Shown piece by piece: positions 1 through 64,000 of a stretch of 64,000 bases of DNA. Every line of letters begins with the position of its first letter. The first letter of the stretch is position 1. Made by a program: the position numbers and the translations under genes. Under the pieces are notes generated by a model that was given only the letters and a program-made list of their open reading frames with translations, ran no database searches and had not been told where the DNA came from. The DNA comes from Alphaproteobacteria bacterium (lineage in GTDB: Bacteria > Pseudomonadota > Alphaproteobacteria > TMED109), in the NCBI GenBank assembly GCA_022825235.1, contig JAJDYI010000030.1, positions 1 through 64,000 on the forward strand. Reading direction: 5' to 3'.

Positions 1-65
1 TCGCACCGCCGCCGCCGCCCAAGCGACGCGGCCGGCCACCCAAACCACGGAGGAGCGACGACTGA
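1..65 (+). CDS. C-terminal tail of an IS21-like transposase/helper protein (partial)
   Basis: An open frame enters from the window edge and stops with TGA at 63-65. The 20 visible residues are a run of prolines followed by a basic AT-hook-like stretch (KRRGRPPK) and an acidic end. It lies 26 bp inside a terminus that looks like an IS21 right end, so I infer it is the tail of a protein of that element. The tail alone does not show whether it is IstA- or IstB-like. Confidence 0.3.
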   Translation, partial: APPPPPKRRGRPPKPRRSDD

Positions 66-90
66 ACTGGCTCGTCACCAACCCCCACGA

Positions 91-141
91 CTGGGGAAAA
101 TTACTTCGGCACTTCTGGGGAAATTTACTTCGGTATTGACA
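91..141. mobile_element. IS21-like element terminus
   Basis: Two copies of a motif starting CTGGGGAAA and continuing to ACTTCGG begin at 91 and 115, a spacing of 24 bp. The segment ends in ATTGACA at 141, so read outward-in the element would start TGTCAAT. Iterated transposase-binding repeats and a TGT end are typical of IS21-family termini. The same geometry (24 bp between repeats, 27 bp from the second repeat to the end) recurs at 9821-9871 with a diverged sequence. The body of this copy lies to the left, outside the window. Confidence 0.6.
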
Positions 142-149
142 CACCACCG

Positions 150-998
150 ATGACGACGCCCTTCACCGAGACGGGCGCGATCGACGAGGCGGCGTTTCGC
201 GCGGAGACGCGGTTCCTGTTGGACGCCGGCGTCCACGGCCTGGCAGTGGGGGGTAGCTCGGGCGAAGGCCACGCGCTTTCCACCGACGAGGTCTGCCGCC
301 TCACGGAAATCGCGGTCGAGGAAGCGGACGGAAAGGTCCCGGTGATCGCGGGGATCATCGTCGACTCGACCCAGCAGGCGATCGAGCGAGGCTCGGCGGC
401 CGCTGCTGCGGGCGCGGCGGCGCTGCAGGTGACGCCGGTGCACTACCTGTTCCGGCCCGACGATGCCCACATGAAGGAGCATTTCCGCGAGTTGACCGAA
501 GCGGTCGAGGCGCCGGTGGTCATCTACAACGTCGTGCCCTGGACCTACCTGTCGCCGGAGCTCCTGGTGGAGATCATGACCGACGTGCCCGGCGTGGTTG
601 GCGTCAAGCAGAGCGCGGGCGACCTCAAGCTGCTGGCGGACCTGCTGGCGACCGCGCCGGAAGGTGCGCGCATCATGAGCGCGGTCGATGCGCTCATGTA
701 CCCCTCCTTCGCGCTGGGTGCGCACGGGGCCATCGCGGCCATCCTGACGGCGGCGCCCAAGGCCACGGTGGACCTCTGGGACGCGGTGGGAGCTGGCGAT
801 CATGCCGGTGCACTCGACCTGCACGGGCGGTTGCTGGCGCTGTGGAACGCGATGGTCGGCGACAACTTGCCGGCCGCGGTCAAGGCGGCGCTGGACCATC
901 AGGGGGTTGCCGGCGGGTTGCCGCGGCGGCCGATGGCGGCGGCCTCCGGCGCTCAGCGTCAGGCGATTGGCCAGGCCCTCAGGGGGTTGCCGCATTGA
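150..998 (+). CDS. DapA/NAL-family aldolase or synthase, 5'-truncated by IS insertion
   Basis: This is a class I aldolase-fold protein of the dihydrodipicolinate synthase / N-acetylneuraminate lyase family. These enzymes form a Schiff base with pyruvate or a related 2-oxo acid. The family's Tyr is seen at residue 126 (VIYN) and the Schiff-base Lys at 153 (GVKQSAGD). GGSSGEG at 35-41 is the substrate carboxylate loop. The first residues are MTTPF, preceded in frame by PP; the family normally has about 8-10 more residues (a PPMTTPF-like strand) before this. The IS21-like end stops at 141, so the native start and promoter are lost. Any expression would depend on ATG 150 and transcription from the IS. 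The last 25 residues are unusually rich in Gly, Ala and Arg. Substrate cannot be assigned. Confidence 0.82.
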   Translation: MTTPFTETGAIDEAAFRAETRFLLDAGVHGLAVGGSSGEGHALSTDEVCRLTEIAVEEADGKVPVIAGIIVDSTQQAIERGSAAAAAGAAALQVTPVHYLFRPDDAHMKEHFRELTEAVEAPVVIYNVVPWTYLSPELLVEIMTDVPGVVGVKQSAGDLKLLADLLATAPEGARIMSAVDALMYPSFALGAHGAIAAILTAAPKATVDLWDAVGAGDHAGALDLHGRLLALWNAMVGDNLPAAVKAALDHQGVAGGLPRRPMAAASGAQRQAIGQALRGLPH

Positions 999-1176
999 GC
1001 ACAGTCGAATCTTTGGATCAATATCGTAACAAGACCTGCCTCGAAAACGTTGGGACACCAGCGTCGACATATGAACTTTTCTGTGTAGCGCAGAGCAATC
1101 TGGCCACGAACGGGGAAGCTGGATTCCCCTGGACCGCTGCGGAATGATCGCTGGAATCTGAACGACATTGACTTAT

Positions 1177-1725
1177 ATGTCAATAACTGATCAACTACGC
1201 AGCCTGGTGGATGCCGGTCGGCTTCACACCGTTGATCCACTGGATTCCAGTTTGGAAGTAAGGCGGGTCATGGTGGTATCGGATGAAGTCCGACAGCTAA
1301 TGGACGGACCATGGTCATCTGACGCCATGGAAAGGCGTGCCTACCGTCTTCGGGCTGACCTAGAGTCATTCGTTAGGGGGCAAGTCGTCGCGCTTTCATT
1401 GACTCCGTACGCTCATAAATCAGCGTACATGGGCCTGCTTGCTCCTAGGAGAGATGCGTTTTGGGATATAAGAAGTCGCGATCCGAAACCTGGCCTACGT
1501 GTCATCGGCCACTTCGCCGAAACCAACGTGTTTGTCGCATTGGTCTGGCGGCCCCGTTCGGTCGTTTTTGAGGGACGTTTACCTCTCGGCGATGTAGAAG
1601 GCCCAAACTGGGACGCCGCCAAATCGGAATGTCGAGAGCAATGGAAAGCCCTTTTTCCAAATCACCCGCCGTTAATTGGGGAGACTATCGGTGATTACAT
1701 CTCCGAAAACGGACTTTTGGTCTGA
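1177..1725 (+). CDS. Hypothetical protein, first gene of AT-rich cassette
   Basis: A protein of 182 aa if started at ATG 1177; an in-frame TTG at 1168 is possible. No family was recognised. It has no signal peptide or membrane segment and reads as a soluble mixed alpha/beta protein. There is a charged helical segment (residues about 40-65) and a core of hydrophobic strands around the tryptophan-containing VALVWRPR. Base composition is clearly more AT-rich than the flanking DapA and GST genes, suggesting transfer. Its end overlaps the next gene by 35 nt, and the three genes to 2556 run as one overlapping unit. Its role is unknown. A phage-derived or defence cassette is a guess from context only. 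Confidence 0.6.
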   Translation: MSITDQLRSLVDAGRLHTVDPLDSSLEVRRVMVVSDEVRQLMDGPWSSDAMERRAYRLRADLESFVRGQVVALSLTPYAHKSAYMGLLAPRRDAFWDIRSRDPKPGLRVIGHFAETNVFVALVWRPRSVVFEGRLPLGDVEGPNWDAAKSECREQWKALFPNHPPLIGETIGDYISENGLLV

Positions 1726-2152
1726 AATTGAGGATCCCAGCGCGCGCATCCCTGCAGGGAAGCTGGAGTACCTTCGTGAACGTTTTCGTAACGATATGTA
1801 CGATTTTATTCTCAAGAAGTTTCTGGACCAACAGGATCGATGCGGCCTTACGAAAGCCAGTCTCGCTCGGAGATTGTCTTGTGATGCTGCGAGATTGAAT
1901 AGATTGTTGGGTGCGCCTGGAAACTGGACGTTAGCAACTGTGAGTGATCTCCTCGCTGGGATTTCAGGAGAGGCCTTGGACCCGCAGTCCACTAGAGTTC
2001 GCGGAAGAGTGCCAAGAAATATGACGTCGATTGATCTCCTTACGGTGCAGTCGTCAAATATAAATGGAGTACAAAATATTTATCGGTCTCCATCCGAATA
2101 TTCAGATGTTGCAGGGAACAATTCCGCAATAATTGTACAGGCATCCCGATGA
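1691..2152 (+). CDS. HTH-domain protein, second gene of AT-rich cassette
   Basis: 153 aa from GTG 1691, which has a GGGGAG ribosome-binding site 7 nt upstream; the longer frame from TTG 1676 lacks one. Residues about 45-100 look like a small helix-turn-helix of the XRE type: FLDQQDRCGLTKASLARRL, then a recognition-like helix ending NRLLG, then a third helix before SGEALDP. The C-terminal 50 residues are polar, rich in Ser and Asn, with no clear fold. By family logic it would bind DNA and may regulate its own operon. The start lies inside the preceding gene and the stop overlaps the next start by 4 nt, so translation is probably coupled. Confidence 0.6.
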   Translation: MITSPKTDFWSEIEDPSARIPAGKLEYLRERFRNDMYDFILKKFLDQQDRCGLTKASLARRLSCDAARLNRLLGAPGNWTLATVSDLLAGISGEALDPQSTRVRGRVPRNMTSIDLLTVQSSNINGVQNIYRSPSEYSDVAGNNSAIIVQASR

Positions 2153-2556
2153 ACACAAAGGGTCAGTGTAATGTATCTGTTCTCGCTGCAGTGTTTTGCG
2201 AAGGGGTGAGAGTGGAAAGTAACGGAAAAGAGATTCTTATCGGTGTGTACAGCGGGACAATTAACGTCCCCCGGATTCCTGGGATTATAGCTCTGCATTG
2301 CTGGATAAACTTGAGTATTCAAGATCCGTCCTCGATCTCACTAAATTTCAGAATAACAGATCATAGAAATCAACAGGTTCACATATCCGAAATCCACACT
2401 GAAACGAAGGAAGGGAACAGCCACGGAAGCATTGTTTTGACCCCGATCAATTATGAGGTCAAAGATCCGGAGGGGTTTCTCCTCCTTGAATACAGCGAGC
2501 GCGAAGGAGAATGGAGGCACCTAGTTAAGAAGCACGTGAGGTATCAAAGTAACTGA
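2149..2556 (+). CDS. DUF6941-like protein, third gene of AT-rich cassette
   Basis: 135 aa, starting at an ATG that overlaps the upstream TGA (ATGA). The early pattern 'VFCEGVRVESNGKEILIGVY' followed by a beta-rich body resembles the DUF6941 family (small beta-sandwich proteins of unknown function with an N-terminal 'cd.vr.e.ngk..liGvy' signature). The assignment is from memory. No catalytic residues are evident. The protein looks soluble. As the last gene of the cassette it probably works with the HTH protein and the first gene, but no mechanism can be inferred. Confidence 0.55.
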   Translation: MNTKGQCNVSVLAAVFCEGVRVESNGKEILIGVYSGTINVPRIPGIIALHCWINLSIQDPSSISLNFRITDHRNQQVHISEIHTETKEGNSHGSIVLTPINYEVKDPEGFLLLEYSEREGEWRHLVKKHVRYQSN

Positions 2557-2654
2557 ACTCTTAGCCAGATGCATCGGCACCGTTTTGCGTCGTGGCGCGA
2601 AGCCAGCCGGGGTCGGATTCGCACGGGCACGTCTCCTGCTCAGAGGCTGGTCCG

Positions 2655-3638
2655 TCAACGGAGCCAATTGAGACAGCCGGCCGCCTCCAGCACCTGAGCG
2701 AGTTCGGCGTTCTCGCCGAGGCGGGCATACCTCTCGCGAAGGACGCGGAGCGAGCGGGCATGATAGCGCTGCGGCTTCTGGACCCAGCGGTCTCCGGAGA
2801 GATCCACCTCGAACTCCTCGGCTTCCTCGGCGATGGCCCGGGCATTGGCGTCGGACCAGGGGAGAAAGCGGCCTCCGACCTCTTCCGCCAGTAGCGGCAT
2901 CAGGGTCGGCTCCAGCGCGGGCCACGTCTCGAACGCACCATGCGATTTCGGGTCCTGCATCTCTCGGCACCATGCGAGCGTCCGGGGTGGGATTAGTCCG
3001 GCGCCAGTGGGATCGGTTGAAAGCTGCCAGACCTGAGCGCCAATGCCGAAATCGGCGAAGGCGGGCCGAGCACCGAACAGGTACCTCCGGCTTTCCAGGT
3101 GCGCCTCCAGCAGCTCCAGCATCCGGGCAAGCGATTGCTCGATGATCGGTGCCGTTTCCGGTGACGATCCCACGAACCAGACGCGGGGGACCATGCGTTC
3201 GCGCACGCCCCGGGCCTGCTCGGCCACGGCATCGTCGCTGGCGCCCGGGAGCATCGACCGGGCGATCCGATCGGCGGCCGACAGCTGGTCCGCCTCGTCG
3301 CGCCAGCGATAGTGGAACATGTGCTTGTTGCCCCACTCATCGCCGTACTCCTCGAGGAGGGCCGAGAGGAAGGCGAGCACGGGGTCGTCGGGCTGGATCG
3401 CGGGCTCGGGCACTTCCGCCTCGAACCGCTCGATGACGGGGGTCGAATCCTGGAGGCCCTCGCCCTCGGGCGTGACGACCAGCGGCACGAGCGGCAGCCG
3501 GGCATGGGCCTTGAACTCGGCCTCGTTGTCAGGCGTTCGCGTCAGCCACTCGTGCGCGATGCCCTTGTAGCGGAAATAGGCACGAACCTTCACGGAGTAC
3601 GGGGAGAGTTCCGAGCCAAAGATGCGATAGCGTGCCAC
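2655..3638 (-). CDS. Glutathione S-transferase family protein
   Basis: 327 aa from GTG 3638, chosen because GGAG lies 8 nt upstream and the frame then opens directly with the thioredoxin-fold strand ARYRIFGSELSPYSVKVR. The SPYS motif sits where GSTs carry the catalytic Ser/Cys, and residues 50-80 contain the GSH-binding element VPLVVTPEGEGLQDSTPVIE (cis-Pro and a DST in place of ESxAI). The remaining 240 residues form an extended all-alpha C-terminal domain, longer than in classical GSTs (about 220 aa total). Cytosolic. The substrate is unknown, and a structural rather than catalytic role is possible. It is transcribed towards the AT-rich cassette and not linked to a neighbour. Confidence 0.8.
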   Translation of the reverse strand: MARYRIFGSELSPYSVKVRAYFRYKGIAHEWLTRTPDNEAEFKAHARLPLVPLVVTPEGEGLQDSTPVIERFEAEVPEPAIQPDDPVLAFLSALLEEYGDEWGNKHMFHYRWRDEADQLSAADRIARSMLPGASDDAVAEQARGVRERMVPRVWFVGSSPETAPIIEQSLARMLELLEAHLESRRYLFGARPAFADFGIGAQVWQLSTDPTGAGLIPPRTLAWCREMQDPKSHGAFETWPALEPTLMPLLAEEVGGRFLPWSDANARAIAEEAEEFEVDLSGDRWVQKPQRYHARSLRVLRERYARLGENAELAQVLEAAGCLNWLR

Positions 3639-4000
3639 GAGCGGTCTCCAATCTGCGAAGGGCCGAACTTGCCAGCGACCATCGCTCGATGGCAAGGCAC
3701 ATGGCCGCCGTGGCTGGACGCCACAGCGCAATGGGGTGTCGCTACGTACTGCCGGTATTCCGGCGGAGCCATGAGCTGCGACGCGGTAGCGCAGGTGAAA
3801 CCGCCCCGGACCGATTCCGATGCGATGGTGTCGGTCGTGGATTCCGCGAGCCGCCCCCGGTCCCTGTGCGCCCTCCGGGCATGGAGGGATCCCGGCACCT
3901 GCACACCACGCGGCGCTCCGACAGGGGTTGTGACAGACTGTGCGAACCTGCCGGCAATGCGCTTGGCGGGCATACACAGGATGGCGACAGGGAGACCGCG
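3639..4000. other. Divergent intergenic region, no gene seen
   Basis: 362 bp between the GST-like gene (minus) and the histone deacetylase-like gene (plus). It should hold both promoters. The open frames here lack ribosome-binding sites and family resemblance. I could not define a convincing promoter by eye. Confidence 0.5.
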
Positions 4001-4927
4001 ATGACCACCTTGCTTTTCCACCATGAAAGCTCGGCCAGGCATGACACCGGTCCCGGCCATCCCGAGCGCCCGGCACGGTATCACGCGGTGATGGAGGCAT
4101 TGTCCGTCGACGCGTTTGCAGATCTCGTTCGACGCGAGGCCCCTGAGGCCGAACGTGAGCAGGTCGCGCATGCCCATAGCGCGCGTTATGTCGAAGCGCT
4201 GCTGGATGCCGTGCCCGAGACGGGACTGATCCGGGTGGATGCCGACACCGTGCTGTCGCCGGATTCGGGCGAGGCGGCGCTCCGCGCCGCGGGCGCGATG
4301 GTGGCCGCGGTGACGGCGGTGATGGGGGGCGAGGCCACCAATGCCTTTTGCGCGGTCCGGCCGCCGGGGCACCACGCCGAGCCCGAGCGCAGCATGGGGT
4401 TCTGCATATTCAACAACGTCGCGGTGGGCGCGCTGCATGCGCGTCGAGTGCTCGGTGCAGAGCATGTGGCCGTGGTCGACTTCGACGTCCACCATGGCAA
4501 CGGGACCCAGGCAAGGTTCGAAGCCGACCCGTCGCTGTTCTTCGCCTCGACCCATGAGTTTCCCCTCTATCCCGGAACGGGCCGCGCTGACGAGCGGGGC
4601 GTTGGGAACATCGTCAATGTCCCGCTCGAACCGGGGTCGGGTTCGACCGAGTTTCGCGCGGGGATGGAAGGGGCCGTGTTGCCGCAGCTCCGGGCGTTCG
4701 AGCCCGACCTGATCCTGGTGTCCGCGGGCTTTGACGCCCATGTGCGAGACCCGCTGGCAACGCTGCGGCTGGTGGACGAGGACTTCGCGTGGGTGACGGA
4801 ACGGCTCTGCGAGGTTGCCGATGAGGTGTGCGGCGGTCGGCTGGCCGCAACGCTTGAGGGCGGCTACGACCTCGGGGCTCTCGCGACGAGTGTCACGGAG
4901 CACGTTCGCGTGTTGATGTCGGCCTGA
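4001..4927 (+). CDS. Histone deacetylase-like amidohydrolase
   Basis: 308 aa, ATG 4001 with GGGAG 7 nt upstream. It belongs to the class II HDAC / acetylpolyamine amidohydrolase superfamily, zinc enzymes that hydrolyse acetyl-amide bonds on polyamines or protein lysines. The two active-site histidines are at 124-125 (PPGHHAE). The zinc ligands are in VVDFDVHHGNGTQ (Asp160/162, His164) and in SAGFDAH further on. GGYDLG near the end supplies the usual Gly-Tyr. Length and motif order are those of a single-domain bacterial enzyme. The gene stands alone. Bacterial members mostly act on acetylpolyamines or unknown acetyl compounds, so a histone-type substrate should not be assumed. Confidence 0.92.
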   Translation: MTTLLFHHESSARHDTGPGHPERPARYHAVMEALSVDAFADLVRREAPEAEREQVAHAHSARYVEALLDAVPETGLIRVDADTVLSPDSGEAALRAAGAMVAAVTAVMGGEATNAFCAVRPPGHHAEPERSMGFCIFNNVAVGALHARRVLGAEHVAVVDFDVHHGNGTQARFEADPSLFFASTHEFPLYPGTGRADERGVGNIVNVPLEPGSGSTEFRAGMEGAVLPQLRAFEPDLILVSAGFDAHVRDPLATLRLVDEDFAWVTERLCEVADEVCGGRLAATLEGGYDLGALATSVTEHVRVLMSA

Positions 4928-5251
4928 CGCCGCGGCGGTGCGGGCCCAGTTTCATGGTTTCGCTGCGCCGGTCCGGGGGATGAGTGACGTGTGCGTGTGG
5001 GTTGCCTAGGGAGCTAGCGCTGGCAGGCGTGACGGCCTCATCCGGGATCATCGTGCCTCCGGTGCGCGCTGCACACGGGGACGAAAGATCGTTCGGTCGT
5101 GGTAGGGGACGGGCAGGAAGGTCACTTGACTCGGCTTGACCGCCGGCGGCTGGCGGTCGTGCAAGGTGAATACTGCTGGCTGGGTCACAGGAGGCCGTGG
5201 TCTTGGCAAGACCTATGATCGATCTGAATTGCAGGCAGGGCGGGGCGAGGC
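4928..5251. other. Intergenic region, nothing seen
   Basis: 324 bp between two plus-strand genes. No supported gene, repeat or terminator hairpin was recognised. It presumably carries the nucleoside hydrolase promoter. Confidence 0.4.
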
Positions 5252-6196
5252 ATGGGTGCGCGGCCACTGATCATTGACTGTGATCCCGGCCAGGACGACG
5301 CCATCGCCTTGTTGATGGCGATCGCGTCTCCTGAGGAATTCGACCTGCTCGGCGTCACGGCGGTTGCCGGCAACGTGCCCCTGGCGAAGACCGAGGCCAA
5401 CGCGCGCCGGATCAGGGACCTGGCCGGTCGACCGGAACTGCCGGTGTATGCCGGCTGCCCGCGGCCCATGGTGCGCGCTCCCGTGACCGCCGAAGCCGTG
5501 CACGGCCCGAGCGGGATCGACGGCGCCGATCTGCCTGAGCCGAGCCGCCCGGTTGAAGGGGCTCATGCCGTGGACTTCCTGGTGCAGAGGCTCGCCAAGA
5601 CGTCCCGTCCGGTGACGCTTGCGACCCTCGGGCCACTCACGAATGTCGCGCTCGCGATCATCAAGAACCCGACGATCCTCGACAACGTGGCCGAGATCGT
5701 GGCGATGGGTGGCGCGGTCGGGCTTGGCAACGTCACGCCGGCGGCCGAGTTCAACATCTATGCGGATCCGCATGCGGCCCATGTGGTGTTCGAGGCAGGC
5801 GTGCCGCTCACGATGATTGGGCTCGATATCACCAGGCAAGCAATCGCGACATCGGCCCGTATCGAGGCGATCCGGTCGCTGGGGACTCCGCCTGCGGCGG
5901 CCGTTTGCGGCATGCTCGAGTACTACGGTGCGCGAACCACGGCTACGTATCGCCACGGTCCTCCGCTCCACGACCCGTGCGTGATCGCGTATCTCCTCAA
6001 GCCTGAGCTGTTCAATGGGCAGGACATGTGGGTCGCGATTGAGCTCGCGGGGGAGCACTCTCAGGGACGGACGGTCTGCGATCTGTATGGACGGAGCGGT
6101 GCGCCGAACGCCCGTGTTCTGGAACGCGTTGATGCCGATGGCTTCTTCGCGCTCTTGAACGAACGCCTGGCGCGACTATCCGTTTCGACACCGTAA
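5252..6196 (+). CDS. Inosine/uridine-preferring nucleoside hydrolase
   Basis: 314 aa. It belongs to the calcium-dependent N-ribohydrolase family, which splits ribonucleosides into base and ribose for salvage. The family signature DCDPGQDD is at residues 9-16; its Asp residues bind calcium and activate water. TLGPLTNVA and VAMGGA follow in the usual order. AEFNIYADPHAA carries the ribose- and calcium-binding Asn/Asp, and HGPPLHDP near residue 240 holds the leaving-group His and the last calcium Asp. Length matches RihA/RihB-type enzymes. Cytosolic, single gene, with a purine-rich GGCGAGG just before the start. Which nucleoside it prefers cannot be read from the sequence. Confidence 0.93.
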   Translation: MGARPLIIDCDPGQDDAIALLMAIASPEEFDLLGVTAVAGNVPLAKTEANARRIRDLAGRPELPVYAGCPRPMVRAPVTAEAVHGPSGIDGADLPEPSRPVEGAHAVDFLVQRLAKTSRPVTLATLGPLTNVALAIIKNPTILDNVAEIVAMGGAVGLGNVTPAAEFNIYADPHAAHVVFEAGVPLTMIGLDITRQAIATSARIEAIRSLGTPPAAAVCGMLEYYGARTTATYRHGPPLHDPCVIAYLLKPELFNGQDMWVAIELAGEHSQGRTVCDLYGRSGAPNARVLERVDADGFFALLNERLARLSVSTP

Positions 6197-6555
6197 CCCT
6201 GTCGGCTCCCGGTTGTTCGATCGGGGACGGCTGAGACGCAGGGATTTGGGCGGGGCCCGCCACGAGTAGCCTCGAGCGCAAGGCAAATTGCCCCCGCCGC
6301 TTTCGCCCGAATAATTCGTTCGGCTCACCATTCGGCCCGCAATGGTCTGATCAACCCAGGTTATGGGCCGGTTGGCGACAGGTAGCGAGCATCGCCGACC
6401 CGCGTCGGGCGGTCACCGCTCGCGCTGATTGCATTCGGGCGGTGCGAACCGTAGGCAAGGTAGAAAGATGTTTGGCGGACAGGGGCTTCCGAACGAGTCC
6501 AACGCGGGCACGCGTGGAACTAACATCGAGCGTCTCTAGGGCAGGGGGATTCACG
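6197..6555. other. Intergenic region, nothing seen
   Basis: 359 bp before the SDR gene. The SDR frame stays open upstream to 6442, but those residues do not resemble the family and the Rossmann fold starts after GTG 6556, so I treat this as untranslated. Confidence 0.45.
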
Positions 6556-7398
6556 GTGAACTACAGTCTTCAGGCAGATCTCGGATTGGAAGGAAAGGTT
6601 GCCATCGTCGCGGGCGGCGGAGCGGCTGGCGACGGCATCGGAAACGGTCGCGCGGCTGCCATCCTCCTTGCGCGTGCGGGCGCCAAGGTGTTCGTGGTGG
6701 ACCGGTCGCTTGAACTCGCCGAGGGCACCGTCCGAATGATCGAGTCAGAAGGCGGCGTGGCGGTTGCCCACGAGGCCGATCTTACCGACGAGGATCAGTG
6801 CGCCGCCATGGTCCAGGCCGCAGTCGGTCAGTTCGGACGGCTTGATGTTCTCGACAACAACATCGGTATCGCGAGCCTCAGCGCGGTAACCGAGGAGACC
6901 CAGAGCCAGTGGGAACGGGTCATGCGGGTCAACGTCGAAGCAATGTTCCTCAACGCCAAGCACGCCATCCCGGCGATGATCGAGAGTGGCGACGGCGGCG
7001 CGATCGTGAACATCTCCTCGATCGCCGCATTGAGACCGCGTGGCATGTCCGCTTACTCCACGTCGAAGGCCGCGGTCATCGGCCTTACCCGCGCGATGGC
7101 CATCGACCACGCCAGCGACGGCATTCGCGTCAACTGCATCGCTCCGGGCGTGGTGTACACGCCGATGGTGTACGCGGACGGCATGTCGGACGAGGCGCGC
7201 GAACAACGAAGGAAGTATTCGCTCCTCGGCATCGAGGGGACCGGCTGGGACATCGGCCGCGCGGTGGTCTTTCTCGCGTCGGGTTGGGCGCGTTACATCA
7301 CCGGCCAGACCCTCGTGGTCGACGGAGGCGGCACCCTGGGGGGCCCGCCGCGCTACAGCGGCACCGAGGCGGGGCAAGTGAGCGGCTACCAGCCGTAG
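6556..7398 (+). CDS. Short-chain dehydrogenase/reductase
   Basis: 280 aa from GTG 6556, with a GGGGG ribosome-binding site 7 nt upstream; the Rossmann strand GKVAIVAGGG then follows at the expected distance. Classical SDR features are in order: a glycine-rich cofactor loop (GGGAAGDGIGNG, with a longer loop than usual), DNNIGI in place of NNAG, NISS with the catalytic Ser, YSTSK with the catalytic Tyr/Lys, and the C-terminal GQTLVVDGG. NAD(P)-dependent alcohol/ketone oxidoreductase, cytosolic. The loop insertion GGGAAGDG is typical of a subset annotated as 3-oxoacyl-ACP reductase-like. The substrate is unknown and there are no pathway neighbours. Confidence 0.9.
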   Translation: MNYSLQADLGLEGKVAIVAGGGAAGDGIGNGRAAAILLARAGAKVFVVDRSLELAEGTVRMIESEGGVAVAHEADLTDEDQCAAMVQAAVGQFGRLDVLDNNIGIASLSAVTEETQSQWERVMRVNVEAMFLNAKHAIPAMIESGDGGAIVNISSIAALRPRGMSAYSTSKAAVIGLTRAMAIDHASDGIRVNCIAPGVVYTPMVYADGMSDEAREQRRKYSLLGIEGTGWDIGRAVVFLASGWARYITGQTLVVDGGGTLGGPPRYSGTEAGQVSGYQP

Positions 7399-7878
7399 CG
7401 GCCACCGGCGATTGCCCGGAGCGGGTAGGTCGCTGGCCGGGTCCGGTGAAGCCTCGATCCCGCGGATAGCTGATGACGTGAGCAGGGTGCGGGGGCCCGG
7501 CGCCGCCGCGCCTCCCATCGTCGCGACGGGAGCGAGGGAGCCTTCGCGTGTGGCCTGCCCCCTGGGTGGGGCCGTCGTTGGGCTGAGAAACCGAGCGACT
7601 GGACCGCCTCCTACCGGGGCCACGTGCAGCCAGATCGTTGCTGCTGTTCGGATTGAGATCCGGCGGCCAGCACAGGCACAAGAGCGGCCGAGTGCCCGGA
7701 CATTGCAAGAGATTATCGGCACCAAAGGAAAACGGTATTCGCACTACTGCCTTGCCGCGACCATTTTGTACGTATCGGGTTCGGAGCTTAGCCGCGCTGA
7801 ACTGTAAGTCGCGAGGAACGAGGCGTGGTGCCGGGGAGCAAAGAGACCGGCAATCAGGAGCTGGCAGCCGTCAAGAGG
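7399..7878. other. Long intergenic stretch before the FtsK-like gene, no gene supported
   Basis: 480 bp. Several frames are open across it, including one continuous with the ATPase frame, but their translations are Arg/Gly/Ser-rich shadows without family resemblance. Probable junction between chromosomal backbone and an accessory segment. Confidence 0.4.
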
Positions 7879-8028
7879 ATGAGCGACAGGATTCTCGGAA
7901 AGCGACGGGGTCGCCACATTCTTACCGCAGCCGGGATTGCACTGGCCATCGCGGCTGTGACCGTGCTGGCGTCGACCACCGATCCGGAGCCGGCGCAGGC
8001 CTGCCTGTTGCCCGGCATCCCTTGCTAG
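7879..8028 (+). CDS. Small single-span membrane protein upstream of FtsK-like ATPase
   Basis: 49 aa from ATG 7879 (GTG 7825 would give 67 aa). A basic N-terminus (ILGKRRGRH) is followed by one hydrophobic helix of about 18 residues (ILTAAGIALAIAAVTVLA) and a short tail ending in two cysteines (CLLPGIPC). This suggests one membrane span or an uncleaved signal anchor with an exported Cys pair. Its TAG overlaps the GTG of the ATPase by one base (TAGTG), the sort of coupling seen for functional partners. No family recognised. The start is uncertain because AGAGG lies too close to ATG 7879. Confidence 0.4.
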   Translation: MSDRILGKRRGRHILTAAGIALAIAAVTVLASTTDPEPAQACLLPGIPC

Positions 8029-9056
8029 TGACAGATCCCTCCTCCCGGTCACTGGCAGTGCAGCTGGCGCGTGAGAACGCGCCGGCTGTACCCATGTTGC
8101 GGGACGCGCGGTTGAAGGGAAGGGGCGGGAGAGTGTCCACGACCGTGACTCTCCTCTCCGCTCGTGAGGGGAGGGAAACGGGGCAGGGGACTGGTGTTGA
8201 TCTCGTAGCTTCTCTCGACGTTGGCAGTCCTGCAGGCCTTGCCTTCATCCTCGGAGCTCGCGAAGACGACGACTCGCTCCTTTACTTGAATCTCGCTGGC
8301 AGTTTTGCTGACTACGAGGAGCATGGCCCCCACACGCTCATCGCGGGCGAGACAGGAAGCGGGAAGGGAGTCCTCACTCAAGGGCTCCTGTTGCAGATGA
8401 TCGCTTTCAACGATCCTGCTACCGCGGAGCTCATCCTCATCGATCCCAAGAAGGGTGTGGACTTCGGTTGGTTGAACGGGGCTCCGCATATGAAGCAGCC
8501 GATCGTGACCGAGGTTGATGCGGCCGCGAGTGTGTTCGCGAACCTCGTCGTGGAGATGGATGCTCGTTACCAACTCCTCGTCGACCACGGTGTACCTCAT
8601 ATCGGCGCGTACAATAGGAACGTTTCGCCGGAACAACGTCTGTCGCGCATCTTCCTCGTTCACGATGAGCTCGGCGCGTGGATGGCCCAGGAAAAGGAGT
8701 ATCAGGAGGTGGTGCTTTCTTCTGTCTCCGCGCTTGGCATGAAGGCTCGGGCGGCGGGCATCCACCTTGTTCTCATCACGCAGCGTGCCGACGCGGACGC
8801 GGTTCCGACACGACTGCGAGACAACATGGGCAACCGACTTTGCCTGAAGGTGCAGAATTCGACTGGTTCGCGCATGGTTCTCGACAGGCGCGGTGCGGAG
8901 AAGCTGCTTGGGAAAGGCCACCTCGCATGCATCCTTGCCAACCAAGCCACCCCACCAGGACAGGAGTTCTTCGTCGTCCAAGTTCCGTTCGCCGAATTCG
9001 ACGACTTGCAACGGTTGGCGGCCGCCGTGATGGCGTATTGGCGCGGACGCACTTGA
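8028..9056 (+). CDS. FtsK/SpoIIIE-type P-loop ATPase (short, solitary)
   Basis: 342 aa from GTG 8028. From residue about 85 the protein is an FtsK/SpoIIIE motor core. LIAGETGSGKG at 104-114 is Walker A. LILIDPKKGVDF matches the 'LILIDPK..e...y' strand, and RIFLVHDELG at 207-216 is Walker B with Asp213-Glu214. SALGMKARAAGIHLVLITQR is the sensor region, and RLRDNMGNRLCLKV..S...VLD..GAEKLLGKG is the standard C-terminal end. It lacks the membrane domain, linker and gamma domain of chromosomal FtsK (usually over 750 aa). It is therefore either a truncated gene or a short translocase from a conjugative, plasmid or defence module. No relaxase or type IV secretion genes lie nearby. Confidence 0.75.
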   Translation: MTDPSSRSLAVQLARENAPAVPMLRDARLKGRGGRVSTTVTLLSAREGRETGQGTGVDLVASLDVGSPAGLAFILGAREDDDSLLYLNLAGSFADYEEHGPHTLIAGETGSGKGVLTQGLLLQMIAFNDPATAELILIDPKKGVDFGWLNGAPHMKQPIVTEVDAAASVFANLVVEMDARYQLLVDHGVPHIGAYNRNVSPEQRLSRIFLVHDELGAWMAQEKEYQEVVLSSVSALGMKARAAGIHLVLITQRADADAVPTRLRDNMGNRLCLKVQNSTGSRMVLDRRGAEKLLGKGHLACILANQATPPGQEFFVVQVPFAEFDDLQRLAAAVMAYWRGRT

Positions 9057-9093
9057 TGGTGTTCGTGGCTACAGAAAAGTCCTGACAAATTTT

Positions 9094-9119
9094 GCAGATC
9101 TGTTCTTGACGCGATCTGC
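9094..9119. terminator. Hairpin downstream of the FtsK-like gene
   Basis: GCAGATC at 9094-9100 and GATCTGC at 9113-9119 form a perfect 7-bp stem with a 12-nt loop. It is flanked by TTTT on the left and AAAA on the right, 38 bp after the stop. It may act as a bidirectional terminator, though there is no downstream T-run for plus-strand transcripts. Confidence 0.35.
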
Positions 9120-9388
9120 GAAAACCGACCGAGCATGCAATGGATTGTCCCGGCGACTCGCCAAGAACGTGCTTCCCACCTGAACCGATTTTGCGATCCG
9201 AGGAGGGCGTCGCCGTGCGCTGGTGCGATCGCGGCGCTGCGGCGTTGGTGTGAGATTGCACGGGCCGGGGAGACCGGCGCAACCTCGGACAGAATTTTCT
9301 CTTGGCAGTCTGAGCCGCATCGGGTTCGCCGGAGACAAATCGGGCTGGGCCGGATCCACTATCACACGGTCGGGCTGTCACCGTATCG

Positions 9389-10474
9389 ATGGACTGGCTG
9401 GGGCAACGCCAGGCGCGGATCGAGACGGCGCGCGCCCGGCGGCACCTGCAGGCGGGGACGCTGGTGCTCTACGACGTCTCCTCGAGTTACCTCGAGGGGC
9501 GGTGCTGCCCGCTCGGGCGCCGCGGCCACTCGCGCGACGGGAAGAAGGGCAAGCTGCAGATCGTCTACGGGCTGCTGTGCAACGCTGAGGGGTGCCCGGT
9601 GGCGGTCGAGGTCTACGCCGGCAATACCGGCGACCCGGCCACGCACGCGGACCAGATCCGCAAGGTGCGCACCCGCTTCGGTCTTGAGCGCGTGGTGTTC
9701 GTCGGCGACCGGGGGATGCTGACGAGCGCGCGCATCAACGAGGAACTCCGCCCGGTCGAGGGACTGGACTGGGTCTCGGCGCTCCGCAGCAACGAGATCG
9801 CCCGTGCGCCAGCCGGCAGACTGGGGACTTTTACTTCGGCGCTATCGGGGAGTTTTCATCCGGCACTGACAATGGGCAAGCACTTCGGCTGGGAGTCTCG
9901 GACGGCAGCCGGCTGCGCTACTGGCGCGACACGGAACGGATCGACGCCGAGGCGCGCCTCGACGGCATCTACGTGATCCGCACCTCGGTGCCCGGGACGG
10001 TCCTCGACGCCGACGCCGCGGTCCGGGCCTACAAGGCGCTCGCCGCGGTCGAGCGCGCCTTCCGGTGCCTGAAGACCGTGGACCTCCACCTCCGCCCGAT
10101 CCACCACCGCCGGAGCGAACGGGTCCGCGCCCACGTCTTCCTGTGCATGCTCGCCTACTACGTCGAGTGGCACATGCGGCGCCTGGGCGCCGCTCCTGTT
10201 CGCCGAGGATGACCCCGCTGACGCCGCCCGGCGCCAGCGCTCCCCGGTCGCGAAGGCCACGCCCTCGGCTAGCTCCGACGCCAAGGCCGAGACCCGCCGC
10301 ACGCCGGAGGGCCTGCCCGTGCACCACTTCCGCGGACTGCTCGACCACCTCGCCACCCTGACCCGCAACACCGTGCAGGTGCACGGCGCCGAGCAGCCCT
10401 TCCAGCAGCTCACCGTACCCACCGACCTCCAGCGCCACGCCTTCGAACTCCTCGACGTCCGGATCGCCGTATAG
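9389..10474 (+). pseudogene. IS1634-type transposase remnant
   Basis: The visible pieces match an IS4/IS1634-type DDE transposase. VLYDVSSSYLEGR with the first catalytic Asp and GHSRDGKKGKLQIVYGLL are near 9460-9570. FVGDRGMLTSARI with the second Asp is near 9700. VERAFRCLKTVDLHLRPIHHR with the catalytic Glu and HVFLCMLAYYVEWHMRR follow at 10040-10180. The gene is broken three ways. About 120-170 N-terminal residues are missing. Roughly 100 residues in the middle are replaced by an IS21-like end (9821-9871), after which the frame changes. An extra G near 10186 shifts the frame again before the C-terminus, which ends in LLDVRIAV at 10474. It cannot make active transposase. Confidence 0.85.
9821..9871. 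mobile_element. Solo IS21-like terminus inside the transposase remnant
   Basis: CTGGGGACTTTTACTTCGG begins at 9821 and a second copy (TCGGGGAGTTTTCATCCGG) at 9845, 24 bp apart, ending in ACTGACA at 9871. Spacing and outer distance equal those of the terminus at 91-141, with about a quarter of the bases changed. It has the same orientation, so the element body should lie to the left, but transposase sequence is found there instead. Only this end remains. Confidence 0.6.
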
Positions 10475-10609
10475 TCAGAACGTGCACACCGCTTCTTCGG
10501 CTATCCTCCACGGATGCAGCCGCTTGCTGACTTCAAACCCCAGAACTTCGAGCTAGCGGGTCCAGGCTGCGTGCCAGCAGGCTCGTGTTCAGTTAATCTT
10601 GGCGCTAGA

Positions 10610-10656
10610 AGGGCACTCAGGGGAAGATTTGAACTATAACAGCCTTCAAGTGCCCT
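10610..10656. repeat. Inverted repeat 3' of the nitrilase-RT-primase operon
   Basis: AGGGCACT at 10610-10617 and AGTGCCCT at 10649-10656 are perfect 8-bp arms with a 31-nt loop. They lie 28 bp beyond the stop of the last gene of the operon. It could be a weak terminator or the end of a mobile segment; no T-run is obvious. Confidence 0.35.
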
Positions 10657-10683
10657 CACGATGAGTGCATTAATGAGTAGAAG

Positions 10684-11592
10684 CTATATCTTGACGACCC
10701 CACGATCAAGCGAAACGAGATTGGAGAAACCCGGTGGTAGGCTCTTGAACTGATCATTACTGCCGTTCTGTTGATGATGGAGAAGGCTTCTAAGTGGTAA
10801 TTCGATGAGTTGGGCGTTGGGCAGGTTCTGGCCTGAGTGCCGATAAACTGTGCGTTTGTAGGGTTTACGAAACGGGCTTACTGCATGGGAACCGCCGAAT
10901 TGCCCGCAATTGCATACGACTACATTACAGAATAGCATGCGACCGAGAGCTTCGGACAAATGGTCAAAAGAATTTGTGTCGCGGTTATAGGCGAGCACAA
11001 ACAAAGTTTGAATCCTGTTTCTATACATAACAATCCGATCCAGGTCCATGAAGTCATAACATAATGCAACAGCGAATTTTCCTAAGCACTCGCTTTCAAA
11101 TACCCAGACGGTGGGATTCGAGACAAAATTTACTCTCGATGCACTTATGCTGAGCAGTTTCCTTTTTTCGCCTGGTGCTGGATAGGTTTTACCGAGTCGT
11201 CGGATCTCAGTCCGAAGGGCTATTTTTTGTCCCCCTAGAATGCGGGGGACGATTACAACGGCCTCATTCGATACAGCTGGGTGCGGCTGGGCCGGTTCTA
11301 TTCGGTAGTCGAGGCCGGCAACAATTATGGCCTCTAAGTCTTCTGACGCACGTGCGACCTGCCTTTCGAATCCGATTGGAACTGACAGCTCAGGAAAAAG
11401 AATTATGTCCGGTTTACGGTCCAAGCCCTTTAAGGATGCGAGATAGTGTCGAATTTCCCTCTTCGCACGGCGCTCTTCATGGGAAGAGATTTGCACGCTT
11501 TGTTGCCAATTGCCTGATACATTATCAACCCATGCAGCATCGTCGTGAAGCGAAGTTTGGATGACGCCCACTCGCAACGTGTCATTCGTCAT
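10684..11592 (-). CDS. Nitrilase-superfamily protein of RT defence operon
   Basis: 302 aa. ATG 11592 is preferred over an in-frame ATG at 11610 because AAGGGG lies 6 nt upstream. The start overlaps the last 11 bases of the reverse transcriptase gene. It has a carbon-nitrogen hydrolase fold with the Glu-Lys-Cys triad plausibly intact: Glu68 in IILFPELS, Lys135 or Lys143 in GKTYPAPGEKRK, and Cys178 in ALCYDFMD. The family's CNCGQFGGS-like strand follows near 228. Nitrilase-fold domains are known partners of class 1 UG/Abi reverse transcriptases; in DRT type 1 (UG1) the domain is fused to the RT C-terminus. Here it is a separate gene. Its substrate is unknown. AT-rich and transcribed last in the operon. 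Confidence 0.85.
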   Translation of the reverse strand: MTNDTLRVGVIQTSLHDDAAWVDNVSGNWQQSVQISSHEERRAKREIRHYLASLKGLDRKPDIILFPELSVPIGFERQVARASEDLEAIIVAGLDYRIEPAQPHPAVSNEAVVIVPRILGGQKIALRTEIRRLGKTYPAPGEKRKLLSISASRVNFVSNPTVWVFESECLGKFAVALCYDFMDLDRIVMYRNRIQTLFVLAYNRDTNSFDHLSEALGRMLFCNVVVCNCGQFGGSHAVSPFRKPYKRTVYRHSGQNLPNAQLIELPLRSLLHHQQNGSNDQFKSLPPGFSNLVSLDRGVVKI

Positions 11593-14500
11593 CGGCGTCC
11601 CCTTCTTCATCTTCTCTAGTACCTGCCGCGAAGTCGGTCAGGCGAAATGGGATAAGCTGGCGAGGTTGGTTCATGGAAACGGCGAGTTGGTTTGCCACAA
11701 GGACCTGTTGCGCACTTGCAATTGCGTTTAGAAGTTCATTAGGTCCCATCAACAAGGGGGTATCAAAATCTGCGTCATTTGGCGCTTGCCCGTCAATCCA
11801 GCCAAAAAGGCTCGGATTTCGGGTGATTGACCGCGTCTCCGCTCGACGGGTACCTAGGCAGCCCTCGACAATTTGAAGGGTGAGTGAGGAGATCGCAAGC
11901 GATCGGATCCAACGTGTTTGGGGTAAAGGAAATACCTGTTCATTTCCGCGGATATTCCAGATCCTTGGCGCTTTGTGATTCAGTCGCAACTGATCAAGCA
12001 ATAGGCGCCCAACGCCCGTCAACCGCCGTTCCCATTCGTTCAATTTTCGTCCGCCTTGCGTATGGGCAAAATAGCGGTAGTCCTTAACAGAGGTTGCGGA
12101 AGGTCGAAGTGTGATTTGCGCGCTTGAATTCGGATTCGCAAAATGCCGCCATTCTTCCCAGCTTACTCTGGCCCGCTCACGATCGCTCGGAAACGCCGAT
12201 CTCCACTCATTTGGTACTAGGACATTGTTGGGGTGGAGAAGATCCAAGCGAGTTTGATGAACACTCAACTCATTCACAATCGGCGACACTAGCTGGCGCA
12301 CGATTTCTAGTGCGGTCCATTCACTGCGTCTGGGATCGAAGGGACTAAGCTCTTGAGATAGAAACCTAGTCCATTCTGTAAGCGTTATCCAGCCATCGTT
12401 TGGAGGGTGGAGCGATCTGGCGGCACGAGTAAACGCTTTCTTTTTGGATGCAAAAGCGGTGGCAACGCGTTCCTCGTTTCCGACGATCATTTCGCGTATC
12501 CAACCGGAATCGGTTTCCGGTAAAGGAGCGTTGGTGTCCAGCAGCCGGTGCCAGCCCCCCTCGGACAGGAACTCCGGGTAGCGACGCGAAGCTCTGATAT
12601 CGGTGACTCTTGGTGATGACAAGAGCAAACCGAACCGCTTCCAAGAAGCAGTCGGACGGTCATCAACGCTTAAGGCAGACTCGGTCAGGTGCGCCCAAAC
12701 ACCTGGCCGTAGGCCAGTTTCGCGCTCCCACGCCTCGGCGGAATCACTAAATGAGACGCTTACAAATTGGCTAGCTAGTCGTGCTAAGCGCTTCGCGAGG
12801 TCACCATTTGTGTGCGTGTGACGAACAACCTCCGCAATTGCTAGCAATGCAACACCAAACTCAGTTCGGCTGAGGTTATGAAACCAAGCTAAGTTCTCCT
12901 GTCGATCTAGAAACGCTCCGGGATCGATACGGCAGACATCTTCAAGATGACGCAGCACGGCTTCCCGATCCGACCGAAGCGCATTTTCCGAAGTCCAAGT
13001 TCTGGTCGCAAGGAGCACACCTCGAGCAAGGACTTGGAGTGATAAACCCCCATAATAGTCGGCCCATACAGTGTAGCCTCTCGCCCGGGTCTCTTTTATC
13101 CATTCTGCGATTTCACTTAGTCCTCCATAGCCAGTTATTCGACAATATTCGTGGATTCTGTAAAATAAACGCGGTTTTCCTGGGTATTCGCGAGATGCCT
13201 GAAGCAATAAGCTGAAGCAGTGGCGTAACTGCCGATCTTCGTCACGTTTCTGTGCCTCTTCCAATAACGCCAGCTTCTTGTTTGTCTCTTCGATAGCAGA
13301 CATGTGTTCGGCAGTATCTTTTGGCGAGGTAGTTTCAGGGTCGCGAGCCCGTGCCTTGAGATCTTGCAGAGATCGTGCGGTCTCTACGAGACCGTCAGCC
13401 TCTCGAACGAGGATGGGCGCTAATGTGGCAATTCGCCCTGCCGCAAATGCAGCGCGTGTATCAGGCCGGATTTCATGCTCGGGGATATTTGCCAATAACA
13501 GCCATTCTAGGAGCTTTAGACGCTCCTCTAAGTCCTCATCATCCAACGTGTTAACATTTGCTGCGGCTATTGCTGATATTTGCCCAAGCGTCTTAGTGAG
13601 AAGTGCGGTAGGATTTGCGCCGTCAAGCGCTGTGTGCTGAATGGCTGCCTCTCTGGCCTTTCTTTCGCGCTCCTCTTTTTTTTGTGACGACCGGGCCGTT
13701 GTGACCGCAGAGTCCGCAGAGCGCATGCTGACCCAATCGCCCAGGCTAACGGGATCATACTTGTCTGGATTTACATCGACGCCTGTATCACAATCTTGCA
13801 GCAGGTTACGATAGAACTCAAGCCATCCACAGAGTTCATCGAAGTCGTAAGAAAGAACTAAGTGATCATCGACGAACCGAAAGTGCGCGAGAGAACGCTT
13901 CCGAATAACTCGCTGGTTGACCGCTTCATCAACTCGAAGCATGGCAGCATTTGCCAGGAAACCTGCCACAAACAATCCAGTGGGAATGCCTCCTACTAGC
14001 CGTCGGCCAAAACTGGGTTCTACATTTTTTAAAGTATTTTGCGGCATTTTAGTGTCATCGAGACGGAATCTCAGCATTCCAGAAAGTAATGTTCGCAGCC
14101 GATCGTCGCTGCCGACTGCAGTGGTCAGCCCGTCAAAGACTGCATTTGTCTTTAGGTTTGGATAAAACTGTTTCAGATCAAACGAAGCATGATAGATTCT
14201 GGTTGTTGGCGTTTGTTCGGGCTTGGGCAACCAGAACCCGTCGTATAAGTAACGCAAGCCTTCTTTCTTTGCTGAAATTGCCGCTAACCTATCGGCTTGG
14301 TCTAGATGTTCTAGTTCGGGCGGCAAGGCTCGTGCCATCGCTCGGGCGGTCAATGCCACATGTCGTCGAAACAATGGCCAACTATGTTGAAACTTGCGAT
14401 AGAGGTGGCCGCTCGCATGCCTGTATGGCCCGATCTCTAAGACCGATTTTCGGTCTTCTCCGTGCTCATACCAAGCGGGACGGTATATACGATTACCGTA

Positions 14501-14839
14501 GCTCCACGGAGGCATCTGCTGGTCCAATTCGGGCCCAAGCGCATTAGCGACAGCGATCCATGCAACTTGATCCTCAACTGCAACATGATAGTATTGGCGG
14601 TCTACCGCAACGTCGTTTTCGATCTTTTTGGGGCGTGGTAAAGGACGCAGTTTTTTCGTATGCCAAACGCCTTTTTCGAACCGCTTGTGAATAGCAATTA
14701 AACGCTCTTCGAGATTAATTTCAAATTCAGAGAGTTCGGCACTATTGACGTAGCCATCAAGCGTAGAATAGATCTTCTTTGCCTTTTTCCAGGCATAGTT
14801 AAGGTTTTCTGGCACCAAGAGGCGATCATGGATACTCAT
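11582..14839 (-). CDS. UG/Abi-type reverse transcriptase (DRT-like, UG1/UG5-like class)
   Basis: 1085 aa. The RT core occupies residues about 60-345. Motif A is SFDLKQFYPNL with Asp221, motif B is GGIPTGLFVAGFLANA at 283-298, and motif C is FRFVDDHLVLSY with Asp324/Asp325, so the catalytic triad is complete. RPLPRPKK near 65-72 and PWSYGNRIYRPAW at 111-123 are early palm/finger elements seen in UG/Abi enzymes. There is no maturase X or thumb domain and no HNH. The remaining 740 residues are helix-rich, with a coiled-coil-like stretch at about 505-545, consistent with the alpha-helical repeat domain of the UG/Abi group. These RTs give phage resistance by making DNA, often without a conventional template. 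It starts 2 nt after the primase-like gene stop and overlaps the nitrilase gene. AT-rich against its surroundings, so likely acquired. Confidence 0.88.
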   Translation of the reverse strand: MSIHDRLLVPENLNYAWKKAKKIYSTLDGYVNSAELSEFEINLEERLIAIHKRFEKGVWHTKKLRPLPRPKKIENDVAVDRQYYHVAVEDQVAWIAVANALGPELDQQMPPWSYGNRIYRPAWYEHGEDRKSVLEIGPYRHASGHLYRKFQHSWPLFRRHVALTARAMARALPPELEHLDQADRLAAISAKKEGLRYLYDGFWLPKPEQTPTTRIYHASFDLKQFYPNLKTNAVFDGLTTAVGSDDRLRTLLSGMLRFRLDDTKMPQNTLKNVEPSFGRRLVGGIPTGLFVAGFLANAAMLRVDEAVNQRVIRKRSLAHFRFVDDHLVLSYDFDELCGWLEFYRNLLQDCDTGVDVNPDKYDPVSLGDWVSMRSADSAVTTARSSQKKEERERKAREAAIQHTALDGANPTALLTKTLGQISAIAAANVNTLDDEDLEERLKLLEWLLLANIPEHEIRPDTRAAFAAGRIATLAPILVREADGLVETARSLQDLKARARDPETTSPKDTAEHMSAIEETNKKLALLEEAQKRDEDRQLRHCFSLLLQASREYPGKPRLFYRIHEYCRITGYGGLSEIAEWIKETRARGYTVWADYYGGLSLQVLARGVLLATRTWTSENALRSDREAVLRHLEDVCRIDPGAFLDRQENLAWFHNLSRTEFGVALLAIAEVVRHTHTNGDLAKRLARLASQFVSVSFSDSAEAWERETGLRPGVWAHLTESALSVDDRPTASWKRFGLLLSSPRVTDIRASRRYPEFLSEGGWHRLLDTNAPLPETDSGWIREMIVGNEERVATAFASKKKAFTRAARSLHPPNDGWITLTEWTRFLSQELSPFDPRRSEWTALEIVRQLVSPIVNELSVHQTRLDLLHPNNVLVPNEWRSAFPSDRERARVSWEEWRHFANPNSSAQITLRPSATSVKDYRYFAHTQGGRKLNEWERRLTGVGRLLLDQLRLNHKAPRIWNIRGNEQVFPLPQTRWIRSLAISSLTLQIVEGCLGTRRAETRSITRNPSLFGWIDGQAPNDADFDTPLLMGPNELLNAIASAQQVLVANQLAVSMNQPRQLIPFRLTDFAAGTREDEEGDADDE

Positions 14840-14841
14840 GC

Positions 14842-15894
14842 TTATGCTTTCATTATCATCAAATATTCGTTAACATCGTTTATGTTGGGATTTGGGCGGC
14901 GCTTGCGGGTCGACGGAATACCGAACATCCGCAATTCATTCTGAAGGTCACCAGCACGTGCTTCTCCTTGAGGGTCCCAATCCAGGAGAATTACAACCTG
15001 CTTGTCATCTAGTCGTCGAATCTGCTCTTGCTTTAACTGCATATTGATACCCAACAACCCAATGGCGTTATACCCAAGTTCAACTGCCGATAGCGTATCC
15101 ATTGCGCCCTCGCATATGGCAAAGGGTGCGTTGCTAGTTTTGAGCAGTGCATTGAAATTGTATATGCGCCGCTCACGGTGATTGAGGTTGCGCCATGTTC
15201 TGTGAGTCTGAGAGTCGTTTGGCGACCGAGATTGAAAGTACATAATTTGATCATATTCGAGAAAAGGAAACAAGAGGCTGTCCGGAGCGAAGAGAGATCG
15301 CCAATTGTTGTTGGTTGACAATTTCGTGAGCAATCCTCCGCGCTCAATTCGCTGGTAGCCATAGTTCTGGATCAGATCTCCGAGGAAGTGTACACGGTTC
15401 GGAAGCTGCCCGATGCGGAATTTCGAAATGACTTCCTTCGAGAGACCTCGCCGTAGTAAGTAATCCATTCCACTTGCCTGCAAGGGGGCGTGCCGGAGAA
15501 AGGCTTCGTATAGTTCGCAATCTGGCGGAGATTCCACGGCTTCGTCTTTGGCAGCTGAAGCGGGGTTGGTGGACGGACGAGAAGGTGTAAGTGCTCGGGT
15601 CTGGCGCAATGACGTTGCGCCTAGTCCCCCACGAGCCACGAGCCAGCGTTTCGCCTCCAGAAAGTCGGTGCCATGATAGGTCTTTACGAAGTCAATTGGT
15701 CCGCCTGATCGGCGGCATCCGTAGCAAACCCAACGAATACCCGACTTTCGAACCTCAAAGGATGGTGTCCTGTCATCGTGATCAGGGAAAGGACATCGAA
15801 TCATCCCATGTAGCGGAAGCCTCAGCCCCAATAGATTTCCAACGGCTTGAAGGGGCATCCGATTGAGAGTTGCTGTGTCTTCTCGAAACCCCAT
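14842..15894 (-). CDS. CHC2 zinc-finger / TOPRIM primase-like protein
   Basis: 350 aa and DnaG-like in layout. A zinc finger sits at residues 34-60 (Cys34, His39, Cys57, Cys60, in CPFPDHDDRTPSFEV..WVCYGC), the CHC2 fold that recognises DNA in primases. A linker follows, then a helical region resembling the DnaG N-terminal RNA-polymerase domain (YLLRRGLSKEVISKFRIG, LLFPFLEYDQIMYFQSRS). A TOPRIM domain comes last, with Glu262 (ICEGAMD) and Asp305/Asp307 (LLDWDPQG) as the metal site and NINDVNEYL as the primase end motif. It is much shorter than housekeeping DnaG (about 600 aa) and lacks the helicase-binding C-terminus. First gene of the operon, 2 nt before the RT. An attractive inference is that it makes primers for, or hands substrates to, the RT. 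Confidence 0.85.
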   Translation of the reverse strand: MGFREDTATLNRMPLQAVGNLLGLRLPLHGMIRCPFPDHDDRTPSFEVRKSGIRWVCYGCRRSGGPIDFVKTYHGTDFLEAKRWLVARGGLGATSLRQTRALTPSRPSTNPASAAKDEAVESPPDCELYEAFLRHAPLQASGMDYLLRRGLSKEVISKFRIGQLPNRVHFLGDLIQNYGYQRIERGGLLTKLSTNNNWRSLFAPDSLLFPFLEYDQIMYFQSRSPNDSQTHRTWRNLNHRERRIYNFNALLKTSNAPFAICEGAMDTLSAVELGYNAIGLLGINMQLKQEQIRRLDDKQVVILLDWDPQGEARAGDLQNELRMFGIPSTRKRRPNPNINDVNEYLMIMKA

Positions 15895-15904
15895 TGTTTC
15901 AGTT

Positions 15905-15928
15905 ACCTGCCATGGCAGTCGACAGGTT
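15905..15928. promoter_or_regulatory. Nested palindrome just upstream of the primase-like gene
   Basis: CTGCCATGGCAG at 15907-15918 is a perfect 12-bp palindrome, inside a wider pair ACCTG/CAGGT (15905-15909 and 15924-15928). It begins 11 bp before the start codon of the defence operon, in the 5' leader, so it could be an operator or a translational hairpin. Confidence 0.4.
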
Positions 15929-16298
15929 AGCCCGCATGAACAGGTCTGAACGCCACCCGCCTATGATCGGAGCAAACTACAGAAGTAATTGTCCTGATGA
16001 CACAGATTTCAAATACTATCCATTCACAAGGCCGGCTGGAACAGGTGCGCTCCTCGGGGGAAAACGATAGCGGCTGGTAGCCAAAACGGACCGGAGACGG
16101 AAGTCCGACGCCATGCTTCTCCCCTATATGCCGCGCGAAGGCTTCGGAGGGCTTCAGACGACGCTCGGTCATGGTGTGCTTCTCGTGGATCAGGCGGCGG
16201 ACCAACTCTTCCAACGACATGCCGATCTGGCGCGCTTTGCGTCGGAGCCGGGACTTGTCGCCGGGATCGATGTCGCGGACGGTGATGCTGGTACTCAT
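15927..16298 (-). pseudogene. FitA-like ribbon-helix-helix antitoxin, 3' end altered, toxin missing
   Basis: From ATG 16298 the protein reads as a plasmid-stability/FitA-type antitoxin. An RHH domain is seen in SITVRDIDPGDKSRLRRKAR and MSLEELVRRLI, then the typical tail (FARHIGEKHGVGLP.., FGYQPLSFSPEE) that blocks a VapC/PIN toxin. About residue 84 the family normally stops and a PIN toxin gene follows. Here the frame runs on into unrelated AT-rich sequence to 15927 and no toxin is present. The change occurs near 16030-16050, exactly where the RT island begins, so the island or a deletion has probably removed the toxin. An extended orphan antitoxin may still be made. Confidence 0.65.
15984..16012 (-). 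promoter_or_regulatory. Candidate promoter of the primase-RT-nitrilase operon
   Basis: Read on the minus strand: TTGAAA (16012-16007), 17-nt spacer, ATTACT (15989-15984). The -35 is good and the -10 poor. It lies 90 bp upstream of the primase-like start and in AT-rich DNA. By-eye call only. Confidence 0.25.
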
Positions 16299-16537
16299 GA
16301 CTGCGGGTTCAGTTCGGACGACATTCTGCTCACGGAACCATTGTGCGAGCAAGTTGCGACAGCATGAAACCTAGGCCAAGAGTCGGCGACTGCCGTACTT
16401 GACCGTGGGCGTGGTGCCCACGCAGTGTAAGGGCGGCTCAGACAATCGCTCCGGGACCGCGACTGCTTCCCGTATTCCAGCCGGGTGACGGGCGCCCTAC
16501 CTGTGGAATCCGCCACCTAGATCAAGGAGCTCCTGCT

Positions 16538-17677
16538 TTGGACCGCAGAACATTTCTTGCCGGTGCCGCCGGCGTCGGTGCTTCGGTCGCGTTGGCCGCT
16601 TGCGGCGAAAACGACAACCAGGACCAACAGCAGACTTCGGGTGCCGGTACGCCCGAGCACCCTGGCCAGGCGCCCGGCATCAGTCGGCGACTGCGTGAAT
16701 GGAACCTCGTCACGACCTGGCCCAAGAACTTCCCCGGGCTGGGAACCGGCGCACAGCGCCTCGCCGACCAGATCACGACGGCGTCCGAAGGCCGGCTGGC
16801 CGTCAAGCTGTACGCCGCCGGCGAGTTCGTGCCCGCGTTCGAGAGTTTCGATGCGGTCCGGGAAGGGAAGGCGCAGATGTTCCATGCGGCGCCGAGTTAC
16901 TGGACCAACAAGCATCCATCCATCCCGTTCTTCGGCGCCGTGCCCGGCGGCCTGGTCCCGCAGGAGCACAACGCGTGGGTGTACCACGGCGGCGGCCAGG
17001 AGCTATGGGACGAGCTCTACGGCGAATTCGGTCTCAAGGCTCTCATCGCCGGCAACACCGGGACCCAGATGGGAGGCTGGTTCCAGAAGGAGATCAACGC
17101 CCTCTCGGACTTCCAGGGCCTCAAGATGCGCATTCCCGGCCTCGGGGCGGAAGTCATCAACCGGCTCGGCGGCACAGCGGTCAACCTGCCCGGCGGCGAG
17201 ATCATGCCCGCCCTCCAGTCCCGGGTCATCGATGCCACCGAATGGGTCGGGCCCTGGAACGACCTGGCGTTCGGCTTCTACAAGATCACGAAGAACTATT
17301 ACGGCCCTGGCTTCCATGAGCCCAGTGCCGCCATCGAGCTCTCGGTGAACAAGGAGGCCTGGGACGGGCTCGAGGCCGATCTGCAGACGATCGTGGAGAA
17401 TGCCGCCGCGGCCACCAACGTCCGCATGCTCGCCGAATTCACTGCCGCCAACGTTGAATCGCAGCGCGTGCTGGTCGAGCAGCACGGTGTCCGGATACGC
17501 CCGTTTCCGGCGGAGGTGTTCAGGGAGATGCTGCGCCATAGCGATGATGTCGTGCGGGCCACGGCAGAGGAAGACGACCTGGCGCGCCGCATCTTCGAGA
17601 GCTGGGAGCGTTTCCGGAACGAGGCGCGGGCGCGCAACCCGTACGCGGAACAGGGCTACCTGCAGCTCCGAGGCTGA
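16538..17677 (+). CDS. TRAP transporter solute-binding protein (DctP family), Tat lipoprotein
   Basis: 379 aa from TTG 16538, supported by AAGGAG 9 nt upstream. The N-terminus DRRTFLAGAAG is a twin-arginine signal, and LAAC at 19-22 is a lipobox, so export by Tat and lipid anchoring at Cys22 are likely. The mature part has the DctP-type fold. The family's anchor Arg region is seen in LKMRIPGLGAEVINRLGG, and the substrate-site run is seen in ALQSRVIDATEWVGPWNDLAFGFYK. The latter sequence type is common in members for 2-oxo acids and related monocarboxylates. The membrane subunits (DctQ/DctM) are not in the vicinity, so it must work with components encoded elsewhere or be an orphan. Confidence 0.88.
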   Translation: MDRRTFLAGAAGVGASVALAACGENDNQDQQQTSGAGTPEHPGQAPGISRRLREWNLVTTWPKNFPGLGTGAQRLADQITTASEGRLAVKLYAAGEFVPAFESFDAVREGKAQMFHAAPSYWTNKHPSIPFFGAVPGGLVPQEHNAWVYHGGGQELWDELYGEFGLKALIAGNTGTQMGGWFQKEINALSDFQGLKMRIPGLGAEVINRLGGTAVNLPGGEIMPALQSRVIDATEWVGPWNDLAFGFYKITKNYYGPGFHEPSAAIELSVNKEAWDGLEADLQTIVENAAAATNVRMLAEFTAANVESQRVLVEQHGVRIRPFPAEVFREMLRHSDDVVRATAEEDDLARRIFESWERFRNEARARNPYAEQGYLQLRG

Positions 17678-17749
17678 TCGGGAAGAAGCGCGATGGCGGC
17701 GCATCGACCGGGTCCGGTTCGGCGATGCGGAGGATGGCCGGCGGCGCGT

Positions 17750-18676
17750 TTATTCGGTTATCCCGTGCTCTGCGAGGAAATCGGTGAACAGGGTGAAGCA
17801 CCGTTCCGGTTCTTCGACCGGCAGGAGGTGGGTGGTGCCGGGCACAAAGGCGTATTCGACGCCGTGAAGCTCGCAGAATTCCGCGCAACGCCGCGCGGTT
17901 TTTAGCGCCCCATCCAGTTCCGGGTCTGAGCCCACGATCAGCATCGGTCGCGCGGGCGGGCCGGTTTCTTGCCAGATGGGCAGCGTTGCCACCTCGGTGT
18001 AGAGATCAGCCTCGAGCGACCCCGGACAGCAGAGCTCCCAGGCGCCGTCGGCGGGAACGAAGCGCAACGTCGATCGCGCGATGAGTTCCGCAACCCCTCT
18101 CCGTATGCGCCGGAAGCGGTGCAGGGTACGAAACACTTCGGCCAGCTCGGCGGGATCCGAAAACCGGGACTGGCGGTTTCGGGCGGCTTCGCGAAGTATC
18201 TCGCCCGCGGCCAACAGCGACGCGCGTAGTGGGTGGCCAGGGGACGGCAACACGGGCGGGTCGAACAACACAAGTGCATCCCAGTGCCAAACGCCTTCGA
18301 TGACTGCGAGCAACGCCGCAATCGCCGACATCGAATGGAAGACGCCGATGGTGGTCTTCGTGCCCCACGCGTCCTCGATGGCGTGATGCACCGCCACGTT
18401 GTCACGCGCGAAGCGGTGATAGTTGTGGGGCTCGGCGGCATGGAACGCATTGCGCCCGCAGTTCCGGAAGTCGAACAAGGCAAGGTCGAAACGCTCGAGC
18501 ATGTGCTGCCAGAACGGAAAGTAGGAATCGCTGGCGAAGCCGTTGCCGTGGCTGAACACCACGCGTGGCCCAGACGGGTTGCCGTGGCGGACGACCTGGA
18601 TGGGTGCTCCATCGTCCATGGTGAGGTCAAGCGTTGCCTTGGGCGCCGGCAACTCGAAGCCGGGCGGCGTGGTCAT
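17750..18676 (-). CDS. Alpha/beta hydrolase
   Basis: 308 aa. It has an alpha/beta hydrolase fold with an oxyanion HG (FSHGNGFAS at 41-49), DFRNCGRN near 69-76, nucleophile Ser115 in GVFHSMSA (a GxxHSxS variant of GxSxG), an acid in VGSDPELDG and the catalytic His in GTTHLLPVEEP. No signal peptide, so cytosolic. The family includes haloalkane dehalogenase-, lactonase- and esterase-like enzymes, and the substrate cannot be chosen. Convergent with the TRAP gene (72 bp gap). Confidence 0.85.
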   Translation of the reverse strand: MTTPPGFELPAPKATLDLTMDDGAPIQVVRHGNPSGPRVVFSHGNGFASDSYFPFWQHMLERFDLALFDFRNCGRNAFHAAEPHNYHRFARDNVAVHHAIEDAWGTKTTIGVFHSMSAIAALLAVIEGVWHWDALVLFDPPVLPSPGHPLRASLLAAGEILREAARNRQSRFSDPAELAEVFRTLHRFRRIRRGVAELIARSTLRFVPADGAWELCCPGSLEADLYTEVATLPIWQETGPPARPMLIVGSDPELDGALKTARRCAEFCELHGVEYAFVPGTTHLLPVEEPERCFTLFTDFLAEHGITE

Positions 18677-19062
18677 GTGGCGCGCCCTGAGTCGTCCAAG
18701 GCGGCCGCGCGGGCGACGCGAAGGTTGTCCTTGACCATCACCGGCACGGCATGATTGCCGGGACTGCCGCGCCGATTACGCCCGAGGGGTCGGAGATCTT
18801 GAACGACGCCGTCAGTCTCCGGGAGCAGGAGCGACCAGAATTGACAGTTGGCGGCTGCGGAGAAGCTGTTTCCATGGCTGACGACGTAGCCTCGATCGTT
18901 CGGGTTACCCCTGGTGGGCGCAGCGGAATGGTGCCTCCGTCTGCGACTCTCGTGGCGGTGTCGTTGTTCGGTGCCAGGTCCACCCGGTTCAGCATGGTGC
19001 TACCACGGAAAGAACACCCATCGGTGCAGGCCGCACGGCTTTCGTACGAGCGGCCCGTACAC
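18677..19062. other. Intergenic stretch before the left 142-bp repeat, no gene supported
   Basis: 386 bp. One plus-strand frame (18751 onward) is open across it, but has no ribosome-binding site or family resemblance. It forms the left edge of the second accessory island. Confidence 0.4.
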
Positions 19063-19204
19063 GTGTCAACGCGGTATCGTGCGGCGCGGCTGCTCAGTCA
19101 CGGCGGCCAATTGTCCTGTCGATATGCCCTTGAGGTGATGGCATATTCATGACAAGGGTCGACACATGATCACATTGCACATTTCCGAACTGAAGGCGCA
19201 GTTC
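19063..19204. repeat. Left copy of 142-bp imperfect direct repeat
   Basis: Matches 23600-23741 end to end with no gap and roughly four of five bases identical. It covers the leader and first 13 codons of a Phd-type antitoxin gene. The match ends abruptly inside the gene. Confidence 0.75.
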
Positions 19205-19210
19205 GGGTAG
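19166..19210 (+). pseudogene. Truncated Phd-type antitoxin (first 14 codons)
   Basis: ATG 19166 opens MITLHISELKAQF, nearly identical to the start of the antitoxin at 23703 (MITLHVSELKAQF). A Gly codon and TAG follow where foreign sequence begins. Remnant of a second copy of the locus. Confidence 0.7.
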
Positions 19211-19380
19211 TCCGCCAGCAGGCGGCGCGCCCACACCGCCTCGATGACGGCGTCCAGATCGCCCCGGCCGTGGGCGTCGTCGAACCGCTCCACGAACAGC
19301 GGGCCGATTAGGCGCAGGAATGTCCCGGAAAAGAGCTGCTGCGCCAGCTCTGCCTTGGCGACGAAGGCGGTGCGAGACAT
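19205..19380 (-). pseudogene. N-terminal fragment of an unrecognised protein
   Basis: From ATG 19380 a coding-like stretch of 59 residues begins MSRTAFVAKAELAQQLFSG and ends ARRLLADYP. It looks like two amphipathic helices of a soluble protein and has GC-rich third positions like the host genes. At 19205 it runs into the truncated antitoxin, so the remainder of the gene is gone. Family not recognised. Confidence 0.4.
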
Positions 19381-19512
19381 CCCGCTCGAACGGTCCGACT
19401 GGCCGGCCGGGTTCGCGCGATGTCTTGCCGACGCGCAGGCCGTGGGGTTCGTACGAGCCGCCGACAAGCGCCTTAAAACGTGTCGTGCTCCGTGCAGGCT
19501 TCCACGACAATA

Positions 19513-19553
19513 TTGACGTGCAACAATACTGTCGTATAGTATGTTCTACGACA
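19513..19553 (+). promoter_or_regulatory. Promoter with inverted-repeat operator for the ATPase pair
   Basis: TTGACG (19513-19518), 18-nt spacer, TAGTAT (19537-19542). A perfect inverted repeat, TGTCGTA (19530-19536) and TACGACA (19547-19553), straddles the -10 box. A third half site, CACGACA, lies at 19503-19509. Binding there would block polymerase, as in autoregulated TA or defence operons. It lies 25 bp before the first ATPase start. Confidence 0.55.
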
Positions 19554-19577
19554 AATCTGATTTACAACCGAGTCGAC

Positions 19578-20813
19578 ATGGAAACTGAAACCACGCCGGA
19601 ATTCTACATCGGCACTCCCGTCGAACCTATCGACCTGCGCTTCCGCGGGGCGTTCGTGGCAGAGCTGAGGCAAACCTTGCGCAACGGCCACGTGGTGCTC
19701 ACAGCGCCTCGACGAACCGGCAAGACCAGTGTCATGAACTATTTGCGCGACCATCCCGAGAACGAATTCAGGGTGGTGTCGATCAACGTGCAGGATCTGA
19801 CTCACCCGGCCGACTTCTTCCAGGTGCTGCTCGACGCATTCCACGATGCGCATCCGGAGTTCCTTCGCGACCGGCTCGCCGCAGGGTGGGGACTCCTCAG
19901 CGACGTGCTCGGAAAGGTCGAATCGATCGGGGCGGGCGGCTTCAAGCTCGCACTTCGCGGAAGCGATCCCGACTGGCGCGAGAACTGGCGCAGGCATGGC
20001 GACACGTTTCTCGCCCGGGCTCGCGCTACCGGCGTAAAGTTTCTATTCATCATCGACGAATTCCCCGACATGCTGCTCAACCTGTCCCGGAAAGATGTAG
20101 GGCTGCTGCGCGAGTTCCTCGCCTGGTTTCGCACCCAGCGTCAGAATCCTCCCCCGACCCGGGACTCGATCCGCTGGCTGGTCGGCGGCTCGGTCAACCT
20201 GACCGGCACGCTCGATGCGCTCGGAATGGTGGACCTCGTCAACGACCTCGAAGACGTGTCCCTGCCTCCGCTCACCGATGAGGACATCGAGACGTTCGTC
20301 GCGGACATGCTGGGCGGGCGAGGAGTCCCGTTCGAGGGTGACGTTCCGCGGCAGCTCATCGCTCGCCTGGGCCGCCCCATTCCGTTCTTCATGCAGATTG
20401 CGACTCAGAACCTCTACCGGTTGTGGAGGCGCGAGCAGCGCACAATCTCCTTGACGGATGTCGATGCCGTCTTCGACGAGATGATCGTCGGTTCCGCGGC
20501 CCGCACGCAGTTGCAGCACTACCACTCGAGGATCCGGCAATACTACGCAGAACCTAGGCGATCAATGGCCCACGCCTTGCTGGGCCAGATCAGCATGAGT
20601 TCATCGGGCCTAACGCGTGCAACCCTGCTGCAGGAGACGGAACGAGTACTGGCGGGACTTGGTGCCACGCGCCCGGCGCACGAGCGCCGGCAGTTATTCA
20701 ACCAGCTCATGTTTGACCTTGAGAACGACTTTTACGTCGTGGAGGTCAGGGGAGGGAACTATGACTTCGCGAGCGGGGTGCTGAAGTCGTGGTGGAGGAA
20801 ATACCATGCCTGA
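19578..20813 (+). CDS. AAA/ORC-like P-loop ATPase, first of a pair
   Basis: 411 aa from ATG 19578. It has an archaeal-type AAA ATPase (STAND/ORC-like) architecture. YIGTPVEPIDLRFRG precedes the P-loop at 43-50 (APRRTGKT). Walker B is KFLFIIDEFPDM near residue 160, and WLVGGSVNL is the sensor-1 strand. A helical lid is seen around LPPLTDEDIETFVADML, and the C-terminal helical part probably includes a winged helix (SSSGLTRATLLQETERVL). Cytosolic. The stop overlaps the start of the next gene by 8 nt. The pair probably forms one NTP-dependent complex; such pairs occur in defence or regulatory islands, but I know no specific named system. Regulation is likely through the inverted repeat over its promoter. 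Confidence 0.78.
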   Translation: METETTPEFYIGTPVEPIDLRFRGAFVAELRQTLRNGHVVLTAPRRTGKTSVMNYLRDHPENEFRVVSINVQDLTHPADFFQVLLDAFHDAHPEFLRDRLAAGWGLLSDVLGKVESIGAGGFKLALRGSDPDWRENWRRHGDTFLARARATGVKFLFIIDEFPDMLLNLSRKDVGLLREFLAWFRTQRQNPPPTRDSIRWLVGGSVNLTGTLDALGMVDLVNDLEDVSLPPLTDEDIETFVADMLGGRGVPFEGDVPRQLIARLGRPIPFFMQIATQNLYRLWRREQRTISLTDVDAVFDEMIVGSAARTQLQHYHSRIRQYYAEPRRSMAHALLGQISMSSSGLTRATLLQETERVLAGLGATRPAHERRQLFNQLMFDLENDFYVVEVRGGNYDFASGVLKSWWRKYHA

Positions 20814-23406
20814 AGCGGCCGTCCCCTCGAACATCGGCCTCTACCGGTCGGGAGTGACCAGCCCGGAGCGCCTGCGCCACACTACCGTCGCGCGTGGACA
20901 CGTCCTCGACAACACCGTCGCGTCCCTGCGCGGGTCGGTGCGCCGAAAGTCGAAGAACCACCTCCTCTTCATTGGGCCGCGTGGCATCGGCAAGACCCAC
21001 CTGCTCTCATGCGTCGAAGACATCGTCCGGTCCGACAAGGCCCTCGGCGAAAAGATTGTGGTCGCCCGGTTCCCGGAGGAAGCGAACCGGACCCTTTCTT
21101 TCGCCGACTTCCTCATTGGACTCTGCGGGATACTGAGCGATGTCCTCGAAGACGAGCCGTGCTGGGCGAAACTCCTCGCTGAAGTACAGGCCGAGGACGA
21201 CGACGCGAGGGTGGCTGACACGCTGGTGCCCGCAATCCGGCAAGAGAACCGCCGACACGGCCGCACCCTGCTCGTCATGCTCGAGAACCTGGGCGAGGTC
21301 CTTTCGAGGCAGATCCGCGACGCAAACGACGTCGCCGCATTGCGCAAGTTCCTCATGGCTGACAACGGCTGCTTGCTGGTGGCCACCGCTCCAATGCACT
21401 TCGACGGCATCACCGACATCCGACAGCCGTTTTACGACTTCTTCGATATCCAGATGTTGGAGAGTCTGAGCTTCGAGGAAACGGTCGAACTCATCCGCCG
21501 CAACCTCGAGTGGGAAAAACGTACGGAACTGCTCGCGACCCTGGAACGCATGAGCCCGCGACTGGAGGCCCTCTATCGCATGACGGGGGGGAATCCACGG
21601 CTGACAATGATGCTCTACGAGCTAATTGCCCATGAATCCATTACCGGGGTGCAGGAGCAATTCCACGTGCTGCTCGACCGGGTCTCGCCGTTCTATCAGA
21701 GCCGGCTGAAGGACCTGCCGCCCGGCCAACGCGCGTTGCTCGAGAGTCTTGCGAGCATGCGCGACGAGGAGAAGACGCCCGCCGCAATTTCCGCACGCAT
21801 GCGCATGAGCCAGCAGGAGACCTCGTCACTGCTAAAGCGCCTGTCCGATGCCCACTACCTGCGTTCCGACAGGCACCCGCGGGACCGGCGCTCGCGTCTC
21901 TACGTGATTCGAGAGGGATTCTTCGACATCTGGCTCGCAATGAACATCTCCCGCAGTGCGCGTAGGCGACTTCCTTTCCTCCTCGAATTTTTCGAGCTCT
22001 TTTACCCGAGCGTCGAGCAACGGGAGAAAAAGCGCCGCGAGTTGCGCGAGAAGCTCCTCGAAGAAGGGAGCGCTGACGCGAAACAGGCCCTTGACTATCT
22101 GAGCGAAGTCGGCGACGAGGGGGAACGGGCGACTGCGAAGTTCGATATAGCAAGGACTTTCGCCCGCATCGGAGCAACCGAGCAGGTGACGAGCTACGTG
22201 CTCGAAGCCGCGCCCCTCGCCGGAGACGGCGTGAGCCAGTCGATCGCTCGCATCATTTCGAGTGCGCCACCCGCTCCCGACTATCTCTCAGAGATTGAGA
22301 AAATGATCGCGGCTTGGGAAGAGCACCGGAGCGGTGATCTCGAAGCGTTCGCCTCCCGCCTCGCGGAGATGGGAAAGGGGTTGACCCTGCAGACGTTTTC
22401 GGAGACCCGACTCTCGTTTCTCAAGGATGCGCTGGAGAGCGTGGGGGATGCCGAGGAACGGATCATGCAGCGCCTGCAAATTGCGACGGTGTTGATGCAA
22501 CTCGCACGCTGGAATGAATGCGAAGAGCAGCGGCGTCAAGCGCTCATCGAGGCGAAGTCACTCGCCGATGCGAAACTTGTTGCACGAGCGTCGAATGATT
22601 TGGGAGGACTGCTCCGGCATACCAGCCGGCACGGCGAGGCCGAGCCATTGATGCGACAGGCGCTGGAAATCGCCGAGGCCGCTTTCGGCAAGCATGACCT
22701 TTTCACGGCGACTTGCTTGAACAACTTGGCGATGCTGCTACGCGATACCAACCGCATTGACGAAGCCGAGCCGATGTTGCGGCGGGCGTTAGGGACGGTC
22801 GAAGCCGCTTTCGGCAAACAGCACCCTAAAGTTGCGGCCTTCTTGAACAACTTGGCGTTTCTGCTGCAGGACACGAAACGTAATGAGGAAGCCGAGCCGA
22901 AGTTACGGCAAGCGCTGGAAATCGACGAGGTTGTCTCCGGTGAACAGCACCCCAATGTGGCGATTTGCTTGAACAACTTGGCGACGCTGCTGATCGACAC
23001 GAACCGCGCCGAGGAAGCCGAGCCGATGTTGCGGCGGGCATTGAAAATTGACGAGGCTGCTTTCGGTGAACAGCACCCCAATATGGCGGATTGCTTGAGC
23101 AACTTGGCGACGCTGCTGATCGACACGAACCGCGCCGAGGAAGCCGAGCCGATGTTGCGGCGGGCGTTGAAAATTGACGAGGCTGCTTTCGGTGAACAGC
23201 ACCCCAATGTGGCGATACGGTTGAACAACTTGGCGGCGCTGCAGAGCAACACAAACCGCGCCGAGGAAGCCGAGCCGATATTGCGGCGAGCTTTGGACAT
23301 TCTCAATTCGTTTCATCGGCGGACCAAACACGTGCACCCGAGTTTGGAACTGGTGACAGCGAACTACCAAGCCCTCCAGCGGGCCAAGGCTGACGGTCCG
23401 GACTGA
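20806..23406 (+). CDS. AAA ATPase with winged helix and C-terminal TPR array
   Basis: 866 aa. The P-loop is GPRGIGKT at 57-64. The Walker B strand reads TLLVMLENLG, with Glu-Asn instead of the usual Asp-Asp/Glu, so hydrolysis may be weak. ALYRMTGGNPRLTMMLYEL is a STAND-like sensor/lid segment. A winged-helix domain lies at about 300-370 (QRALLESLASMRDEEKTP, TSSLLKRLSDAHYLR). A charged coiled-coil-prone linker follows, then six kinesin-light-chain-like TPRs from about residue 612. Ligand-sensing TPRs on a STAND ATPase suggest a switch protein: target binding on the TPRs activates the ATPase. Whether it works in antiviral sensing, transcription or TA control is not shown. Translation is coupled to the upstream ATPase. 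Confidence 0.8.
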   Translation: MPEAAVPSNIGLYRSGVTSPERLRHTTVARGHVLDNTVASLRGSVRRKSKNHLLFIGPRGIGKTHLLSCVEDIVRSDKALGEKIVVARFPEEANRTLSFADFLIGLCGILSDVLEDEPCWAKLLAEVQAEDDDARVADTLVPAIRQENRRHGRTLLVMLENLGEVLSRQIRDANDVAALRKFLMADNGCLLVATAPMHFDGITDIRQPFYDFFDIQMLESLSFEETVELIRRNLEWEKRTELLATLERMSPRLEALYRMTGGNPRLTMMLYELIAHESITGVQEQFHVLLDRVSPFYQSRLKDLPPGQRALLESLASMRDEEKTPAAISARMRMSQQETSSLLKRLSDAHYLRSDRHPRDRRSRLYVIREGFFDIWLAMNISRSARRRLPFLLEFFELFYPSVEQREKKRRELREKLLEEGSADAKQALDYLSEVGDEGERATAKFDIARTFARIGATEQVTSYVLEAAPLAGDGVSQSIARIISSAPPAPDYLSEIEKMIAAWEEHRSGDLEAFASRLAEMGKGLTLQTFSETRLSFLKDALESVGDAEERIMQRLQIATVLMQLARWNECEEQRRQALIEAKSLADAKLVARASNDLGGLLRHTSRHGEAEPLMRQALEIAEAAFGKHDLFTATCLNNLAMLLRDTNRIDEAEPMLRRALGTVEAAFGKQHPKVAAFLNNLAFLLQDTKRNEEAEPKLRQALEIDEVVSGEQHPNVAICLNNLATLLIDTNRAEEAEPMLRRALKIDEAAFGEQHPNMADCLSNLATLLIDTNRAEEAEPMLRRALKIDEAAFGEQHPNVAIRLNNLAALQSNTNRAEEAEPILRRALDILNSFHRRTKHVHPSLELVTANYQALQRAKADGPD
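22639..23394 (+). repeat. Six tandem 126-bp units coding 42-aa TPRs
   Basis: Units start at 22639, 22765, 22891, 23017, 23143 and 23269 (each at codons for Ala-Glu-Pro), an exact 126-bp period. Units 4 and 5 are nearly identical, which points to recent duplication. The first and last are diverged, as is usual for capping repeats. Confidence 0.9.
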
Positions 23407-23599
23407 GATCGGCCGTGCCGACAGCGAGCATCCCGGTAGAATGGAATCAACTGCAGCCCGCTTCGCTGACTACCGCCGGATGTGCTGACGTCGGGCGGTG
23501 TTCGGGGCCGGTTCGGACGGACGTCGGGGCTGGGATCACGCCGTCAATGCCTGTCGACCCGCCGGCGGCGGCTGACGGGGAGCTCGGCAGCCCGAATGC

Positions 23600-23741
23600 G
23601 TGTCAACACGGTGTTGTGCGGGATGAATGTTCGGTCACGGCGGCCCAATGTCCTGTCGACATGCTCTTGAGATGATGACATCTTCATGACAAGAGTCGGC
23701 GCATGATCACCTTGCACGTTTCCGAACTGAAGGCGCAGTTT
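23600..23741. repeat. Right copy of 142-bp imperfect direct repeat
   Basis: Partner of 19063-19204. Includes the leader (TCACGGCGGCC, TCTTGAGATGATG) and start of the antitoxin gene at 23703. Here the match continues into an intact gene, so this is probably the original locus. Confidence 0.75.
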
Positions 23742-23945
23742 TCCAAGGTGCTTGCAGCGGTCCGGGCCGGCGAGCGGATCGGAATTCTGCACGGACAATC
23801 CAGGGAACCCGTCGCGATGATCGTGCCATATGAGCCCCCGGGCCTTCCGGAGCGAGAGATCGGGTTCCTCGACGGCAAGGTCACGATCGAGTTCACGGAC
23901 GACCTCAACATGACCGAAGAGGAACTGCTCGGCAGCGGGAAGTGA
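23703..23945 (+). CDS. Phd/YefM-type antitoxin
   Basis: 80 aa. The N-terminal SELKAQFSKVLAAVRAGERIGILHGQSREPVAMIVPY is the Phd/YefM DNA-binding fold (helix, then the short sheet with the characteristic 'G..i.i...g.pva.ivp'). The acidic C-terminal tail (FTDDLNMTEEELL) is the toxin-wrapping part. In a working pair it would repress its own promoter and neutralise a PIN-type RNase. The toxin frame starts at an overlapping GTGA but is ruined (next entry), so this antitoxin is now an orphan. Length and composition are normal. Confidence 0.82.
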   Translation: MITLHVSELKAQFSKVLAAVRAGERIGILHGQSREPVAMIVPYEPPGLPEREIGFLDGKVTIEFTDDLNMTEEELLGSGK

Positions 23946-24037
23946 ACTATCTGCTTGGCACCCACACTCCATCATGGTCAATCGGACAATCGCACCGACA
24001 CACGTCCTCCGCTCGAGCTTCTGTCTCGAAGGCGTGA
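23942..24037 (+). pseudogene. PIN/VapC toxin remnant
   Basis: GTG 23942 overlaps the antitoxin stop. The frame opens VNYLLGTHTPSWSIG, clearly the 'yLLDTHtllW' start of a PIN-domain RNase, but the first catalytic Asp is Gly (GTH). The match dissolves after about 15 residues and a TGA follows at 24035. The other three acidic residues of a PIN site are absent. Inactivated toxin. Confidence 0.7.
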
Positions 24038-24056
24038 TTGGGTAGTACGTGATTTC

Positions 24057-24090
24057 GGTATTACGGTATACGGTATGACAGTATCACTCC
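24057..24090 (+). promoter_or_regulatory. GGTAT-repeat candidate operator before the AbiEi-like gene
   Basis: Three direct GGTAT motifs at 24057, 24065 and 24072 are followed by GTATCA. They sit in a short AT-rich leader 36-70 bp before the start codon. Spacing is close to one helical turn, so it could be bound by the wHTH protein encoded downstream. Confidence 0.3.
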
Positions 24091-24125
24091 GAGATTTCTG
24101 ACAAACGAAGTGGAGACACCGGCCG

Positions 24126-24698
24126 ATGCGAGGGCTTCCCAAGCACATCATGGAGCACGCCCGCGCCCTTCCGGAAGCCACGCCGCTGTGTCCGCGCGCC
24201 CTGCTTCACCTTGGTCGCCGCGCGGCGGTCGACCAGGCATTGTCGCGATTGGCCCGCTCGGGAGAGCTGATGCGCATCTGCCAAGGCGTCTATATGCGTC
24301 CCGTCAAGACCCGGTTCGGCTTGCGGGCACCCCGTCTCGGCAAGGCCCTCGCAGCGTTGTCCACGCTTTGGGGCGAAACCATCGTGCCTGGCGGAGGCAC
24401 GGCCGCCAACCGCCTCGGACTGACTTCGCAGAATCCGGTTCGCGCGGTCTATCTCACCTCCAGTTCCAACCGTCGTCTCCGCTTCGGGTCGTCCGTCGTG
24501 GAGCTACGACACGCGCCGCGCTGGCAACTCGTTGCTCCGCACCGCAAGGCTGGAGATGTTATCCGCGCATTGGCCTGGCTGGGTCCGGAAGAGATCGAGG
24601 AAGGGCTGGAATCTGTCATCCCTGCGCTCCACGACGAGGACCGCGACGAACTCTCAGCGCGCGAGCCACCATGCCGAACTGGATGGCACAACCTGTGA
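24126..24698 (+). CDS. AbiEi-like antitoxin / DUF6088 family protein, C-terminus frameshifted
   Basis: 190 aa. The N-terminal winged helix (LCPRALLHLGRRAAVDQALSRLARSGELMRICQGVYMRP) and the following domain (TIVPGGGTAANRLGLTSQNP..VYLTS, VELRHA) match DUF6088/AbiEi-type proteins. In type IV systems such proteins repress the operon and counter an AbiEii nucleotidyltransferase. Near 24651 a base appears lost. The family-typical ending 'a.mP.WM...' is found intact in another frame (ATMPNWMAQPV), so the encoded last 15 residues are abnormal. No AbiEii gene follows; the next gene is an unrelated exonuclease-fold gene on the other strand. Probably an orphan in decay. Confidence 0.72.
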   Translation: MRGLPKHIMEHARALPEATPLCPRALLHLGRRAAVDQALSRLARSGELMRICQGVYMRPVKTRFGLRAPRLGKALAALSTLWGETIVPGGGTAANRLGLTSQNPVRAVYLTSSSNRRLRFGSSVVELRHAPRWQLVAPHRKAGDVIRALAWLGPEEIEEGLESVIPALHDEDRDELSAREPPCRTGWHNL

Positions 24699-24725
24699 GC
24701 GCTCGCCTCGCGCATGGCGCCGCCG

Positions 24726-25574
24726 TCAAGCGTTCTCCGAAAGCTCGATCTGAATTCGGCAATGGTCACTTGGCCCCCATTCATCGACCGCATTGAGGGC
24801 CTGCACGCGTAGCGACTTGGCAAGGCCCTGCGACGCGAAAACGTAGTCCAGCTGGCGTGTTGCGGTTTCCGGTCTTTGCTTGACCGAGTGATAGGTAGGC
24901 ACATTCCTGCTGTCCCGTGGCAACTCGTCAGGCCAGGGATCGGCCTGCCTGCCGTTCGGGTACTCCGGTCCGATGCAGGGCAGCCCCATGACCGCCATCC
25001 GGTCGAACACAGTCTGGTAGCGGGCGGCCCAATAGGGATCGCCGTATTCGCCATGGCCGCGCAGGATGTTCATATCGCCTGCGGCCAGGATGCGGTGCCC
25101 GTCCGCTTTCGTGATGAGGGTGGACACATCGGACACGACGCGGTGGGCAGAACCGTCGGACACGATGTAGTTCGCGCTTGCCCGAACACTGGTGCTTACC
25201 CACTGCGCATACATGGAGACCGCAATCACGGGATCGCCTGAGGGCGGCGTGACAAGCGCGGCGGCAACTGTCCCGGGCCAACTGACCACAAGGTCTCGGT
25301 CTTTCGCCGCTGCGAGTGGCTTCGCTTTGATCCACTCGACATCGATACGGTTCGAGAGCTTGACGATCGCCGTCCGGTACCGAGGCCTGCCTTCTACGAT
25401 CATGGTCTCCCATGGCCCTGGATTGACTTCGATATTCGGGTCGCCCTGTATGCGCTCCGCGACATCGCGGGGCGGCCTGCACGCTTCCTGAAGCAGCGCC
25501 AGGTCGATGTCCATGTCAAGGAGGCAACGCCATGACCGATGCTTATGCGCCATGTTCCATGAGATGACCTTCAT
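24726..25574 (-). CDS. Endonuclease/exonuclease/phosphatase family protein
   Basis: 282 aa. An EEP-fold metal-dependent phosphoesterase, as in exonuclease III, DNase I and sphingomyelinase. The fold's motifs are in order: VISWNMA with the metal-ligand Asn, LALLQEA with the catalytic Glu, ILAAGDMNI with the Asp-x-Asn pair, and WGPSDHCRIQIEL with the terminal Asp-His pair. All key residues are present, so it should be active, but DNA, lipid and inositol phosphate substrates cannot be told apart. No signal peptide. The gene ends convergently close to the AbiEi-like gene. Confidence 0.85.
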   Translation of the reverse strand: MKVISWNMAHKHRSWRCLLDMDIDLALLQEACRPPRDVAERIQGDPNIEVNPGPWETMIVEGRPRYRTAIVKLSNRIDVEWIKAKPLAAAKDRDLVVSWPGTVAAALVTPPSGDPVIAVSMYAQWVSTSVRASANYIVSDGSAHRVVSDVSTLITKADGHRILAAGDMNILRGHGEYGDPYWAARYQTVFDRMAVMGLPCIGPEYPNGRQADPWPDELPRDSRNVPTYHSVKQRPETATRQLDYVFASQGLAKSLRVQALNAVDEWGPSDHCRIQIELSENA

Positions 25575-25967
25575 CGGGTGTCCTACCTCGGGGTTTCTCT
25601 GGCCTGCTCTCCGGCATCAAACCGTCCACGCAACGCTGCGACCCCGCCGACGAATAGGCGTTTCCCAAGTTTGGTGCAATGCCGCCCTGCGTTGAACGCA
25701 TGGCTCCTTTGGCTCGCGGGAGCAGCGCTGACAGCTGGTTGCTCCGGTACAGGTCGCGGTCGCTACAGGAGATTAGCCGTTCATCCCTGTTGCCTTCTGG
25801 TGACCTGTTCGGGGGCGGCATGGGGCGAATGCCGGTACATCTGGAATAGTTTGGCTGGCGCTGGCCTCGCAAGGCTCACTGTCCGGACCGATCGCGGCCT
25901 CTAGAACGCAGCGCAAATGTCATCAGAAACAGGCTTCTCTGATCGTAAATGATGATCGTTACCCGCT
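25575..25967. other. Intergenic region, no gene supported
   Basis: 393 bp. A plus-strand frame contains a stretch resembling a lipoprotein signal (WLAGAALTAGC), but no start or ribosome-binding site fits and the rest does not look coding. Confidence 0.35.
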
Positions 25968-26177
25968 TCACTCGTCTTCCAGCGGCGTGCGCTTTTCGAG
26001 CTTCGCTCGGCGCTGCGCGAGCTCCCGTTCAAGCCGTTTTCGGCGGAACGGTGTGAGCTTGACCCATGCTCCGATCTCGGCAGCGGTCCTGCCGCAGCCC
26101 AGGCACCACCCCGTCCTCGGGTCGAGACAGCAGACGTCGACGCAAGGGGATTGCGCGCGTTTGGCCCTCCGTGTCAT
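25968..26177 (-). CDS. DUF1289 family small cysteine protein
   Basis: 69 aa from ATG 26177. The DUF1289 signature is complete: SPCVDVCCLDPRTGWCLGCGRTAAEIGAW with four spaced cysteines (C-x3-C ... C-x2-C), likely binding a metal, then a basic helical tail (FRRKRLERELAQRRAKLEKR). Such proteins are widespread in proteobacteria and often sit next to dehydrogenases or TRAP-linked enzymes; the function is unknown. It is transcribed downstream of the HAD gene with a gap of 121 bp. Confidence 0.85.
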   Translation of the reverse strand: MTRRAKRAQSPCVDVCCLDPRTGWCLGCGRTAAEIGAWVKLTPFRRKRLERELAQRRAKLEKRTPLEDE

Positions 26178-26298
26178 GGAACAACCTCGATCGTAGTTCC
26201 CCGGTTCGCGCGCATGATGAAGCCTGCCGGTCCGAATGCCCAAGTCGATCGACGAAGCCGGTCCGTCCCGGACTTGTCGCCGCCAGCGGAACACCCGC

Positions 26299-27024
26299 TC
26301 ATACCGCAGCGACGACGCGGGCAAGCTCGATGAGGTCATCCAGTTCCAGATCGTAGGGGCCTGATTGCCCGTGCGGGGGAATCTCGCGGGCCTTGGGGCC
26401 CCACTCGTCGGGCCTTCGGATCAGCGCCGTCCTGAAGCCAACCGACCGTGCGGCATCGAGATCGTAGGGATGGGAGGCGACCATCAGGCACTGGTCAGGG
26501 GTCAGTTGCAGCCGTGCGGCGGCACGGCGATAGGCTTCGGGGAGCAGCTTGTAGATCCCGAGTCCCTCACACGACAGGACCACGTCCCAAGTCAGCCCGT
26601 TTCTGCGCGCCGTGTCGATGATCAGTCGGTACGACAGGATCGTGAAGGACGCGACGATGTGCGTCTCGCGGAGCGCCCGCAGCCCATCACGAACGTCGGG
26701 CCAGGCGGGGAAGCTGTGCGGCGCGTCCCAGGCGATCGATTGCCGGTCCGCGCCGTCGAAGGCGGCGAGCTTCTCGTCCGCAACGAGCGCGTCGAGGCAA
26801 AAGCCGTGCGCCTCGTCAATGTTGTGGGACGGCGGTTCGTCCCGACCCTGATCGAGCATGGCGGCTAGTGACCTGCGCCGAAGCTCGTTGGCCAGCTGGG
26901 CCCAGTCACGGTCAATGCCGTGCCGTCGGCCGGCTTCCGCGAAGGCTTCTCGGAAGCCCGAGTGCCAGTCGAGCAGCGTCCCTCCCGTGTCGAAGGTCAG
27001 TGCCTTGACGCCTGACAGGCTCAT
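26299..27024 (-). CDS. HAD-superfamily hydrolase, haloacid dehalogenase type II-like
   Basis: 241 aa from ATG 27024. Motif I is LTFDTGGTLLDW with nucleophile Asp12. The second position is Gly rather than Asp, as in L-2-haloacid dehalogenases rather than phosphatases. FTILSYRLII holds the motif II Ser region, the Lys near YKLLPEAY is motif III, and MVASHPYDLDAARSVGFRTALI is motif IV with the Asp. The layout and the SHPYDLDAA pattern (compare 'aaH.wDl.gA') are those of type II dehalogenases. It probably hydrolyses short 2-haloalkanoates or a related carboxylate, though many members prove to have other substrates. Monocistronic or with the DUF1289 gene. Confidence 0.82.
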   Translation of the reverse strand: MSLSGVKALTFDTGGTLLDWHSGFREAFAEAGRRHGIDRDWAQLANELRRRSLAAMLDQGRDEPPSHNIDEAHGFCLDALVADEKLAAFDGADRQSIAWDAPHSFPAWPDVRDGLRALRETHIVASFTILSYRLIIDTARRNGLTWDVVLSCEGLGIYKLLPEAYRRAAARLQLTPDQCLMVASHPYDLDAARSVGFRTALIRRPDEWGPKAREIPPHGQSGPYDLELDDLIELARVVAAV

Positions 27025-27215
27025 GGGATGGGGACCGCCGGGTGCATGATCGTCTTGGCCTCGATGACGTCGCACGCCCTGGCCGTGCCCTTGATTACGT
27101 ACGCGTGGTCGACGTTCACATCCGGCCTCCCGTCGGCAGTGGAACTGAACGGGCCGCTCGCCGTCGTGGGTTTCGTCTCCACGACGGCGAGCTTGCCGGT
27201 TGTAGCTGACTGAAC

Positions 27216-27749
27216 CTATTCGTCAATCTCGCCGGTGAAGTAGTTCACGTGGGTGTCGCCCTCGTAGAACCGGAAGAAGTACTGGTCCGAGATGTCCTTG
27301 CCGGCATAGAAGTCGGCAAGCCCCGTGTTCCAGTCCGCGCCTCCGAGCACACCGACTTTGCCTGAGTCCGGGTACTCGGTGATCTCGGGCATGTGGTTGG
27401 TCGAGAGGCACAGGTAGACCAGATCGGCATCGCCGGTGTTGACCAGCTTGTGGGCCAGGTGCCTTCCCACCGGCAGGGCGGCGTAGTCGCCCGCCGAGAT
27501 GACGATCTCGTCATCGCCGATGGTGAGCGTGCCGGTCCCTTCGAGGATGTAGAGGGCTTCCTCATTCCGGATGTGCGAATGCTTCGGAAAGGCGTACTTG
27601 CCGGGCGCCACCCTGAAATGGCTGCAGCCCAGCTCGACGTTGCCGGTCGAGCTGCCGAGCCCCCTCACGATATGGTGAAACTTGTCGGCTACGGAGATTT
27701 CTTTCGGCTCAACGTCGTTAACGTTGATCACGTGCTTGTGTCGGGCCAT
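27216..27749 (-). CDS. Cupin-domain protein
   Basis: 177 aa from ATG 27749, with GGAGGA 9 nt upstream. A single double-stranded beta-helix with cupin motif 1 in FPKHSHIRNEEALYILEGTGTL (metal-ligand His, His, Glu) and motif 2 in GDYAALPVGRHLAHKLVNTG (His). A C-terminal extension (residues 125-177, PDSGKVGVLGGADW..) is seen in proteins annotated as uncharacterised cupins or mannose-6-phosphate isomerase-like. Metal binding is expected; catalytic or ligand-binding role unknown. Confidence 0.83.
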   Translation of the reverse strand: MARHKHVINVNDVEPKEISVADKFHHIVRGLGSSTGNVELGCSHFRVAPGKYAFPKHSHIRNEEALYILEGTGTLTIGDDEIVISAGDYAALPVGRHLAHKLVNTGDADLVYLCLSTNHMPEITEYPDSGKVGVLGGADWNTGLADFYAGKDISDQYFFRFYEGDTHVNYFTGEIDE

Positions 27750-28454
27750 GGTGGGTCCTCCTCCCGTATGGCTGGTTTCCCCGTGGTGCGAGGCGTCCGT
27801 TCTCCGCCCGTGTTCGCTCGTTGAAACCGGGATCTGCACACGCCGATGCGCACGCGCGGCCGTGCATCCGGATTGGAACCGGGCTGACCAAGCGGGCGAT
27901 GGCGCGTGAAGCGTCCGGCCGTAGAGGCAGTCCTATCCCCGGATGCGCTGCATCTCCGCAGACACGCGGCCGGCGACCCGGTCGCAGTGCGGCCCGACCG
28001 GCAGGCGGGCGGCCTCCCGGCAGAAATCCCGCGCGTGAATGCGCGCGGTTCGGCGCGGGAGGGATCGTCCGGCGGATGGCCGGCAGGGGCAGAAGTCGGG
28101 ATAGGGGGCGTGCCGTCCTGGCGCGCGGCAAGGGTAAGCAGCGCGTGGACGTCGCCGGTGGCGACGTCAGCGGCCGCCAGGGCGGCCTGCCGTCCAGAGG
28201 CGGACAATGTCATTTCGCGATCTTGCCCCGAAAGAGCGGATCGGAACTGAACGAACCGCTTGCAGGCTACAACAATTGCGCCAGCGTGTAGAGGAATTCC
28301 GGCTTGACGGGCCGTGCAATCCGGATTGCGTCACGATAGAGCGCCCGCCGGTGGTGCAGCGAGCGACGCGCCTTCATCTTCCGGCCTGTGGCTTGGGGTT
28401 TCACCAGCGCGTTTTGGTATTTTCCCGAACAGGCTTTGGGGCAATGAAGCACAG
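27750..28454. other. 705-bp stretch without a supported gene
   Basis: GC-rich, with overlapping open frames on both strands, none with a ribosome-binding site or family resemblance. Promoters for the cupin gene (minus) and the hypothetical gene at 28455 (plus) should lie here. No repeat or hairpin stood out. Confidence 0.4.
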
Positions 28455-28868
28455 ATGACGATCGCACTCGAAGACAACTTATGGTCCGATCCGTCAGGCG
28501 GGTACATCGTCCGCGTCGTGCGTTTTCCTTACGACTTCGAAACTGAGGACGGCGGATGCATAATGGGATTCAGCTTCCACACCGGACTGCTCTGGTGTGA
28601 AGGTTCCGGTCGCACCTATCGCGGTAAGCGGCCAACAGAGGTCCACATCGGTCCGTTCGTCGCGACTCACGATTTGTTCAGCGATACGCTTCTTGAACGC
28701 GGCTACGGCCCCGCTACTCATTACCTCCTTGGCCGCAGGCAGGGGGGCTTCCCACTTCGAATCGGCAGTCGACCAGCGGTGGAAGCCCTCTTGGCAGAAC
28801 TCAAGAGGGAATGGCAGGAATACCGACGCGCCATCGCGGGCGACAAGATGCTGCGCGATCCCGTGTAA
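28455..28868 (+). CDS. Hypothetical protein
   Basis: 137 aa from ATG 28455. It starts MTIALEDNLWSDPSGGYIVRVVRFPYDFE, continues with alternating hydrophobic strands and Gly turns, and ends in a charged helix (AVEALLAELKREWQEYRRAI). It reads as a small soluble alpha/beta protein; no family recognised. An unrelated minus-strand frame overlaps it completely, but the plus-strand translation has the more protein-like composition. Confidence 0.5.
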   Translation: MTIALEDNLWSDPSGGYIVRVVRFPYDFETEDGGCIMGFSFHTGLLWCEGSGRTYRGKRPTEVHIGPFVATHDLFSDTLLERGYGPATHYLLGRRQGGFPLRIGSRPAVEALLAELKREWQEYRRAIAGDKMLRDPV

Positions 28869-29115
28869 GCGGCCGCGAGAATAGATTTGCGTACGCTCTT
28901 TGGGTACGTGGCCGGATTTCCAGCCGGGTTGACGCAGGTGCCGCCCGAGAGGGCGGTGCGTACCACTTGGCGGCTGGTGGTTCGGGGTTCGGGCGGCCGC
29001 TGATTGCGGGACGGCGCGACTCTCGCTCCCAGGAAGTTCGACCATCCAAAACGAGAAATTCGCGGCTGGGCCGTGGTGAATGGCCGCCGCGAGCCACCTA
29101 GTCGGCGCATCACCG

Positions 29116-30630
29116 CTACGCCACTCGAGACGGCTTGAGGGCCAATAGGCCCTTGCACAGTTCCACGAGCGCCAGCGTGTCGCGCTTGCAATAGGCCCGG
29201 AGGTCCCGGAACGTGACCTCCCGCTCGACCGGGTCAGCGCTTTCCAGCGCCTGGCGGTACCTCGCCGCGGCTGCCTGTCCGTCGGCAATCGACAGGTCGT
29301 CGTAGCCCAGGCCGGGCACCAGCGCCGGCAGGACGCGCTTGATCGAGAAGGAGCCGCGGAAGTCCGGGTGGTAGTACCCGTTGCGTACCACCGGCAGCAG
29401 ATCGAAGAGCCGTGCCTCAAGGGCACGGAGGGCGCGGGCGCGCCGGGGCAGGGCGGCCGCCAGCCCGCGCAGTACCTGCCGCTCGTAGCCGGAGTACGTG
29501 CAGATGGACCCTTCTGGCCCCAGAGCCTCGAGCAGGTGGTCGGCGAGCGCCGGGCGCGGATCGTCTTCGCCTGCGTGCAGGTAGTCCCGATGGACCGGCG
29601 GCGCGCCCTCGCGCTCGGTGTGGACCGAGAAGAGGAAGGGAACCGGATCGTAGGGGCGTGTGCCGGCGAAGCGAGGGATCGCCGGCGCGAAGGTCTCGAA
29701 ATCGAGATGGTGCACCGGGAGCTTGCGCCTGGCCAGTTCGGCGCGGACGTCACCGAATAACTGCGCCCGGCCGTCGATGACGGCCCGCCTGATGATGCGC
29801 TGCAGGCGGTTCAGCGGAAAATCATCAGGGATGTCCCGAACCTCCCGGATACCCATCGCGTCGAGTTGGGTCCGGTGCCCCGGCCAGAGCCGGGAAAGTT
29901 CGTCGAGCCCGTGGTCCGGGACCATGTGGTCGCGGGTGCAGTGGGCGTGGTACGGACACGGATACGGTGAGAAGCAGTGATCCCCCGGCTGGATCTCTGG
30001 GGCATCGGGCTTGGCGAGCATCGCATGCATGGCCCGGACGTCGGAGCCGATGTCGTCCAGCCGCGCACTCGCCGCATCGTGGACGGGATGCAGCCGGAAC
30101 AGCTTGTCGAGTTCGAGCCGCTCGCCGTCGTAGACGTAGCTCCGGTCGAGCGTGAGGACGCCTGCATCGCGCACGTCCAGCCCGGCGCCGCGCAGGACCC
30201 AGAGCTGGACGGCCGCGTCGATGACGAAGACGTCCTTGAGCCGCGTCGTCGACTTGACCTCCACCATGCGCCAGCCGCCGCCGGGCAGCCGCTCGATCAC
30301 GTCGGCGCGCACCAGCACCCCCTCGTGCGTGAAGGCGGCCTCAAACACGGCGGGCACCGTGCCCGCTTCGACCACCCGGCGCGTCTCGTCGAGCGCCTCG
30401 CGCACGTGATGGTGATCGTGGGCGACCAGGTGACCGCCCGGGTAGCGCCTGCAGGCGAGCTCACCCACTTCCTGGCCGGTGTCGAAGATCGCCTGCAGCG
30501 CCTCGTCGACCGGAGATGCAAGTTCGCGGGCGTAGGTGTCGTGCCAGAGCCGAAGATGGCACTGCGTTCCCGCGACGAACCGGGTCTTGGAGAGACCGGG
30601 GCGACTCGCCACGGCAGCAAGTTCCTTCAT
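29116..30630 (-). CDS. DUF2779 nuclease-like protein with Cas4/RecB-type N-terminal domain
   Basis: 504 aa. The N-terminal half resembles a PD-(D/E)XK nuclease. RFVAGTQCHLRLWHD carries the first Cys, VRADVIERLPGGGWRMVEVKSTT the Asp...Glu-x-Lys site, and CFSPYPCPYHAHC the Cys cluster that with the first Cys can hold an iron-sulfur cluster, as in Cas4/AddB. The C-terminal half is DUF2779, an RNase H-fold exonuclease-like domain: HHLDFETFAPAIPRFAG with Asp-x-Glu, later YSGYERQVL and FRDLRAYCKRDTLALVEL with a closing Asp. No CRISPR array or cas gene lies nearby, so it acts alone, probably in DNA repair or processing. Inferred role only. Confidence 0.83.
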   Translation of the reverse strand: MKELAAVASRPGLSKTRFVAGTQCHLRLWHDTYARELASPVDEALQAIFDTGQEVGELACRRYPGGHLVAHDHHHVREALDETRRVVEAGTVPAVFEAAFTHEGVLVRADVIERLPGGGWRMVEVKSTTRLKDVFVIDAAVQLWVLRGAGLDVRDAGVLTLDRSYVYDGERLELDKLFRLHPVHDAASARLDDIGSDVRAMHAMLAKPDAPEIQPGDHCFSPYPCPYHAHCTRDHMVPDHGLDELSRLWPGHRTQLDAMGIREVRDIPDDFPLNRLQRIIRRAVIDGRAQLFGDVRAELARRKLPVHHLDFETFAPAIPRFAGTRPYDPVPFLFSVHTEREGAPPVHRDYLHAGEDDPRPALADHLLEALGPEGSICTYSGYERQVLRGLAAALPRRARALRALEARLFDLLPVVRNGYYHPDFRGSFSIKRVLPALVPGLGYDDLSIADGQAAAARYRQALESADPVEREVTFRDLRAYCKRDTLALVELCKGLLALKPSRVA

Positions 30631-30861
30631 CGCTCAGGCTGCCGTCCTGATCCTGCGCTGCCGTGCAGCTGAGCCGAGACGGTGCCGCCCAGGACCGTTG
30701 CAGGTACAAGCAGATGGGGGCGCAGCCATGGACGTTAACCGTAAAGCTTCGCCACCTTGCTGCTGCCGGCCGGCCGCGTGCCGGTCTCGCGGGCGGTTAT
30801 TCCCGCAAGACCGACGGAGATCCCGAAAACAAGTTTTCTGACTGGTATTTAGACCTGACTT

Positions 30862-32139
30862 CTAGAAGAACACGTAGGAGCGGACCACGACGTTCTTGCG
30901 GCACGGCGCGTCGATCGGAATGGTCGGGTCGATGCAGGCCGTGTGGAAGGACCACCGGGAAACGGAGCCGTCCGTCACGGAGTCGTAGCACTTGAGCATC
31001 GAGACCTCGGTCGGCGTCTGCCGGGGGAACCAGTACCACTCGTGGTCGCGCCGGTAGGTGAAGCGAGTCGTCTCGCCCACGCGATCGTCGTAGATGCGGT
31101 AGTTCGTGATGTAGGGCTGGTCCGCGAACGACGGCCAGGCGCACAGCACGAACGGGAACTGCTGCACGGTCTCCATCGGCTTCGCGAGGTTGATCGACAT
31201 GAACCGGCGCGACATCTTCGCGTCGGCCTCCGCCTCCGTGTAGTGCTGCTCGCGCCCGAAGTTCCGGAGGTTCTTGGTCAGCAGCTCGCGGCAGCGGACC
31301 CGGCCGCTGTTGTCGTTCAGGTCGTTGTGCACGAGGTTCGCGTAGCGGGCGTTGACGCCCGGGTTCTTGGCGGCCTGGTCTTCGGTGCGGTCGCCCTCGT
31401 ATTCCTTGTTGAAGACGTCGTGGTTGTAGACCAGGGCATCGGTCGCACCGGGGAAGAACTCCAGGAGGAGTTTCTCGATCTCCGGGTAGAACACCCGCTG
31501 CACTTCCTTCGAGTCGTAGAAGTTGGTGCACTTCGATTCGAGGTGCGCGAGCGAGACGCCGAGCCTGTCCATGCATTCGGGGCTGTCGGGCGCGAGGCCC
31601 GGGTGGTACTCGCCGATGCGGCGGGCGTCGCGCATCACCTGGGGGAAGTAGAGGTTGCGCCGCTGCAGGCCGTCTTCGGCCTTCCGCAACATCTCGCAGT
31701 CGGCCTTGCGCGCCGGGTCGCGCCAGATCGAATTGGACGTCACGACGGAGTAGGAGGGCTCCTCGTAGACGGTGTAGCGGAGCGGGAGCGCGAGGCCGCC
31801 TTCCGGGGCCTCGATGTTGTTGGCGCGGATGTAGTCCAGGCACTCCCCGTACTTCCGGAACCCGATCCCCCATTCGGTTTCGATCGGACCCGGGGGAGCG
31901 TTTTCGAGCTCATCGATGAACGCCTGCGCTCGACCGTCGGCAATCTGCTTGAACGCCGCCTCGAAAGCCGCGGCGGTGCCGGCGTCGCCGTCCCGATCGA
32001 GCGACATGTAGGACCTGCCGCCGTTCGCCGCGATGGGGGGTGGCTGCCCTTCCGTGAGCTGGAAGCTCGGCACATAGGCCGAGGAAACTGCCTCCGCGTC
32101 CGTCGCGGCGTGGTTGTCGATGGCTTCGTGCTGGTCCAT
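30862..32139 (-). CDS. CmcJ/NvfI-family oxidoreductase-like protein
   Basis: 425 aa from ATG 32139, with AGGAGG 9 nt upstream. The C-terminal 250 residues follow the CmcJ/NvfI pattern: YNHDVFNKE, LVHNDLNDNSGRVRC, FMSINLAKPMETVQQFPFVLCAWPS, then HEWYWFPRQTPTEVSMLKCYDS and HTACIDPTIPIDAPCRKNVVVRSYVFF. These enzymes are a 2-oxoglutarate-dependent oxygenase-type group named after a cephamycin-pathway protein, and are widespread in fungi and alphaproteobacteria. The His/Asp in HND and the later His may be metal ligands. The N-terminal 100 residues are a longer, polar leader not typical of the family. No biosynthetic cluster surrounds it, so the substrate is unknown. Confidence 0.75.
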   Translation of the reverse strand: MDQHEAIDNHAATDAEAVSSAYVPSFQLTEGQPPPIAANGGRSYMSLDRDGDAGTAAAFEAAFKQIADGRAQAFIDELENAPPGPIETEWGIGFRKYGECLDYIRANNIEAPEGGLALPLRYTVYEEPSYSVVTSNSIWRDPARKADCEMLRKAEDGLQRRNLYFPQVMRDARRIGEYHPGLAPDSPECMDRLGVSLAHLESKCTNFYDSKEVQRVFYPEIEKLLLEFFPGATDALVYNHDVFNKEYEGDRTEDQAAKNPGVNARYANLVHNDLNDNSGRVRCRELLTKNLRNFGREQHYTEAEADAKMSRRFMSINLAKPMETVQQFPFVLCAWPSFADQPYITNYRIYDDRVGETTRFTYRRDHEWYWFPRQTPTEVSMLKCYDSVTDGSVSRWSFHTACIDPTIPIDAPCRKNVVVRSYVFF

Positions 32140-32502
32140 CACATGCGCCCTCCTACACAGGGGCGCGCATCGTGGCACAGGGGAGACGCATTTTCTAGCG
32201 TCAAAGCGTTTCTCCCGCGGAATCGGGCGGGTGGCGTCCGGTTGGAAGCATCGCGGCGATTCAGCGCGTTAGGCTGATCGTCTGCGCGGATTCGAAGGAT
32301 CAGCCGCGACCGGGCCCGCGTGGCGCCGGGCCAACCCCGGGAGGCCCCGCACGGCCGGGACCTCAGATCACACGTGGCCAGGCTTCCCCGCCGCCGGGAG
32401 GCCGAGGCCCTGTCGGGATGACCGCAGGCGTCCTATTCTGCGCACACGTCCCGCACGTGGGCCGCCGTCGCCAAGCATCCCGGGTGCGGGAAGGGGGAGC
32501 CG
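32140..32502. other. Divergent intergenic region, no gene seen
   Basis: 363 bp between the CmcJ-like gene (minus) and the amidase gene (plus). Contains both ribosome-binding sites at its edges and presumably both promoters. Confidence 0.45.
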
Positions 32503-33915
32503 ATGAACAGGGAGGATCTCTGCTTCGCTCCCGCGAGCGAGCTGGCAGCCGCCGTTGCAGCCCGCGACCTCTCGCCGGTCGAGATCATCGACACGGTGCT
32601 GGAGCGCATCGAGCGGCTGGAGCCGCGCCTCAACGCCTTTGCCACGCTCACGGCCGATCGGGCGCGCGACGCCGCGCGGCAGGCGGAGGCCAGGGTGATG
32701 TCAGGCGCTGCCCTCGGTGCCCTCCACGGCGTCCCGGTGACGATCAAGGACCTCACCAACACGGCGGGCATTCCGACCGAGCGGGGTTCGTTCACGACTG
32801 CCGGCGTAATCCCGGCAGAGAATGCACCCTGCGTGGACCGCCTTGCGGCCGCCGGCGCCATCTCGCTCGGCAAGACGACGACGTCCGAGCACGGCTGGAA
32901 AGGGGTCAGCCAGAGCCCGCTCACCGGCATCACGCACAATCCCTGGGCGCACGGGCTGAGTGCCGGCGCCTCGTCCGCGGGCGCGGGCGCGGGTGCCGCG
33001 GCCGGTTACGGCCCGCTGCACCAGGGGTCCGACGGGGCCGGTTCCATCCGGATGCCGAGCCATTTTTGCGGCGTCTTCGGCATCAAGCCGAGCTACGGAC
33101 GCGTCCCGCATCTCCCGATCGGCAATGTCGACCAGGCGAGCCACGTCGGGCCGATGACCCGGACGGTCCTGGACGCAGCGCTGATGCTGCACGCGATGGC
33201 GGGTCCCCATCCATTTGATCACTACAGCCTCGAGGCCCCGCCGGCCGACTATCCGGCGCTTCTTGGCGAGGGCGAACGGCTGAAGGGCGCGCGCATCGCC
33301 TACAGCCCTGACCTCGGGTATGCGCGGGTCGACGCCGACGTCGCGGACCTGGTCGCAAAGGCTGTCGCCGTCTTCGACGAGTTCGGTGCGGAAGTCGAGG
33401 AGACGGTGCCGGCGTGGGGCCCGGACGGCCCGGAGATCGGCGAGTTCTTCTGGGCGACGCACGAAACCAATTTCGCCGGGTATCTCGAAGAGTACGGGGA
33501 CCGGATGGATCCCGGCCTGGTCGCCTGCATCCGCGCCGGCCAGGGTTATCGCGCCGAGGATTACATCGCCATGCGCGCGCGCAAGCTCGCCTACGTGGAA
33601 GCGATCCACCGCTTCTTCACGGAGTACGACTTCCTGCTGACTCCGGCCGTCTCCGTGGCCGCGTTTCCCGCCGACCGGCTGTCGCCCGCCGACTGGCCCC
33701 AGCATGAATGGAACTGGCTGCAGTGGGCGCAGTTCAGCTACCCGTTCAACATGTCGCACAATCCCGCCGCGTCAGTTCCCTGCGGCTTCACGGAGGCCGG
33801 TCTCCCGGTTGGTCTCCAGATCGTCGGGCGCAGATTGGACGACTTAGGTGTCCTGCAGGCCGCCGCTGCATTCGAAGCGGCGCGGCCCTGGGCGCATAAC
33901 CGACCGCAGCTGTGA
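32503..33915 (+). CDS. Amidase (amidase-signature family)
   Basis: 470 aa, ATG 32503 with a GGGGGAG just upstream. Amidase-signature enzymes hydrolyse amides with a Ser-cisSer-Lys triad. Lys82 (VTIKDLTN), the Ser pair at 157-158 (GASSAG, where the family usually has GGSSGG) and nucleophile Ser181 (GAGSIRMPS) are all present. HNPWAHGLSAG and FGIKPSYGRVP are the usual flanks. Length is typical. It is not a GatA, since gatB/gatC are absent and the C-terminus (NMSHNPAASVPCGF, GLPVGLQIVG) is that of free-standing amidases. Substrate unknown; cytosolic. Confidence 0.9.
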   Translation: MNREDLCFAPASELAAAVAARDLSPVEIIDTVLERIERLEPRLNAFATLTADRARDAARQAEARVMSGAALGALHGVPVTIKDLTNTAGIPTERGSFTTAGVIPAENAPCVDRLAAAGAISLGKTTTSEHGWKGVSQSPLTGITHNPWAHGLSAGASSAGAGAGAAAGYGPLHQGSDGAGSIRMPSHFCGVFGIKPSYGRVPHLPIGNVDQASHVGPMTRTVLDAALMLHAMAGPHPFDHYSLEAPPADYPALLGEGERLKGARIAYSPDLGYARVDADVADLVAKAVAVFDEFGAEVEETVPAWGPDGPEIGEFFWATHETNFAGYLEEYGDRMDPGLVACIRAGQGYRAEDYIAMRARKLAYVEAIHRFFTEYDFLLTPAVSVAAFPADRLSPADWPQHEWNWLQWAQFSYPFNMSHNPAASVPCGFTEAGLPVGLQIVGRRLDDLGVLQAAAAFEAARPWAHNRPQL

Positions 33916-34406
33916 AGGTCACTCCCGCCTGTCGTCGGGCCGGAGGTGGATGACACCGGAAGATCGAATCGCGGCGGAACTGTCCCGCACCGCGAATATT
34001 CGCGTTGATGCTGGATGGCAATGGGGAGAGCACGCTGGCCGGCTTCGGGCGTGTGCAAGGGGGAATCGGATAACAACGGCCGGTCTGTGTTGCAGGGAGT
34101 CATTGCGTGAGCGTCGGGCGGCTGGAATGAACTGACGACGACATAAATGTCGTCAAAAATACCAATACTTCAGATTATTGCAGGAACAATCTCGAACCGA
34201 TATCCGCACCGAACGCGCACATTCGAGCCTGTTGTCCATCACCTCCCGGGCGTTTGTGCGCCTTGTCCACGGCATTACAAGACCGGCGCGCGCCGTCCGG
34301 CAGAGGGCAGGGGAGCCCAGATGTCGACACATTGGGGGTGGCGTGTCGCACCGCTCTTGTGAACAATGCCTTCAGGCAGGGTTTGGAGTGAAGGAGGTTA
34401 GGGGAG
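33916..34406. other. Intergenic region with a palindrome
   Basis: 491 bp upstream of the fused E1 gene. It becomes AT-rich around 34135-34200 and contains the inverted repeat listed separately. No supported gene. Confidence 0.45.
34137..34154. promoter_or_regulatory. Perfect inverted repeat, candidate operator
   Basis: GACGACA (34137-34143), TAAA, TGTCGTC (34148-34154): 7-bp arms with a 4-bp centre, followed by AAAAA. It is 250 bp before the fused E1 start. It looks more like a dimeric regulator site than a terminator because the T-run is missing for plus-strand transcripts. Confidence 0.35.
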
Positions 34407-36401
34407 ATGAGCGAGAGCGCGATCAGCAATGTCACCGTCGACGCCGACACCCTCCGTGACCTCTACGTCACGATGCGCCGGATCAGGGCCTTCGAGGACA
34501 GGACCGCGGATCTCTTCGAGGAAGGCGTCGTCAAGGGCACGGCCCACAGCTACAAGGGCGAGGAGGCGATCGCCGCCGGCGTCTGCGCGGCGCTTCGCGA
34601 TGACGACATCATCGCGTCGTACCACCGGGGCCACGGCCACTGCATCGCCAAGGGTGCGCGCATCGACCGCATGATGGCGGAACTGATGGGGCGCCAGACC
34701 GGCTATTGCCAGGGTCTTGGCGGTTCCATGCACATCGCGGACATGGAGCTCAACATCATGGGCGCCAACGGCATCGTGGGCGCGGCCATGCCGCTCGCCA
34801 CCGGCGCCGGCCTCGCCGCCAAGCTGCAGGGAACGAATCGCGTCGCCGTGGCCTTCTTCGGCGACGGCGCCTCCAACCAGGGCGTGTTCCACGAATCGCT
34901 CAATCTGGCGGCGGTGTGGAAGCTTCCCGTGATTTTCGTCTGCGAGAACAACCAGTACGCGCTCTCGACGTCGTACCGCAACACCACCGCGGTTGCCCAG
35001 GTCGCGAACCGTGCGGCCTCCTACGAAATCCCCGGCATCACCGTCGACGGCAACGACGGCGTCGAGGTCTACCTGGTCCTGCGCGAGGCGGTGGAGCGCG
35101 CCCGCACCGGCGAAGGGCCGACGCTGATCGAGGCGATGACCTACCGCCACGGCCAGCATTCGCTCCGGGTCAACCTCCGGGACCCGAGGCCGGAGGAGGA
35201 GCTGGAGTCGTGGCTCGATCGCGACCCCATGGCGCGCATGGAAAAGCGGCTGGTGAGCGAGGCCGGGTTCTCGGACGCGCAGTTCAACGAAACCGCCCAG
35301 GCGGTGGAGGAAGAATTGGAGAGCGCGGTCACGTTCGGCCGCGAGAGCCCAGAGCCACCGGTGCAGGTCATGCTGGACGCGGTCTACGCCCCCCATGCGG
35401 CGCACGCCGAACCCGGGCCCGGCACCGAACGCACGCTGTCCTACCCGGAGGCGCTCAACGAGGCCCTCGAGCAGGAAATGCTGCGGGACGACCGCGTCTT
35501 CCTCATGGGCGAGGACGTGGGCGCCACCGGCGGCATCTTCGGGGTGTCGAAGGGGCTGATGGATCGGTACGGCCCCGAACGGGTGCGCGACACGCCGATC
35601 TCCGAGGCCACCTTCGTCGGCTGCGGCGTGGGTGCCGCCATCGCCGGGATGCGGCCGGTCGTGGAGATCCAGATCTTCGACTTCGTGGCCCTCACCATGG
35701 ACATGCTGGTGAACCAGGCCGCCAAGTTCCGCTTCATGCTGGGCGGTAGGCCTTCCGTTCCGCTCGTGGTGCGCGGACCGCAAGGCGGGGGCATCCGGCT
35801 GGCGGCGCAGCACAGCCAGAGCCTCGAGGCGTGGTTTACCCACGTGCCGGGACTGGTCGTGGCCGCACCGTCGACCCCCTATGACGCGAAGGGACTGCTG
35901 GTTGCCGCGATTCGCGACGACAACCCAGTGATCTTCCTTGAGCAGAAACTGCTCTACGTCGGTGGCACGGGCCCGGTGCCGGAGGAGCTCTACGCGATCC
36001 CCCTCGGCAAGGCCGACATCAAGCGCGAGGGCACCGACGTGACCGTGGTGGCGACGTCCGCCATGGTGCAGAGGGCGTTGAGCGCCGCCACGGTCCTGGA
36101 GCGCGACGGCATCAGCGTGGAGGTCATCGACCCGCGCACGCTCCAGCCGCTGGACGAGGAGACGATCCTGGCCTCCGTCCGCAAGACCAATCGACTGCTC
36201 ATCGTGCACGAGGCCTGCGTGCGGGGCGGCTTCGGCGCGGAAGTCGCGGCCATGGCGGTGGACAAGGCCTTCGACTACCTCGACGCTCCGGTCGTCCGTC
36301 TGGGCGCCCCCCACACGCCGATGCCGTACAATGACCGCCTCGAACTGGAGGTCATCCCGTCCCAGGAGCGAATCGCGGAGGCGGTGAAGGGATTGCTCTA
36401 G
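34407..36401 (+). CDS. Fused E1 alpha/beta 2-oxoacid (acetoin-type) dehydrogenase
   Basis: 664 aa in one chain, where most bacteria have two subunits. Residues 1-330 are E1 alpha: [10 protein letters not shown], then the thiamine diphosphate motif [12 protein letters not shown] at 152-182 and the ENNQYALST loop. Residues 345-664 are E1 beta: [58 protein letters not shown], and the C-terminal TPP-enzyme domain [13 protein letters not shown]. The enzyme decarboxylates a 2-oxo acid or cleaves acetoin and passes the acyl group to a lipoyl E2. No E2 or E3 gene is adjacent. AGGAGG lies 11 nt upstream of ATG 34407. The substrate is open: pyruvate, acetoin or branched-chain 2-oxo acids are possible. 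Confidence 0.9.
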
Positions 36402-37321
36402 CCGGCATTTCCCCCGGGTCCGGCGTCCGGCCCGGCGGCCTTGGCTGTTCCGCATCCCGGACGCAGTCCGCCAGGACGTCGGTGCCAGTTTTGCCGACAT
36501 GGACGAACGGGATCGATCACGGTCGCATCCGGCGCACCGCCGCTACGTCGTGTCGTCAGCGCGCGGCGGTCGTGTTTTGGGCCGTCTTCCTGTCTCGTGC
36601 AGTTCTGCCGGTTGCGGGATCATGGCAGCCACCCGGTTTCATGGACCGTAGGCCCTCGCGCGGGCCTCTCCGGCAACCAGAGTCATGAATGGGTGGGAGC
36701 TGCGGAGCCGTTGTCCCTCGTCTGTTTCTGCCAGCAACAATTCCCGGAGGTTTCGCCGGCCTTGGCCCCGGTCCGCAGGGGGTACGCGCGAACGAGAATG
36801 TCGGTCGTTACCGACCCACGGTCGATGGGACAGGCGACGGCCGCCCGTCCCGCAGGCGCATCGTCGTCGACGTCAGTGCCAGGCGCACATCTAACGGCGA
36901 TCGGTGCCAGGAGCAGCAACACAGATGGGATTCGGCCCCATACGACCATCCGTCCGGGTTCTCCGGTACCCAAGCCTTTCGCCGGCCGGAGCCGTTCGCA
37001 CCCATATGCAGGGTCGGCGCCTATGTGGCTTCCGCGACAAGACCCGTATCAAGGGCGCCCTGGCCCGCGATCTCTACATCGCCCGCAACCGTCCAGCCAA
37101 GGATTTCGGCCGCGCGTTTCCCATGTCGTTCCGTGCAGCAGTTCACGCAGGGTTCTCCAATGGTCGGGGCACGATCAGGGACGAGGGGTACGAGATTTTC
37201 ATCCGGCCCGGGCGTGCCGACATGCGGACTTACGAGCTCCGACACGTCCCGACCTGCGCGAATTTGATGCCGGTGCCTCGGACTTTCCAGCGGCCCGAGC
37301 CGGCCGGTCAGGCGAGCAACC
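36402..37321. other. 920-bp stretch without a supported gene
   Basis: Several long open frames cross it on the plus strand, but their translations change character with frame, are rich in Arg/Pro/Ser and lack ribosome-binding sites. No repeat or RNA-like structure was recognised. It may be decayed coding DNA next to the TA pair. Confidence 0.35.
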
Positions 37322-37648
37322 CTACGCCTGCAGAAGGCGCCGCTGCAGCAACGACTGCATGTCGCCTCGCCCATCCGCAATGACGAAGACGTAGACCGTG
37401 TCCTCGATCACCCGATAGACGATGCGGTAGGGCTCAAAGAATACTTCCCGGTACTGACGAATCCCGATGTCGAGCAACTCCCCTGGATAGCTCCCGCGCT
37501 CCGGATGCTCGGACAGGCCCTGAAACGCCTCTTCGATCCGTTCCAGCACATGGTCCGCTCGGGCCGGCGAAGCGTGGCGGTCGAGGTAGTCGTAGATCTC
37601 TTCCAGGTCGCGGGCGGCGTCATCGGTGAGCACAACCCCAAAGACCAT
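37322..37648 (-). CDS. ParE/RelE-type toxin
   Basis: 108 aa. A RelE/ParE-fold protein: VVLTDDAARDLEEIYDYLDRHASPARADHVLERI is the opening strand and two helices, then LSEHPERGSYPGEL, and RQYREVFFEPYRIVYRVIEDTVYVFVIADGRGDMQSLLQRRLL, the sheet with the family's 'R......yrivY.v....v.vl.v.hgrr' pattern. ParE members poison gyrase, RelE members cut mRNA on the ribosome; the 'diyDYL' helix and the spacing suit the ParE branch. The start overlaps the antitoxin stop by one base. Intact pair. Confidence 0.87.
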   Translation of the reverse strand: MVFGVVLTDDAARDLEEIYDYLDRHASPARADHVLERIEEAFQGLSEHPERGSYPGELLDIGIRQYREVFFEPYRIVYRVIEDTVYVFVIADGRGDMQSLLQRRLLQA

Positions 37649-37911
37649 CAGCGCTCCCGCAACCGCGTGACCACGTCCGCCGCGGTCTGCACCCGCCCGG
37701 CCTCGATCTGCCGGTTACCCAAGGCGAGCATCTTGAGCAGCGCCATCGTTTCCTGGGTTTTCTCGAAGCTGTGGATGTCCTGCAGGACCACCTTGGCTTC
37801 GCCGTTCTGGGTGATGATCAAGGGCTCCCCCCGGTCGCCGAGCGTGCGAACGATCTCCGAGGCGTGGGCCTTGAGGTAGCTGATGGGCTTGATCTGACTG
37901 GAGTGCTTCAT
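37648..37911 (-). CDS. Phd/YefM-type antitoxin
   Basis: 87 aa, upstream of the toxin on the same strand. IKPISYLKAHASEIVRTLGDRGEPLIITQNGEAKVVLQDIHSFEKTQETMALLKML is the Phd/YefM DNA-binding domain, and the C-terminal helix (ALGNRQIEAGRVQTAADVVTRLRER) is the toxin-binding part. It should bind the ParE/RelE-type toxin and repress the promoter just upstream. It is a different subfamily from the orphan antitoxin at 23703. Confidence 0.88.
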   Translation of the reverse strand: MKHSSQIKPISYLKAHASEIVRTLGDRGEPLIITQNGEAKVVLQDIHSFEKTQETMALLKMLALGNRQIEAGRVQTAADVVTRLRER

Positions 37912-37995
37912 GGGTGTCCCTTCGATCCTGACCTAATTTAGTCCATAAACAGGTCAGCAGCAAGGGAGGATCTTAGTATCGACCTGGGAAAGTCA

Positions 37996-38190
37996 TTACA
38001 TTTCAAAACCTTTCTCGCAAATTCCCTGAGACCACTCCCAAGAACTGCGGAAGCAATCGCGATCGGATTTCATGCACTCTTGGCACATCCTGGCGCAACC
38101 GCTGCACATCTTCTTCACCACGCAAGCCGCGAAAATCTGCCATGTGCTCGTCGGGTTGACGGGGAAGAACTGCGCTACCGCGTTCCGCAC
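37996..38190 (-). CDS. Possible small cysteine-rich protein
   Basis: 64 aa. It contains seven cysteines, with CSGCARMCQEC matching the C-x2-C-x3-C-x2-C spacing of DUF326/Csp-type four-helix copper-binding proteins (which have similar 'C.eCa..C..C' helices). Only one such helix pair is present, so it would be a fragment or a minimal relative. No ribosome-binding site is obvious and the frame could be chance. It lies upstream of, and in the same direction as, the Phd/ParE pair. Confidence 0.3.
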   Translation of the reverse strand: MRNAVAQFFPVNPTSTWQIFAACVVKKMCSGCARMCQECMKSDRDCFRSSWEWSQGICEKGFEM

Positions 38191-38377
38191 GATCGACAGA
38201 TTCAGGCAGTGGCGGGGTGGTCATCCGAACGATTATCGGACCCCTTACCAAGTCGAGGCGGCCACGGTCCAAGCGACTGATCGGCAGATCTCGAACTTGA
38301 TCCTTACGGAACCGAGTGCGGGCCGATGCGACCCGAGTGCCCTGGTGCCGATTCCGGTGACTTCCCCCGAATTTCAA

Positions 38378-38446
38378 GGTCCGAATGTTGGGCGGGCAGG
38401 TGCCTGAAGCCGGCCCGTGCCTGGACGGCCTTTCTGGTACCGTTCC
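38378..38446. repeat. Left copy of short repeat flanking the DUF3500 gene
   Basis: The last 31 bp (38416-38446, beginning CGTGCCTGGACGGCC) match 39762-39792 with two differences. Similarity extends weakly leftward to GGTCCGAA at 38378 (and 39725 in the other copy). Confidence 0.55.
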
Positions 38447-38485
38447 CTTGGAAGTGCGAACCCCGCATCCACGGACTTGCTGGGT

Positions 38486-39589
38486 TCAGTCAGCCCCGAT
38501 CCACGCGGAGCCGTAGTCGTTGCCAATCTCGCGGTAGATGCCGTGTGCGTGATCCACGGTCTCTTCGCCGTTCTGAACCGCGTATTCGATCACCATGGAC
38601 GGGCTGGTTACGCGGAAGGACGCGGCGCCCAGGACACCCTGCCGACCCCACCATCCAAAGTACGTGTCCTCGATCTCGGCCACCACGGCCTCCATTTTTT
38701 CGGCATGGTCGTCTTCGTTCACGAAACCAAGACGGGCCGCGATCACCTCCAGGAGCAGCGTCCTCTGCGGAGCTGTGAGTTCGCTTCCCTTGACGCCCTC
38801 CGGCGCCACGGTTGCACCGTACTTCCCCGGCCCCAGCACGAGATCGATGGGTTCCTCCGCCCGGATGGCCTGTCGTGTCTGTTCGTCGGTCAGGCTGTCC
38901 ATGAACGCCTGCGCGGCCGCAGTTTCCCTTTGCACGATGAAGGTGTCCTCACCGTCCAGGCGCACGTGCAGCGGTTGACCGCCGGTCAACATCGGTGAGA
39001 AGGAAACGTTCGGTCCGAATACCGTGGCGTTGATTGCGAGATGGTGCCCGCCGAACTGGAACATCCAGGGCTCCGTAGTGGAAGGTTCGCCGAGAAACGC
39101 AGCGTAGTAGTGCTCGCTGCCGTATTTCATGACGCCGAACAGGCCTCCCGGGACCAGCAAGTCTTCTGCGGCCAGTTGGTATGTGACGTTTCTCGCCCCG
39201 TCTTCGCTCAGGAATTCCCGAAGGAGCTTGTCGAGATGCACCCGCTGTCCGGCGGAGAGAGCACCGAGTTTCACGCCACCACGCGGAACCATGCCCTCGG
39301 GAAAGTTGGACCAGTTCGAGCGCTGCTTGTTGTCGGTGAACCGATAGGTCGCCGCTTCCCTCTGATCGTCGTCCAGCGAGTCCAGGAAGAGTTGTGCAGT
39401 CGTCACGATGGCCTCGGTCTTCGGGTCTGCAGCCGGCACGTCGTAGGTGTGCTTGAAACTGATCGCTACCGGTGAAGGATCAACTCCGAAAAAGATCCGA
39501 GCGCCAATGTCGGGGCGGAGCAACAGGTAGACGAACATGGCGGCAACGACGATCACCGCGCCCAGGAGGTAGATCAACAGACGTCGCAT
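38486..39589 (-). CDS. DUF3500 family protein, membrane-anchored
   Basis: 367 aa. One N-terminal hydrophobic helix (LLIYLLGAVIVVAAMFVYLLL) should anchor it with the rest outside the cytoplasm. The body follows DUF3500: AAQLFLDSLDDDQREAATYRFTDNKQRSNWSNFPEGMVPRGGVKLG near the start, YYAAFLGEPSTTEPWMFQFGGHHLAIN in the middle, then a second half with QAFMDSLTDEQ. The two 'fldsL...Q' segments suggest an internal duplication. Function is unknown; many members are secreted or periplasmic. The gene is bracketed by two copies of a short repeat. Confidence 0.85.
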   Translation of the reverse strand: MRRLLIYLLGAVIVVAAMFVYLLLRPDIGARIFFGVDPSPVAISFKHTYDVPAADPKTEAIVTTAQLFLDSLDDDQREAATYRFTDNKQRSNWSNFPEGMVPRGGVKLGALSAGQRVHLDKLLREFLSEDGARNVTYQLAAEDLLVPGGLFGVMKYGSEHYYAAFLGEPSTTEPWMFQFGGHHLAINATVFGPNVSFSPMLTGGQPLHVRLDGEDTFIVQRETAAAQAFMDSLTDEQTRQAIRAEEPIDLVLGPGKYGATVAPEGVKGSELTAPQRTLLLEVIAARLGFVNEDDHAEKMEAVVAEIEDTYFGWWGRQGVLGAASFRVTSPSMVIEYAVQNGEETVDHAHGIYREIGNDYGSAWIGAD

Positions 39590-39968
39590 GGGTCCCGCCT
39601 TGTACTGCCTTTCAGTACTTTTGTCTCCGGACTCCAGGGCCGATCAGCGCCGGGTGCAGTCGGCGCGAGACGCCGGCGCAACCGCCTGGGCCGCCCAATG
39701 CGCATGACTGCACCGGGAGTTCGTGGTCCGAACGATGGGCCGGAACCGCCGGGAGACCGTCCGTGCCTGGAGGGCCTTTCTGGTGCCGTTCCACCGCGAG
39801 CACAGCGCCCACAACGTGGTGATGCTCGCACGTGTGTCATTCCTGCGGCATTTGGGGCTACTGTGAGACCGTGGCGCCTGGCGACCTGGCCCGGAAGGCA
39901 AGGGCTTCAGGGGAATTCCGGGACCCGTCGTCCGATGGGTTCAGGACTCTTGTGACAACTCGGGGGGC
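39590..39968. other. Intergenic region containing the right copy of the short repeat
   Basis: 379 bp between DUF3500 (minus) and SRPBCC (plus). Apart from the repeat at 39725-39792 and a short coding-like frame through it (VRAWRAFLVPFHREH), nothing is supported. Confidence 0.4.
39725..39792. repeat. Right copy of short repeat flanking the DUF3500 gene
   Basis: Partner of 38378-38446, same orientation. Both copies can be read as RAW(T/R)AFLVPF, so they may be pieces of a duplicated coding sequence rather than a regulatory element. Confidence 0.55.
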
Positions 39969-40439
39969 ATGATCATGTGGACATTCGACGTTCGCACGGA
40001 ACCTGTTGAGATCAACGCGCCGATCGACGTGGTCTGGGCAGTCCTCACCGACGTGAGCCGGTACGGTGAGTGGAACCCGTTCACGACGGAAGTTCGAACG
40101 GACTTCAAGATGGGATCGCCCGTGGACATGCAGGTCACGATGGGGCGACGAATGCTCAAGATCACCGAATACCTGTGCGCATTCGAGGAACCCCGGCTGA
40201 TCGCCTGGCAGAAGTCGTTCGGCCCCCGTTGGTGGCTGCATGCGCTGCGGGAGCAGCACCTCGAGCCCCACAGCGAGACCAGCTGCAGCTACTACAACTC
40301 GGATCGCCTGACCGGCGTACTGGCGCCGGTGGTGGCCGCAACTTCCGGTAGTTACATGCGCCGCGGCTTCGAAGGCGTGGCCACCGGCCTGAAGGCGCAG
40401 GCGGAGGCTATCTACGCGAGCGCCCGAACCGACGGATGA
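39969..40439 (+). CDS. SRPBCC (START-like) domain protein
   Basis: 156 aa; ATG 39969 or the in-frame ATG 39975. A polyketide cyclase/START-like fold: VEINAPIDVVWAVLTDVSRYGEWNPF is the hallmark first strand and helix, KITEYLCAFEEPRLIAWQKSFGP the mid-sheet, and YMRRGFEGVATGLKAQAEA the long C-terminal helix closing the ligand cavity. Such proteins bind hydrophobic small molecules; members act as cyclases, carriers or stress proteins. Nothing in the context fixes the role. Confidence 0.85.
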   Translation: MIMWTFDVRTEPVEINAPIDVVWAVLTDVSRYGEWNPFTTEVRTDFKMGSPVDMQVTMGRRMLKITEYLCAFEEPRLIAWQKSFGPRWWLHALREQHLEPHSETSCSYYNSDRLTGVLAPVVAATSGSYMRRGFEGVATGLKAQAEAIYASARTDG

Positions 40440-40506
40440 CGGTAACCCTCCCGCAGGTCTGGTGACTGTCCGGCCAGCGTTCAGCGTCCGGGCGGCGGCA
40501 TCGCGC

Positions 40507-40869
40507 CTACGTGTCGGCGGGCACCCAGGGAGCGAGCGGCGTGCCCCCGCAATAGTGGTTCTCCGCCGGATGCTCGCGGAATAGCACGTAAATGTCGGAG
40601 GCGTTGACACCCATCGTTTCGTTGAGGATCTCGGCGATGGCGTCGACCAGCGCTTTCTTGCGCTCCGGCTCGCGGCCCGGCCGCAGATCGACCTCGACCA
40701 GTGGCACACCGTCGCCGATCTCGCCAATCACTTCACGTACCGCGACGTAGTCGTATTTGGTTTCCTTGGGTGCCAGGGTCCTGAGCACTGCCGCCTTGAC
40801 CGCCGTGCGGATGGTCTTCTGGGTGTCAGCGGCCGTGCCGGCCGGAACCTCGACGCGAATCACCGGCAT
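40507..40869 (-). CDS. Tautomerase (4-oxalocrotonate tautomerase superfamily)
   Basis: 120 aa. After Met removal the chain begins with Pro (PVIRVEVPAG), the catalytic N-terminal proline base of the family. A beta-alpha-beta unit is followed by a second one (VPLVEVDLRPGREPERKKALVDAIAEILNETMGVNASDIYVLFREHPAENHYCGG), so this is a long-form member with two fused units, close to cis-CaaD or MIF-like lengths. It would catalyse keto-enol tautomerisation or hydration of a small carboxylate. Single gene. Confidence 0.86.
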   Translation of the reverse strand: MPVIRVEVPAGTAADTQKTIRTAVKAAVLRTLAPKETKYDYVAVREVIGEIGDGVPLVEVDLRPGREPERKKALVDAIAEILNETMGVNASDIYVLFREHPAENHYCGGTPLAPWVPADT

Positions 40870-41147
40870 CGGCGAGATCTCCTGCTGTCGTCAAGAAAGG
40901 GGACCCAAAACCTGATCCCAAGAAACGCCCTGTTGCCCCGGTTCGGACGATAACGCAACCCGGGTGGAGGGTTTGGTGGAACTGCGGTGCTGACACGGGA
41001 CGCTCCGGACGGAACCGGACAACGTCCGCGCCCCAGCGGCACGCCGCGCGCAGCGAAGCTCAGGCGCGACCGCCCCGTCTGCAGGCGCCGTGGATTTCGA
41101 CGGAATGGTCGTCGGTCAAGGCGGCAGTCTGAGAGAGAAGGGGCCCG

Positions 41148-42020
41148 TCAGTCAGCGCCGCCCGATTCCACAAACGTGTAGACGCGGGTGATGTCGGCAT
41201 TCGGCTCGTGCGTGTCGAGGTCCTCCCAGACATCGGAAACCGCTGGGCTAATGGGACACGCTGCCCCGATCACGGCCGCCGCATCGTGATAGAGCCGGAG
41301 ATCCTTGACGAACTGGGCGCTCGAGAAACCGGCGTCATAGGTTCCCGTGACGACGCGGTTCGGGAACTTGTCGGAGGTGGCGGTGTTGCGTCCGCTCGAC
41401 GCGTTCACGACGTCGAGGATCATGCTCATGTCCAAGCCGTGTTTGATCCCGAATGCGACGGCCTCGGCAGTCGCCGCCATCGCGCTTCCGGACAGGAAGT
41501 TGTTCAGGACCTTCATAACCTGGCCCTGGCCAGGCTTGCTGCCCACGCGAAACACGTTGCCGGCCATGGCCTCCAAGGTCGGCCGCAGCCGATCAAACGT
41601 GTGTTCAGAACCCGAGTACATGATGGCCAGGGTGGCGTTCACCGCGCCGCTTACACCACCTGAGACGGGTGCATCCACGTACTCGATGCCGGCGTCGGCG
41701 AGCAAGCTGTGCACGCGTTCCGCCGCCTCGGTACCGATGGTCGAGTGATCCACGACGAGCCGGGCCCGGCGGTCGGTCGAATTGCGTATGTCACGGGCAA
41801 TTGCTTCCGAGGCGCGTCCGTCCGGCACGCACAGGTGGATCACGTCGACCATGCTGGCGAGCGCTGCAGTGGAGTCGGCAAGTCGCGCGCCTTGGGGCGC
41901 CCGCGCTTCCGTGCCGGCCGCGTCGTACACGATGATGTCCTGCCCCGATTTCACGAGGTTCTCCGTCATCGGCCTGCCCATGTTGCCGAGGCCGACAAAC
42001 CCGATCGCCTTCTGTGGCAT
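41148..42020 (-). CDS. 3-Hydroxyisobutyrate dehydrogenase-family oxidoreductase
   Basis: 290 aa. A beta-hydroxyacid dehydrogenase: dinucleotide loop GFVGLGNMGRPM at 7-18, substrate motif VDAPVSGGVSGA, and the catalytic Lys in GQVMKVLNNFLSG (the family's 'KL.nN' motif). The acceptor loop Ser and C-terminal all-alpha domain are as expected. It oxidises or reduces 3-hydroxyacids with NAD(P); candidates include 3-hydroxyisobutyrate, tartronate semialdehyde and succinic semialdehyde. No linked catabolic genes. Confidence 0.9.
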   Translation of the reverse strand: MPQKAIGFVGLGNMGRPMTENLVKSGQDIIVYDAAGTEARAPQGARLADSTAALASMVDVIHLCVPDGRASEAIARDIRNSTDRRARLVVDHSTIGTEAAERVHSLLADAGIEYVDAPVSGGVSGAVNATLAIMYSGSEHTFDRLRPTLEAMAGNVFRVGSKPGQGQVMKVLNNFLSGSAMAATAEAVAFGIKHGLDMSMILDVVNASSGRNTATSDKFPNRVVTGTYDAGFSSAQFVKDLRLYHDAAAVIGAACPISPAVSDVWEDLDTHEPNADITRVYTFVESGGAD

Positions 42021-42206
42021 GGCTGTTGATCGCCTCCGCCTGCGTTGTGTCCCGTGATAGTAGTGATCGGAAAGGAAGGCTTGGGCAACAGTCGCCGCAA
42101 CTGATCAGGAGCCTGTGTCTTCATGCCGGGTTGGTTCCGGAGATATCCCTCAGGCGGTTCGGTTGATGGCTGAGCGCGTTGTGCGCGGTGTCAAAATCGC
42201 ATATAT

Positions 42207-42232
42207 TTCTTGCGAAAAGACATATGCAAGAA
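42207..42232. promoter_or_regulatory. Inverted repeat operator candidate of the XRE-ImmA/IrrE gene
   Basis: TTCTTGC (42207-42213) and GCAAGAA (42226-42232) are perfect arms with a 12-nt centre; an outer GCAT/ATGC pairing adds symmetry. It lies 19 bp before the start codon in the only AT-rich stretch of the leader, so autoregulation by the encoded XRE domain is plausible. Confidence 0.5.
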
Positions 42233-42250
42233 TAGCGCGAGGGGAAGCCG

Positions 42251-43357
42251 ATGACGACACAACTGATCGGCAAGCGGATTAAGGCACTTCGAGAAGAACT
42301 CGGCCTCTCCCAGGAAAGGCTGGCGGAGATGTTCGGTTTCAACGATCGGCAGACGGTTTCGGCCATAGAGACCGGTGCTAGGCGGGTCACCGCGGCGGAA
42401 CTGGTGCTCGCGGTTGAGAAGCTTGGAATGCCGCTCGAGTACTTCACCGATCCATTCCTGCTCGCCGGCGAAGGACGTTTCTCCTGGCGTCAGTCCGGCG
42501 TCGAGGTGCAGGAGCTTGAGGCCTACGAACGTCGGGCCGGGCGCTGGATCGCTGCGTTCCGCACGCTGGCGCCCCAAGTCGGGCGCGAGACGCCGTTCAT
42601 GCGCCGATCGCTCGGGCTTGTGCGGCGTTCGAGTTTCGAGCAGGCCATGCGTGCCGGGGAGCGGTTCGCTGAGGCGTTCGACCTCGGAGATGTGCCGGCG
42701 CTTCGCCTCGCGGATGTCATGGACCGCGAACTGGGGATCCTGGTTCTCATGGTCGACGCGCATCGAGGGATTTCCGGGGCGGCTTGTCGGTTGCCGGATC
42801 TGGACTCGGTGCTGATCGCCCGGCGCGAGGTCACGGGACGGCGTCATTTCGACTTGGCGCACGAGCTGTTCCATCTGCTGACCTGGGACGCGATGCCCCC
42901 GGAGCATCTGGAGGAAGCGAGGGAGACGGGGGGCAGCCGTGTCGAGCAGCTCGCCAACAATTTTGCCGCCGCAGTGCTGATGCCGTCAGGGAAGCTCGCC
43001 CGGTTCGGCGGCTGGTCGGAACTCGGACAAGCCGCGCTTATCACGCAACTCAATGCCGTGGCAGACGAGATGCACGTGACGGCAGCCGCCCTTAAATGGC
43101 GACTGGTTGCACTCGGCGGCCTGTCCTCGAGCGCAGCGCGTGCGGTGCCGGATGCAGCATTGCGCCACAACGGTCGCGACGAACCCGAGAACACACCGCC
43201 GGCGTTGTTCTCCCGACCGTTCATGGAGGTCATTGGGCTCGGGATCGGAGCCGGCCTCGTGTCGGCGCGCCGGGCGGCGGAACTGCTCGATCTCAGCATC
43301 GACGATCTTTGGGATCTGTTCGCGGTACACGACGTCGTGCAACCGGGCGAGCCGTGA
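42251..43357 (+). CDS. XRE-family regulator with ImmA/IrrE metallopeptidase domain
   Basis: 368 aa. The XRE HTH at residues 5-65 (LIGKRIKALREELGLSQERLAEMFGFNDRQTVSAIETGARRVTAAELVLAVEKL) is followed by an ImmA/IrrE (DUF955) zinc peptidase domain. RRHFDLAHELFHLLTWD holds HExxH with the general-base Glu, and EQLANNFAAAVLMPSGKL supplies the downstream Glu/Asn helix. This layout is used by phage and ICE regulators and by HigA/IrrE-like stress switches that cleave a repressor or antitoxin. The C-terminal 80 residues (after SSSAARAVPD) form an additional helical domain. It sits directly upstream of the zeta-type TA locus. Confidence 0.88.
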   Translation: MTTQLIGKRIKALREELGLSQERLAEMFGFNDRQTVSAIETGARRVTAAELVLAVEKLGMPLEYFTDPFLLAGEGRFSWRQSGVEVQELEAYERRAGRWIAAFRTLAPQVGRETPFMRRSLGLVRRSSFEQAMRAGERFAEAFDLGDVPALRLADVMDRELGILVLMVDAHRGISGAACRLPDLDSVLIARREVTGRRHFDLAHELFHLLTWDAMPPEHLEEARETGGSRVEQLANNFAAAVLMPSGKLARFGGWSELGQAALITQLNAVADEMHVTAAALKWRLVALGGLSSSAARAVPDAALRHNGRDEPENTPPALFSRPFMEVIGLGIGAGLVSARRAAELLDLSIDDLWDLFAVHDVVQPGEP

Positions 43358-43401
43358 GCTGCAATGGTTCGTCATCGCGGCAACCCCGCGATGGCATATT
43401 G

Positions 43402-43638
43402 ATGGGATTCATGATCCGTCGTAAGGTCAGTGACATGCACGAAGACAAGAAAACAGCGCTCTCTCCCCCGGACATGCCGGGTCGGCGGGAAGACTGGCGC
43501 GATCAGATCAAGGCCGACCTCGCGGCTCAGGTCCAGGCCGGCGGGACCCTCTACGGCATCCGGCCCGACGGGACTTGGATTGCGCGGACCAAGGACGGGG
43601 ACAGGGTCATCAAGCGACGAGACCGAAAGTCCGCCTGA
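43402..43638 (+). CDS. Small protein preceding the zeta-type toxin, probable antitoxin
   Basis: 78 aa from ATG 43402 (67 aa from ATG 43435). Polar, with a helix RREDWRDQIKADLAAQVQAGG and a strand pair TLYGIRPDGTWIARTKDGDRVIKR. It precedes the P-loop kinase by 24 nt on the same strand, the position held by small antitoxins of zeta-like toxins in chromosomal loci. I recognise the arrangement rather than the sequence family. Confidence 0.55.
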   Translation: MGFMIRRKVSDMHEDKKTALSPPDMPGRREDWRDQIKADLAAQVQAGGTLYGIRPDGTWIARTKDGDRVIKRRDRKSA

Positions 43639-44015
43639 ACCGGTTGGCCGGCGTTCCCTGCGATGCCGACACTCTATGTTGTCGCCGGCCCGAACGGGTG
43701 CGGCAAATCCACCCTGACGCGTGCCGTATGGCTTGGCGACCTGGAAATCATCGACCCTGACGCGATTGCGCGCCGGCTATCCGACAGTCCCGGCCAGGCA
43801 GCTCGCGAAGCGGTGAAGCGCCGACGGGCGGCACTCCATTCGGGCCGGACGCATTTGCTGGAAACTACCTTGTCCGGTTCCGGTGTTCTCCGCCACATGG
43901 AAGCTGCCCGAGCGGCCCGCTTTCGGATCGAATTGCATTATGTGTCGTTGGAGTCGCCCGAGCTGGCATTGATCCGTATCCGCAACCGGGTCGCGCTCGG
44001 CGGACACGATGTCCC

Positions 44016-45234
44016 GAGACCTGTGCGCGGTCAAGGGTTTAGGTCGTAGAGTCAAGGACATGTCGTGATAACGGCGATGGTGACCGGGCGGGTCGTCGAT
44101 CCGATGCCTGACCTGCTGCCGTTGGTCGAGCGTGTCGTCGCATCGCAAGACTCGAGGGGCAGTCTGGGCCATCGGTTGGCCGCTGCGTACCTCTGCTTTC
44201 GCGGCGGGAGGCCTATCCGGTGGTGAGGAGATTGGCGGTACGGGTCAGGTTGTAGGCGGTCGCGGTGAGCCGGGCCTGGAGGTGGGCATTGGCCAGACCT
44301 CGCCAGCGCATTCGCCGGAAGCCGTACGATCGCTTCCAGGTCCCGAAGATCTTCTCGACCCGAGCCCGGATCCGGTGGATCGACCGGTTCCGTTCGGCGA
44401 GCCAGCGCTCGGCCTCACGCTGTGATGCTGGATCAGGCTGCGCCCAGACCCCGACGGCCGCGATCCGGGGCGTGCCGCCACGCGCCTGCACCGCCGCCGC
44501 AAAGCGGCGACCTCGATAGGCGCTGTCGGCATACACCTCGCCGGGATCGGGCGGCAGGGCGCTCTCGCCATGGTTACCGTCATGGACGTTGCCCGGCGTC
44601 ACGGCCAGCTGTTCCACCAGCGCCGTGTCGGCATCCGCGCCCACGTGCACCTTGTACCCGTGCACCGCCTTCCGGCGGCTGTGGCCCGCCCAGCCGGCTT
44701 CGGCATCGTCCCGACGGGCCGCGCCCACCACGCTCGCATCCACCAGCGTGCCCGTCTTCACCTGTACTGCCCGGCGCCGCAGTTGGGCGGTGATCAGGTC
44801 GAACAGCGTCTGATCCAGACCGTGCCGCAGAAGCTCCCGGCGAAACCGCACGAACGCCGTCCGCTCCGGCGTCGCCTCGGTGCGCGCAAACCCGCAAAAC
44901 CGACGGAACGACGCCCGGTCCTCCAGCGCTTCCGCCAGCCGGACGTCCGACAGGTCGTGCCAAACCGCCAGCAACAGCGCCCGGAACAACGCCAGCGGTG
45001 GCCAGCTCGCTTCACCCCGTGGCGCTGCATACACCACTGACAGGCGCGCCTCGATCGGCGACCAGTCGATCAGGTCGGCAATCTCGTCCAGGGACGATCG
45101 GCGCGACTCACGAGGAAACAAGGCTTCCTGACCAATCCGGCGGTGGGCCATCGTGAACTCCCGCACCAAATGCTGCTTCCGGCCATCGAATCAGTCACTC
45201 ACACCAACGTCAACCCCTTCCGCGCACAGGTCTC
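44016..45234. mobile_element. IS5-family insertion sequence, complete, 1219 bp
   Basis: Terminal inverted repeats GAGACCTGTGCGCGG (44016-44030) and its complement (45220-45234) are identical over 15 bp. The flanks carry GTCCC on both sides (44011-44015 and 45235-45239), a 5-bp target duplication. An equally valid reading is 16-bp inverted repeats with a 3-bp duplication TCC. Contains one transposase gene on the minus strand and nothing else. Confidence 0.92.
44213..45151 (-). CDS. IS5-family DDE transposase
   Basis: 312 aa from ATG 45151, with GGGAG 6 nt upstream; GTG/TTG codons at 45166-45169 are less likely starts. The N-terminal DUF772 region (PLALFRALLLAVWHDLSDVRLAEALEDRASFRRFCGF) is followed by an RNase H-like core. 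First Asp is in TGTLVDASVVGAARR, second Asp in GEVYADSAYRGRRF, and Glu in RARVEKIFGTWKRSYGFRRMR, the Y-(2)-R-(3)-E-like signature of IS4/IS5 transposases. The gene is uninterrupted, fits inside intact ends, and is probably active. Confidence 0.93.
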   Translation of the reverse strand: MAHRRIGQEALFPRESRRSSLDEIADLIDWSPIEARLSVVYAAPRGEASWPPLALFRALLLAVWHDLSDVRLAEALEDRASFRRFCGFARTEATPERTAFVRFRRELLRHGLDQTLFDLITAQLRRRAVQVKTGTLVDASVVGAARRDDAEAGWAGHSRRKAVHGYKVHVGADADTALVEQLAVTPGNVHDGNHGESALPPDPGEVYADSAYRGRRFAAAVQARGGTPRIAAVGVWAQPDPASQREAERWLAERNRSIHRIRARVEKIFGTWKRSYGFRRMRWRGLANAHLQARLTATAYNLTRTANLLTTG

Positions 45235-45659
45235 GTCCCGGAAGTGGACGTACGGAGGCGATTCATCCGGTCGTGGGCCAAGCTGCCTTCCGCGATCGGC
45301 TTGGCGGACGCGGTCCGTCTTTACGACAACACGGACCATGACCGGCCACACCGCGAAGTCGCGGTCCTCGCGGAAGCGGCATGGTGGACGGCGGGCCGTC
45401 TTCCGGCTTGGGCAGGCGCGGCACTCGCACGGACGACGGTGCCCGACCTATAGGGGCAGTTACGACCGCGCGGAATGTTGGCGAACGCAACGACGTCATT
45501 GCGCCAAACCTCCCACAAAACGAGGAGGTTGCTATGGATCAGACCGGGGTCGCCAAGAAATGGCGGTCTGAGTTGCTGCGGGTTCTCGCTGCGATGTGCG
45601 TGCCGAAGCCTGCCTGCGGGTACCGGGGCTGGGAGCAGGCTCGATGCCGCCCGAACTGC

Positions 45660-46880
45660 TCAATCGTGCCGGCGGCTGCTCGGGGGTTCGGCCCACAATA
45701 TGGCGCCAAGCGTGAGACTCCCGAAGAGGGCGAAGGCGCCCACCTGCGTGTGGATGGTCCCGTCGAAGCCCTGTCCGATCAGGCTCCCGAGCGGCACGGA
45801 AATCAGGGTGGAGAGTGACGCCACCACCGCCGCACCCACGCCGGCAATGTGGCCGAGCGGTTCCATGGCAAGAGCGTTGAGGTTCCCGAAGACGAGACCG
45901 ATGAAGAGGAACACGACGAGCAGGTACGCCATGAACAGCCAGAGCGGCGGAAGCCCGTCGAACTGGAACAGGCCGATCCAGGCGACCAGGGAAATCAGCG
46001 CGACGGTGGTCGCTCCGATCTTCGAGAGCCGTCGCATGCCATGCCGGAGGACCAGGCGACCATTGACCATCCCGCCGAAACCGATGCCCAGTGCCAGGAC
46101 TCCGAAATACACCGGGAACATCGCACCGGTCTCGTACGCCTCCTGGAAGATCTGCTGGGCGGAGCTCAGGTAGGCGACGAACGGTGCGAACACGAGCCCG
46201 GTCGCGAGGATGTACCCGAGCGAGGTCCGAATGCGCACGATCTCGCCGACCGCCTGGCCGATGGCGCCGACGGAAAAGGGGCGGCGGCGTGCGACGGGGA
46301 GGGTTTCCGGCTGGCGCAGCGCGAGCCATACGAAGGCCACCGCGGCGAACGCGAAGAACGTCGTGAAGATCGTGCGCCAGCTTCCCAGCCAGAGAATCCC
46401 CTGCCCGAGCAATGGGGCGAGTGCGGGGACCAGGATGAAGACCGCCATCACGAAGGACATGAGCCGGGCCATCTGCCGGCCGCTGAACTGATCGCGGACC
46501 AGGGCCATGGTCACGATCCGCGGCCCCGCCGCCCCCACGCCCTGGAGGACACGCCCGGCGATCATCGCCTCGAAGGAGGACGCGAAGATGCTGACGAGGC
46601 AGCCCGTCATGAAGAGGGCAAGGCCGGCACAGATCGCGGGTTTTCGCCCGATGCGATCAGAGAGCGGCCCGAACAGCACCTGTCCGAGCGCGAGGCCGAG
46701 GAACAGGGACGTGATCACGTACTGGACGTCGTTTGGACGCTGCACGCCGAGATCGCGGCCGATCATCGGCAGGGCCGGCAGCATGGCGTCGATTGCAAGC
46801 GCGACCAGTGACATCAGGAGCGCGGCGAGCGGGACGAACTCGCCCGTGCGAAGGGCACCGGCGCGCGCTGATCGGCTCAT
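45660..46880 (-). CDS. Bcr/CflA-family drug-resistance MFS transporter
   Basis: 406 aa with twelve predicted hydrophobic spans. Major facilitator DHA1 type: VQYVITSLFLGLALGQVLFGPLSDRIGRKP carries TM2 and the loop motif A (G..sDr.Grk), RVLQGVGAAGPRIVTMALVRD is motif B/C of TM4-5 as in Bcr/CflA, and GNLNALAMEPLGHIAGVGAAV is the typical TM11 segment. Proton-driven efflux at the inner membrane; Bcr exports bicyclomycin and sulfonamides, but the specificity here is unknown. The 3' end lies about 200 bp from the interrupted zeta toxin gene. Confidence 0.9.
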   Translation of the reverse strand: MSRSARAGALRTGEFVPLAALLMSLVALAIDAMLPALPMIGRDLGVQRPNDVQYVITSLFLGLALGQVLFGPLSDRIGRKPAICAGLALFMTGCLVSIFASSFEAMIAGRVLQGVGAAGPRIVTMALVRDQFSGRQMARLMSFVMAVFILVPALAPLLGQGILWLGSWRTIFTTFFAFAAVAFVWLALRQPETLPVARRRPFSVGAIGQAVGEIVRIRTSLGYILATGLVFAPFVAYLSSAQQIFQEAYETGAMFPVYFGVLALGIGFGGMVNGRLVLRHGMRRLSKIGATTVALISLVAWIGLFQFDGLPPLWLFMAYLLVVFLFIGLVFGNLNALAMEPLGHIAGVGAAVVASLSTLISVPLGSLIGQGFDGTIHTQVGAFALFGSLTLGAILWAEPPSSRRHD

Positions 46881-47027
46881 CCTGCCTGCCTTTGCCTGGT
46901 TGGGACGGTCAAACTTCCGAGACCATCGATCGGCGACGTTGCCGTCCGCCCGGCCGTGGCGGGACGGCGACGGCGGGCGGATCGCGTCGGTCGGTCCCGC
47001 CAGCCGGTTCAGCTTGTCTGGCGCTCG

Positions 47028-47864
47028 TCAGGTCCGGTGCGTTTCCCAGTCGGTGCCGTGGTAGAGGATCTTCCGTCGTTCTTCCTCCGACCACCGGTGG
47101 AATTCCACCGCCTCGGGGTCGAAGTCGCACTCGGGCTCCGGCTCCAGCTCGAAATGACCGTGCGTGTCGACGCCCCGCACGAGGGCGGCGCTGTCGTGGT
47201 CGGAGCGGATCTGGCGGGCGTCCGGCGGAATGAAGCGGATCGCCAGCCCGATGCGGCGGTCGGCGGAGCGGTTGGGGTGCGATGCGTGGGCGATGCGGAA
47301 GGCGAAGATCGAGCCTTCCCCGGGGTCGAGCTCGACGTTCACGGCCTTGGCCTCATCGATGCCTTCGGTGATTTCCTGGCCGCGCGTGAGCATGTTGTCG
47401 TCGTGGTACGTCTCGCGGTGCGGGAGGTCGGGTCCCAGGTGCGAGCCCAGCAGGTAGCGCATGCAGCCGCTGGTCACGTTGGCGGGCGAGAGCGCCACCC
47501 AGAGCGTGATCAGCTTGGTGCTGTCGAGACCCCAGTACTGGCTGTCCTGGTGCCACGAGACGTAGCTCGGGGAATTCGCTTCCTTCAGCCACCAGTCCGT
47601 GGACCAGACCATGATGTTGGGGCCCAGGATGTCCTCCACCGGATCGAGGACCCGGGGAGAGCGGATGAATTCGGCCAGCCACTTGAACAGGAGGTGGCTC
47701 TTGTAGCGGAGCGGCCCCTTCAGCGGGCCGCCGTGCTCGGCCTCGCGCGCCTCGAGTCGTGCCCGCATGCCGAGCATGTCGTCCTTGGAGGCGACCCGGA
47801 CCGGCGCGTACACACCGTCGCGGTGGAACCGCGCAATTGCTCCGGCGTCGAGAACCTTGCCCAT
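47028..47864 (-). CDS. Phytanoyl-CoA dioxygenase-family protein
   Basis: 278 aa. Fe(II)/2-oxoglutarate oxygenase of the PhyH family. The iron ligands are His105 and Asp107 (SWHQDSQYW) and His193 (IAHASHPNRS), and Arg204 in SADRRIGLAIRF should bind the 2-oxoglutarate carboxylate. LWVALSPANVTSGCMRYLLGSH is the usual core strand, and the GPNIMVWSTDWWLKEA stretch is characteristic of marine proteobacterial members. It hydroxylates an unknown substrate; despite the family name phytanoyl-CoA need not be it. Next upstream is the threonine-aldolase-type gene on the same strand, 126 bp away. Confidence 0.9.
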   Translation of the reverse strand: MGKVLDAGAIARFHRDGVYAPVRVASKDDMLGMRARLEAREAEHGGPLKGPLRYKSHLLFKWLAEFIRSPRVLDPVEDILGPNIMVWSTDWWLKEANSPSYVSWHQDSQYWGLDSTKLITLWVALSPANVTSGCMRYLLGSHLGPDLPHRETYHDDNMLTRGQEITEGIDEAKAVNVELDPGEGSIFAFRIAHASHPNRSADRRIGLAIRFIPPDARQIRSDHDSAALVRGVDTHGHFELEPEPECDFDPEAVEFHRWSEEERRKILYHGTDWETHRT

Positions 47865-47990
47865 CCTGCTATCCCGCTGTCACGTCCTGCCGGCAATCAT
47901 CCGCTGTCACGTCGCCGCAAGCAACACGGCCGGGCGCGGAGGCGCCGTCCATGCCATCCGGGAGGTTGGTCCGCCGGCGCCCGGGCCCAT

Positions 47991-49046
47991 TCACGACGCG
48001 GCCTCGGCCAGGATCCGGGCGGCTTCCTCGCAGTCGGTCCCGCTGACGTCGAGGTGGGTGACGGCGCGCATGCGCGTGGGGCCCATGGCGCCGATGCGGA
48101 GGCCGGTCGCTCCGGCACGGGCGGCGACGTCGGGAGCGCTGCGGCCCGTACCGCCCACGTCAAAGAACAGGATGTTGGTGTCGCACGGTTCGACCGTGAA
48201 CCCCTCCTGCCCGGCGAGTGCCTCGGCCAGCAGCGCGGCATGCGCATGGTCCTCGGCCAGGCGGTCCCAGTGGTGGTCGAGCGCGTGCAGGCCCGCGGCG
48301 GCCAGGATGCCGGCCTGGCGCATCGCGCCGCCCATGCGCTGCTTCCAGCGCCAGACCTCCTCGATGAAGGCGGCCGAGCCCGCGAGGACCGCGCCCACCG
48401 GGCAGCCGAGCCCCTTGCTGAAATCGATCCACGCGCTGTCGAAGCAGCCCGCGTAGTCGGCCGCCGGAACACCCGACGCGACGGCCGCGTTCGGGAGCCG
48501 GGCGCCGTCCAGGTGCGTGGCGAGGCCGTGCTCGCGGGCGACGTCGGTCACCGCCCGCACCGTTTCGAGCGGCCAGACCGTGCCGCCGCCCATGTTGGCG
48601 GTGTTCTCGACCTCCAGGAGAGAGGAGCGCGGCGCGTACCGGTGGGTGTCGCGGATGGCCGCCCGGGCCTGTTCCGCCGTGTAGATGCCGCGCTCTCCGG
48701 GCAGGCCGGCGATCTGCACGCCCGACAGCGCGGCGGGACCCCCGCCCTCGAAGTTGAGGATGTGGGACGACGCCTCGGCGATCACCTCGTCTCCCGGCTG
48801 GCAGTGCACGCGGATGGCGATCTCGTTGCACATCGTGCCCGACGGCAGGAACACCGCCGCCTCCTGGCCAAGCAGCGCCGCCACGCGCTCGCAGAGTGCG
48901 TTGACGCTCGGGTCGTCGAACAGCTGCTCGTCGCCAACCTCCGCCGCTGCCATCGCCTGGCGCATGGCCGGGGTGGGGAGGGTCTGGGTGTCGCTGTAGA
49001 GGTTGATGCGAGGGGCAATCGCTCGCTCGTGCGTCGCTGTCGCCAT
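47991..49046 (-). CDS. Threonine aldolase-type PLP enzyme (GntG/LtaE group)
   Basis: 351 aa from ATG 49046. Fold-type I PLP lyase of the beta-eliminating group: NLYSDTQTLPTPAMRQAMAAAEVGDEQLFDDPSVNALCERVAALLGQEAAVFLPSGTMCN is the family opening. EVENTANMGGGTVWPLE and THLDGARLPNAAVASG (Asp/Arg at PLP) follow, and IDFSKGLGCPVGAVLAG has the PLP Lys. It would split L-threonine, L-allo-threonine or a related beta-hydroxy amino acid to glycine and an aldehyde. Cytosolic; possibly co-transcribed with the PhyH-family gene downstream, whose oxygenase could make or modify a hydroxylated amino acid (inference). Confidence 0.9.
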   Translation of the reverse strand: MATATHERAIAPRINLYSDTQTLPTPAMRQAMAAAEVGDEQLFDDPSVNALCERVAALLGQEAAVFLPSGTMCNEIAIRVHCQPGDEVIAEASSHILNFEGGGPAALSGVQIAGLPGERGIYTAEQARAAIRDTHRYAPRSSLLEVENTANMGGGTVWPLETVRAVTDVAREHGLATHLDGARLPNAAVASGVPAADYAGCFDSAWIDFSKGLGCPVGAVLAGSAAFIEEVWRWKQRMGGAMRQAGILAAAGLHALDHHWDRLAEDHAHAALLAEALAGQEGFTVEPCDTNILFFDVGGTGRSAPDVAARAGATGLRIGAMGPTRMRAVTHLDVSGTDCEEAARILAEAAS

Positions 49047-49312
49047 GGTGCTGTCCGTCGATTTCGGGAGGGGGCCTGTATGCCGGGCTGCGCCGATCAT
49101 GCACCGAAAGCGCGCGCCGGGCGTTGTGGGCGCGTATCAGCGATCTACAGCACGTGCCGCGTCTGCCACGCAGCCGCCGGATCACCCGGCTCGATTGCCG
49201 CCATGGCCGCACCCCGGCACCTCTTGGCGCGGTTTGAACAGAAGGAACAGGACCATTCTTCGGGGATCGACATATTCCCCGAACGGCTGCCTGAACCGCG
49301 CCCCGAGCGGGC

Positions 49313-51496
49313 TCACGCGGGTCGGGCCGATCCGGCGAGAAGGTAGCTGTACAGCCGGAGGACCAGCGGTTTCTCCTGCGCTTCCAGCCACTGTCGGCCC
49401 TCCGGCGTCAGCGCAATCGTCCGGCAGTCTTCGTCCGCGACCACGGAAGCAATCTTGTCGTGGAGCGCGCTCGCCAGCCAGATCGCATCACCGGGGCCGC
49501 ATTGGTGCAGCCGGGTGCCGGCGGAATCGAGGGCGGAGACCTGGCCCGACACGATCAGCTGGAGGTCGGCTTCGGCTGTGTCCGGACCGGCCAGCGTCTC
49601 CCCGGCCGCGTAGGCCCGGGGGCTCGCCCACTGCTGAAGTTCGGCCGTCAGGTCCTCGAACTGGATTTGCCGGTCCAGGTGCCGCTCGAGGTCTTCGGAG
49701 GCGTGGGCCAGCAGCGCGGATCGCCTGACCTCCTGGCCCTCGGCATCCGTCTTCCATGCATCGATGACCAGGTCCTCGCCGCGCTCGAGGGCAGGGTCCA
49801 TGGCTGGCTCCACGATCAACGCCGCGAACACCGGCGGCCGCAGGTTCCGCCGCAGGCCGTCGAGCAGGCCCTTCGGGAGGGCGCTCAGCACGATCCGGAC
49901 CCCGGCCATCTCCGCCGCCTGCAGGCACCTGCAGAGCACGCTCACGGCCGAGAAATCGAAGCCGGAGACCTGGTGGAAGTCCAGTACCAGGCACGCGGGA
50001 CGCTGCTCGCCGCTCACCGATTGCCGGAGATGGTCGGCGAGCGGGCAGACGCTCCCGAAGAACAGGTAGCCCCGCAGCCGGTAGGCGTGCACCTGTCCGC
50101 CGTCCTGCAGCAGGATGGCGCGGTCAGGAACGGGCCGGGCCCGGCTGCTCTGCCGTTCGCGGGCCGTGAAGCGGGATTCGATCGGGTCGACCCGGCCGAG
50201 GCGCACCGCAAAGAAGACGAGCGTGGCCAGCATGCCCGCGCCCACGCCCTCCAGCAGCCCGAACGAGACGATCGTGGCGAAGATCAGGACGATGATGCCG
50301 TACTCGGACCAGGGTAGCCGTCGGAAGCTCCTGAGCAGCCCTTCGTCCAGCATGCCGAGCCCCGCGAAGATGAGAACGCCCCCGACGAGCGGTGCCGGTA
50401 CCAGTTCCAGCATCCTGTCGCCGAGCAGCAGCGCGCTCCCGATGACCGCGGCGGCCACCAGGCCGGTGAGACGGGTGGTGGCGCCGAACAGCTTGCTGCG
50501 GAACGAGGCCGGCACCACCGTGGTCGCCACGGTGCCTCCGCCGAGGCCGGCCAGTACGCTCGCGAGTCCGGTGGCCCGGAATTCCCGATCCCAGTCGAGG
50601 TCCTGGTTCACCGCGAGCTCGAGACCGGCGATGTTCATGATCACGCAGATGAGGGCGATGAGCACCAGGCTCAGCAGGTGGGGCGCCTGCACGGCCATCG
50701 CGGCCCCGTCCAGCAGCGCGAGGTCGGAGAGCCGCAGGGCGGGCCACAGGGCGCCGTCCGCCGTGCTGGTGAGGAGCAGGCCGGATGCCCTGGCCGCCTC
50801 GCCCGAGATGTCGAGAGCGGCAAGGACGGCGTGGTACGCCGTCACGAAGAGGGCCACGCTGACCGGCAGGATCAGCGGGTTGCCCCTGCGTCGCACGGCG
50901 AGATACAGGGCAATTCCGTAGCCGGCGCCGGGGGCCCATTGCCAGAAGTCCGCGGGCGCGGAGAGGGCGGGGATCGACCACCCGTCGAGGCCAGCGCCCA
51001 TCAGGAACATGGCCGCGATGCAGACGGCTCCGCCGATCCCGGCCACGAAGCCGCCGGCCACGGGATAGGGGATGAAGCGCACAAGGTTGGCCAGGCGAAA
51101 GTGGCCGATGAGGAGGCAGCATGCGCCGGTGAGCACCGCGCCTGCCACGAGCAGGCCGACGGCGCTCACGAACAGGGCGTCCCCTTCGGCGGGCGTCGTT
51201 CCCACCATCAGGGCCATCGGAATCACGAGGGCCGGCGACAGGCCCGCAATCACTCCGCGATAACCGCTCGCGAGCGCCACCAGGACGCAGATGGCGAAGT
51301 TCCCGAACAGGATGAGGCCCACGCCCTGGGACGAGTAGGGTGCGAGGGCTCCTGAGAAGATGAAGGTCCCGAACGCGACCTGGGCGACCAGCAGGCCCAG
51401 TCCCGCGGTGAGGCCCGCCGAGAGCGCCGGGATGCCCTTGACGGACAGGGCGTCGGTCCGAAGCTCGACGACCAGCTCCCGGAGCGAAGGTGTCAC
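49313..51496 (-). CDS. SulP-family anion transporter with STAS and cyclic-nucleotide-binding-like domain
   Basis: 727 aa from GTG 51496. Residues 1-440 are the SulP membrane domain with 12-14 spans, including GLSPALVIPMALMVG, NLVRFIPYPVAGGFVAGIGG and LGGGTVATTVVPASF. A STAS domain follows at about 460-570 (RLRGYLFFGSVCPLADHL, CLVLDFHQVSGFDFSAVSVLCRCL). The last 110 residues (WASPRAYAAGETLAGPDTAEADLQLIVSGQVSALD...LHQCGPGDAIW) have the beta-roll layout of a cNMP-binding domain, though the phosphate-binding Arg of true cAMP sites is not evident. Bacterial SulP proteins move sulfate, bicarbonate or dicarboxylates by sodium or proton symport. The added domain suggests gating by a nucleotide or another signal. 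Confidence 0.87.
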   Translation of the reverse strand: MTPSLRELVVELRTDALSVKGIPALSAGLTAGLGLLVAQVAFGTFIFSGALAPYSSQGVGLILFGNFAICVLVALASGYRGVIAGLSPALVIPMALMVGTTPAEGDALFVSAVGLLVAGAVLTGACCLLIGHFRLANLVRFIPYPVAGGFVAGIGGAVCIAAMFLMGAGLDGWSIPALSAPADFWQWAPGAGYGIALYLAVRRRGNPLILPVSVALFVTAYHAVLAALDISGEAARASGLLLTSTADGALWPALRLSDLALLDGAAMAVQAPHLLSLVLIALICVIMNIAGLELAVNQDLDWDREFRATGLASVLAGLGGGTVATTVVPASFRSKLFGATTRLTGLVAAAVIGSALLLGDRMLELVPAPLVGGVLIFAGLGMLDEGLLRSFRRLPWSEYGIIVLIFATIVSFGLLEGVGAGMLATLVFFAVRLGRVDPIESRFTARERQSSRARPVPDRAILLQDGGQVHAYRLRGYLFFGSVCPLADHLRQSVSGEQRPACLVLDFHQVSGFDFSAVSVLCRCLQAAEMAGVRIVLSALPKGLLDGLRRNLRPPVFAALIVEPAMDPALERGEDLVIDAWKTDAEGQEVRRSALLAHASEDLERHLDRQIQFEDLTAELQQWASPRAYAAGETLAGPDTAEADLQLIVSGQVSALDSAGTRLHQCGPGDAIWLASALHDKIASVVADEDCRTIALTPEGRQWLEAQEKPLVLRLYSYLLAGSARPA

Positions 51497-51629
51497 CGTG
51501 ACGGATTCTTCGGGGAAGCTGGCACCGTGCCGGTAGTCATGGCACGATCACGGAAGCCGTTCAAGAAGACGCCGCGCCGTGACCGGGACGGGGCACCGGG
51601 AGGCGGGGGCACCCGCACCGGCCCTCTGG

Positions 51630-51962
51630 TCAGGTTGCAGCCACCGTCGTGGTGAGCCGCAGCCCGATCGCCCCGACCGCGATCAATGCGATGCAGATGA
51701 CCTGCACGGAGCCTAGCTGTTCGCGGAACACCACGAAGCCGATCATCGTCACCGCCAGAATGCCGATGCCGGCCCACAGGGCATACGCGACACCGACCGG
51801 GATCACCTTGAGAGCGGGCGCGAAGAGCCAGAAACAACACATGTAGCAGACGATCGACAGCACGCCCCAGTGCCACTTCTCGAAACCGTCCGACAACTTC
51901 AGCAGGACCGTGCCAATCACCTCCAGGACAATGGCTGACGCCAGGAACATCCATGCACTCAT
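51630..51962 (-). CDS. Small multidrug resistance (SMR) transporter
   Basis: 110 aa with four hydrophobic helices, the EmrE/SugE/QacE size. Glu14 (SAIVLEVIGTVLLKLS) is the proton/substrate-exchanging residue, and PVGVAYALWAGIGILAVTMIGFVVF is the conserved TM3 with the W-A-G motif. It works as a dimer at the inner membrane, exchanging cations or guanidinium for protons. The AYALWAGIG segment and 'LKLS..F' fit the EmrE-like side better than Gdx/SugE, but this is not decisive. Single gene. Confidence 0.9.
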   Translation of the reverse strand: MSAWMFLASAIVLEVIGTVLLKLSDGFEKWHWGVLSIVCYMCCFWLFAPALKVIPVGVAYALWAGIGILAVTMIGFVVFREQLGSVQVICIALIAVGAIGLRLTTTVAAT

Positions 51963-52224
51963 CGATCCGCACCTCCAGGTGGGGCTTGCCCTGCCCGTCT
52001 GCTTCGCGCAGGGCGCTGCCGGCAGGCAGCGCGGGCGCACAGGGGACCGCAGGTCTTCACCGAAGCCCACAGGGGAGTGCGCCGCGCTGGCGAAGTCAAG
52101 GCGCCGATCGGGGGCGTCTCCCGTCAGCCCCATCGCGGCCCGGCCCGCGCTGGCGGCCCGTGCAGGCCCGCCGCGCCCGGCTTGCCGCCAAATGACTGCA
52201 GACCGGTCCCGGGGCCCGCGATGG

Positions 52225-52638
52225 CTAGCCGGGCTGCCAGCCGGACGGAGCGAGCTCGAACCCGGCGAAGTCGAAGGCGGGCGCCACGGTGCACCCCACC
52301 AGCGTCCATGCCCCTTCCGACCGGGCGCTCTGCCAGGTTCCCGCCGGGACCGGCACGTGAGGCTCCGCGTCGCCGCCGAAGCCCAGCCGCCGCTGCACGA
52401 TCTCGACACCGTCGGCCGAGAGTTCAAGCCGGAGCGGATCGCCCGCGTAGAAATGCCAGATTTCCACGGCGTCGATGCGGTGCCAGGCGGACACCTCACC
52501 TGCTTTCAGCAGGTAGTAGATCGCGGTCAGCACGCCCCGGCCCCCGGCCTCGGCCCGGTGGCGATACGTCTCGCGGTAATGCCCGCCTTCGGGATGCGGG
52601 AGGAGGTTGTACGCACGGATGAGATCGTCGGCATCCAT
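52225..52638 (-). CDS. Cupin_5 / DUF985 family protein
   Basis: 137 aa from ATG 52638. LIRAYNLLPHPEGGHYRETYR is the standard opening of DUF985 cupins, followed by TAIYYLLKAGEVSAWHRIDAVEIWHFYAGDPLRLEL and PAGTWQSARSEGAWTLVGCTVAPAFDFAGFELA. A compact beta-barrel with two His residues as possible ligands. Function unknown, although some members are sugar-epimerase-like in fold. Confidence 0.9.
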   Translation of the reverse strand: MDADDLIRAYNLLPHPEGGHYRETYRHRAEAGGRGVLTAIYYLLKAGEVSAWHRIDAVEIWHFYAGDPLRLELSADGVEIVQRRLGFGGDAEPHVPVPAGTWQSARSEGAWTLVGCTVAPAFDFAGFELAPSGWQPG

Positions 52639-52869
52639 GGAGAGCCTCCGCGCCGTTGGCCTGCCGGAAGACTTGGATTCCCGCGTTGCGGGCGCCCGCG
52701 TCCGACGCGCCATTATGGGAACGATCGAGCAGCGGCACTACCGCGATAGGTCGGCCGTTCGACGTCCGGAGGACTTCAGGGCTGGCTGCCGTCGATGCGG
52801 CCCGCGACACTGCCGTCGGCGATGGGTAGGGTTGGCCCATGGGCACTTCCGTCGCAGCCGCCGGGGCTG

Positions 52870-54294
52870 ATGCTGACTAGGACGGCAGGCGTGTCCTGCC
52901 TGTGGACGGTCACCCTCGCGGCCGCCCTATTGGCCGGATTCACCGTTTCTGCCGAGGGGTTTCCACCCGAGGACCGGATGGTCGGGGAGCGCGAGCACCC
53001 GAAGATGATCGCGACTTTCGGGGGCGTATATCGGGGCCATCCGGACCTGCACGCCTACATCGGCGAGCTGGGAGCCCGGCTGGTCCGCCAGTCGCGGTAC
53101 GGCGACGAGGAATGGAAATTTACCGTGCTGGATACGCAGGCGGTCAACGCGTTCGCGCTCCCGGGCGGCTACGTGTATCTCACGCGGGGCCTGGTCGCTC
53201 TGGCCCGCAACGAGTCGGACCTGGCCGCCGTGCTGGCCCACGAGATCGCCCACGTGGTCGCTCACCATGGGCGCGCGCGCCACGCGCGCATTGCCTCGGT
53301 CAACGAAGGGCCGAAAGTTGCTGGAAACGATCCCGCCCCCGACGGCTCCCGGAGATCCGCACCGCCGTCCGGTCGGGACGTGATCCTCGCGCGGTACAGC
53401 CATCAGGACGAGTTCGAGGCGGATGCGCTGGCCATCGGTTTCCTGCATGAGGCCGGGCTGGACCCCGCGGCCGTTGTCCGGATGCTCCGGGCGAACGAAG
53501 CGCATTCCGTGCTCGTGGGCAACGACATCGAACTCCACCGCGGGATGCTGTCCTCACACCCCAGTACGCCAGAGCGCATGAGCCGGGCCGTGATTCTCTC
53601 GCGCCGGTTGGCCGCCGATCCGGACCGGGCAGCGGAAGACGGATTCCTTGACCGTATCGAGGGGCTTCACTTCGGCAGCCGGCCCCACTTGGGTCTGTTC
53701 CGGGGCCAGGAGGTCCTGCTGGGAGGAACCGAAATCAGTTTCCGAATGCCCGACGGATTTCACATTCGGCGGGAACCCGGGCGGGTGACTGCGCGGGCCA
53801 TGGACGGAACCCTCATCGTCTATGACGAGATGGTGAACCAGTGGGGGGTGGGGATCGTGAGCTACCTGCCGAGAGGCAGCCGGGAAGTCGAACTGCTCCA
53901 ACTCGACGGGATGCATGCCGCAACCGCGGTCCGCAACCCGGAACGCGGCGGTCATCGGTTCGAGTACCGGACCCTGGTGATCCAGTGCGCCACCGAGCTC
54001 GTGTGCCGCTTCCGCTACATCGTGCCGCTGGCCGTCAGCCTGGCCCGGCGGGCCGACCTTCGAGAGACCGCCCTCAGTTTCCGGCGGTTCGACGAGCGGG
54101 ACCGGCAGGCGGCGCGGCCGCGGGTCGTTCGTGTTGCGACGGTATCGGCCTCGGACACGCTGACCTCGCTGATCGCGCGCATGGATGTGGGCGCCAGCCC
54201 GAAGCAGTGGTTCGAGCTGCTCAACGGCCTGCAGCCGGACGAGATGCCGGCGGTGGGCAGGCGGGTGAAGCTGGTCGTGCGCGCGGACCGGTAA
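52870..54294 (+). CDS. M48-family metalloprotease, secreted, with LysM-like end
   Basis: 474 aa from ATG 52870. The N-terminal 28 residues form a signal peptide (WTVTLAAALLAGFTVSAEG). The M48 zinc site is VLAHEIAHVVAHH (His124, Glu125, His128), with the third ligand Glu in DEFEADALAIGFL. GGYVYLTRGLVALARNESDLAAV is the usual upstream strand/helix. The family is that of BepA/LoiP-like periplasmic chaperone-proteases. After the catalytic part come about 170 residues of unknown fold and a C-terminal segment (SASDTLTSLIARMDVGASPKQWFELLNGLQPDEMPAVGRRVKLV) like the wall-binding-type domain of TPR-less BepA relatives. Its stop overlaps the next start (TAATG). Confidence 0.88.
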   Translation: MLTRTAGVSCLWTVTLAAALLAGFTVSAEGFPPEDRMVGEREHPKMIATFGGVYRGHPDLHAYIGELGARLVRQSRYGDEEWKFTVLDTQAVNAFALPGGYVYLTRGLVALARNESDLAAVLAHEIAHVVAHHGRARHARIASVNEGPKVAGNDPAPDGSRRSAPPSGRDVILARYSHQDEFEADALAIGFLHEAGLDPAAVVRMLRANEAHSVLVGNDIELHRGMLSSHPSTPERMSRAVILSRRLAADPDRAAEDGFLDRIEGLHFGSRPHLGLFRGQEVLLGGTEISFRMPDGFHIRREPGRVTARAMDGTLIVYDEMVNQWGVGIVSYLPRGSREVELLQLDGMHAATAVRNPERGGHRFEYRTLVIQCATELVCRFRYIVPLAVSLARRADLRETALSFRRFDERDRQAARPRVVRVATVSASDTLTSLIARMDVGASPKQWFELLNGLQPDEMPAVGRRVKLVVRADR

Positions 54295-55793
54295 TGCGCG
54301 TAGCCGTCGCCGGTTTCGTCCACGAGACCAACACGTTCTCGCAGCACCCGGCGACGATGGAACGGTTCGCCGAGGCTGACGGATGGCCGCCGCTGGTCAC
54401 CGGCAGCGAGTTGCCGCAGGCGCTTGCCGGCAGCAATCTCCCCGCCGCCGGATTCCTCGAAGCAGCACGGCTCGACGGCGCCGAGGTGCTGCCGTTGCTG
54501 TGGTGCTCGGCGGTCCCGTCCGGACCGGTGACGCGCGATGCCCATGAGACCGTGCTGGGGCGGATACTGGAAGGCCTGCGGGCCGCCGGGCCGGTCGATG
54601 CCGTGTACCTCGACCTCCACGGGGCGATGGTGGCGGAGCACGAACGGGATGGCGATGGCGCAGTCCTGGCGGCCGTGCGGGCCGGGGTGGAGGCATCGAC
54701 GGCAGTGGTCGCAAGCCTGGATTTCCACGCTAACGTCAGCGACGCGATGCTGGACGCGAGCGATGCGCTCGTCGCGTTCCGCACCTATCCGCATGTCGAC
54801 ATGGCGGCGACCGGCCGACGGACCTATGCGGCGCTCAAGGCCGTCCTGCCCGGGATCCGTGACGGTCGCCGACCGGCCAGGGCGCTGGGACGGAGCCCGT
54901 TCCTCGTCCCGCTCGTCTGCCAGTCGACGGACGCCGAGCCTGGCCGGCGGCTGTACGGCGGACTGGGCGAAGCCGATGACGGGTCGGTGTTCACGACGTC
55001 GCTGACGATGGGGTTTCCGCCGGCGGACGCGTGGGAAACGGGGCCGAGCGTCCTGAGCTATGCCGCCACGGAGCCGGCGGCGCGCGCGGCGGTGGCAGCA
55101 ATCTTGGGGCAGCTGGCGGCGGCCGAAGCGGAGTTCGCGGTTCCCCTGCACGCGCCGGGGCCCGCCATTGCGGAAGCGCTCCGCATGGCGGACGCGTTAG
55201 GCGGCCTCGTCGTGATCGCCGACACCCGCGACAATCCCGGTGCCGGCGGGGCGGGGGATACCACCGGCCTGCTGGCGGCGGCAGTCGGGAGCGGTGCGGA
55301 GGGCGTGGCGATCGGCGTGCTGGCGGATCCGGAGACGGCCGCGGAGGCCATGCAGGCGGGCGTGGGCGCCGAGATCACCGTGTCGCTCGGCGGACGGAGC
55401 GATGGGGAGCCCTATGTCGGCCCGGCCCGCGTGACCGCCCTGGGGGACGGCCGCTTCACCGCGACCGGCCCAATGTTCGGCGGATCGCACATGGACCTCG
55501 GGCCGATGGCCGCGCTCCGCTGCGGTCGCGTCGCCGTGGCGGTCGCGTCGCGGCGGATGCAGGCGGCCGACCGGTCGATGTTCCGCCACGTGGGGATCGA
55601 GCCTGACACGCAGCGGGTCGTCGTCGTGAAGAGCTCGGTGCACTTCCGCGCCGATTTCGCGCACGCCCGGGCGGTCGTGGTCGCGGATGCCCCTGGGCTC
55701 AATCCCGTGGACCACGAGACGCTCGACTACCGGCACCTGCGCGCGAACGTGCGCCGCATGCCGAGGCTGCGGGCGGTGGGAGCGTGCATCTGA
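54294..55793 (+). CDS. M81-family (MlrC-like) metallopeptidase
   Basis: 499 aa. The opening MRVAVAGFVHETNTFS is the signature of MlrC-type proteins. DAVYLDLHGAMVAE and VVASLDFHANVSD carry the Asp/His pairs proposed as zinc ligands, YPHVDMAATGRR follows, and the C-terminal half has DNPGAGGAGDTT and the barrel domain (VTALGDGRFTATGPMFGG). MlrC finishes breakdown of the cyclic peptide microcystin; most other members act on unknown amide substrates. The start overlaps the M48 stop by one base and the stop overlaps the next start (TGATG), so three genes form one translationally coupled unit. Confidence 0.9.
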   Translation: MRVAVAGFVHETNTFSQHPATMERFAEADGWPPLVTGSELPQALAGSNLPAAGFLEAARLDGAEVLPLLWCSAVPSGPVTRDAHETVLGRILEGLRAAGPVDAVYLDLHGAMVAEHERDGDGAVLAAVRAGVEASTAVVASLDFHANVSDAMLDASDALVAFRTYPHVDMAATGRRTYAALKAVLPGIRDGRRPARALGRSPFLVPLVCQSTDAEPGRRLYGGLGEADDGSVFTTSLTMGFPPADAWETGPSVLSYAATEPAARAAVAAILGQLAAAEAEFAVPLHAPGPAIAEALRMADALGGLVVIADTRDNPGAGGAGDTTGLLAAAVGSGAEGVAIGVLADPETAAEAMQAGVGAEITVSLGGRSDGEPYVGPARVTALGDGRFTATGPMFGGSHMDLGPMAALRCGRVAVAVASRRMQAADRSMFRHVGIEPDTQRVVVVKSSVHFRADFAHARAVVVADAPGLNPVDHETLDYRHLRANVRRMPRLRAVGACI

Positions 55794-57523
55794 TGGACGC
55801 GGCGCTGGACTCCCGTGTCCCGGCCGCCGGGCAGGCGAGCGTGCAGGGGCTGGGCCAGCCCCCGCTGCTCGACGACACCGTCTCCGAGACGCTCGCCCGG
55901 GGGGCCCGGAAGTGGCCCGAGCGTGAATTCGCGGTCTTTTCCGAGACCGGCCGGAGATGGACCTACCGCGGGTTCACGGCCGCGGTCGACCGGCTGGCGA
56001 CCGGGTTGCTGGAACTAGGCCTCCGCCCGGGCGACCGGATCGGCATCTGGTCGCCCAACCGTCCCGAGTGGCTGCTGGTCCAGTTCGCGAGCGCCCGCGC
56101 CGGGCTGATCCTGGTCACTGTCAATCCGTCCTACCAGGCCGACGAGCTGCGCCACGCGCTCAATTTGGTCGGCATGCGCGCGCTGGTGCTGGCGCGGCGG
56201 CATCGGGATACCGACTTCATCGGCATCCTGCGTTCGCTGGCGCCCGAGCTAGGCCATGATCAGGATGCGCGCCCTCGCGCCGCGGCACTCCCCGAGCTCG
56301 AATTCATGATCCACATGGGAGAGGGGGCCGAGGCCGGGATGATCCGCTTCGCCGACGTGGCAGCCGCGCGCCCGGACGCCATGCGTCTCGCCCGGGTCGC
56401 GTCCCGGCAGTCACCGTCCGACGCCATCAACATCCAGTTCACGAGCGGCACGACTGGCCGGCCCAAGGGGGCGACCCTCAGCCATCACAACATCGTCAAC
56501 AACGCCCGCCAGACCGCCGCGGTGCTGGACCTCGGACCCGAAGACCGGATCTGCGTGCCGGTGCCGCTCTACCACTGTTTCGGCATGGTGATGGGGAGCC
56601 TCGCGGCTGCCACGGTCGGATCCTGCGCGGTGATTCCGGGCGAGCGCTTCGATGCGGCCGCCGCGCTGGAGGCGGCGGAGCGGGAGCGCTGCACGGCGCT
56701 GTACGGGGTGCCCACCATGTACGTCGCCATGCTGGACGAGCCGTCGCTGCCCCGCCGCGACCTTGCGCGCCTGCGCACCGGGATCATGGCGGGCGCGCCG
56801 TGTCCCGCCGAACTCATGCGGCGCCTCATCGATGAACTGCACATGCCGGAGGTCACGATCTGCTTCGGGATGACCGAGACCAGTCCGGTGACGTTCCAGA
56901 CATCGCGGAGCGACCCGCCGGACCGACGGGTCGGCACCATCGGCCGGGTGCATCCGCACGTCGAGGCCAAGGTGGTCGATGGCGAGGGAAACACGCTCGC
57001 GTGCGGGGACGTGGGCGAGGTCCTGATCCGGGGGTACGTCGTCATGAAAGGCTACTGGGACGATCCGGCGGCGACCGCAGCGGCGATCGACGGCGACGGC
57101 TGGATGCACACCGGGGACCTCGGGATCATCGACGGGGAGGGGTACGGGCAGATCGTGGGCCGTGCCAGCGACATGGTGATCCGGGGCGGCGAGAACATCT
57201 ACCCGCGCGAGATCGAGGACTTCCTGCACCGCCACGAAGGCGTCCGCGACGTCCAGGTCTTCGGAGTCCCGGACCCCAAGTACGGGGAGGAGGTGTGCGC
57301 CTGGATCATTCCGCACGACGGACACGTGCTCGACGGGGCCACGCTTAGGACGTTCTGCGAGGGCGCGATCGCGCGGTACAAGATTCCCCGGATCTGGCGA
57401 TTCGTCGAGTCGTTTCCACTGACCGTGACCGGCAAGGCTCGCAAGCTCGTCATGCGGCGGACGATGGCGCGTGAACTGGCGGGAGAGGTCCCCGGCGCGT
57501 CCGGGCGACGGCATCGGGAATAG
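55793..57523 (+). CDS. Acyl-CoA synthetase (AMP-forming), fatty-acid-type
   Basis: 576 aa from ATG 55793 (GTG 55784 possible). An ANL-superfamily adenylating enzyme: P-loop FTSGTTGRPKGA, NPSYQADELRHALN, LYHCFGMVMGSLAA, core FGMTETSP, GWMHTGDLGIIDGEGYGQIVGRASDMVIRGGENIYPREIE, and the catalytic Lys in VTGKARKLVMR. The overall match is to medium/long-chain fatty acyl-CoA synthetases of the FadD3/AcsM2-like group. It converts a carboxylic acid, CoA and ATP to acyl-CoA, AMP and PPi. Coupling to M48 and M81 genes hints that the acid is released by amide hydrolysis, which is inference. Confidence 0.92.
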   Translation: MDAALDSRVPAAGQASVQGLGQPPLLDDTVSETLARGARKWPEREFAVFSETGRRWTYRGFTAAVDRLATGLLELGLRPGDRIGIWSPNRPEWLLVQFASARAGLILVTVNPSYQADELRHALNLVGMRALVLARRHRDTDFIGILRSLAPELGHDQDARPRAAALPELEFMIHMGEGAEAGMIRFADVAAARPDAMRLARVASRQSPSDAINIQFTSGTTGRPKGATLSHHNIVNNARQTAAVLDLGPEDRICVPVPLYHCFGMVMGSLAAATVGSCAVIPGERFDAAAALEAAERERCTALYGVPTMYVAMLDEPSLPRRDLARLRTGIMAGAPCPAELMRRLIDELHMPEVTICFGMTETSPVTFQTSRSDPPDRRVGTIGRVHPHVEAKVVDGEGNTLACGDVGEVLIRGYVVMKGYWDDPAATAAAIDGDGWMHTGDLGIIDGEGYGQIVGRASDMVIRGGENIYPREIEDFLHRHEGVRDVQVFGVPDPKYGEEVCAWIIPHDGHVLDGATLRTFCEGAIARYKIPRIWRFVESFPLTVTGKARKLVMRRTMARELAGEVPGASGRRHRE

Positions 57524-57650
57524 GGCATTCGCCCTCGACCGGAAATGCCGGGCCGCCCGCGGAGCCGCCGCCAATGTCGATGTCCTGCCCGGCCCTCGCG
57601 CGCCTTCGCCATCCAGATGAGTTACAACGCTCTTGGGAATTGCGGAGCTC

Positions 57651-57676
57651 CTTGACCGGCGGCTGGCCGGGTCAAG
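57651..57676. repeat. Hairpin adjoining the 22-bp array
   Basis: CTTGACCGGC (57651-57660) pairs with GCCGGGTCAAG (57666-57676) across 5 nt, with one bulged G. It directly precedes the repeat array. Confidence 0.4.
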
Positions 57677-57678
57677 TG

Positions 57679-57752
57679 CTTTCAATCGGCCGCTTGCATG
57701 CTTTCAATTGGTCGGACGATCACTTTCAATCAGACGAGCATTGACTTTCAAT
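57679..57752. repeat. Four CTTTCAAT motifs at exact 22-bp spacing
   Basis: CTTTCAAT starts at 57679, 57701, 57723 and 57745. The following bases alternate between CGG/TGG/CAG/TGG, and the spacers are otherwise different. A spacing of two helical turns puts all sites on one face of the DNA. Iterated TTGAAAG motifs of this kind occur at ends of some IS21-family elements, so this may be a transposase-binding end left behind. A regulator array is the alternative. Confidence 0.65.
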
Positions 57753-57844
57753 TGGCCGGGCTTCCTCCGCGTCTGTGACGCCCAGCGGTGCGCGACCTGC
57801 GCTTCCGGCAAGGGTAAAGAGCGGCATTCGTCAGACTGAAAAAT

Positions 57845-57870
57845 GTCAATACACTGTAGTAACAGTTGAC
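57845..57870. promoter_or_regulatory. Inverted repeat before the RHH/nucleotidyltransferase pair
   Basis: GTCAA (57845-57849) and TTGAC (57866-57870), with partial further pairing (ACTGT/ACAGT) inside. It lies 14 bp before the start codon in an AT-rich leader, where an RHH antitoxin would bind. Confidence 0.4.
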
Positions 57871-57884
57871 GGAAAGATGTCAGG

Positions 57885-58385
57885 GTGACTCACGTGAGCA
57901 AGACCCATCAACTGCAGATCCGGATCAGCGCGGAGGACAAGGCGCGGATCAGCGCACGGGCGGCACGCGCAGGAATGGATGTATCCAAGTGGGTCCTGCA
58001 GCAGGCGCTTCCACCTGCCGAGCGGAAATTCCAGGCGCTTTGCCTGGAGTTGGCGACGCGCCCTGATGCGCGATCTTTCATGATTGCGGAATTTCAGGAC
58101 TGGTTCACCAGGCTGACCGCAAGCGAGTACATGCGAGCGGTCCGCCACGCGCCGGAAGCCCGGCTCGCCCCGTTCGAGGCAAACTACCTGGCGGCGATGG
58201 TCGAGCAGGCGGCTGCGATCCACGGGATCAGCCCGCCGCGCTGGACAGGAGCCGTCAAGGCGCTGGATACGCCTTGGTTCGCTTCGTCCCTGAAGAGCCT
58301 GCGGCTGTGGCTCCTGACTCAATCCCCGCCTCCGTTCCGGCGCCGGAATCTGTTCATCGACAGCGGCGTTGGGCAGAGGGTCTAG
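57885..58385 (+). CDS. RHH-type antitoxin-like protein with C-terminal extension
   Basis: 166 aa from GTG 57885, or 163 aa from GTG 57894. The first 45 residues (HQLQIRISAEDKARISARAARAGMDVSKWVLQQALP) have the beta strand and two helices of a ribbon-helix-helix/DUF1778-like DNA-binding domain. The next 115 residues are helical and include LTASEYMRAVRHAPEARLAPFEANYLAAMVEQAA, likely the toxin-binding part. The stop overlaps the start of the nucleotidyltransferase gene by one base (TAGTG). By position and fold I infer it neutralises and represses that partner. Confidence 0.68.
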   Translation: MTHVSKTHQLQIRISAEDKARISARAARAGMDVSKWVLQQALPPAERKFQALCLELATRPDARSFMIAEFQDWFTRLTASEYMRAVRHAPEARLAPFEANYLAAMVEQAAAIHGISPPRWTGAVKALDTPWFASSLKSLRLWLLTQSPPPFRRRNLFIDSGVGQRV

Positions 58386-58909
58386 TGGAATACTCCAAGC
58401 GGGATATCGAACTCTTATTCAATCGCTTAAACGATGAACTTGCGCGCCGGTCGATCACCGGGGAAGTGTACGTGGTGGGCGGTGCCGTCATGTGCCTCGT
58501 ATTCGATGCGCGCGCTTCGACCCGGAACATCGATGCATTCTTCCACCCCTCGGGGGAGGTACGCGCGGCCGCCCAGGTGGTCGCCACCGCCGCTGGGCTT
58601 CCAGGCGACTGGCTGAACGATGCGGTCAAGGCGTACTTGAGCGACCATGAAGACTTCCTGTCGTACCTCGAACTGACCAACCTGCGCGTGTTGACCGCAA
58701 GTCCGGAGTACCTGCTCGCGATGAAGTGCCTTGCCCTGCGCCTCGGCGAGGGATTTCACGACGAGGATGACGTGCGCTTCCTCCTGCGCTTCCTCAACCT
58801 CACCGATTATCGGAAGGCGCTCGAGGTCGTTACCCGCTACTACCCACGGGAACGGTTCCCGCAAAAGACACTGTACGCGCTGGAGGAACTGCTCGAGCCC
58901 CGGAATTGA
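58385..58909 (+). CDS. DUF6036-type nucleotidyltransferase, probable toxin partner
   Basis: 174 aa from GTG 58385. Residues 20-60 (EVYVVGGAVMCLVFDARASTRNIDAFF) carry the nucleotidyltransferase pattern VGG(A/S)...R.T.DiD; here the first catalytic position of T.DiD is Asn (TRNID), so one metal-binding Asp is replaced while the second is kept. The rest (LTNLRVLTASPEYLLAMKCLALRL..DEDDVRFLLRFLNL) is the helical domain of DUF6036 proteins. Related minimal nucleotidyltransferases act as TA toxins by modifying tRNA or protein. The Asn may weaken or abolish activity, or be normal for this subfamily. Confidence 0.72.
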   Translation: MEYSKRDIELLFNRLNDELARRSITGEVYVVGGAVMCLVFDARASTRNIDAFFHPSGEVRAAAQVVATAAGLPGDWLNDAVKAYLSDHEDFLSYLELTNLRVLTASPEYLLAMKCLALRLGEGFHDEDDVRFLLRFLNLTDYRKALEVVTRYYPRERFPQKTLYALEELLEPRN

Positions 58910-59092
58910 CGCTGGGGCGCAGGACTGTGCGGGTACACCCTCTACGGTCGCCCAGAAGGCCGTGCGCACCCGCGGGCATTCCGGTACGGATTTTCCCTTC
59001 GCCAGGATCGATCCGAGCTCCGCGACGACAGGATCCAGTCCTCCCGCCGGCTGGCCGCCAGCCAGTCGGCACCCTGAGCGAGGTGCGCAGGC

Positions 59093-59773
59093 CTAGCCGA
59101 CGTGATCCGGGGCCATCTCGGCGGGTACAACTTCGCCACGTTCGATCAGAAAGGTAGTGTCCGCCAGTCCAGCGAGCAGGGCTGGATTGGATTCGGTGAT
59201 CACGAGCGAGAGTTCGCGTTCGCGCTCCCGTAGTCTTCGGAGGGCGTCTCCGTAGCGACGCGCCAGGGCGGGGGCCAGTCCTTGGAACGGCTCATCCAGG
59301 AGCACCAGCCGGGTCCCGATCATCAATGCCCTGCCAAGGGCTACCATCTTGCCCTGTCCGCCGCTTACCGAGCCTGCGGGCCGGCGCCGGAGCTCCTTCA
59401 GTTCCGGCACCGTCTCGTACACGCGCTCGAGCTTCCGAGCCGCGTCCGCGTTGCGCGTTCGGGCCACCCGGTCGGGGAGCAGGATGTTTTCCTCGACGCT
59501 GAACGCTGAGAAGAGACGCCGGTCCTCGGGGGCGTAGCCGATGCCGAGCGCCGGCCGGCGGTGCGGCGGTACCGCGTCGAGGTCCGTCCCCGCGAACGTG
59601 ATGGTGCCGCTGGACCTCGCCGCGAGTCCCATGACGGTCCGCAGCGTCGTGGTCTTGCCGGCCCCGTTCCGGCCGACGAGCGCCACGGTCGCGCCCGGGC
59701 TGACGTCGAGCGTGACGTCCCGCAGGACGTGCATTGCACCGATCCGCACGTTGACGCGTTCGAGCGCGAGCAT
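59093..59773 (-). CDS. livF: Branched-chain amino acid-type ABC transporter ATPase, LivF-like
   Basis: 226 aa, last gene of a five-gene importer operon, 3 nt after livG-like. Walker A VGRNGAGKTTT, Q-loop region GIGYAPEDRRLFSAFSVEENIL (the LivF/UrtE 'P..r.iF..ltV.eNL' pattern), ABC signature SVSGGQGKMVALGRALM, Walker B LVLLDEPFQGLAP, and the His-switch position occupied by Glu-Ser (VITESN, where many have EQN). Size is typical. Works with LivG to drive uptake; the real substrate may be an amide, urea or amino acid. Confidence 0.9.
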   Translation of the reverse strand: MLALERVNVRIGAMHVLRDVTLDVSPGATVALVGRNGAGKTTTLRTVMGLAARSSGTITFAGTDLDAVPPHRRPALGIGYAPEDRRLFSAFSVEENILLPDRVARTRNADAARKLERVYETVPELKELRRRPAGSVSGGQGKMVALGRALMIGTRLVLLDEPFQGLAPALARRYGDALRRLRERERELSLVITESNPALLAGLADTTFLIERGEVVPAEMAPDHVG

Positions 59774-59776
59774 CCG

Positions 59777-60520
59777 TCAGACCCCGATGACGTCGCGCAT
59801 CACGGCCGGGTCGGTCAGCACCTGGTCCGGCGGGCCGACCGACTGGATCCGGCCGGAACTCCAGACCGCCACGCGGTCGGCGTACCGCTCCACCATCTCC
59901 ATGTCGTGTTCCACGAAGACGGAGGTGACGCCCTGCACGGCGAGCGCATTCACCAGGAGATCCATGATCCGGAACTTCTCCAGCGAGCTGACCCCGCTCG
60001 TGGGCTCATCCATCAGCAGCAGCTGCGGCCGCAGGGCGAGCGCCACCGCGATGTCGATCAGCTTGCGGGTGCCTTCGGGAAGCTCATCGACCATGCTCGC
60101 GGCGTATTCGGCCAGCCCGAAGAGCTCCAGCAGCGCCACCATCTCGTCGCGTTCGGGCCGCTCGCGAAGCGGCCGGAACGGATTCCACGCCCGCTCCCGG
60201 GCGGCGGCAGCCAGCAGCAGGTTGTCGATGACGCACTGCTCGTGGAACAGCTGCGGGGACTGGAACGCCCGGGCGATGCCCATCCGCGTGATCGTGCGCG
60301 GCGCCAGTGCCGTGATGTCGTGTCCCCGGAACCGGACGCTCCCGGCGGCGGGCGTGAGGTAGCCGGTGCAGATGTTGAGAAACGTCGTCTTTCCGGCGCC
60401 GTTGGGCCCGATGATCGCGAGCCGTTCCCCGTCGCGCACGTCGAGGTCGATGCCGTCGGCCGCCTGCACGCCGCCGAAGCTGATGCAGAGGTTCCGGGCC
60501 TCGAGCAGGGTGGCGCTCAC
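59777..60520 (-). CDS. livG: Branched-chain amino acid-type ABC transporter ATPase, LivG-like
   Basis: 247 aa from GTG 60520, whose GTGA overlaps the stop of the permease gene. Walker A IGPNGAGKTTFLN, Q-loop GIARAFQSPQLFHEQCVIDNLL, signature ELPEGTRKLIDIAVALA (LPEG instead of LSGG, with the typical LivG-type 'G..r.leiA.alA'), Walker B LLLMDEPTSGVSS and a His in FVEHDMEMVERYAD. The DEPTSGV wording with Ser for Ala/Gly is a small deviation. Cytoplasmic face of the importer. Confidence 0.9.
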   Translation of the reverse strand: MSATLLEARNLCISFGGVQAADGIDLDVRDGERLAIIGPNGAGKTTFLNICTGYLTPAAGSVRFRGHDITALAPRTITRMGIARAFQSPQLFHEQCVIDNLLLAAAARERAWNPFRPLRERPERDEMVALLELFGLAEYAASMVDELPEGTRKLIDIAVALALRPQLLLMDEPTSGVSSLEKFRIMDLLVNALAVQGVTSVFVEHDMEMVERYADRVAVWSSGRIQSVGPPDQVLTDPAVMRDVIGV

Positions 60521-61488
60521 CGCTTCCGCCCCCGCTCGCGGCCGGGTCTGCCCGGGGCCGCCACGGCGACGAGATCCTGGTACAGGCCGACGAAGCCCCG
60601 GGAAGCGAAGAGGATGATGCCCAGCAGGACGAACCCGAGGATCATCTGCCATACGTCGGCCGCCATCGCGGCGGCGTAGAACCGCACCAGTTCGTACACC
60701 AGCGCACCGGCAAACGCTCCCAGCACGTTGCCGGCGCCGCCGAGGATGGCGATGAAGACGAACTCGCCCGAGCGGATCCAGTACCCGAGATCCGGAGTGA
60801 CGACCCCCTGGTTCACGGCGATGACGGTGCCGCCGAGCCCGGCCAGCGCCGCCGAGAGGACGTAGGCGATCAGCAGGACCCGCCGCGCCGAGATGCCCAG
60901 GTACTCGAGCCGCGTCTCGTTGGTCCGGATCGCGCTCAGCGCCTCGCCGAGCGGCGAGCGCAGGAAGCGGTGCACGCACCAGCAGGCCGCTCCAGCGAGG
61001 ACCAGGGACGTGTAGAAGAGGGCGGTCTCGAATGCTGTCCGTGCGAGCTCGAACCCGAAGTAGGTGGGCCGGCCGACCGCCATCCCGTCGCTCCCGCCCG
61101 TGACGTGGAACATCTTCTCGAGTAGGGCGTAGAGCACCATGGAGAAGGCGAGGTTGAGCATCCCGAAGAAGATGTAGCGGTAGCGCACCACGAACAGGCC
61201 GATGACGGCGCCCATCGCGCCCGAGCAGACCGTGCCGGCCAGCAGCAGGACGGCCAGATCCATGCCGCCAAAACCCTGCATGAGGAACGCGGCGCTGTAC
61301 GCGCTCGCCGCGAAGAACATCGCGTGTCCGAACGAGACCTGCCCGGCGCGCAGCAGGACCACGACCCCGAGGACCGCGAGCCCCTTCGCGAGCGCCACCG
61401 TCAGGATGATCTTCAGCCACGGCACCGCCAGCGGCAGCAGCGCCACCGCCAGCACCAGGACGGCCGGCAGGAACCGTACGAGCCGCAC
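60517..61488 (-). CDS. livM: Branched-chain amino acid-type ABC transporter permease, LivM-like
   Basis: 323 aa from GTG 61488, one base after the LivH stop. About ten hydrophobic segments. RAGQVSFGHAMFFAASAYSAAFLM is the LivM N-terminal signature ('GqlSlGha.F...GAY'), and RSPLGEALSAIRTNETRLEYLGISARRVLLIAYVLSAALAGLGG is the coupling loop that docks on the ATPases. The C-terminus is short and basic. Inner-membrane partner of LivH. Confidence 0.92.
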   Translation of the reverse strand: MRLVRFLPAVLVLAVALLPLAVPWLKIILTVALAKGLAVLGVVVLLRAGQVSFGHAMFFAASAYSAAFLMQGFGGMDLAVLLLAGTVCSGAMGAVIGLFVVRYRYIFFGMLNLAFSMVLYALLEKMFHVTGGSDGMAVGRPTYFGFELARTAFETALFYTSLVLAGAACWCVHRFLRSPLGEALSAIRTNETRLEYLGISARRVLLIAYVLSAALAGLGGTVIAVNQGVVTPDLGYWIRSGEFVFIAILGGAGNVLGAFAGALVYELVRFYAAAMAADVWQMILGFVLLGIILFASRGFVGLYQDLVAVAAPGRPGRERGRKR

Positions 61489-61489
61489 G

Positions 61490-62395
61490 TCAGATCCTGC
61501 GTTTCTCGGCGACCGCGAACAGGCCCTGCGGGCGGACCAGGAGCACCAGGACCATGATCATGTAGGGGATCAGGACGTCGAGTTCTGGCACGAGGTACAC
61601 GGCGAAGGAACGGCCGAGCCCGATCAGCAGCGCGGCCAGCGCCGCGCCCTCGACCTGGCCGAGGCCCGCAGTGGCGACGACCGCGAACGACAGGACGATC
61701 ATCTCGGCGCCGAGCCCGAGCTGGATGGCCGTGGTGGGCGACGCCAGGGCACCCCCGAGCGAGGCCAGGATGGCGCCGATCACGAACGTGATCGTGAATA
61801 CCCTGCGCGCATCGATGCCCACGGTGATCGCGGTCTCCCGGTCCTCGGTGACGGCGGTGATGACCTTGCCGCTCAGCGTGTGGCGCAGGAACCAGCGGAG
61901 ACCGACCAGCACCAGCAGCGCAATCGCCGGCAGCAGGATGATCTGGTACGCGTTGTAGGGAATGCCCATCACCTCGACGGTGCCAAGCAGGCGGACCGGG
62001 TCCGTCGCCGCATACGGCTGCACCCCCCAGACCAGCCGTTGCACGTCTTCCAGGATCATGAACGCGGCGAACGTCACGAGGAGCTGGAGGACCTCCCCCT
62101 TGGCGTAGATGTGGCGCAGCAGCCCGCGCTCGATGACGAGGCCGAGCACCGCGCCCACCGCTCCAGCGGCGACCAGCAGCGCCGGGAAGGTGAGCCAGGG
62201 GTTGAGGTCGGCACCGCTCACCGAAAGGACCAGGCTGGCCGCGGCGTAGGCGCCAATGGCGTAGAACCCGCCGTGGGCGACGTTCAGGATGCGCATCACG
62301 CCGAAGATCAGCGTCAGTCCGACGGCGACCAGGAACACCAGCGCCGCGTACGCGATGCCGTCGAGCGTGGCGAGAACGAGCAGGATCGGGTCCAT
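61490..62395 (-). CDS. livH: Branched-chain amino acid-type ABC transporter permease, LivH-like
   Basis: 301 aa from ATG 62395 (an in-frame GTG at 62401 adds two residues). Eight or so membrane spans. GLTLIFGVMRILNVAHGGFYAIGAYAAASL is the LivH opening ('GL.liyG...ilN.AHG...mlGAy'). RHTLSGKVITAVTEDRETAITVGIDARRVFTITFVIGAILASLGGAL is the coupling loop and following helix, and LDVLIPYMIMVLVLLVRPQGLF is the usual end. Forms the channel with LivM. Confidence 0.92.
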   Translation of the reverse strand: MDPILLVLATLDGIAYAALVFLVAVGLTLIFGVMRILNVAHGGFYAIGAYAAASLVLSVSGADLNPWLTFPALLVAAGAVGAVLGLVIERGLLRHIYAKGEVLQLLVTFAAFMILEDVQRLVWGVQPYAATDPVRLLGTVEVMGIPYNAYQIILLPAIALLVLVGLRWFLRHTLSGKVITAVTEDRETAITVGIDARRVFTITFVIGAILASLGGALASPTTAIQLGLGAEMIVLSFAVVATAGLGQVEGAALAALLIGLGRSFAVYLVPELDVLIPYMIMVLVLLVRPQGLFAVAEKRRI

Positions 62396-62436
62396 CAGCA
62401 CATAGCCCCGTGGGGAGGGTCAGCCGTCGGAGCGGA

Positions 62437-63735
62437 TCATTCGGCGTGCCGGTAGGTCTCGACCGGGATCTCCAGGATGCTCTCCGGCAGGTTCTCGAGC
62501 CACGCCGTCGAATCCATGCCAACCGGCGTCGTGATCTCGGCGCCGGGGAAGATCATCATGTGGTCCATGACGGCGAAGCCGTACGTCGGATCCCGCCGCG
62601 TGACGCCGATCATCTGATCCTCCACGCCCTGGTGGTCGTCACGGATGCGGACGGTCCGGCCGAGCCCGCGGAACTCGAGGCCCTCCATGGCATCGACGAC
62701 CTGTTCCCGGTCGGGCCAGGCCCCGTCGTTGCCGGCGATGGCCCGCTCGTAGGCGCCCTGCAGCGCGGCCAGTGCCTGGGCGATGTGGAAGACCGGATAG
62801 ATCGGGTATTCGCCGGTCGCCGCGTGGTAGCGCTCGACGAAAGCCGTGAAGGCGGCGTCGTCGCGGAACTCCGGGTGCAGGAAGTAGTGGTCCCCGCGGC
62901 CGCCGACGATCACGCCTTCGGGCATGTCGGGGCCGATGCGCTGGAGCGAGCTCTCCATCAGGGGGAGGACGAACGTGCTGCGCTCGGTGAGGCCGCGCTG
63001 GACCGACTGTCGGACGAAGTTGTCAAGGTCGCCGCCCCAGGAGGTCGACAGGATGACGTCCGGCCGCAGGGCCAGCAGGCGGCTGATCTCGGTCGAGAAG
63101 TCCGGGGCCCCGAACTTCGGGAACAGCTCGGCGACGACCCGGACACCGGGCTTCAACCGCTGCAGCGCCGTCGAGAAGATGTGCCAGCTGTCGCGCCCCC
63201 ACGCGTAGTCCTGATTGACCACCGCGATGGTCTCGAAGTCGGGCTTGGTCTTCAGGAGATACAGCAGGGTCGACAGCATCTCCGGCGTGGCGTTCGCCTG
63301 GGTTCGGAAGACGTAGCGGTACGAGTTCTCCTCGAAGATCTTCTGCGTGCCGCAGTCCCACATGATGTTGAGAATCTTGAGATCCTCGGCCAGCGGCGCC
63401 ACCTTCTTGCAGTTGCCGCTCGAGATCGAGGCGAACATGGCGTCGACGCCGACGTCCTGCACGAGCCGGCGGTACTCGGACAGGACGTGCTCGCCGCCGG
63501 CCCCCTCATCCACCCAGATCGCGGTGACCGGCACGCCGCCGATGCCGCCGGCGCGGTTCAGGTCGTCGAGCAGGATCTCCGAGGCGGCCCGGGCGGGTTC
63601 GCCGAACACGGAGGCCGGGCCTGACAGGAAACCCGTGATGCCGATCGTGAGCGTCTCCGGCTTGTCCGCGGCAGCCGCGGTTCCGGCAAAGAGGGCCAGC
63701 GCCAGGGCGACCGGCAGCTTGAGGCATCTGTGCAT
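62437..63735 (-). CDS. livJ: Periplasmic substrate-binding protein of the Liv-type importer
   Basis: 432 aa, ATG 63735 with GGAGG 9 nt upstream. Signal peptide LKLPVALALALFAGTAAAADK, then the type I periplasmic binding fold: LTIGITGFLSGPASVFGEPARAASEILLDDLNRAGGIGG at the start, VDAMFASISSGNCKKVAPLAEDLKI, and TIAVVNQDYAWGRDSWHIFSTAL. It is longer than LivJ of E. coli (about 345 aa mature) and closer to the Peripla_BP_6 proteins used for amides and aromatic acids, so the ligand is probably not leucine/isoleucine/valine. First gene of the importer operon; the permease gene follows after 41 bp. Confidence 0.9.
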   Translation of the reverse strand: MHRCLKLPVALALALFAGTAAAADKPETLTIGITGFLSGPASVFGEPARAASEILLDDLNRAGGIGGVPVTAIWVDEGAGGEHVLSEYRRLVQDVGVDAMFASISSGNCKKVAPLAEDLKILNIMWDCGTQKIFEENSYRYVFRTQANATPEMLSTLLYLLKTKPDFETIAVVNQDYAWGRDSWHIFSTALQRLKPGVRVVAELFPKFGAPDFSTEISRLLALRPDVILSTSWGGDLDNFVRQSVQRGLTERSTFVLPLMESSLQRIGPDMPEGVIVGGRGDHYFLHPEFRDDAAFTAFVERYHAATGEYPIYPVFHIAQALAALQGAYERAIAGNDGAWPDREQVVDAMEGLEFRGLGRTVRIRDDHQGVEDQMIGVTRRDPTYGFAVMDHMMIFPGAEITTPVGMDSTAWLENLPESILEIPVETYRHAE

Positions 63736-63815
63736 CGTGGGGTTCCTCCGTGTCAGGGTGGCGCACCGTCAGCGGCGCCGCGGTGGTCGGTCGGCGGGTC
63801 CGCGCGGGCAACCCG

Positions 63816-64000
63816 TTACCGGGCCGGCTGTCCCGTTGGGCCGGATCCACCGCCGGCGATGTCGTGGCTCGTGCTCACGACTACGCCGGCATCCAGCATC
63901 GCTGCTCTGGCGGCGGCCACGGTGCCGGGCAGGTCGACCGGCCGCGTCGCGTCCTCGAGCACGATGGCCTCGAAGCCATGGGTGCGGGCATCGGTCGCCG
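63816..64000 (-). CDS. Isochorismatase/nicotinamidase-family hydrolase, C-terminal part
   Basis: Reading leftward from the window edge, 60 residues run ATDARTHGFEAIVLEDATRP, then VDLPGTVAAARAAMLDAGVVV, and end at TAA 63816-63818. The 'ta.dA...Gf.v.vleDa......p......al..m..aGv.vv' pattern is the end of cysteine hydrolases such as nicotinamidase or N-carbamoylsarcosine amidase. The catalytic residues lie outside the window. The stop is 81 bp before the binding-protein gene on the same strand, so it may belong to the importer operon and act on the imported amide. Confidence 0.75.
   Translation of the reverse strand, partial: ATDARTHGFEAIVLEDATRPVDLPGTVAAARAAMLDAGVVVSTSHDIAGGGSGPTGQPAR

Follow-up and report, generated by a model that had tools for sequence, protein, structure and literature searches.

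The window analyzed here is a stretch of 64,000 nucleotides from an Alphaproteobacteria bacterium (contig JAJDYI010000030.1), and its segment 10684-15894 carries three minus-strand genes, encoding a DnaG-like primase, a reverse transcriptase (RT) and a nitrilase-fold protein (Table 1). ORF analysis of the window shows that the three genes are intact and tightly packed. The primase and RT genes are separated by a 2-nt gap, versus a 4-nt ATGA overlap in both of the relatives described below, and the RT stop overlaps the nitrilase start at 11592 by 11 nt, an overlap that is identical in both relatives. (An alternative, longer nitrilase start at 11610 is also possible.) This arrangement had been described in an earlier sequence-only reading of the DNA and is borne out by the ORF coordinates; the residues listed in that reading (Asp221 and VDD in the RT, Glu-Lys-Cys in the nitrilase and the CHC2-TOPRIM motifs of the primase) were likewise all found. 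Indeed, every catalytic motif of the three proteins is intact and invariant across the three-genome alignments. The three genes have a GC content of 0.49-0.51 and a GC3 of 0.49-0.52, versus a GC3 of 0.66-0.85 in the neighboring genes. Comparison with one of the relatives (locus L001) gave approximate dN/dS values of 0.14, 0.10 and 0.05 for the three genes, and this purifying selection argues that the trio is not a chance reading frame.

Table 1. Coordinates of the operon and of the features around it in the window
Feature	Position	Strand	Remarks
Variable chromosomal segment containing the operon	7399..16738		Flanks syntenic in sibling genomes
IS1634-family transposase remnant, two frames	9389..10212	+	NCBIfam transpos_IS1634, profile 105-245 and 363-428 of 483
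Stand-alone nitrilase-fold protein	10684..11592	-	302 aa; PADLOC RTasNitrilase, 380 bits
UG6 reverse transcriptase	11582..14839	-	1085 aa; PADLOC RT_UG6, 1154 bits
DnaG-like primase	14842..15894	-	350 aa; PADLOC RTasDnaG-like, 341 bits
ORF with FitA/VapB-like ribbon-helix-helix antitoxin start	15927..16352	-	Pfam FitA-like_RHH

The primase has all of the features of a DnaG-type enzyme, namely a CHC2 zinc ribbon (C34/H39/C57/C60), the basic RNAP motifs of DNAG_N (R223, R235 and R243) and the acidic residues of TOPRIM (E262, D266, D305xD307 and D340), and these zinc, basic and metal residues are kept in all three genomes. The Pfam families Zn_ribbon_DnaG, DNAG_N and Toprim_2 match the protein above cut-off, and the solved DnaG structures 5guj and 2au3 are matched as well. 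The C-terminus lies just past TOPRIM, and the match to TIGR01391 reaches only 326 of 414. The DnaB-binding domain is absent, which argues against a link of the primase to the host replisome. A housekeeping DnaG was ruled out, both by this early end and by the presence of the host's own DnaG on contig 12, which is 25% identical to the operon primase.

The RT domain spans residues 13-367, approximately, and includes D221 and the FVDD motif (322-325). It is followed by a long region (residues about 410-1057) that is predicted to be mostly helical, and for which the AlphaFold model is poor; the AlphaFold2 models were built on three-sequence alignments and reached a pLDDT of 40 for the RT and 54 for the primase. 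The RT_UG6 score of 1154 bits compares with 67 for the next PADLOC model (Drt1a). Profile alignment with DRT1 (hhalign) gave an E value of 2.9e-18 over residues 13-367, and detected no homology past residue 367. No counterpart of the DRT1 priming residue Ser402 was identified in the UG6 RT by this alignment, which ends at residue 367, and Ser402 has been reported to be non-conserved in other class 3 RTs (PMC13275509).

The nitrilase carries the tetrad E68, K135, E142 (the second Glu) and C178. It is matched by DRT1 (PDB 9yfd) with an E value of 6e-15, and hhalign against the DRT1 C-terminus gave 1.8e-23, so that the link to DRT1 drawn in the sequence-only reading holds at the level of profile homology. 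The class 1 label attached to it there does not, since the 2026 paper on DRT1 places the nitrilase RTs DRT1 and DRT5 in class 3 (PMC13275509). A nine-sequence alignment also uncovered a C-terminal lid motif, K283-x-x-P-[P/A]-G288, in common with DRT1. DRT1 defense requires the lid residues K1219 and A1223 plus the catalytic C1116 (PMC13275509); at the position aligned with A1223, the window and L001 both have Pro, whereas L002, the second relative, has Ala.

The operon had been proposed as a candidate undescribed defense system of the RT type. Its assignment to the RT-based defense-type operons stands, and the label "undescribed" does not: PADLOC-DB v2 of 2023 has the models RT_UG6, RTasDnaG-like, RTasNitrilase and RTasSbcB, all filed under DRT, and the catalogue therefore already covered the RT family together with its DnaG-like partner. 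Judged by these matches, it is close to certain that the operon belongs to the UG6 DRT, and the trio is by its sequence a complete UG6 DRT, a catalogued type. The identical trio, in the same order, is found in two other full-length UG6 loci (L001 and L002, with RT identities of 67% and 45% and RT_UG6 scores of 1172 and 1047 bits). Aligned with the closer relative, the window shows DNA similarity that begins exactly at the primase ATG and stops within the nitrilase gene, and the flanks are unrelated between genomes. The conservation in two relatives and the confinement of DNA similarity to the three genes argue that the grouping is not accidental, and the primase can be regarded as a true member, as previously suggested; a missing primase neighbor or a trio unique to this locus had been named as evidence to the contrary, and the trio recurs in two genomes.

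Three UG6 loci (the window and the two relatives) were examined directly. One of the relatives, a Maricaulis MAG, also has an exonuclease-I gene (RTasSbcB) in the operon, whereas the window copy is without an adjacent SbcB-type exonuclease. Genomes sampled from the phylum, class and order yielded no further full-length UG6. (Weak matches in this sampling resemble other RTs.) The RT had no match in viral contigs or in phage and plasmid collections. The primase found only distant primases in plasmids, with no RT beside the top matches (Candidatus Manganitrophus and Leptospira), and three partial primase matches in viral contigs, while the nitrilase found only distant plasmid proteins, mostly fused RT-nitrilases. 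There was no conserved flanking DNA among the three loci and no Rfam match, and the conserved non-coding RNA that accompanies the RT in ncRNA-dependent class 2 DRTs (DRT2, DRT9 and DRT10) was not found. No experimental work on any UG6 system was found in the literature searched.

The operon sits in a variable chromosomal segment, and at the equivalent place the sibling genomes have other genes or little DNA; one sibling (G002) has a type I R-M system in place of the operon. Both of the neighbors named in the sequence-only reading are real by NCBIfam and Pfam matches, and both lie outside the system, the transposase remnant downstream, providing a mobile context, and the antitoxin ORF upstream. 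Over 16050-16330, the window shares 84% identity with the corresponding site of G002. The operon is thus located at a defense hotspot, which lends indirect support to a putative role in phage protection.

The mechanism of DRT1 was published in 2026, and DNA synthesis in both DRT1 and DRT5 is template-free and protein-primed (PMC13275509). The reading that we favor, with a probability of about 60%, is that UG6 is a two-protein DRT1-like abortive-infection system with a dedicated primase. The RT would synthesize DNA without an RNA template, like the related nitrilase RTs, and the DNA product and the helical region of the RT would assemble and keep the nitrilase in a regulated oligomer, as modeled on DRT1. 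Phage replication would disturb the oligomer state, and the nitrilase would then attack an essential small molecule, resulting in abortive infection. A helical assembly domain shared with DRT1 is thus putative, homology of the RT being detected no further than residue 367. The least certain step involves the primase, which as a DnaG-type enzyme would put short RNA on single-stranded DNA. If the primed DNA is phage replication DNA, RT synthesis would be coupled to infection; if it is instead the product of the RT itself, this product would become double-stranded. The primase might thus serve in RT priming, second-strand synthesis or the sensing of phage single-stranded DNA. We tentatively suggest that the DnaG-type primase of UG6 lays down the RNA primers from which DNA synthesis starts, either on phage replication DNA or on RT product, so that priming acts as the infection sensor and the DNA switches the separate nitrilase toxin. 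No characterized DRT primed by a TOPRIM primase was found in the literature searched.

The transposase remnant and broken antitoxin on the flanks might suggest that the three genes are accidental neighbors in a transposon-rich patch, but this explanation is refuted by the conservation of the unit, with its overlapping genes and constant order amidst unrelated flanks, and by the RT-associated models that PADLOC holds for both partners; its probability is negligible. It is also very improbable that the genes serve as a mobile element or in repair, as group II-like or primase-replicon genes would, rather than in defense. RT and primase domains are also known from mobile elements, and a group II intron RT model matches the RT weakly, but no maturase domain or intron RNA was found with domain profiles and an RNA search, the RT is unmatched among plasmids, phages and viral contigs, and both the UG6 model match and the hotspot position argue against this idea.

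Other alternatives concern the primase. The RT alone might make protein-primed random DNA as in DRT1, with the primase priming the RT's second strand to yield double-stranded DNA. The catalytic residues for both steps are all present, and there are precedents in the duplex-like DNA product reported for DRT7 (PMC13213688) and the double-stranded DNA made by the two RTs of DRT3. This possibility is nonetheless doubtful, since the DNA made by DRT1 does not serve as a template (PMC13275509) and an exonuclease I homolog, normally ssDNA-specific, occurs in one UG6 operon. A single-stranded product fits better with this Maricaulis gene, and the control of the DRT9 DNA product by host ExoI (PMC12483538) would be consistent with it. 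Alternatively, the primase could be a second effector or sensor that binds or primes phage single-stranded DNA, the primer or pppRNA triggering an RT-nitrilase complex. The intact CHC2 ribbon and TOPRIM core and the missing DnaB-binding part agree with such a role, and sensing of phage replication is plausible for the family because DRT1 requires a phage ssDNA helicase for its activity (PMC13275509). We consider it rather unlikely, as the RT_UG29 profile (DnaG plus RT) and the DRT7 fusion both suggest that primase and RT cooperate in DNA synthesis.

The UG6 system is mechanistically blank in the literature searched, though catalogued. Because AbiK, DRT1 and DRT5 prime on protein, the DnaG-type primase next to the RT raises a clear question of how DNA synthesis starts in the UG6 branch, and why a UG6-type RT needs its own primase is the point of interest of this operon. 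The priming question is made testable by the intact operon, the two relatives and the named catalytic residues, and the common lid motif makes UG6 a natural test of the DRT1 nitrilase switch acting in trans.

Among other DRT systems, RT_UG29 is known here from its PADLOC profile alone, a fusion of 2280 positions in which a DnaG domain lies close to the beginning and an RT region at around 720-790. The DnaG domain is related to the operon primase (58-73 bits), and a fused DnaG-RT therefore seems to exist, whereas the UG6 primase and RT are separate; a search for UG29 gave housekeeping DnaG matches and no fused RT. RT_UG5-nitrilase, which we take to be DRT5-type, has the nitrilase family and tetrad in common with UG6, but it is a fused chain with no primase neighbor in the UG5 examples fetched. 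DRT7 uses an AEP/PrimPol-type primase that has no relationship to DnaG. DRT7/UG10, a primase-polymerase fused to an RT, resembles UG6 in pairing an RT with primase activity, and differs in that no nitrilase is named for it (PMC13213688). The RT-nitrilase fusion DRT1/UG1 (PDB 9YFD) shares with UG6 a homologous RT domain (the N-terminal third) and nitrilase, including the tetrad and most of the lid motif. DRT1 is one polypeptide and has a filament-forming helical repeat domain, whereas in UG6 the nitrilase is a separate gene, a primase gene is added, and neither the priming Ser402 nor the helical-region homology is detected in the RT. Compared with the UG6 DRT itself, the window operon shows no categorical difference, and its three genes match the dedicated models at 341-1154 bits.

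By its sequence, the primase-RT-nitrilase operon is a UG6 system, one of the defence-associated reverse transcriptase (DRT) types catalogued in PADLOC-DB. The RT scores 1154 bits against the RT_UG6 model and 67 against the next best model, and the primase and nitrilase match the RTasDnaG-like (341 bits) and RTasNitrilase (380 bits) models, all three models being gene-specific and filed under DRT. The sequence-only reading had put the operon forward as a candidate undescribed system, and this was not borne out, since each of the three genes has a dedicated model; the existence of these models also implies that the association with a primase had been noticed by 2023. Among the RTs of an earlier survey is a UG6 member that neighbours a nitrilase (BBI33370.1); the same survey reports dnaG as an occasional neighbour of RT genes in general (PMC8934634). 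No experiments on UG6 were found in the literature searched. The operon is real, intact and conserved, and of a kind already catalogued, apparently without experimental test.

That the three genes form a real unit, rather than the accidental grouping that would have refuted the sequence-only reading, is indicated by their occurrence elsewhere. When 84,980 species genomes were scanned with exact peptide seeds, two relatives were recovered, L001 from an alphaproteobacterial MAG (RT identity 67%) and L002 from a Maricaulis MAG (45%), making three loci in all, and both keep the gene order with overlapping genes. The DNA of the window and L001 is 69.5% similar from exactly the primase start codon to 35 bases before the nitrilase stop, with nothing in common beyond that stretch. 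UG6 is rare in Pseudomonadota, because sampling several hundred genomes of this phylum with the UG6 model gave no further full-length copy. The RT was absent from all phages, plasmids and viral contigs sampled.

Open reading frames confirmed the gene coordinates and the 11-nt RT/nitrilase overlap of the sequence-only reading; the nitrilase start used here is preferred to a longer alternative at 11610 because both relatives also have an 11-nt overlap.

Genes of the UG6 operon in the window
Gene product	Length (aa)	Coordinates	Strand
CHC2-TOPRIM protein (primase)	350	15894-14842	minus
Reverse transcriptase	1085	14839-11582	minus
Nitrilase-fold protein	302	11592-10684	minus

The key residues of the primase (C34/H39/C57/C60, E262, D305xD307), RT (D221, FVDD 322-325) and nitrilase (E68, K135, E142, C178) are all present and invariant in the three genomes. 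Approximate dN/dS values against the nearest relative are 0.14, 0.10 and 0.05, respectively, and are rough because dS is near saturation. GC3 is 0.49-0.52 in the operon genes versus 0.66-0.85 in adjoining genes.

The chromosomal location supports the view that the operon was acquired at a defence hotspot of this genus, and lends indirect support to a role in defence. The chromosome is variable between window positions 7398 and 16739: the corresponding flanks are separated by about 12.3 kb in the sibling genome G002 and by about 2.7 kb in another, G005 (window 7386 to 17738). The matching spot in G002 (L079:461-12292) is occupied by a type I restriction-modification operon (HsdR, HsdS, HsdM) and the two-gene PADLOC candidate PDC-M65A/B, and UG6 was found in none of the six same-genus genomes. 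The variable segment also carries an FtsK/SpoIIIE-type ATPase fragment (7638-9056), perhaps from an older mobile element. Elsewhere in the window, a second low-GC patch (1001-3000; 0.52-0.54) has three ORFs of 135-185 aa matching no Pfam or PADLOC family, and at 19320-23406 an AAA ATPase gene overlaps one for a winged-helix and TPR-repeat (STAND-like) ATPase, a pair matching no PADLOC system. Downstream of the operon in L001 is a 1209-aa NACHT-domain protein (13475-17104), weakly similar to an antiphage NACHT model.

The Maricaulis locus is a four-gene form of the system. An exonuclease I homologue of 468 aa (L002:4518-5924; RTasSbcB model, 448 bits) starts 1.4 kb upstream of the primase gene and ends 39 nt before it; no exonuclease I-type gene was found in the window or L001, and a search of the window's genome with the RTasSbcB model gave no match. 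DRT9 is kept in check by the host's ExoI, which degrades the poly-dA that DRT9 makes (PMC12483538), and the bundling of ExoI with UG6 suggests by analogy that the UG6 product may be single-stranded DNA needing control. A second nitrilase RT adjoining a 3'-5' exonuclease was seen on Leptospira interrogans plasmid pl_URK_3b (L040:4268-8499), where an RT-nitrilase fusion gene is followed after 11 nt by a DEDDh exonuclease gene.

We favour a model in which UG6 is a DRT1-like abortive-infection device: DNA made by the RT would control a nitrilase toxin supplied in trans, and the primase would start or complete DNA on single-stranded templates. The nitrilase as effector is well supported by homology, as is DNA synthesis by the RT, given its intact motifs and precedent in the family. 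The least secure step is that of the primase. This protein retains the DnaG zinc ribbon, basic motifs and TOPRIM acidic residues, and ends after TOPRIM, which corresponds to position 326 of 414 in the DnaG core model, so that the helicase-binding end is missing; a separate host DnaG, 25% identical, is encoded on another contig. Alternatively, the primase could be a sensor of phage ssDNA or a second-strand starter, and it is the part of the operon worth an experiment. In PADLOC's RT_UG29 profile a DnaG domain lies within roughly the first 400 positions and an RT region follows near 720-790, suggesting either that DnaG-type primases and RTs have been joined repeatedly or that UG29 is a cousin with the two fused.

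Plasmids of Vibrio, Pseudoalteromonas and Photobacterium carry DRT1-like RT-nitrilase genes (L047:1366-5735, L048:1513-5639 and L049:1453-5599). A small hypothetical gene, which may be drt1b, comes shortly after each of them, and the Vibrio fusion gene adjoins a Qat anti-phage system. The DRT1-like model draws on likeness to DRT1 itself. By sequence, the only PDB match of the UG6 nitrilase is DRT1 (9yfd; E 6e-15), and against an alignment of four DRT1-like proteins the nitrilase gives E 1.8e-23 and RT residues 13-367 give E 2.9e-18. DRT1 is one fused RT-nitrilase chain whereas the UG6 nitrilase is separate, no match to the DRT1 primer site Ser402 was made in the UG6 RT, and homology to the DRT1 helical part is not detectable. 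Across a nine-protein alignment, the nitrilase residues E68, K135, E142 and C178 do not vary, and neither do K283 and G288, which bound a C-terminal K-x-x-P-[P/A]-G motif corresponding to DRT1 1219-1224 in the PDB alignment. Within that segment K1219A and A1223F abolish DRT1 defence (PMC13275509), and at the A1223 position L002 has Ala, like DRT1, and the window and L001 have Pro.
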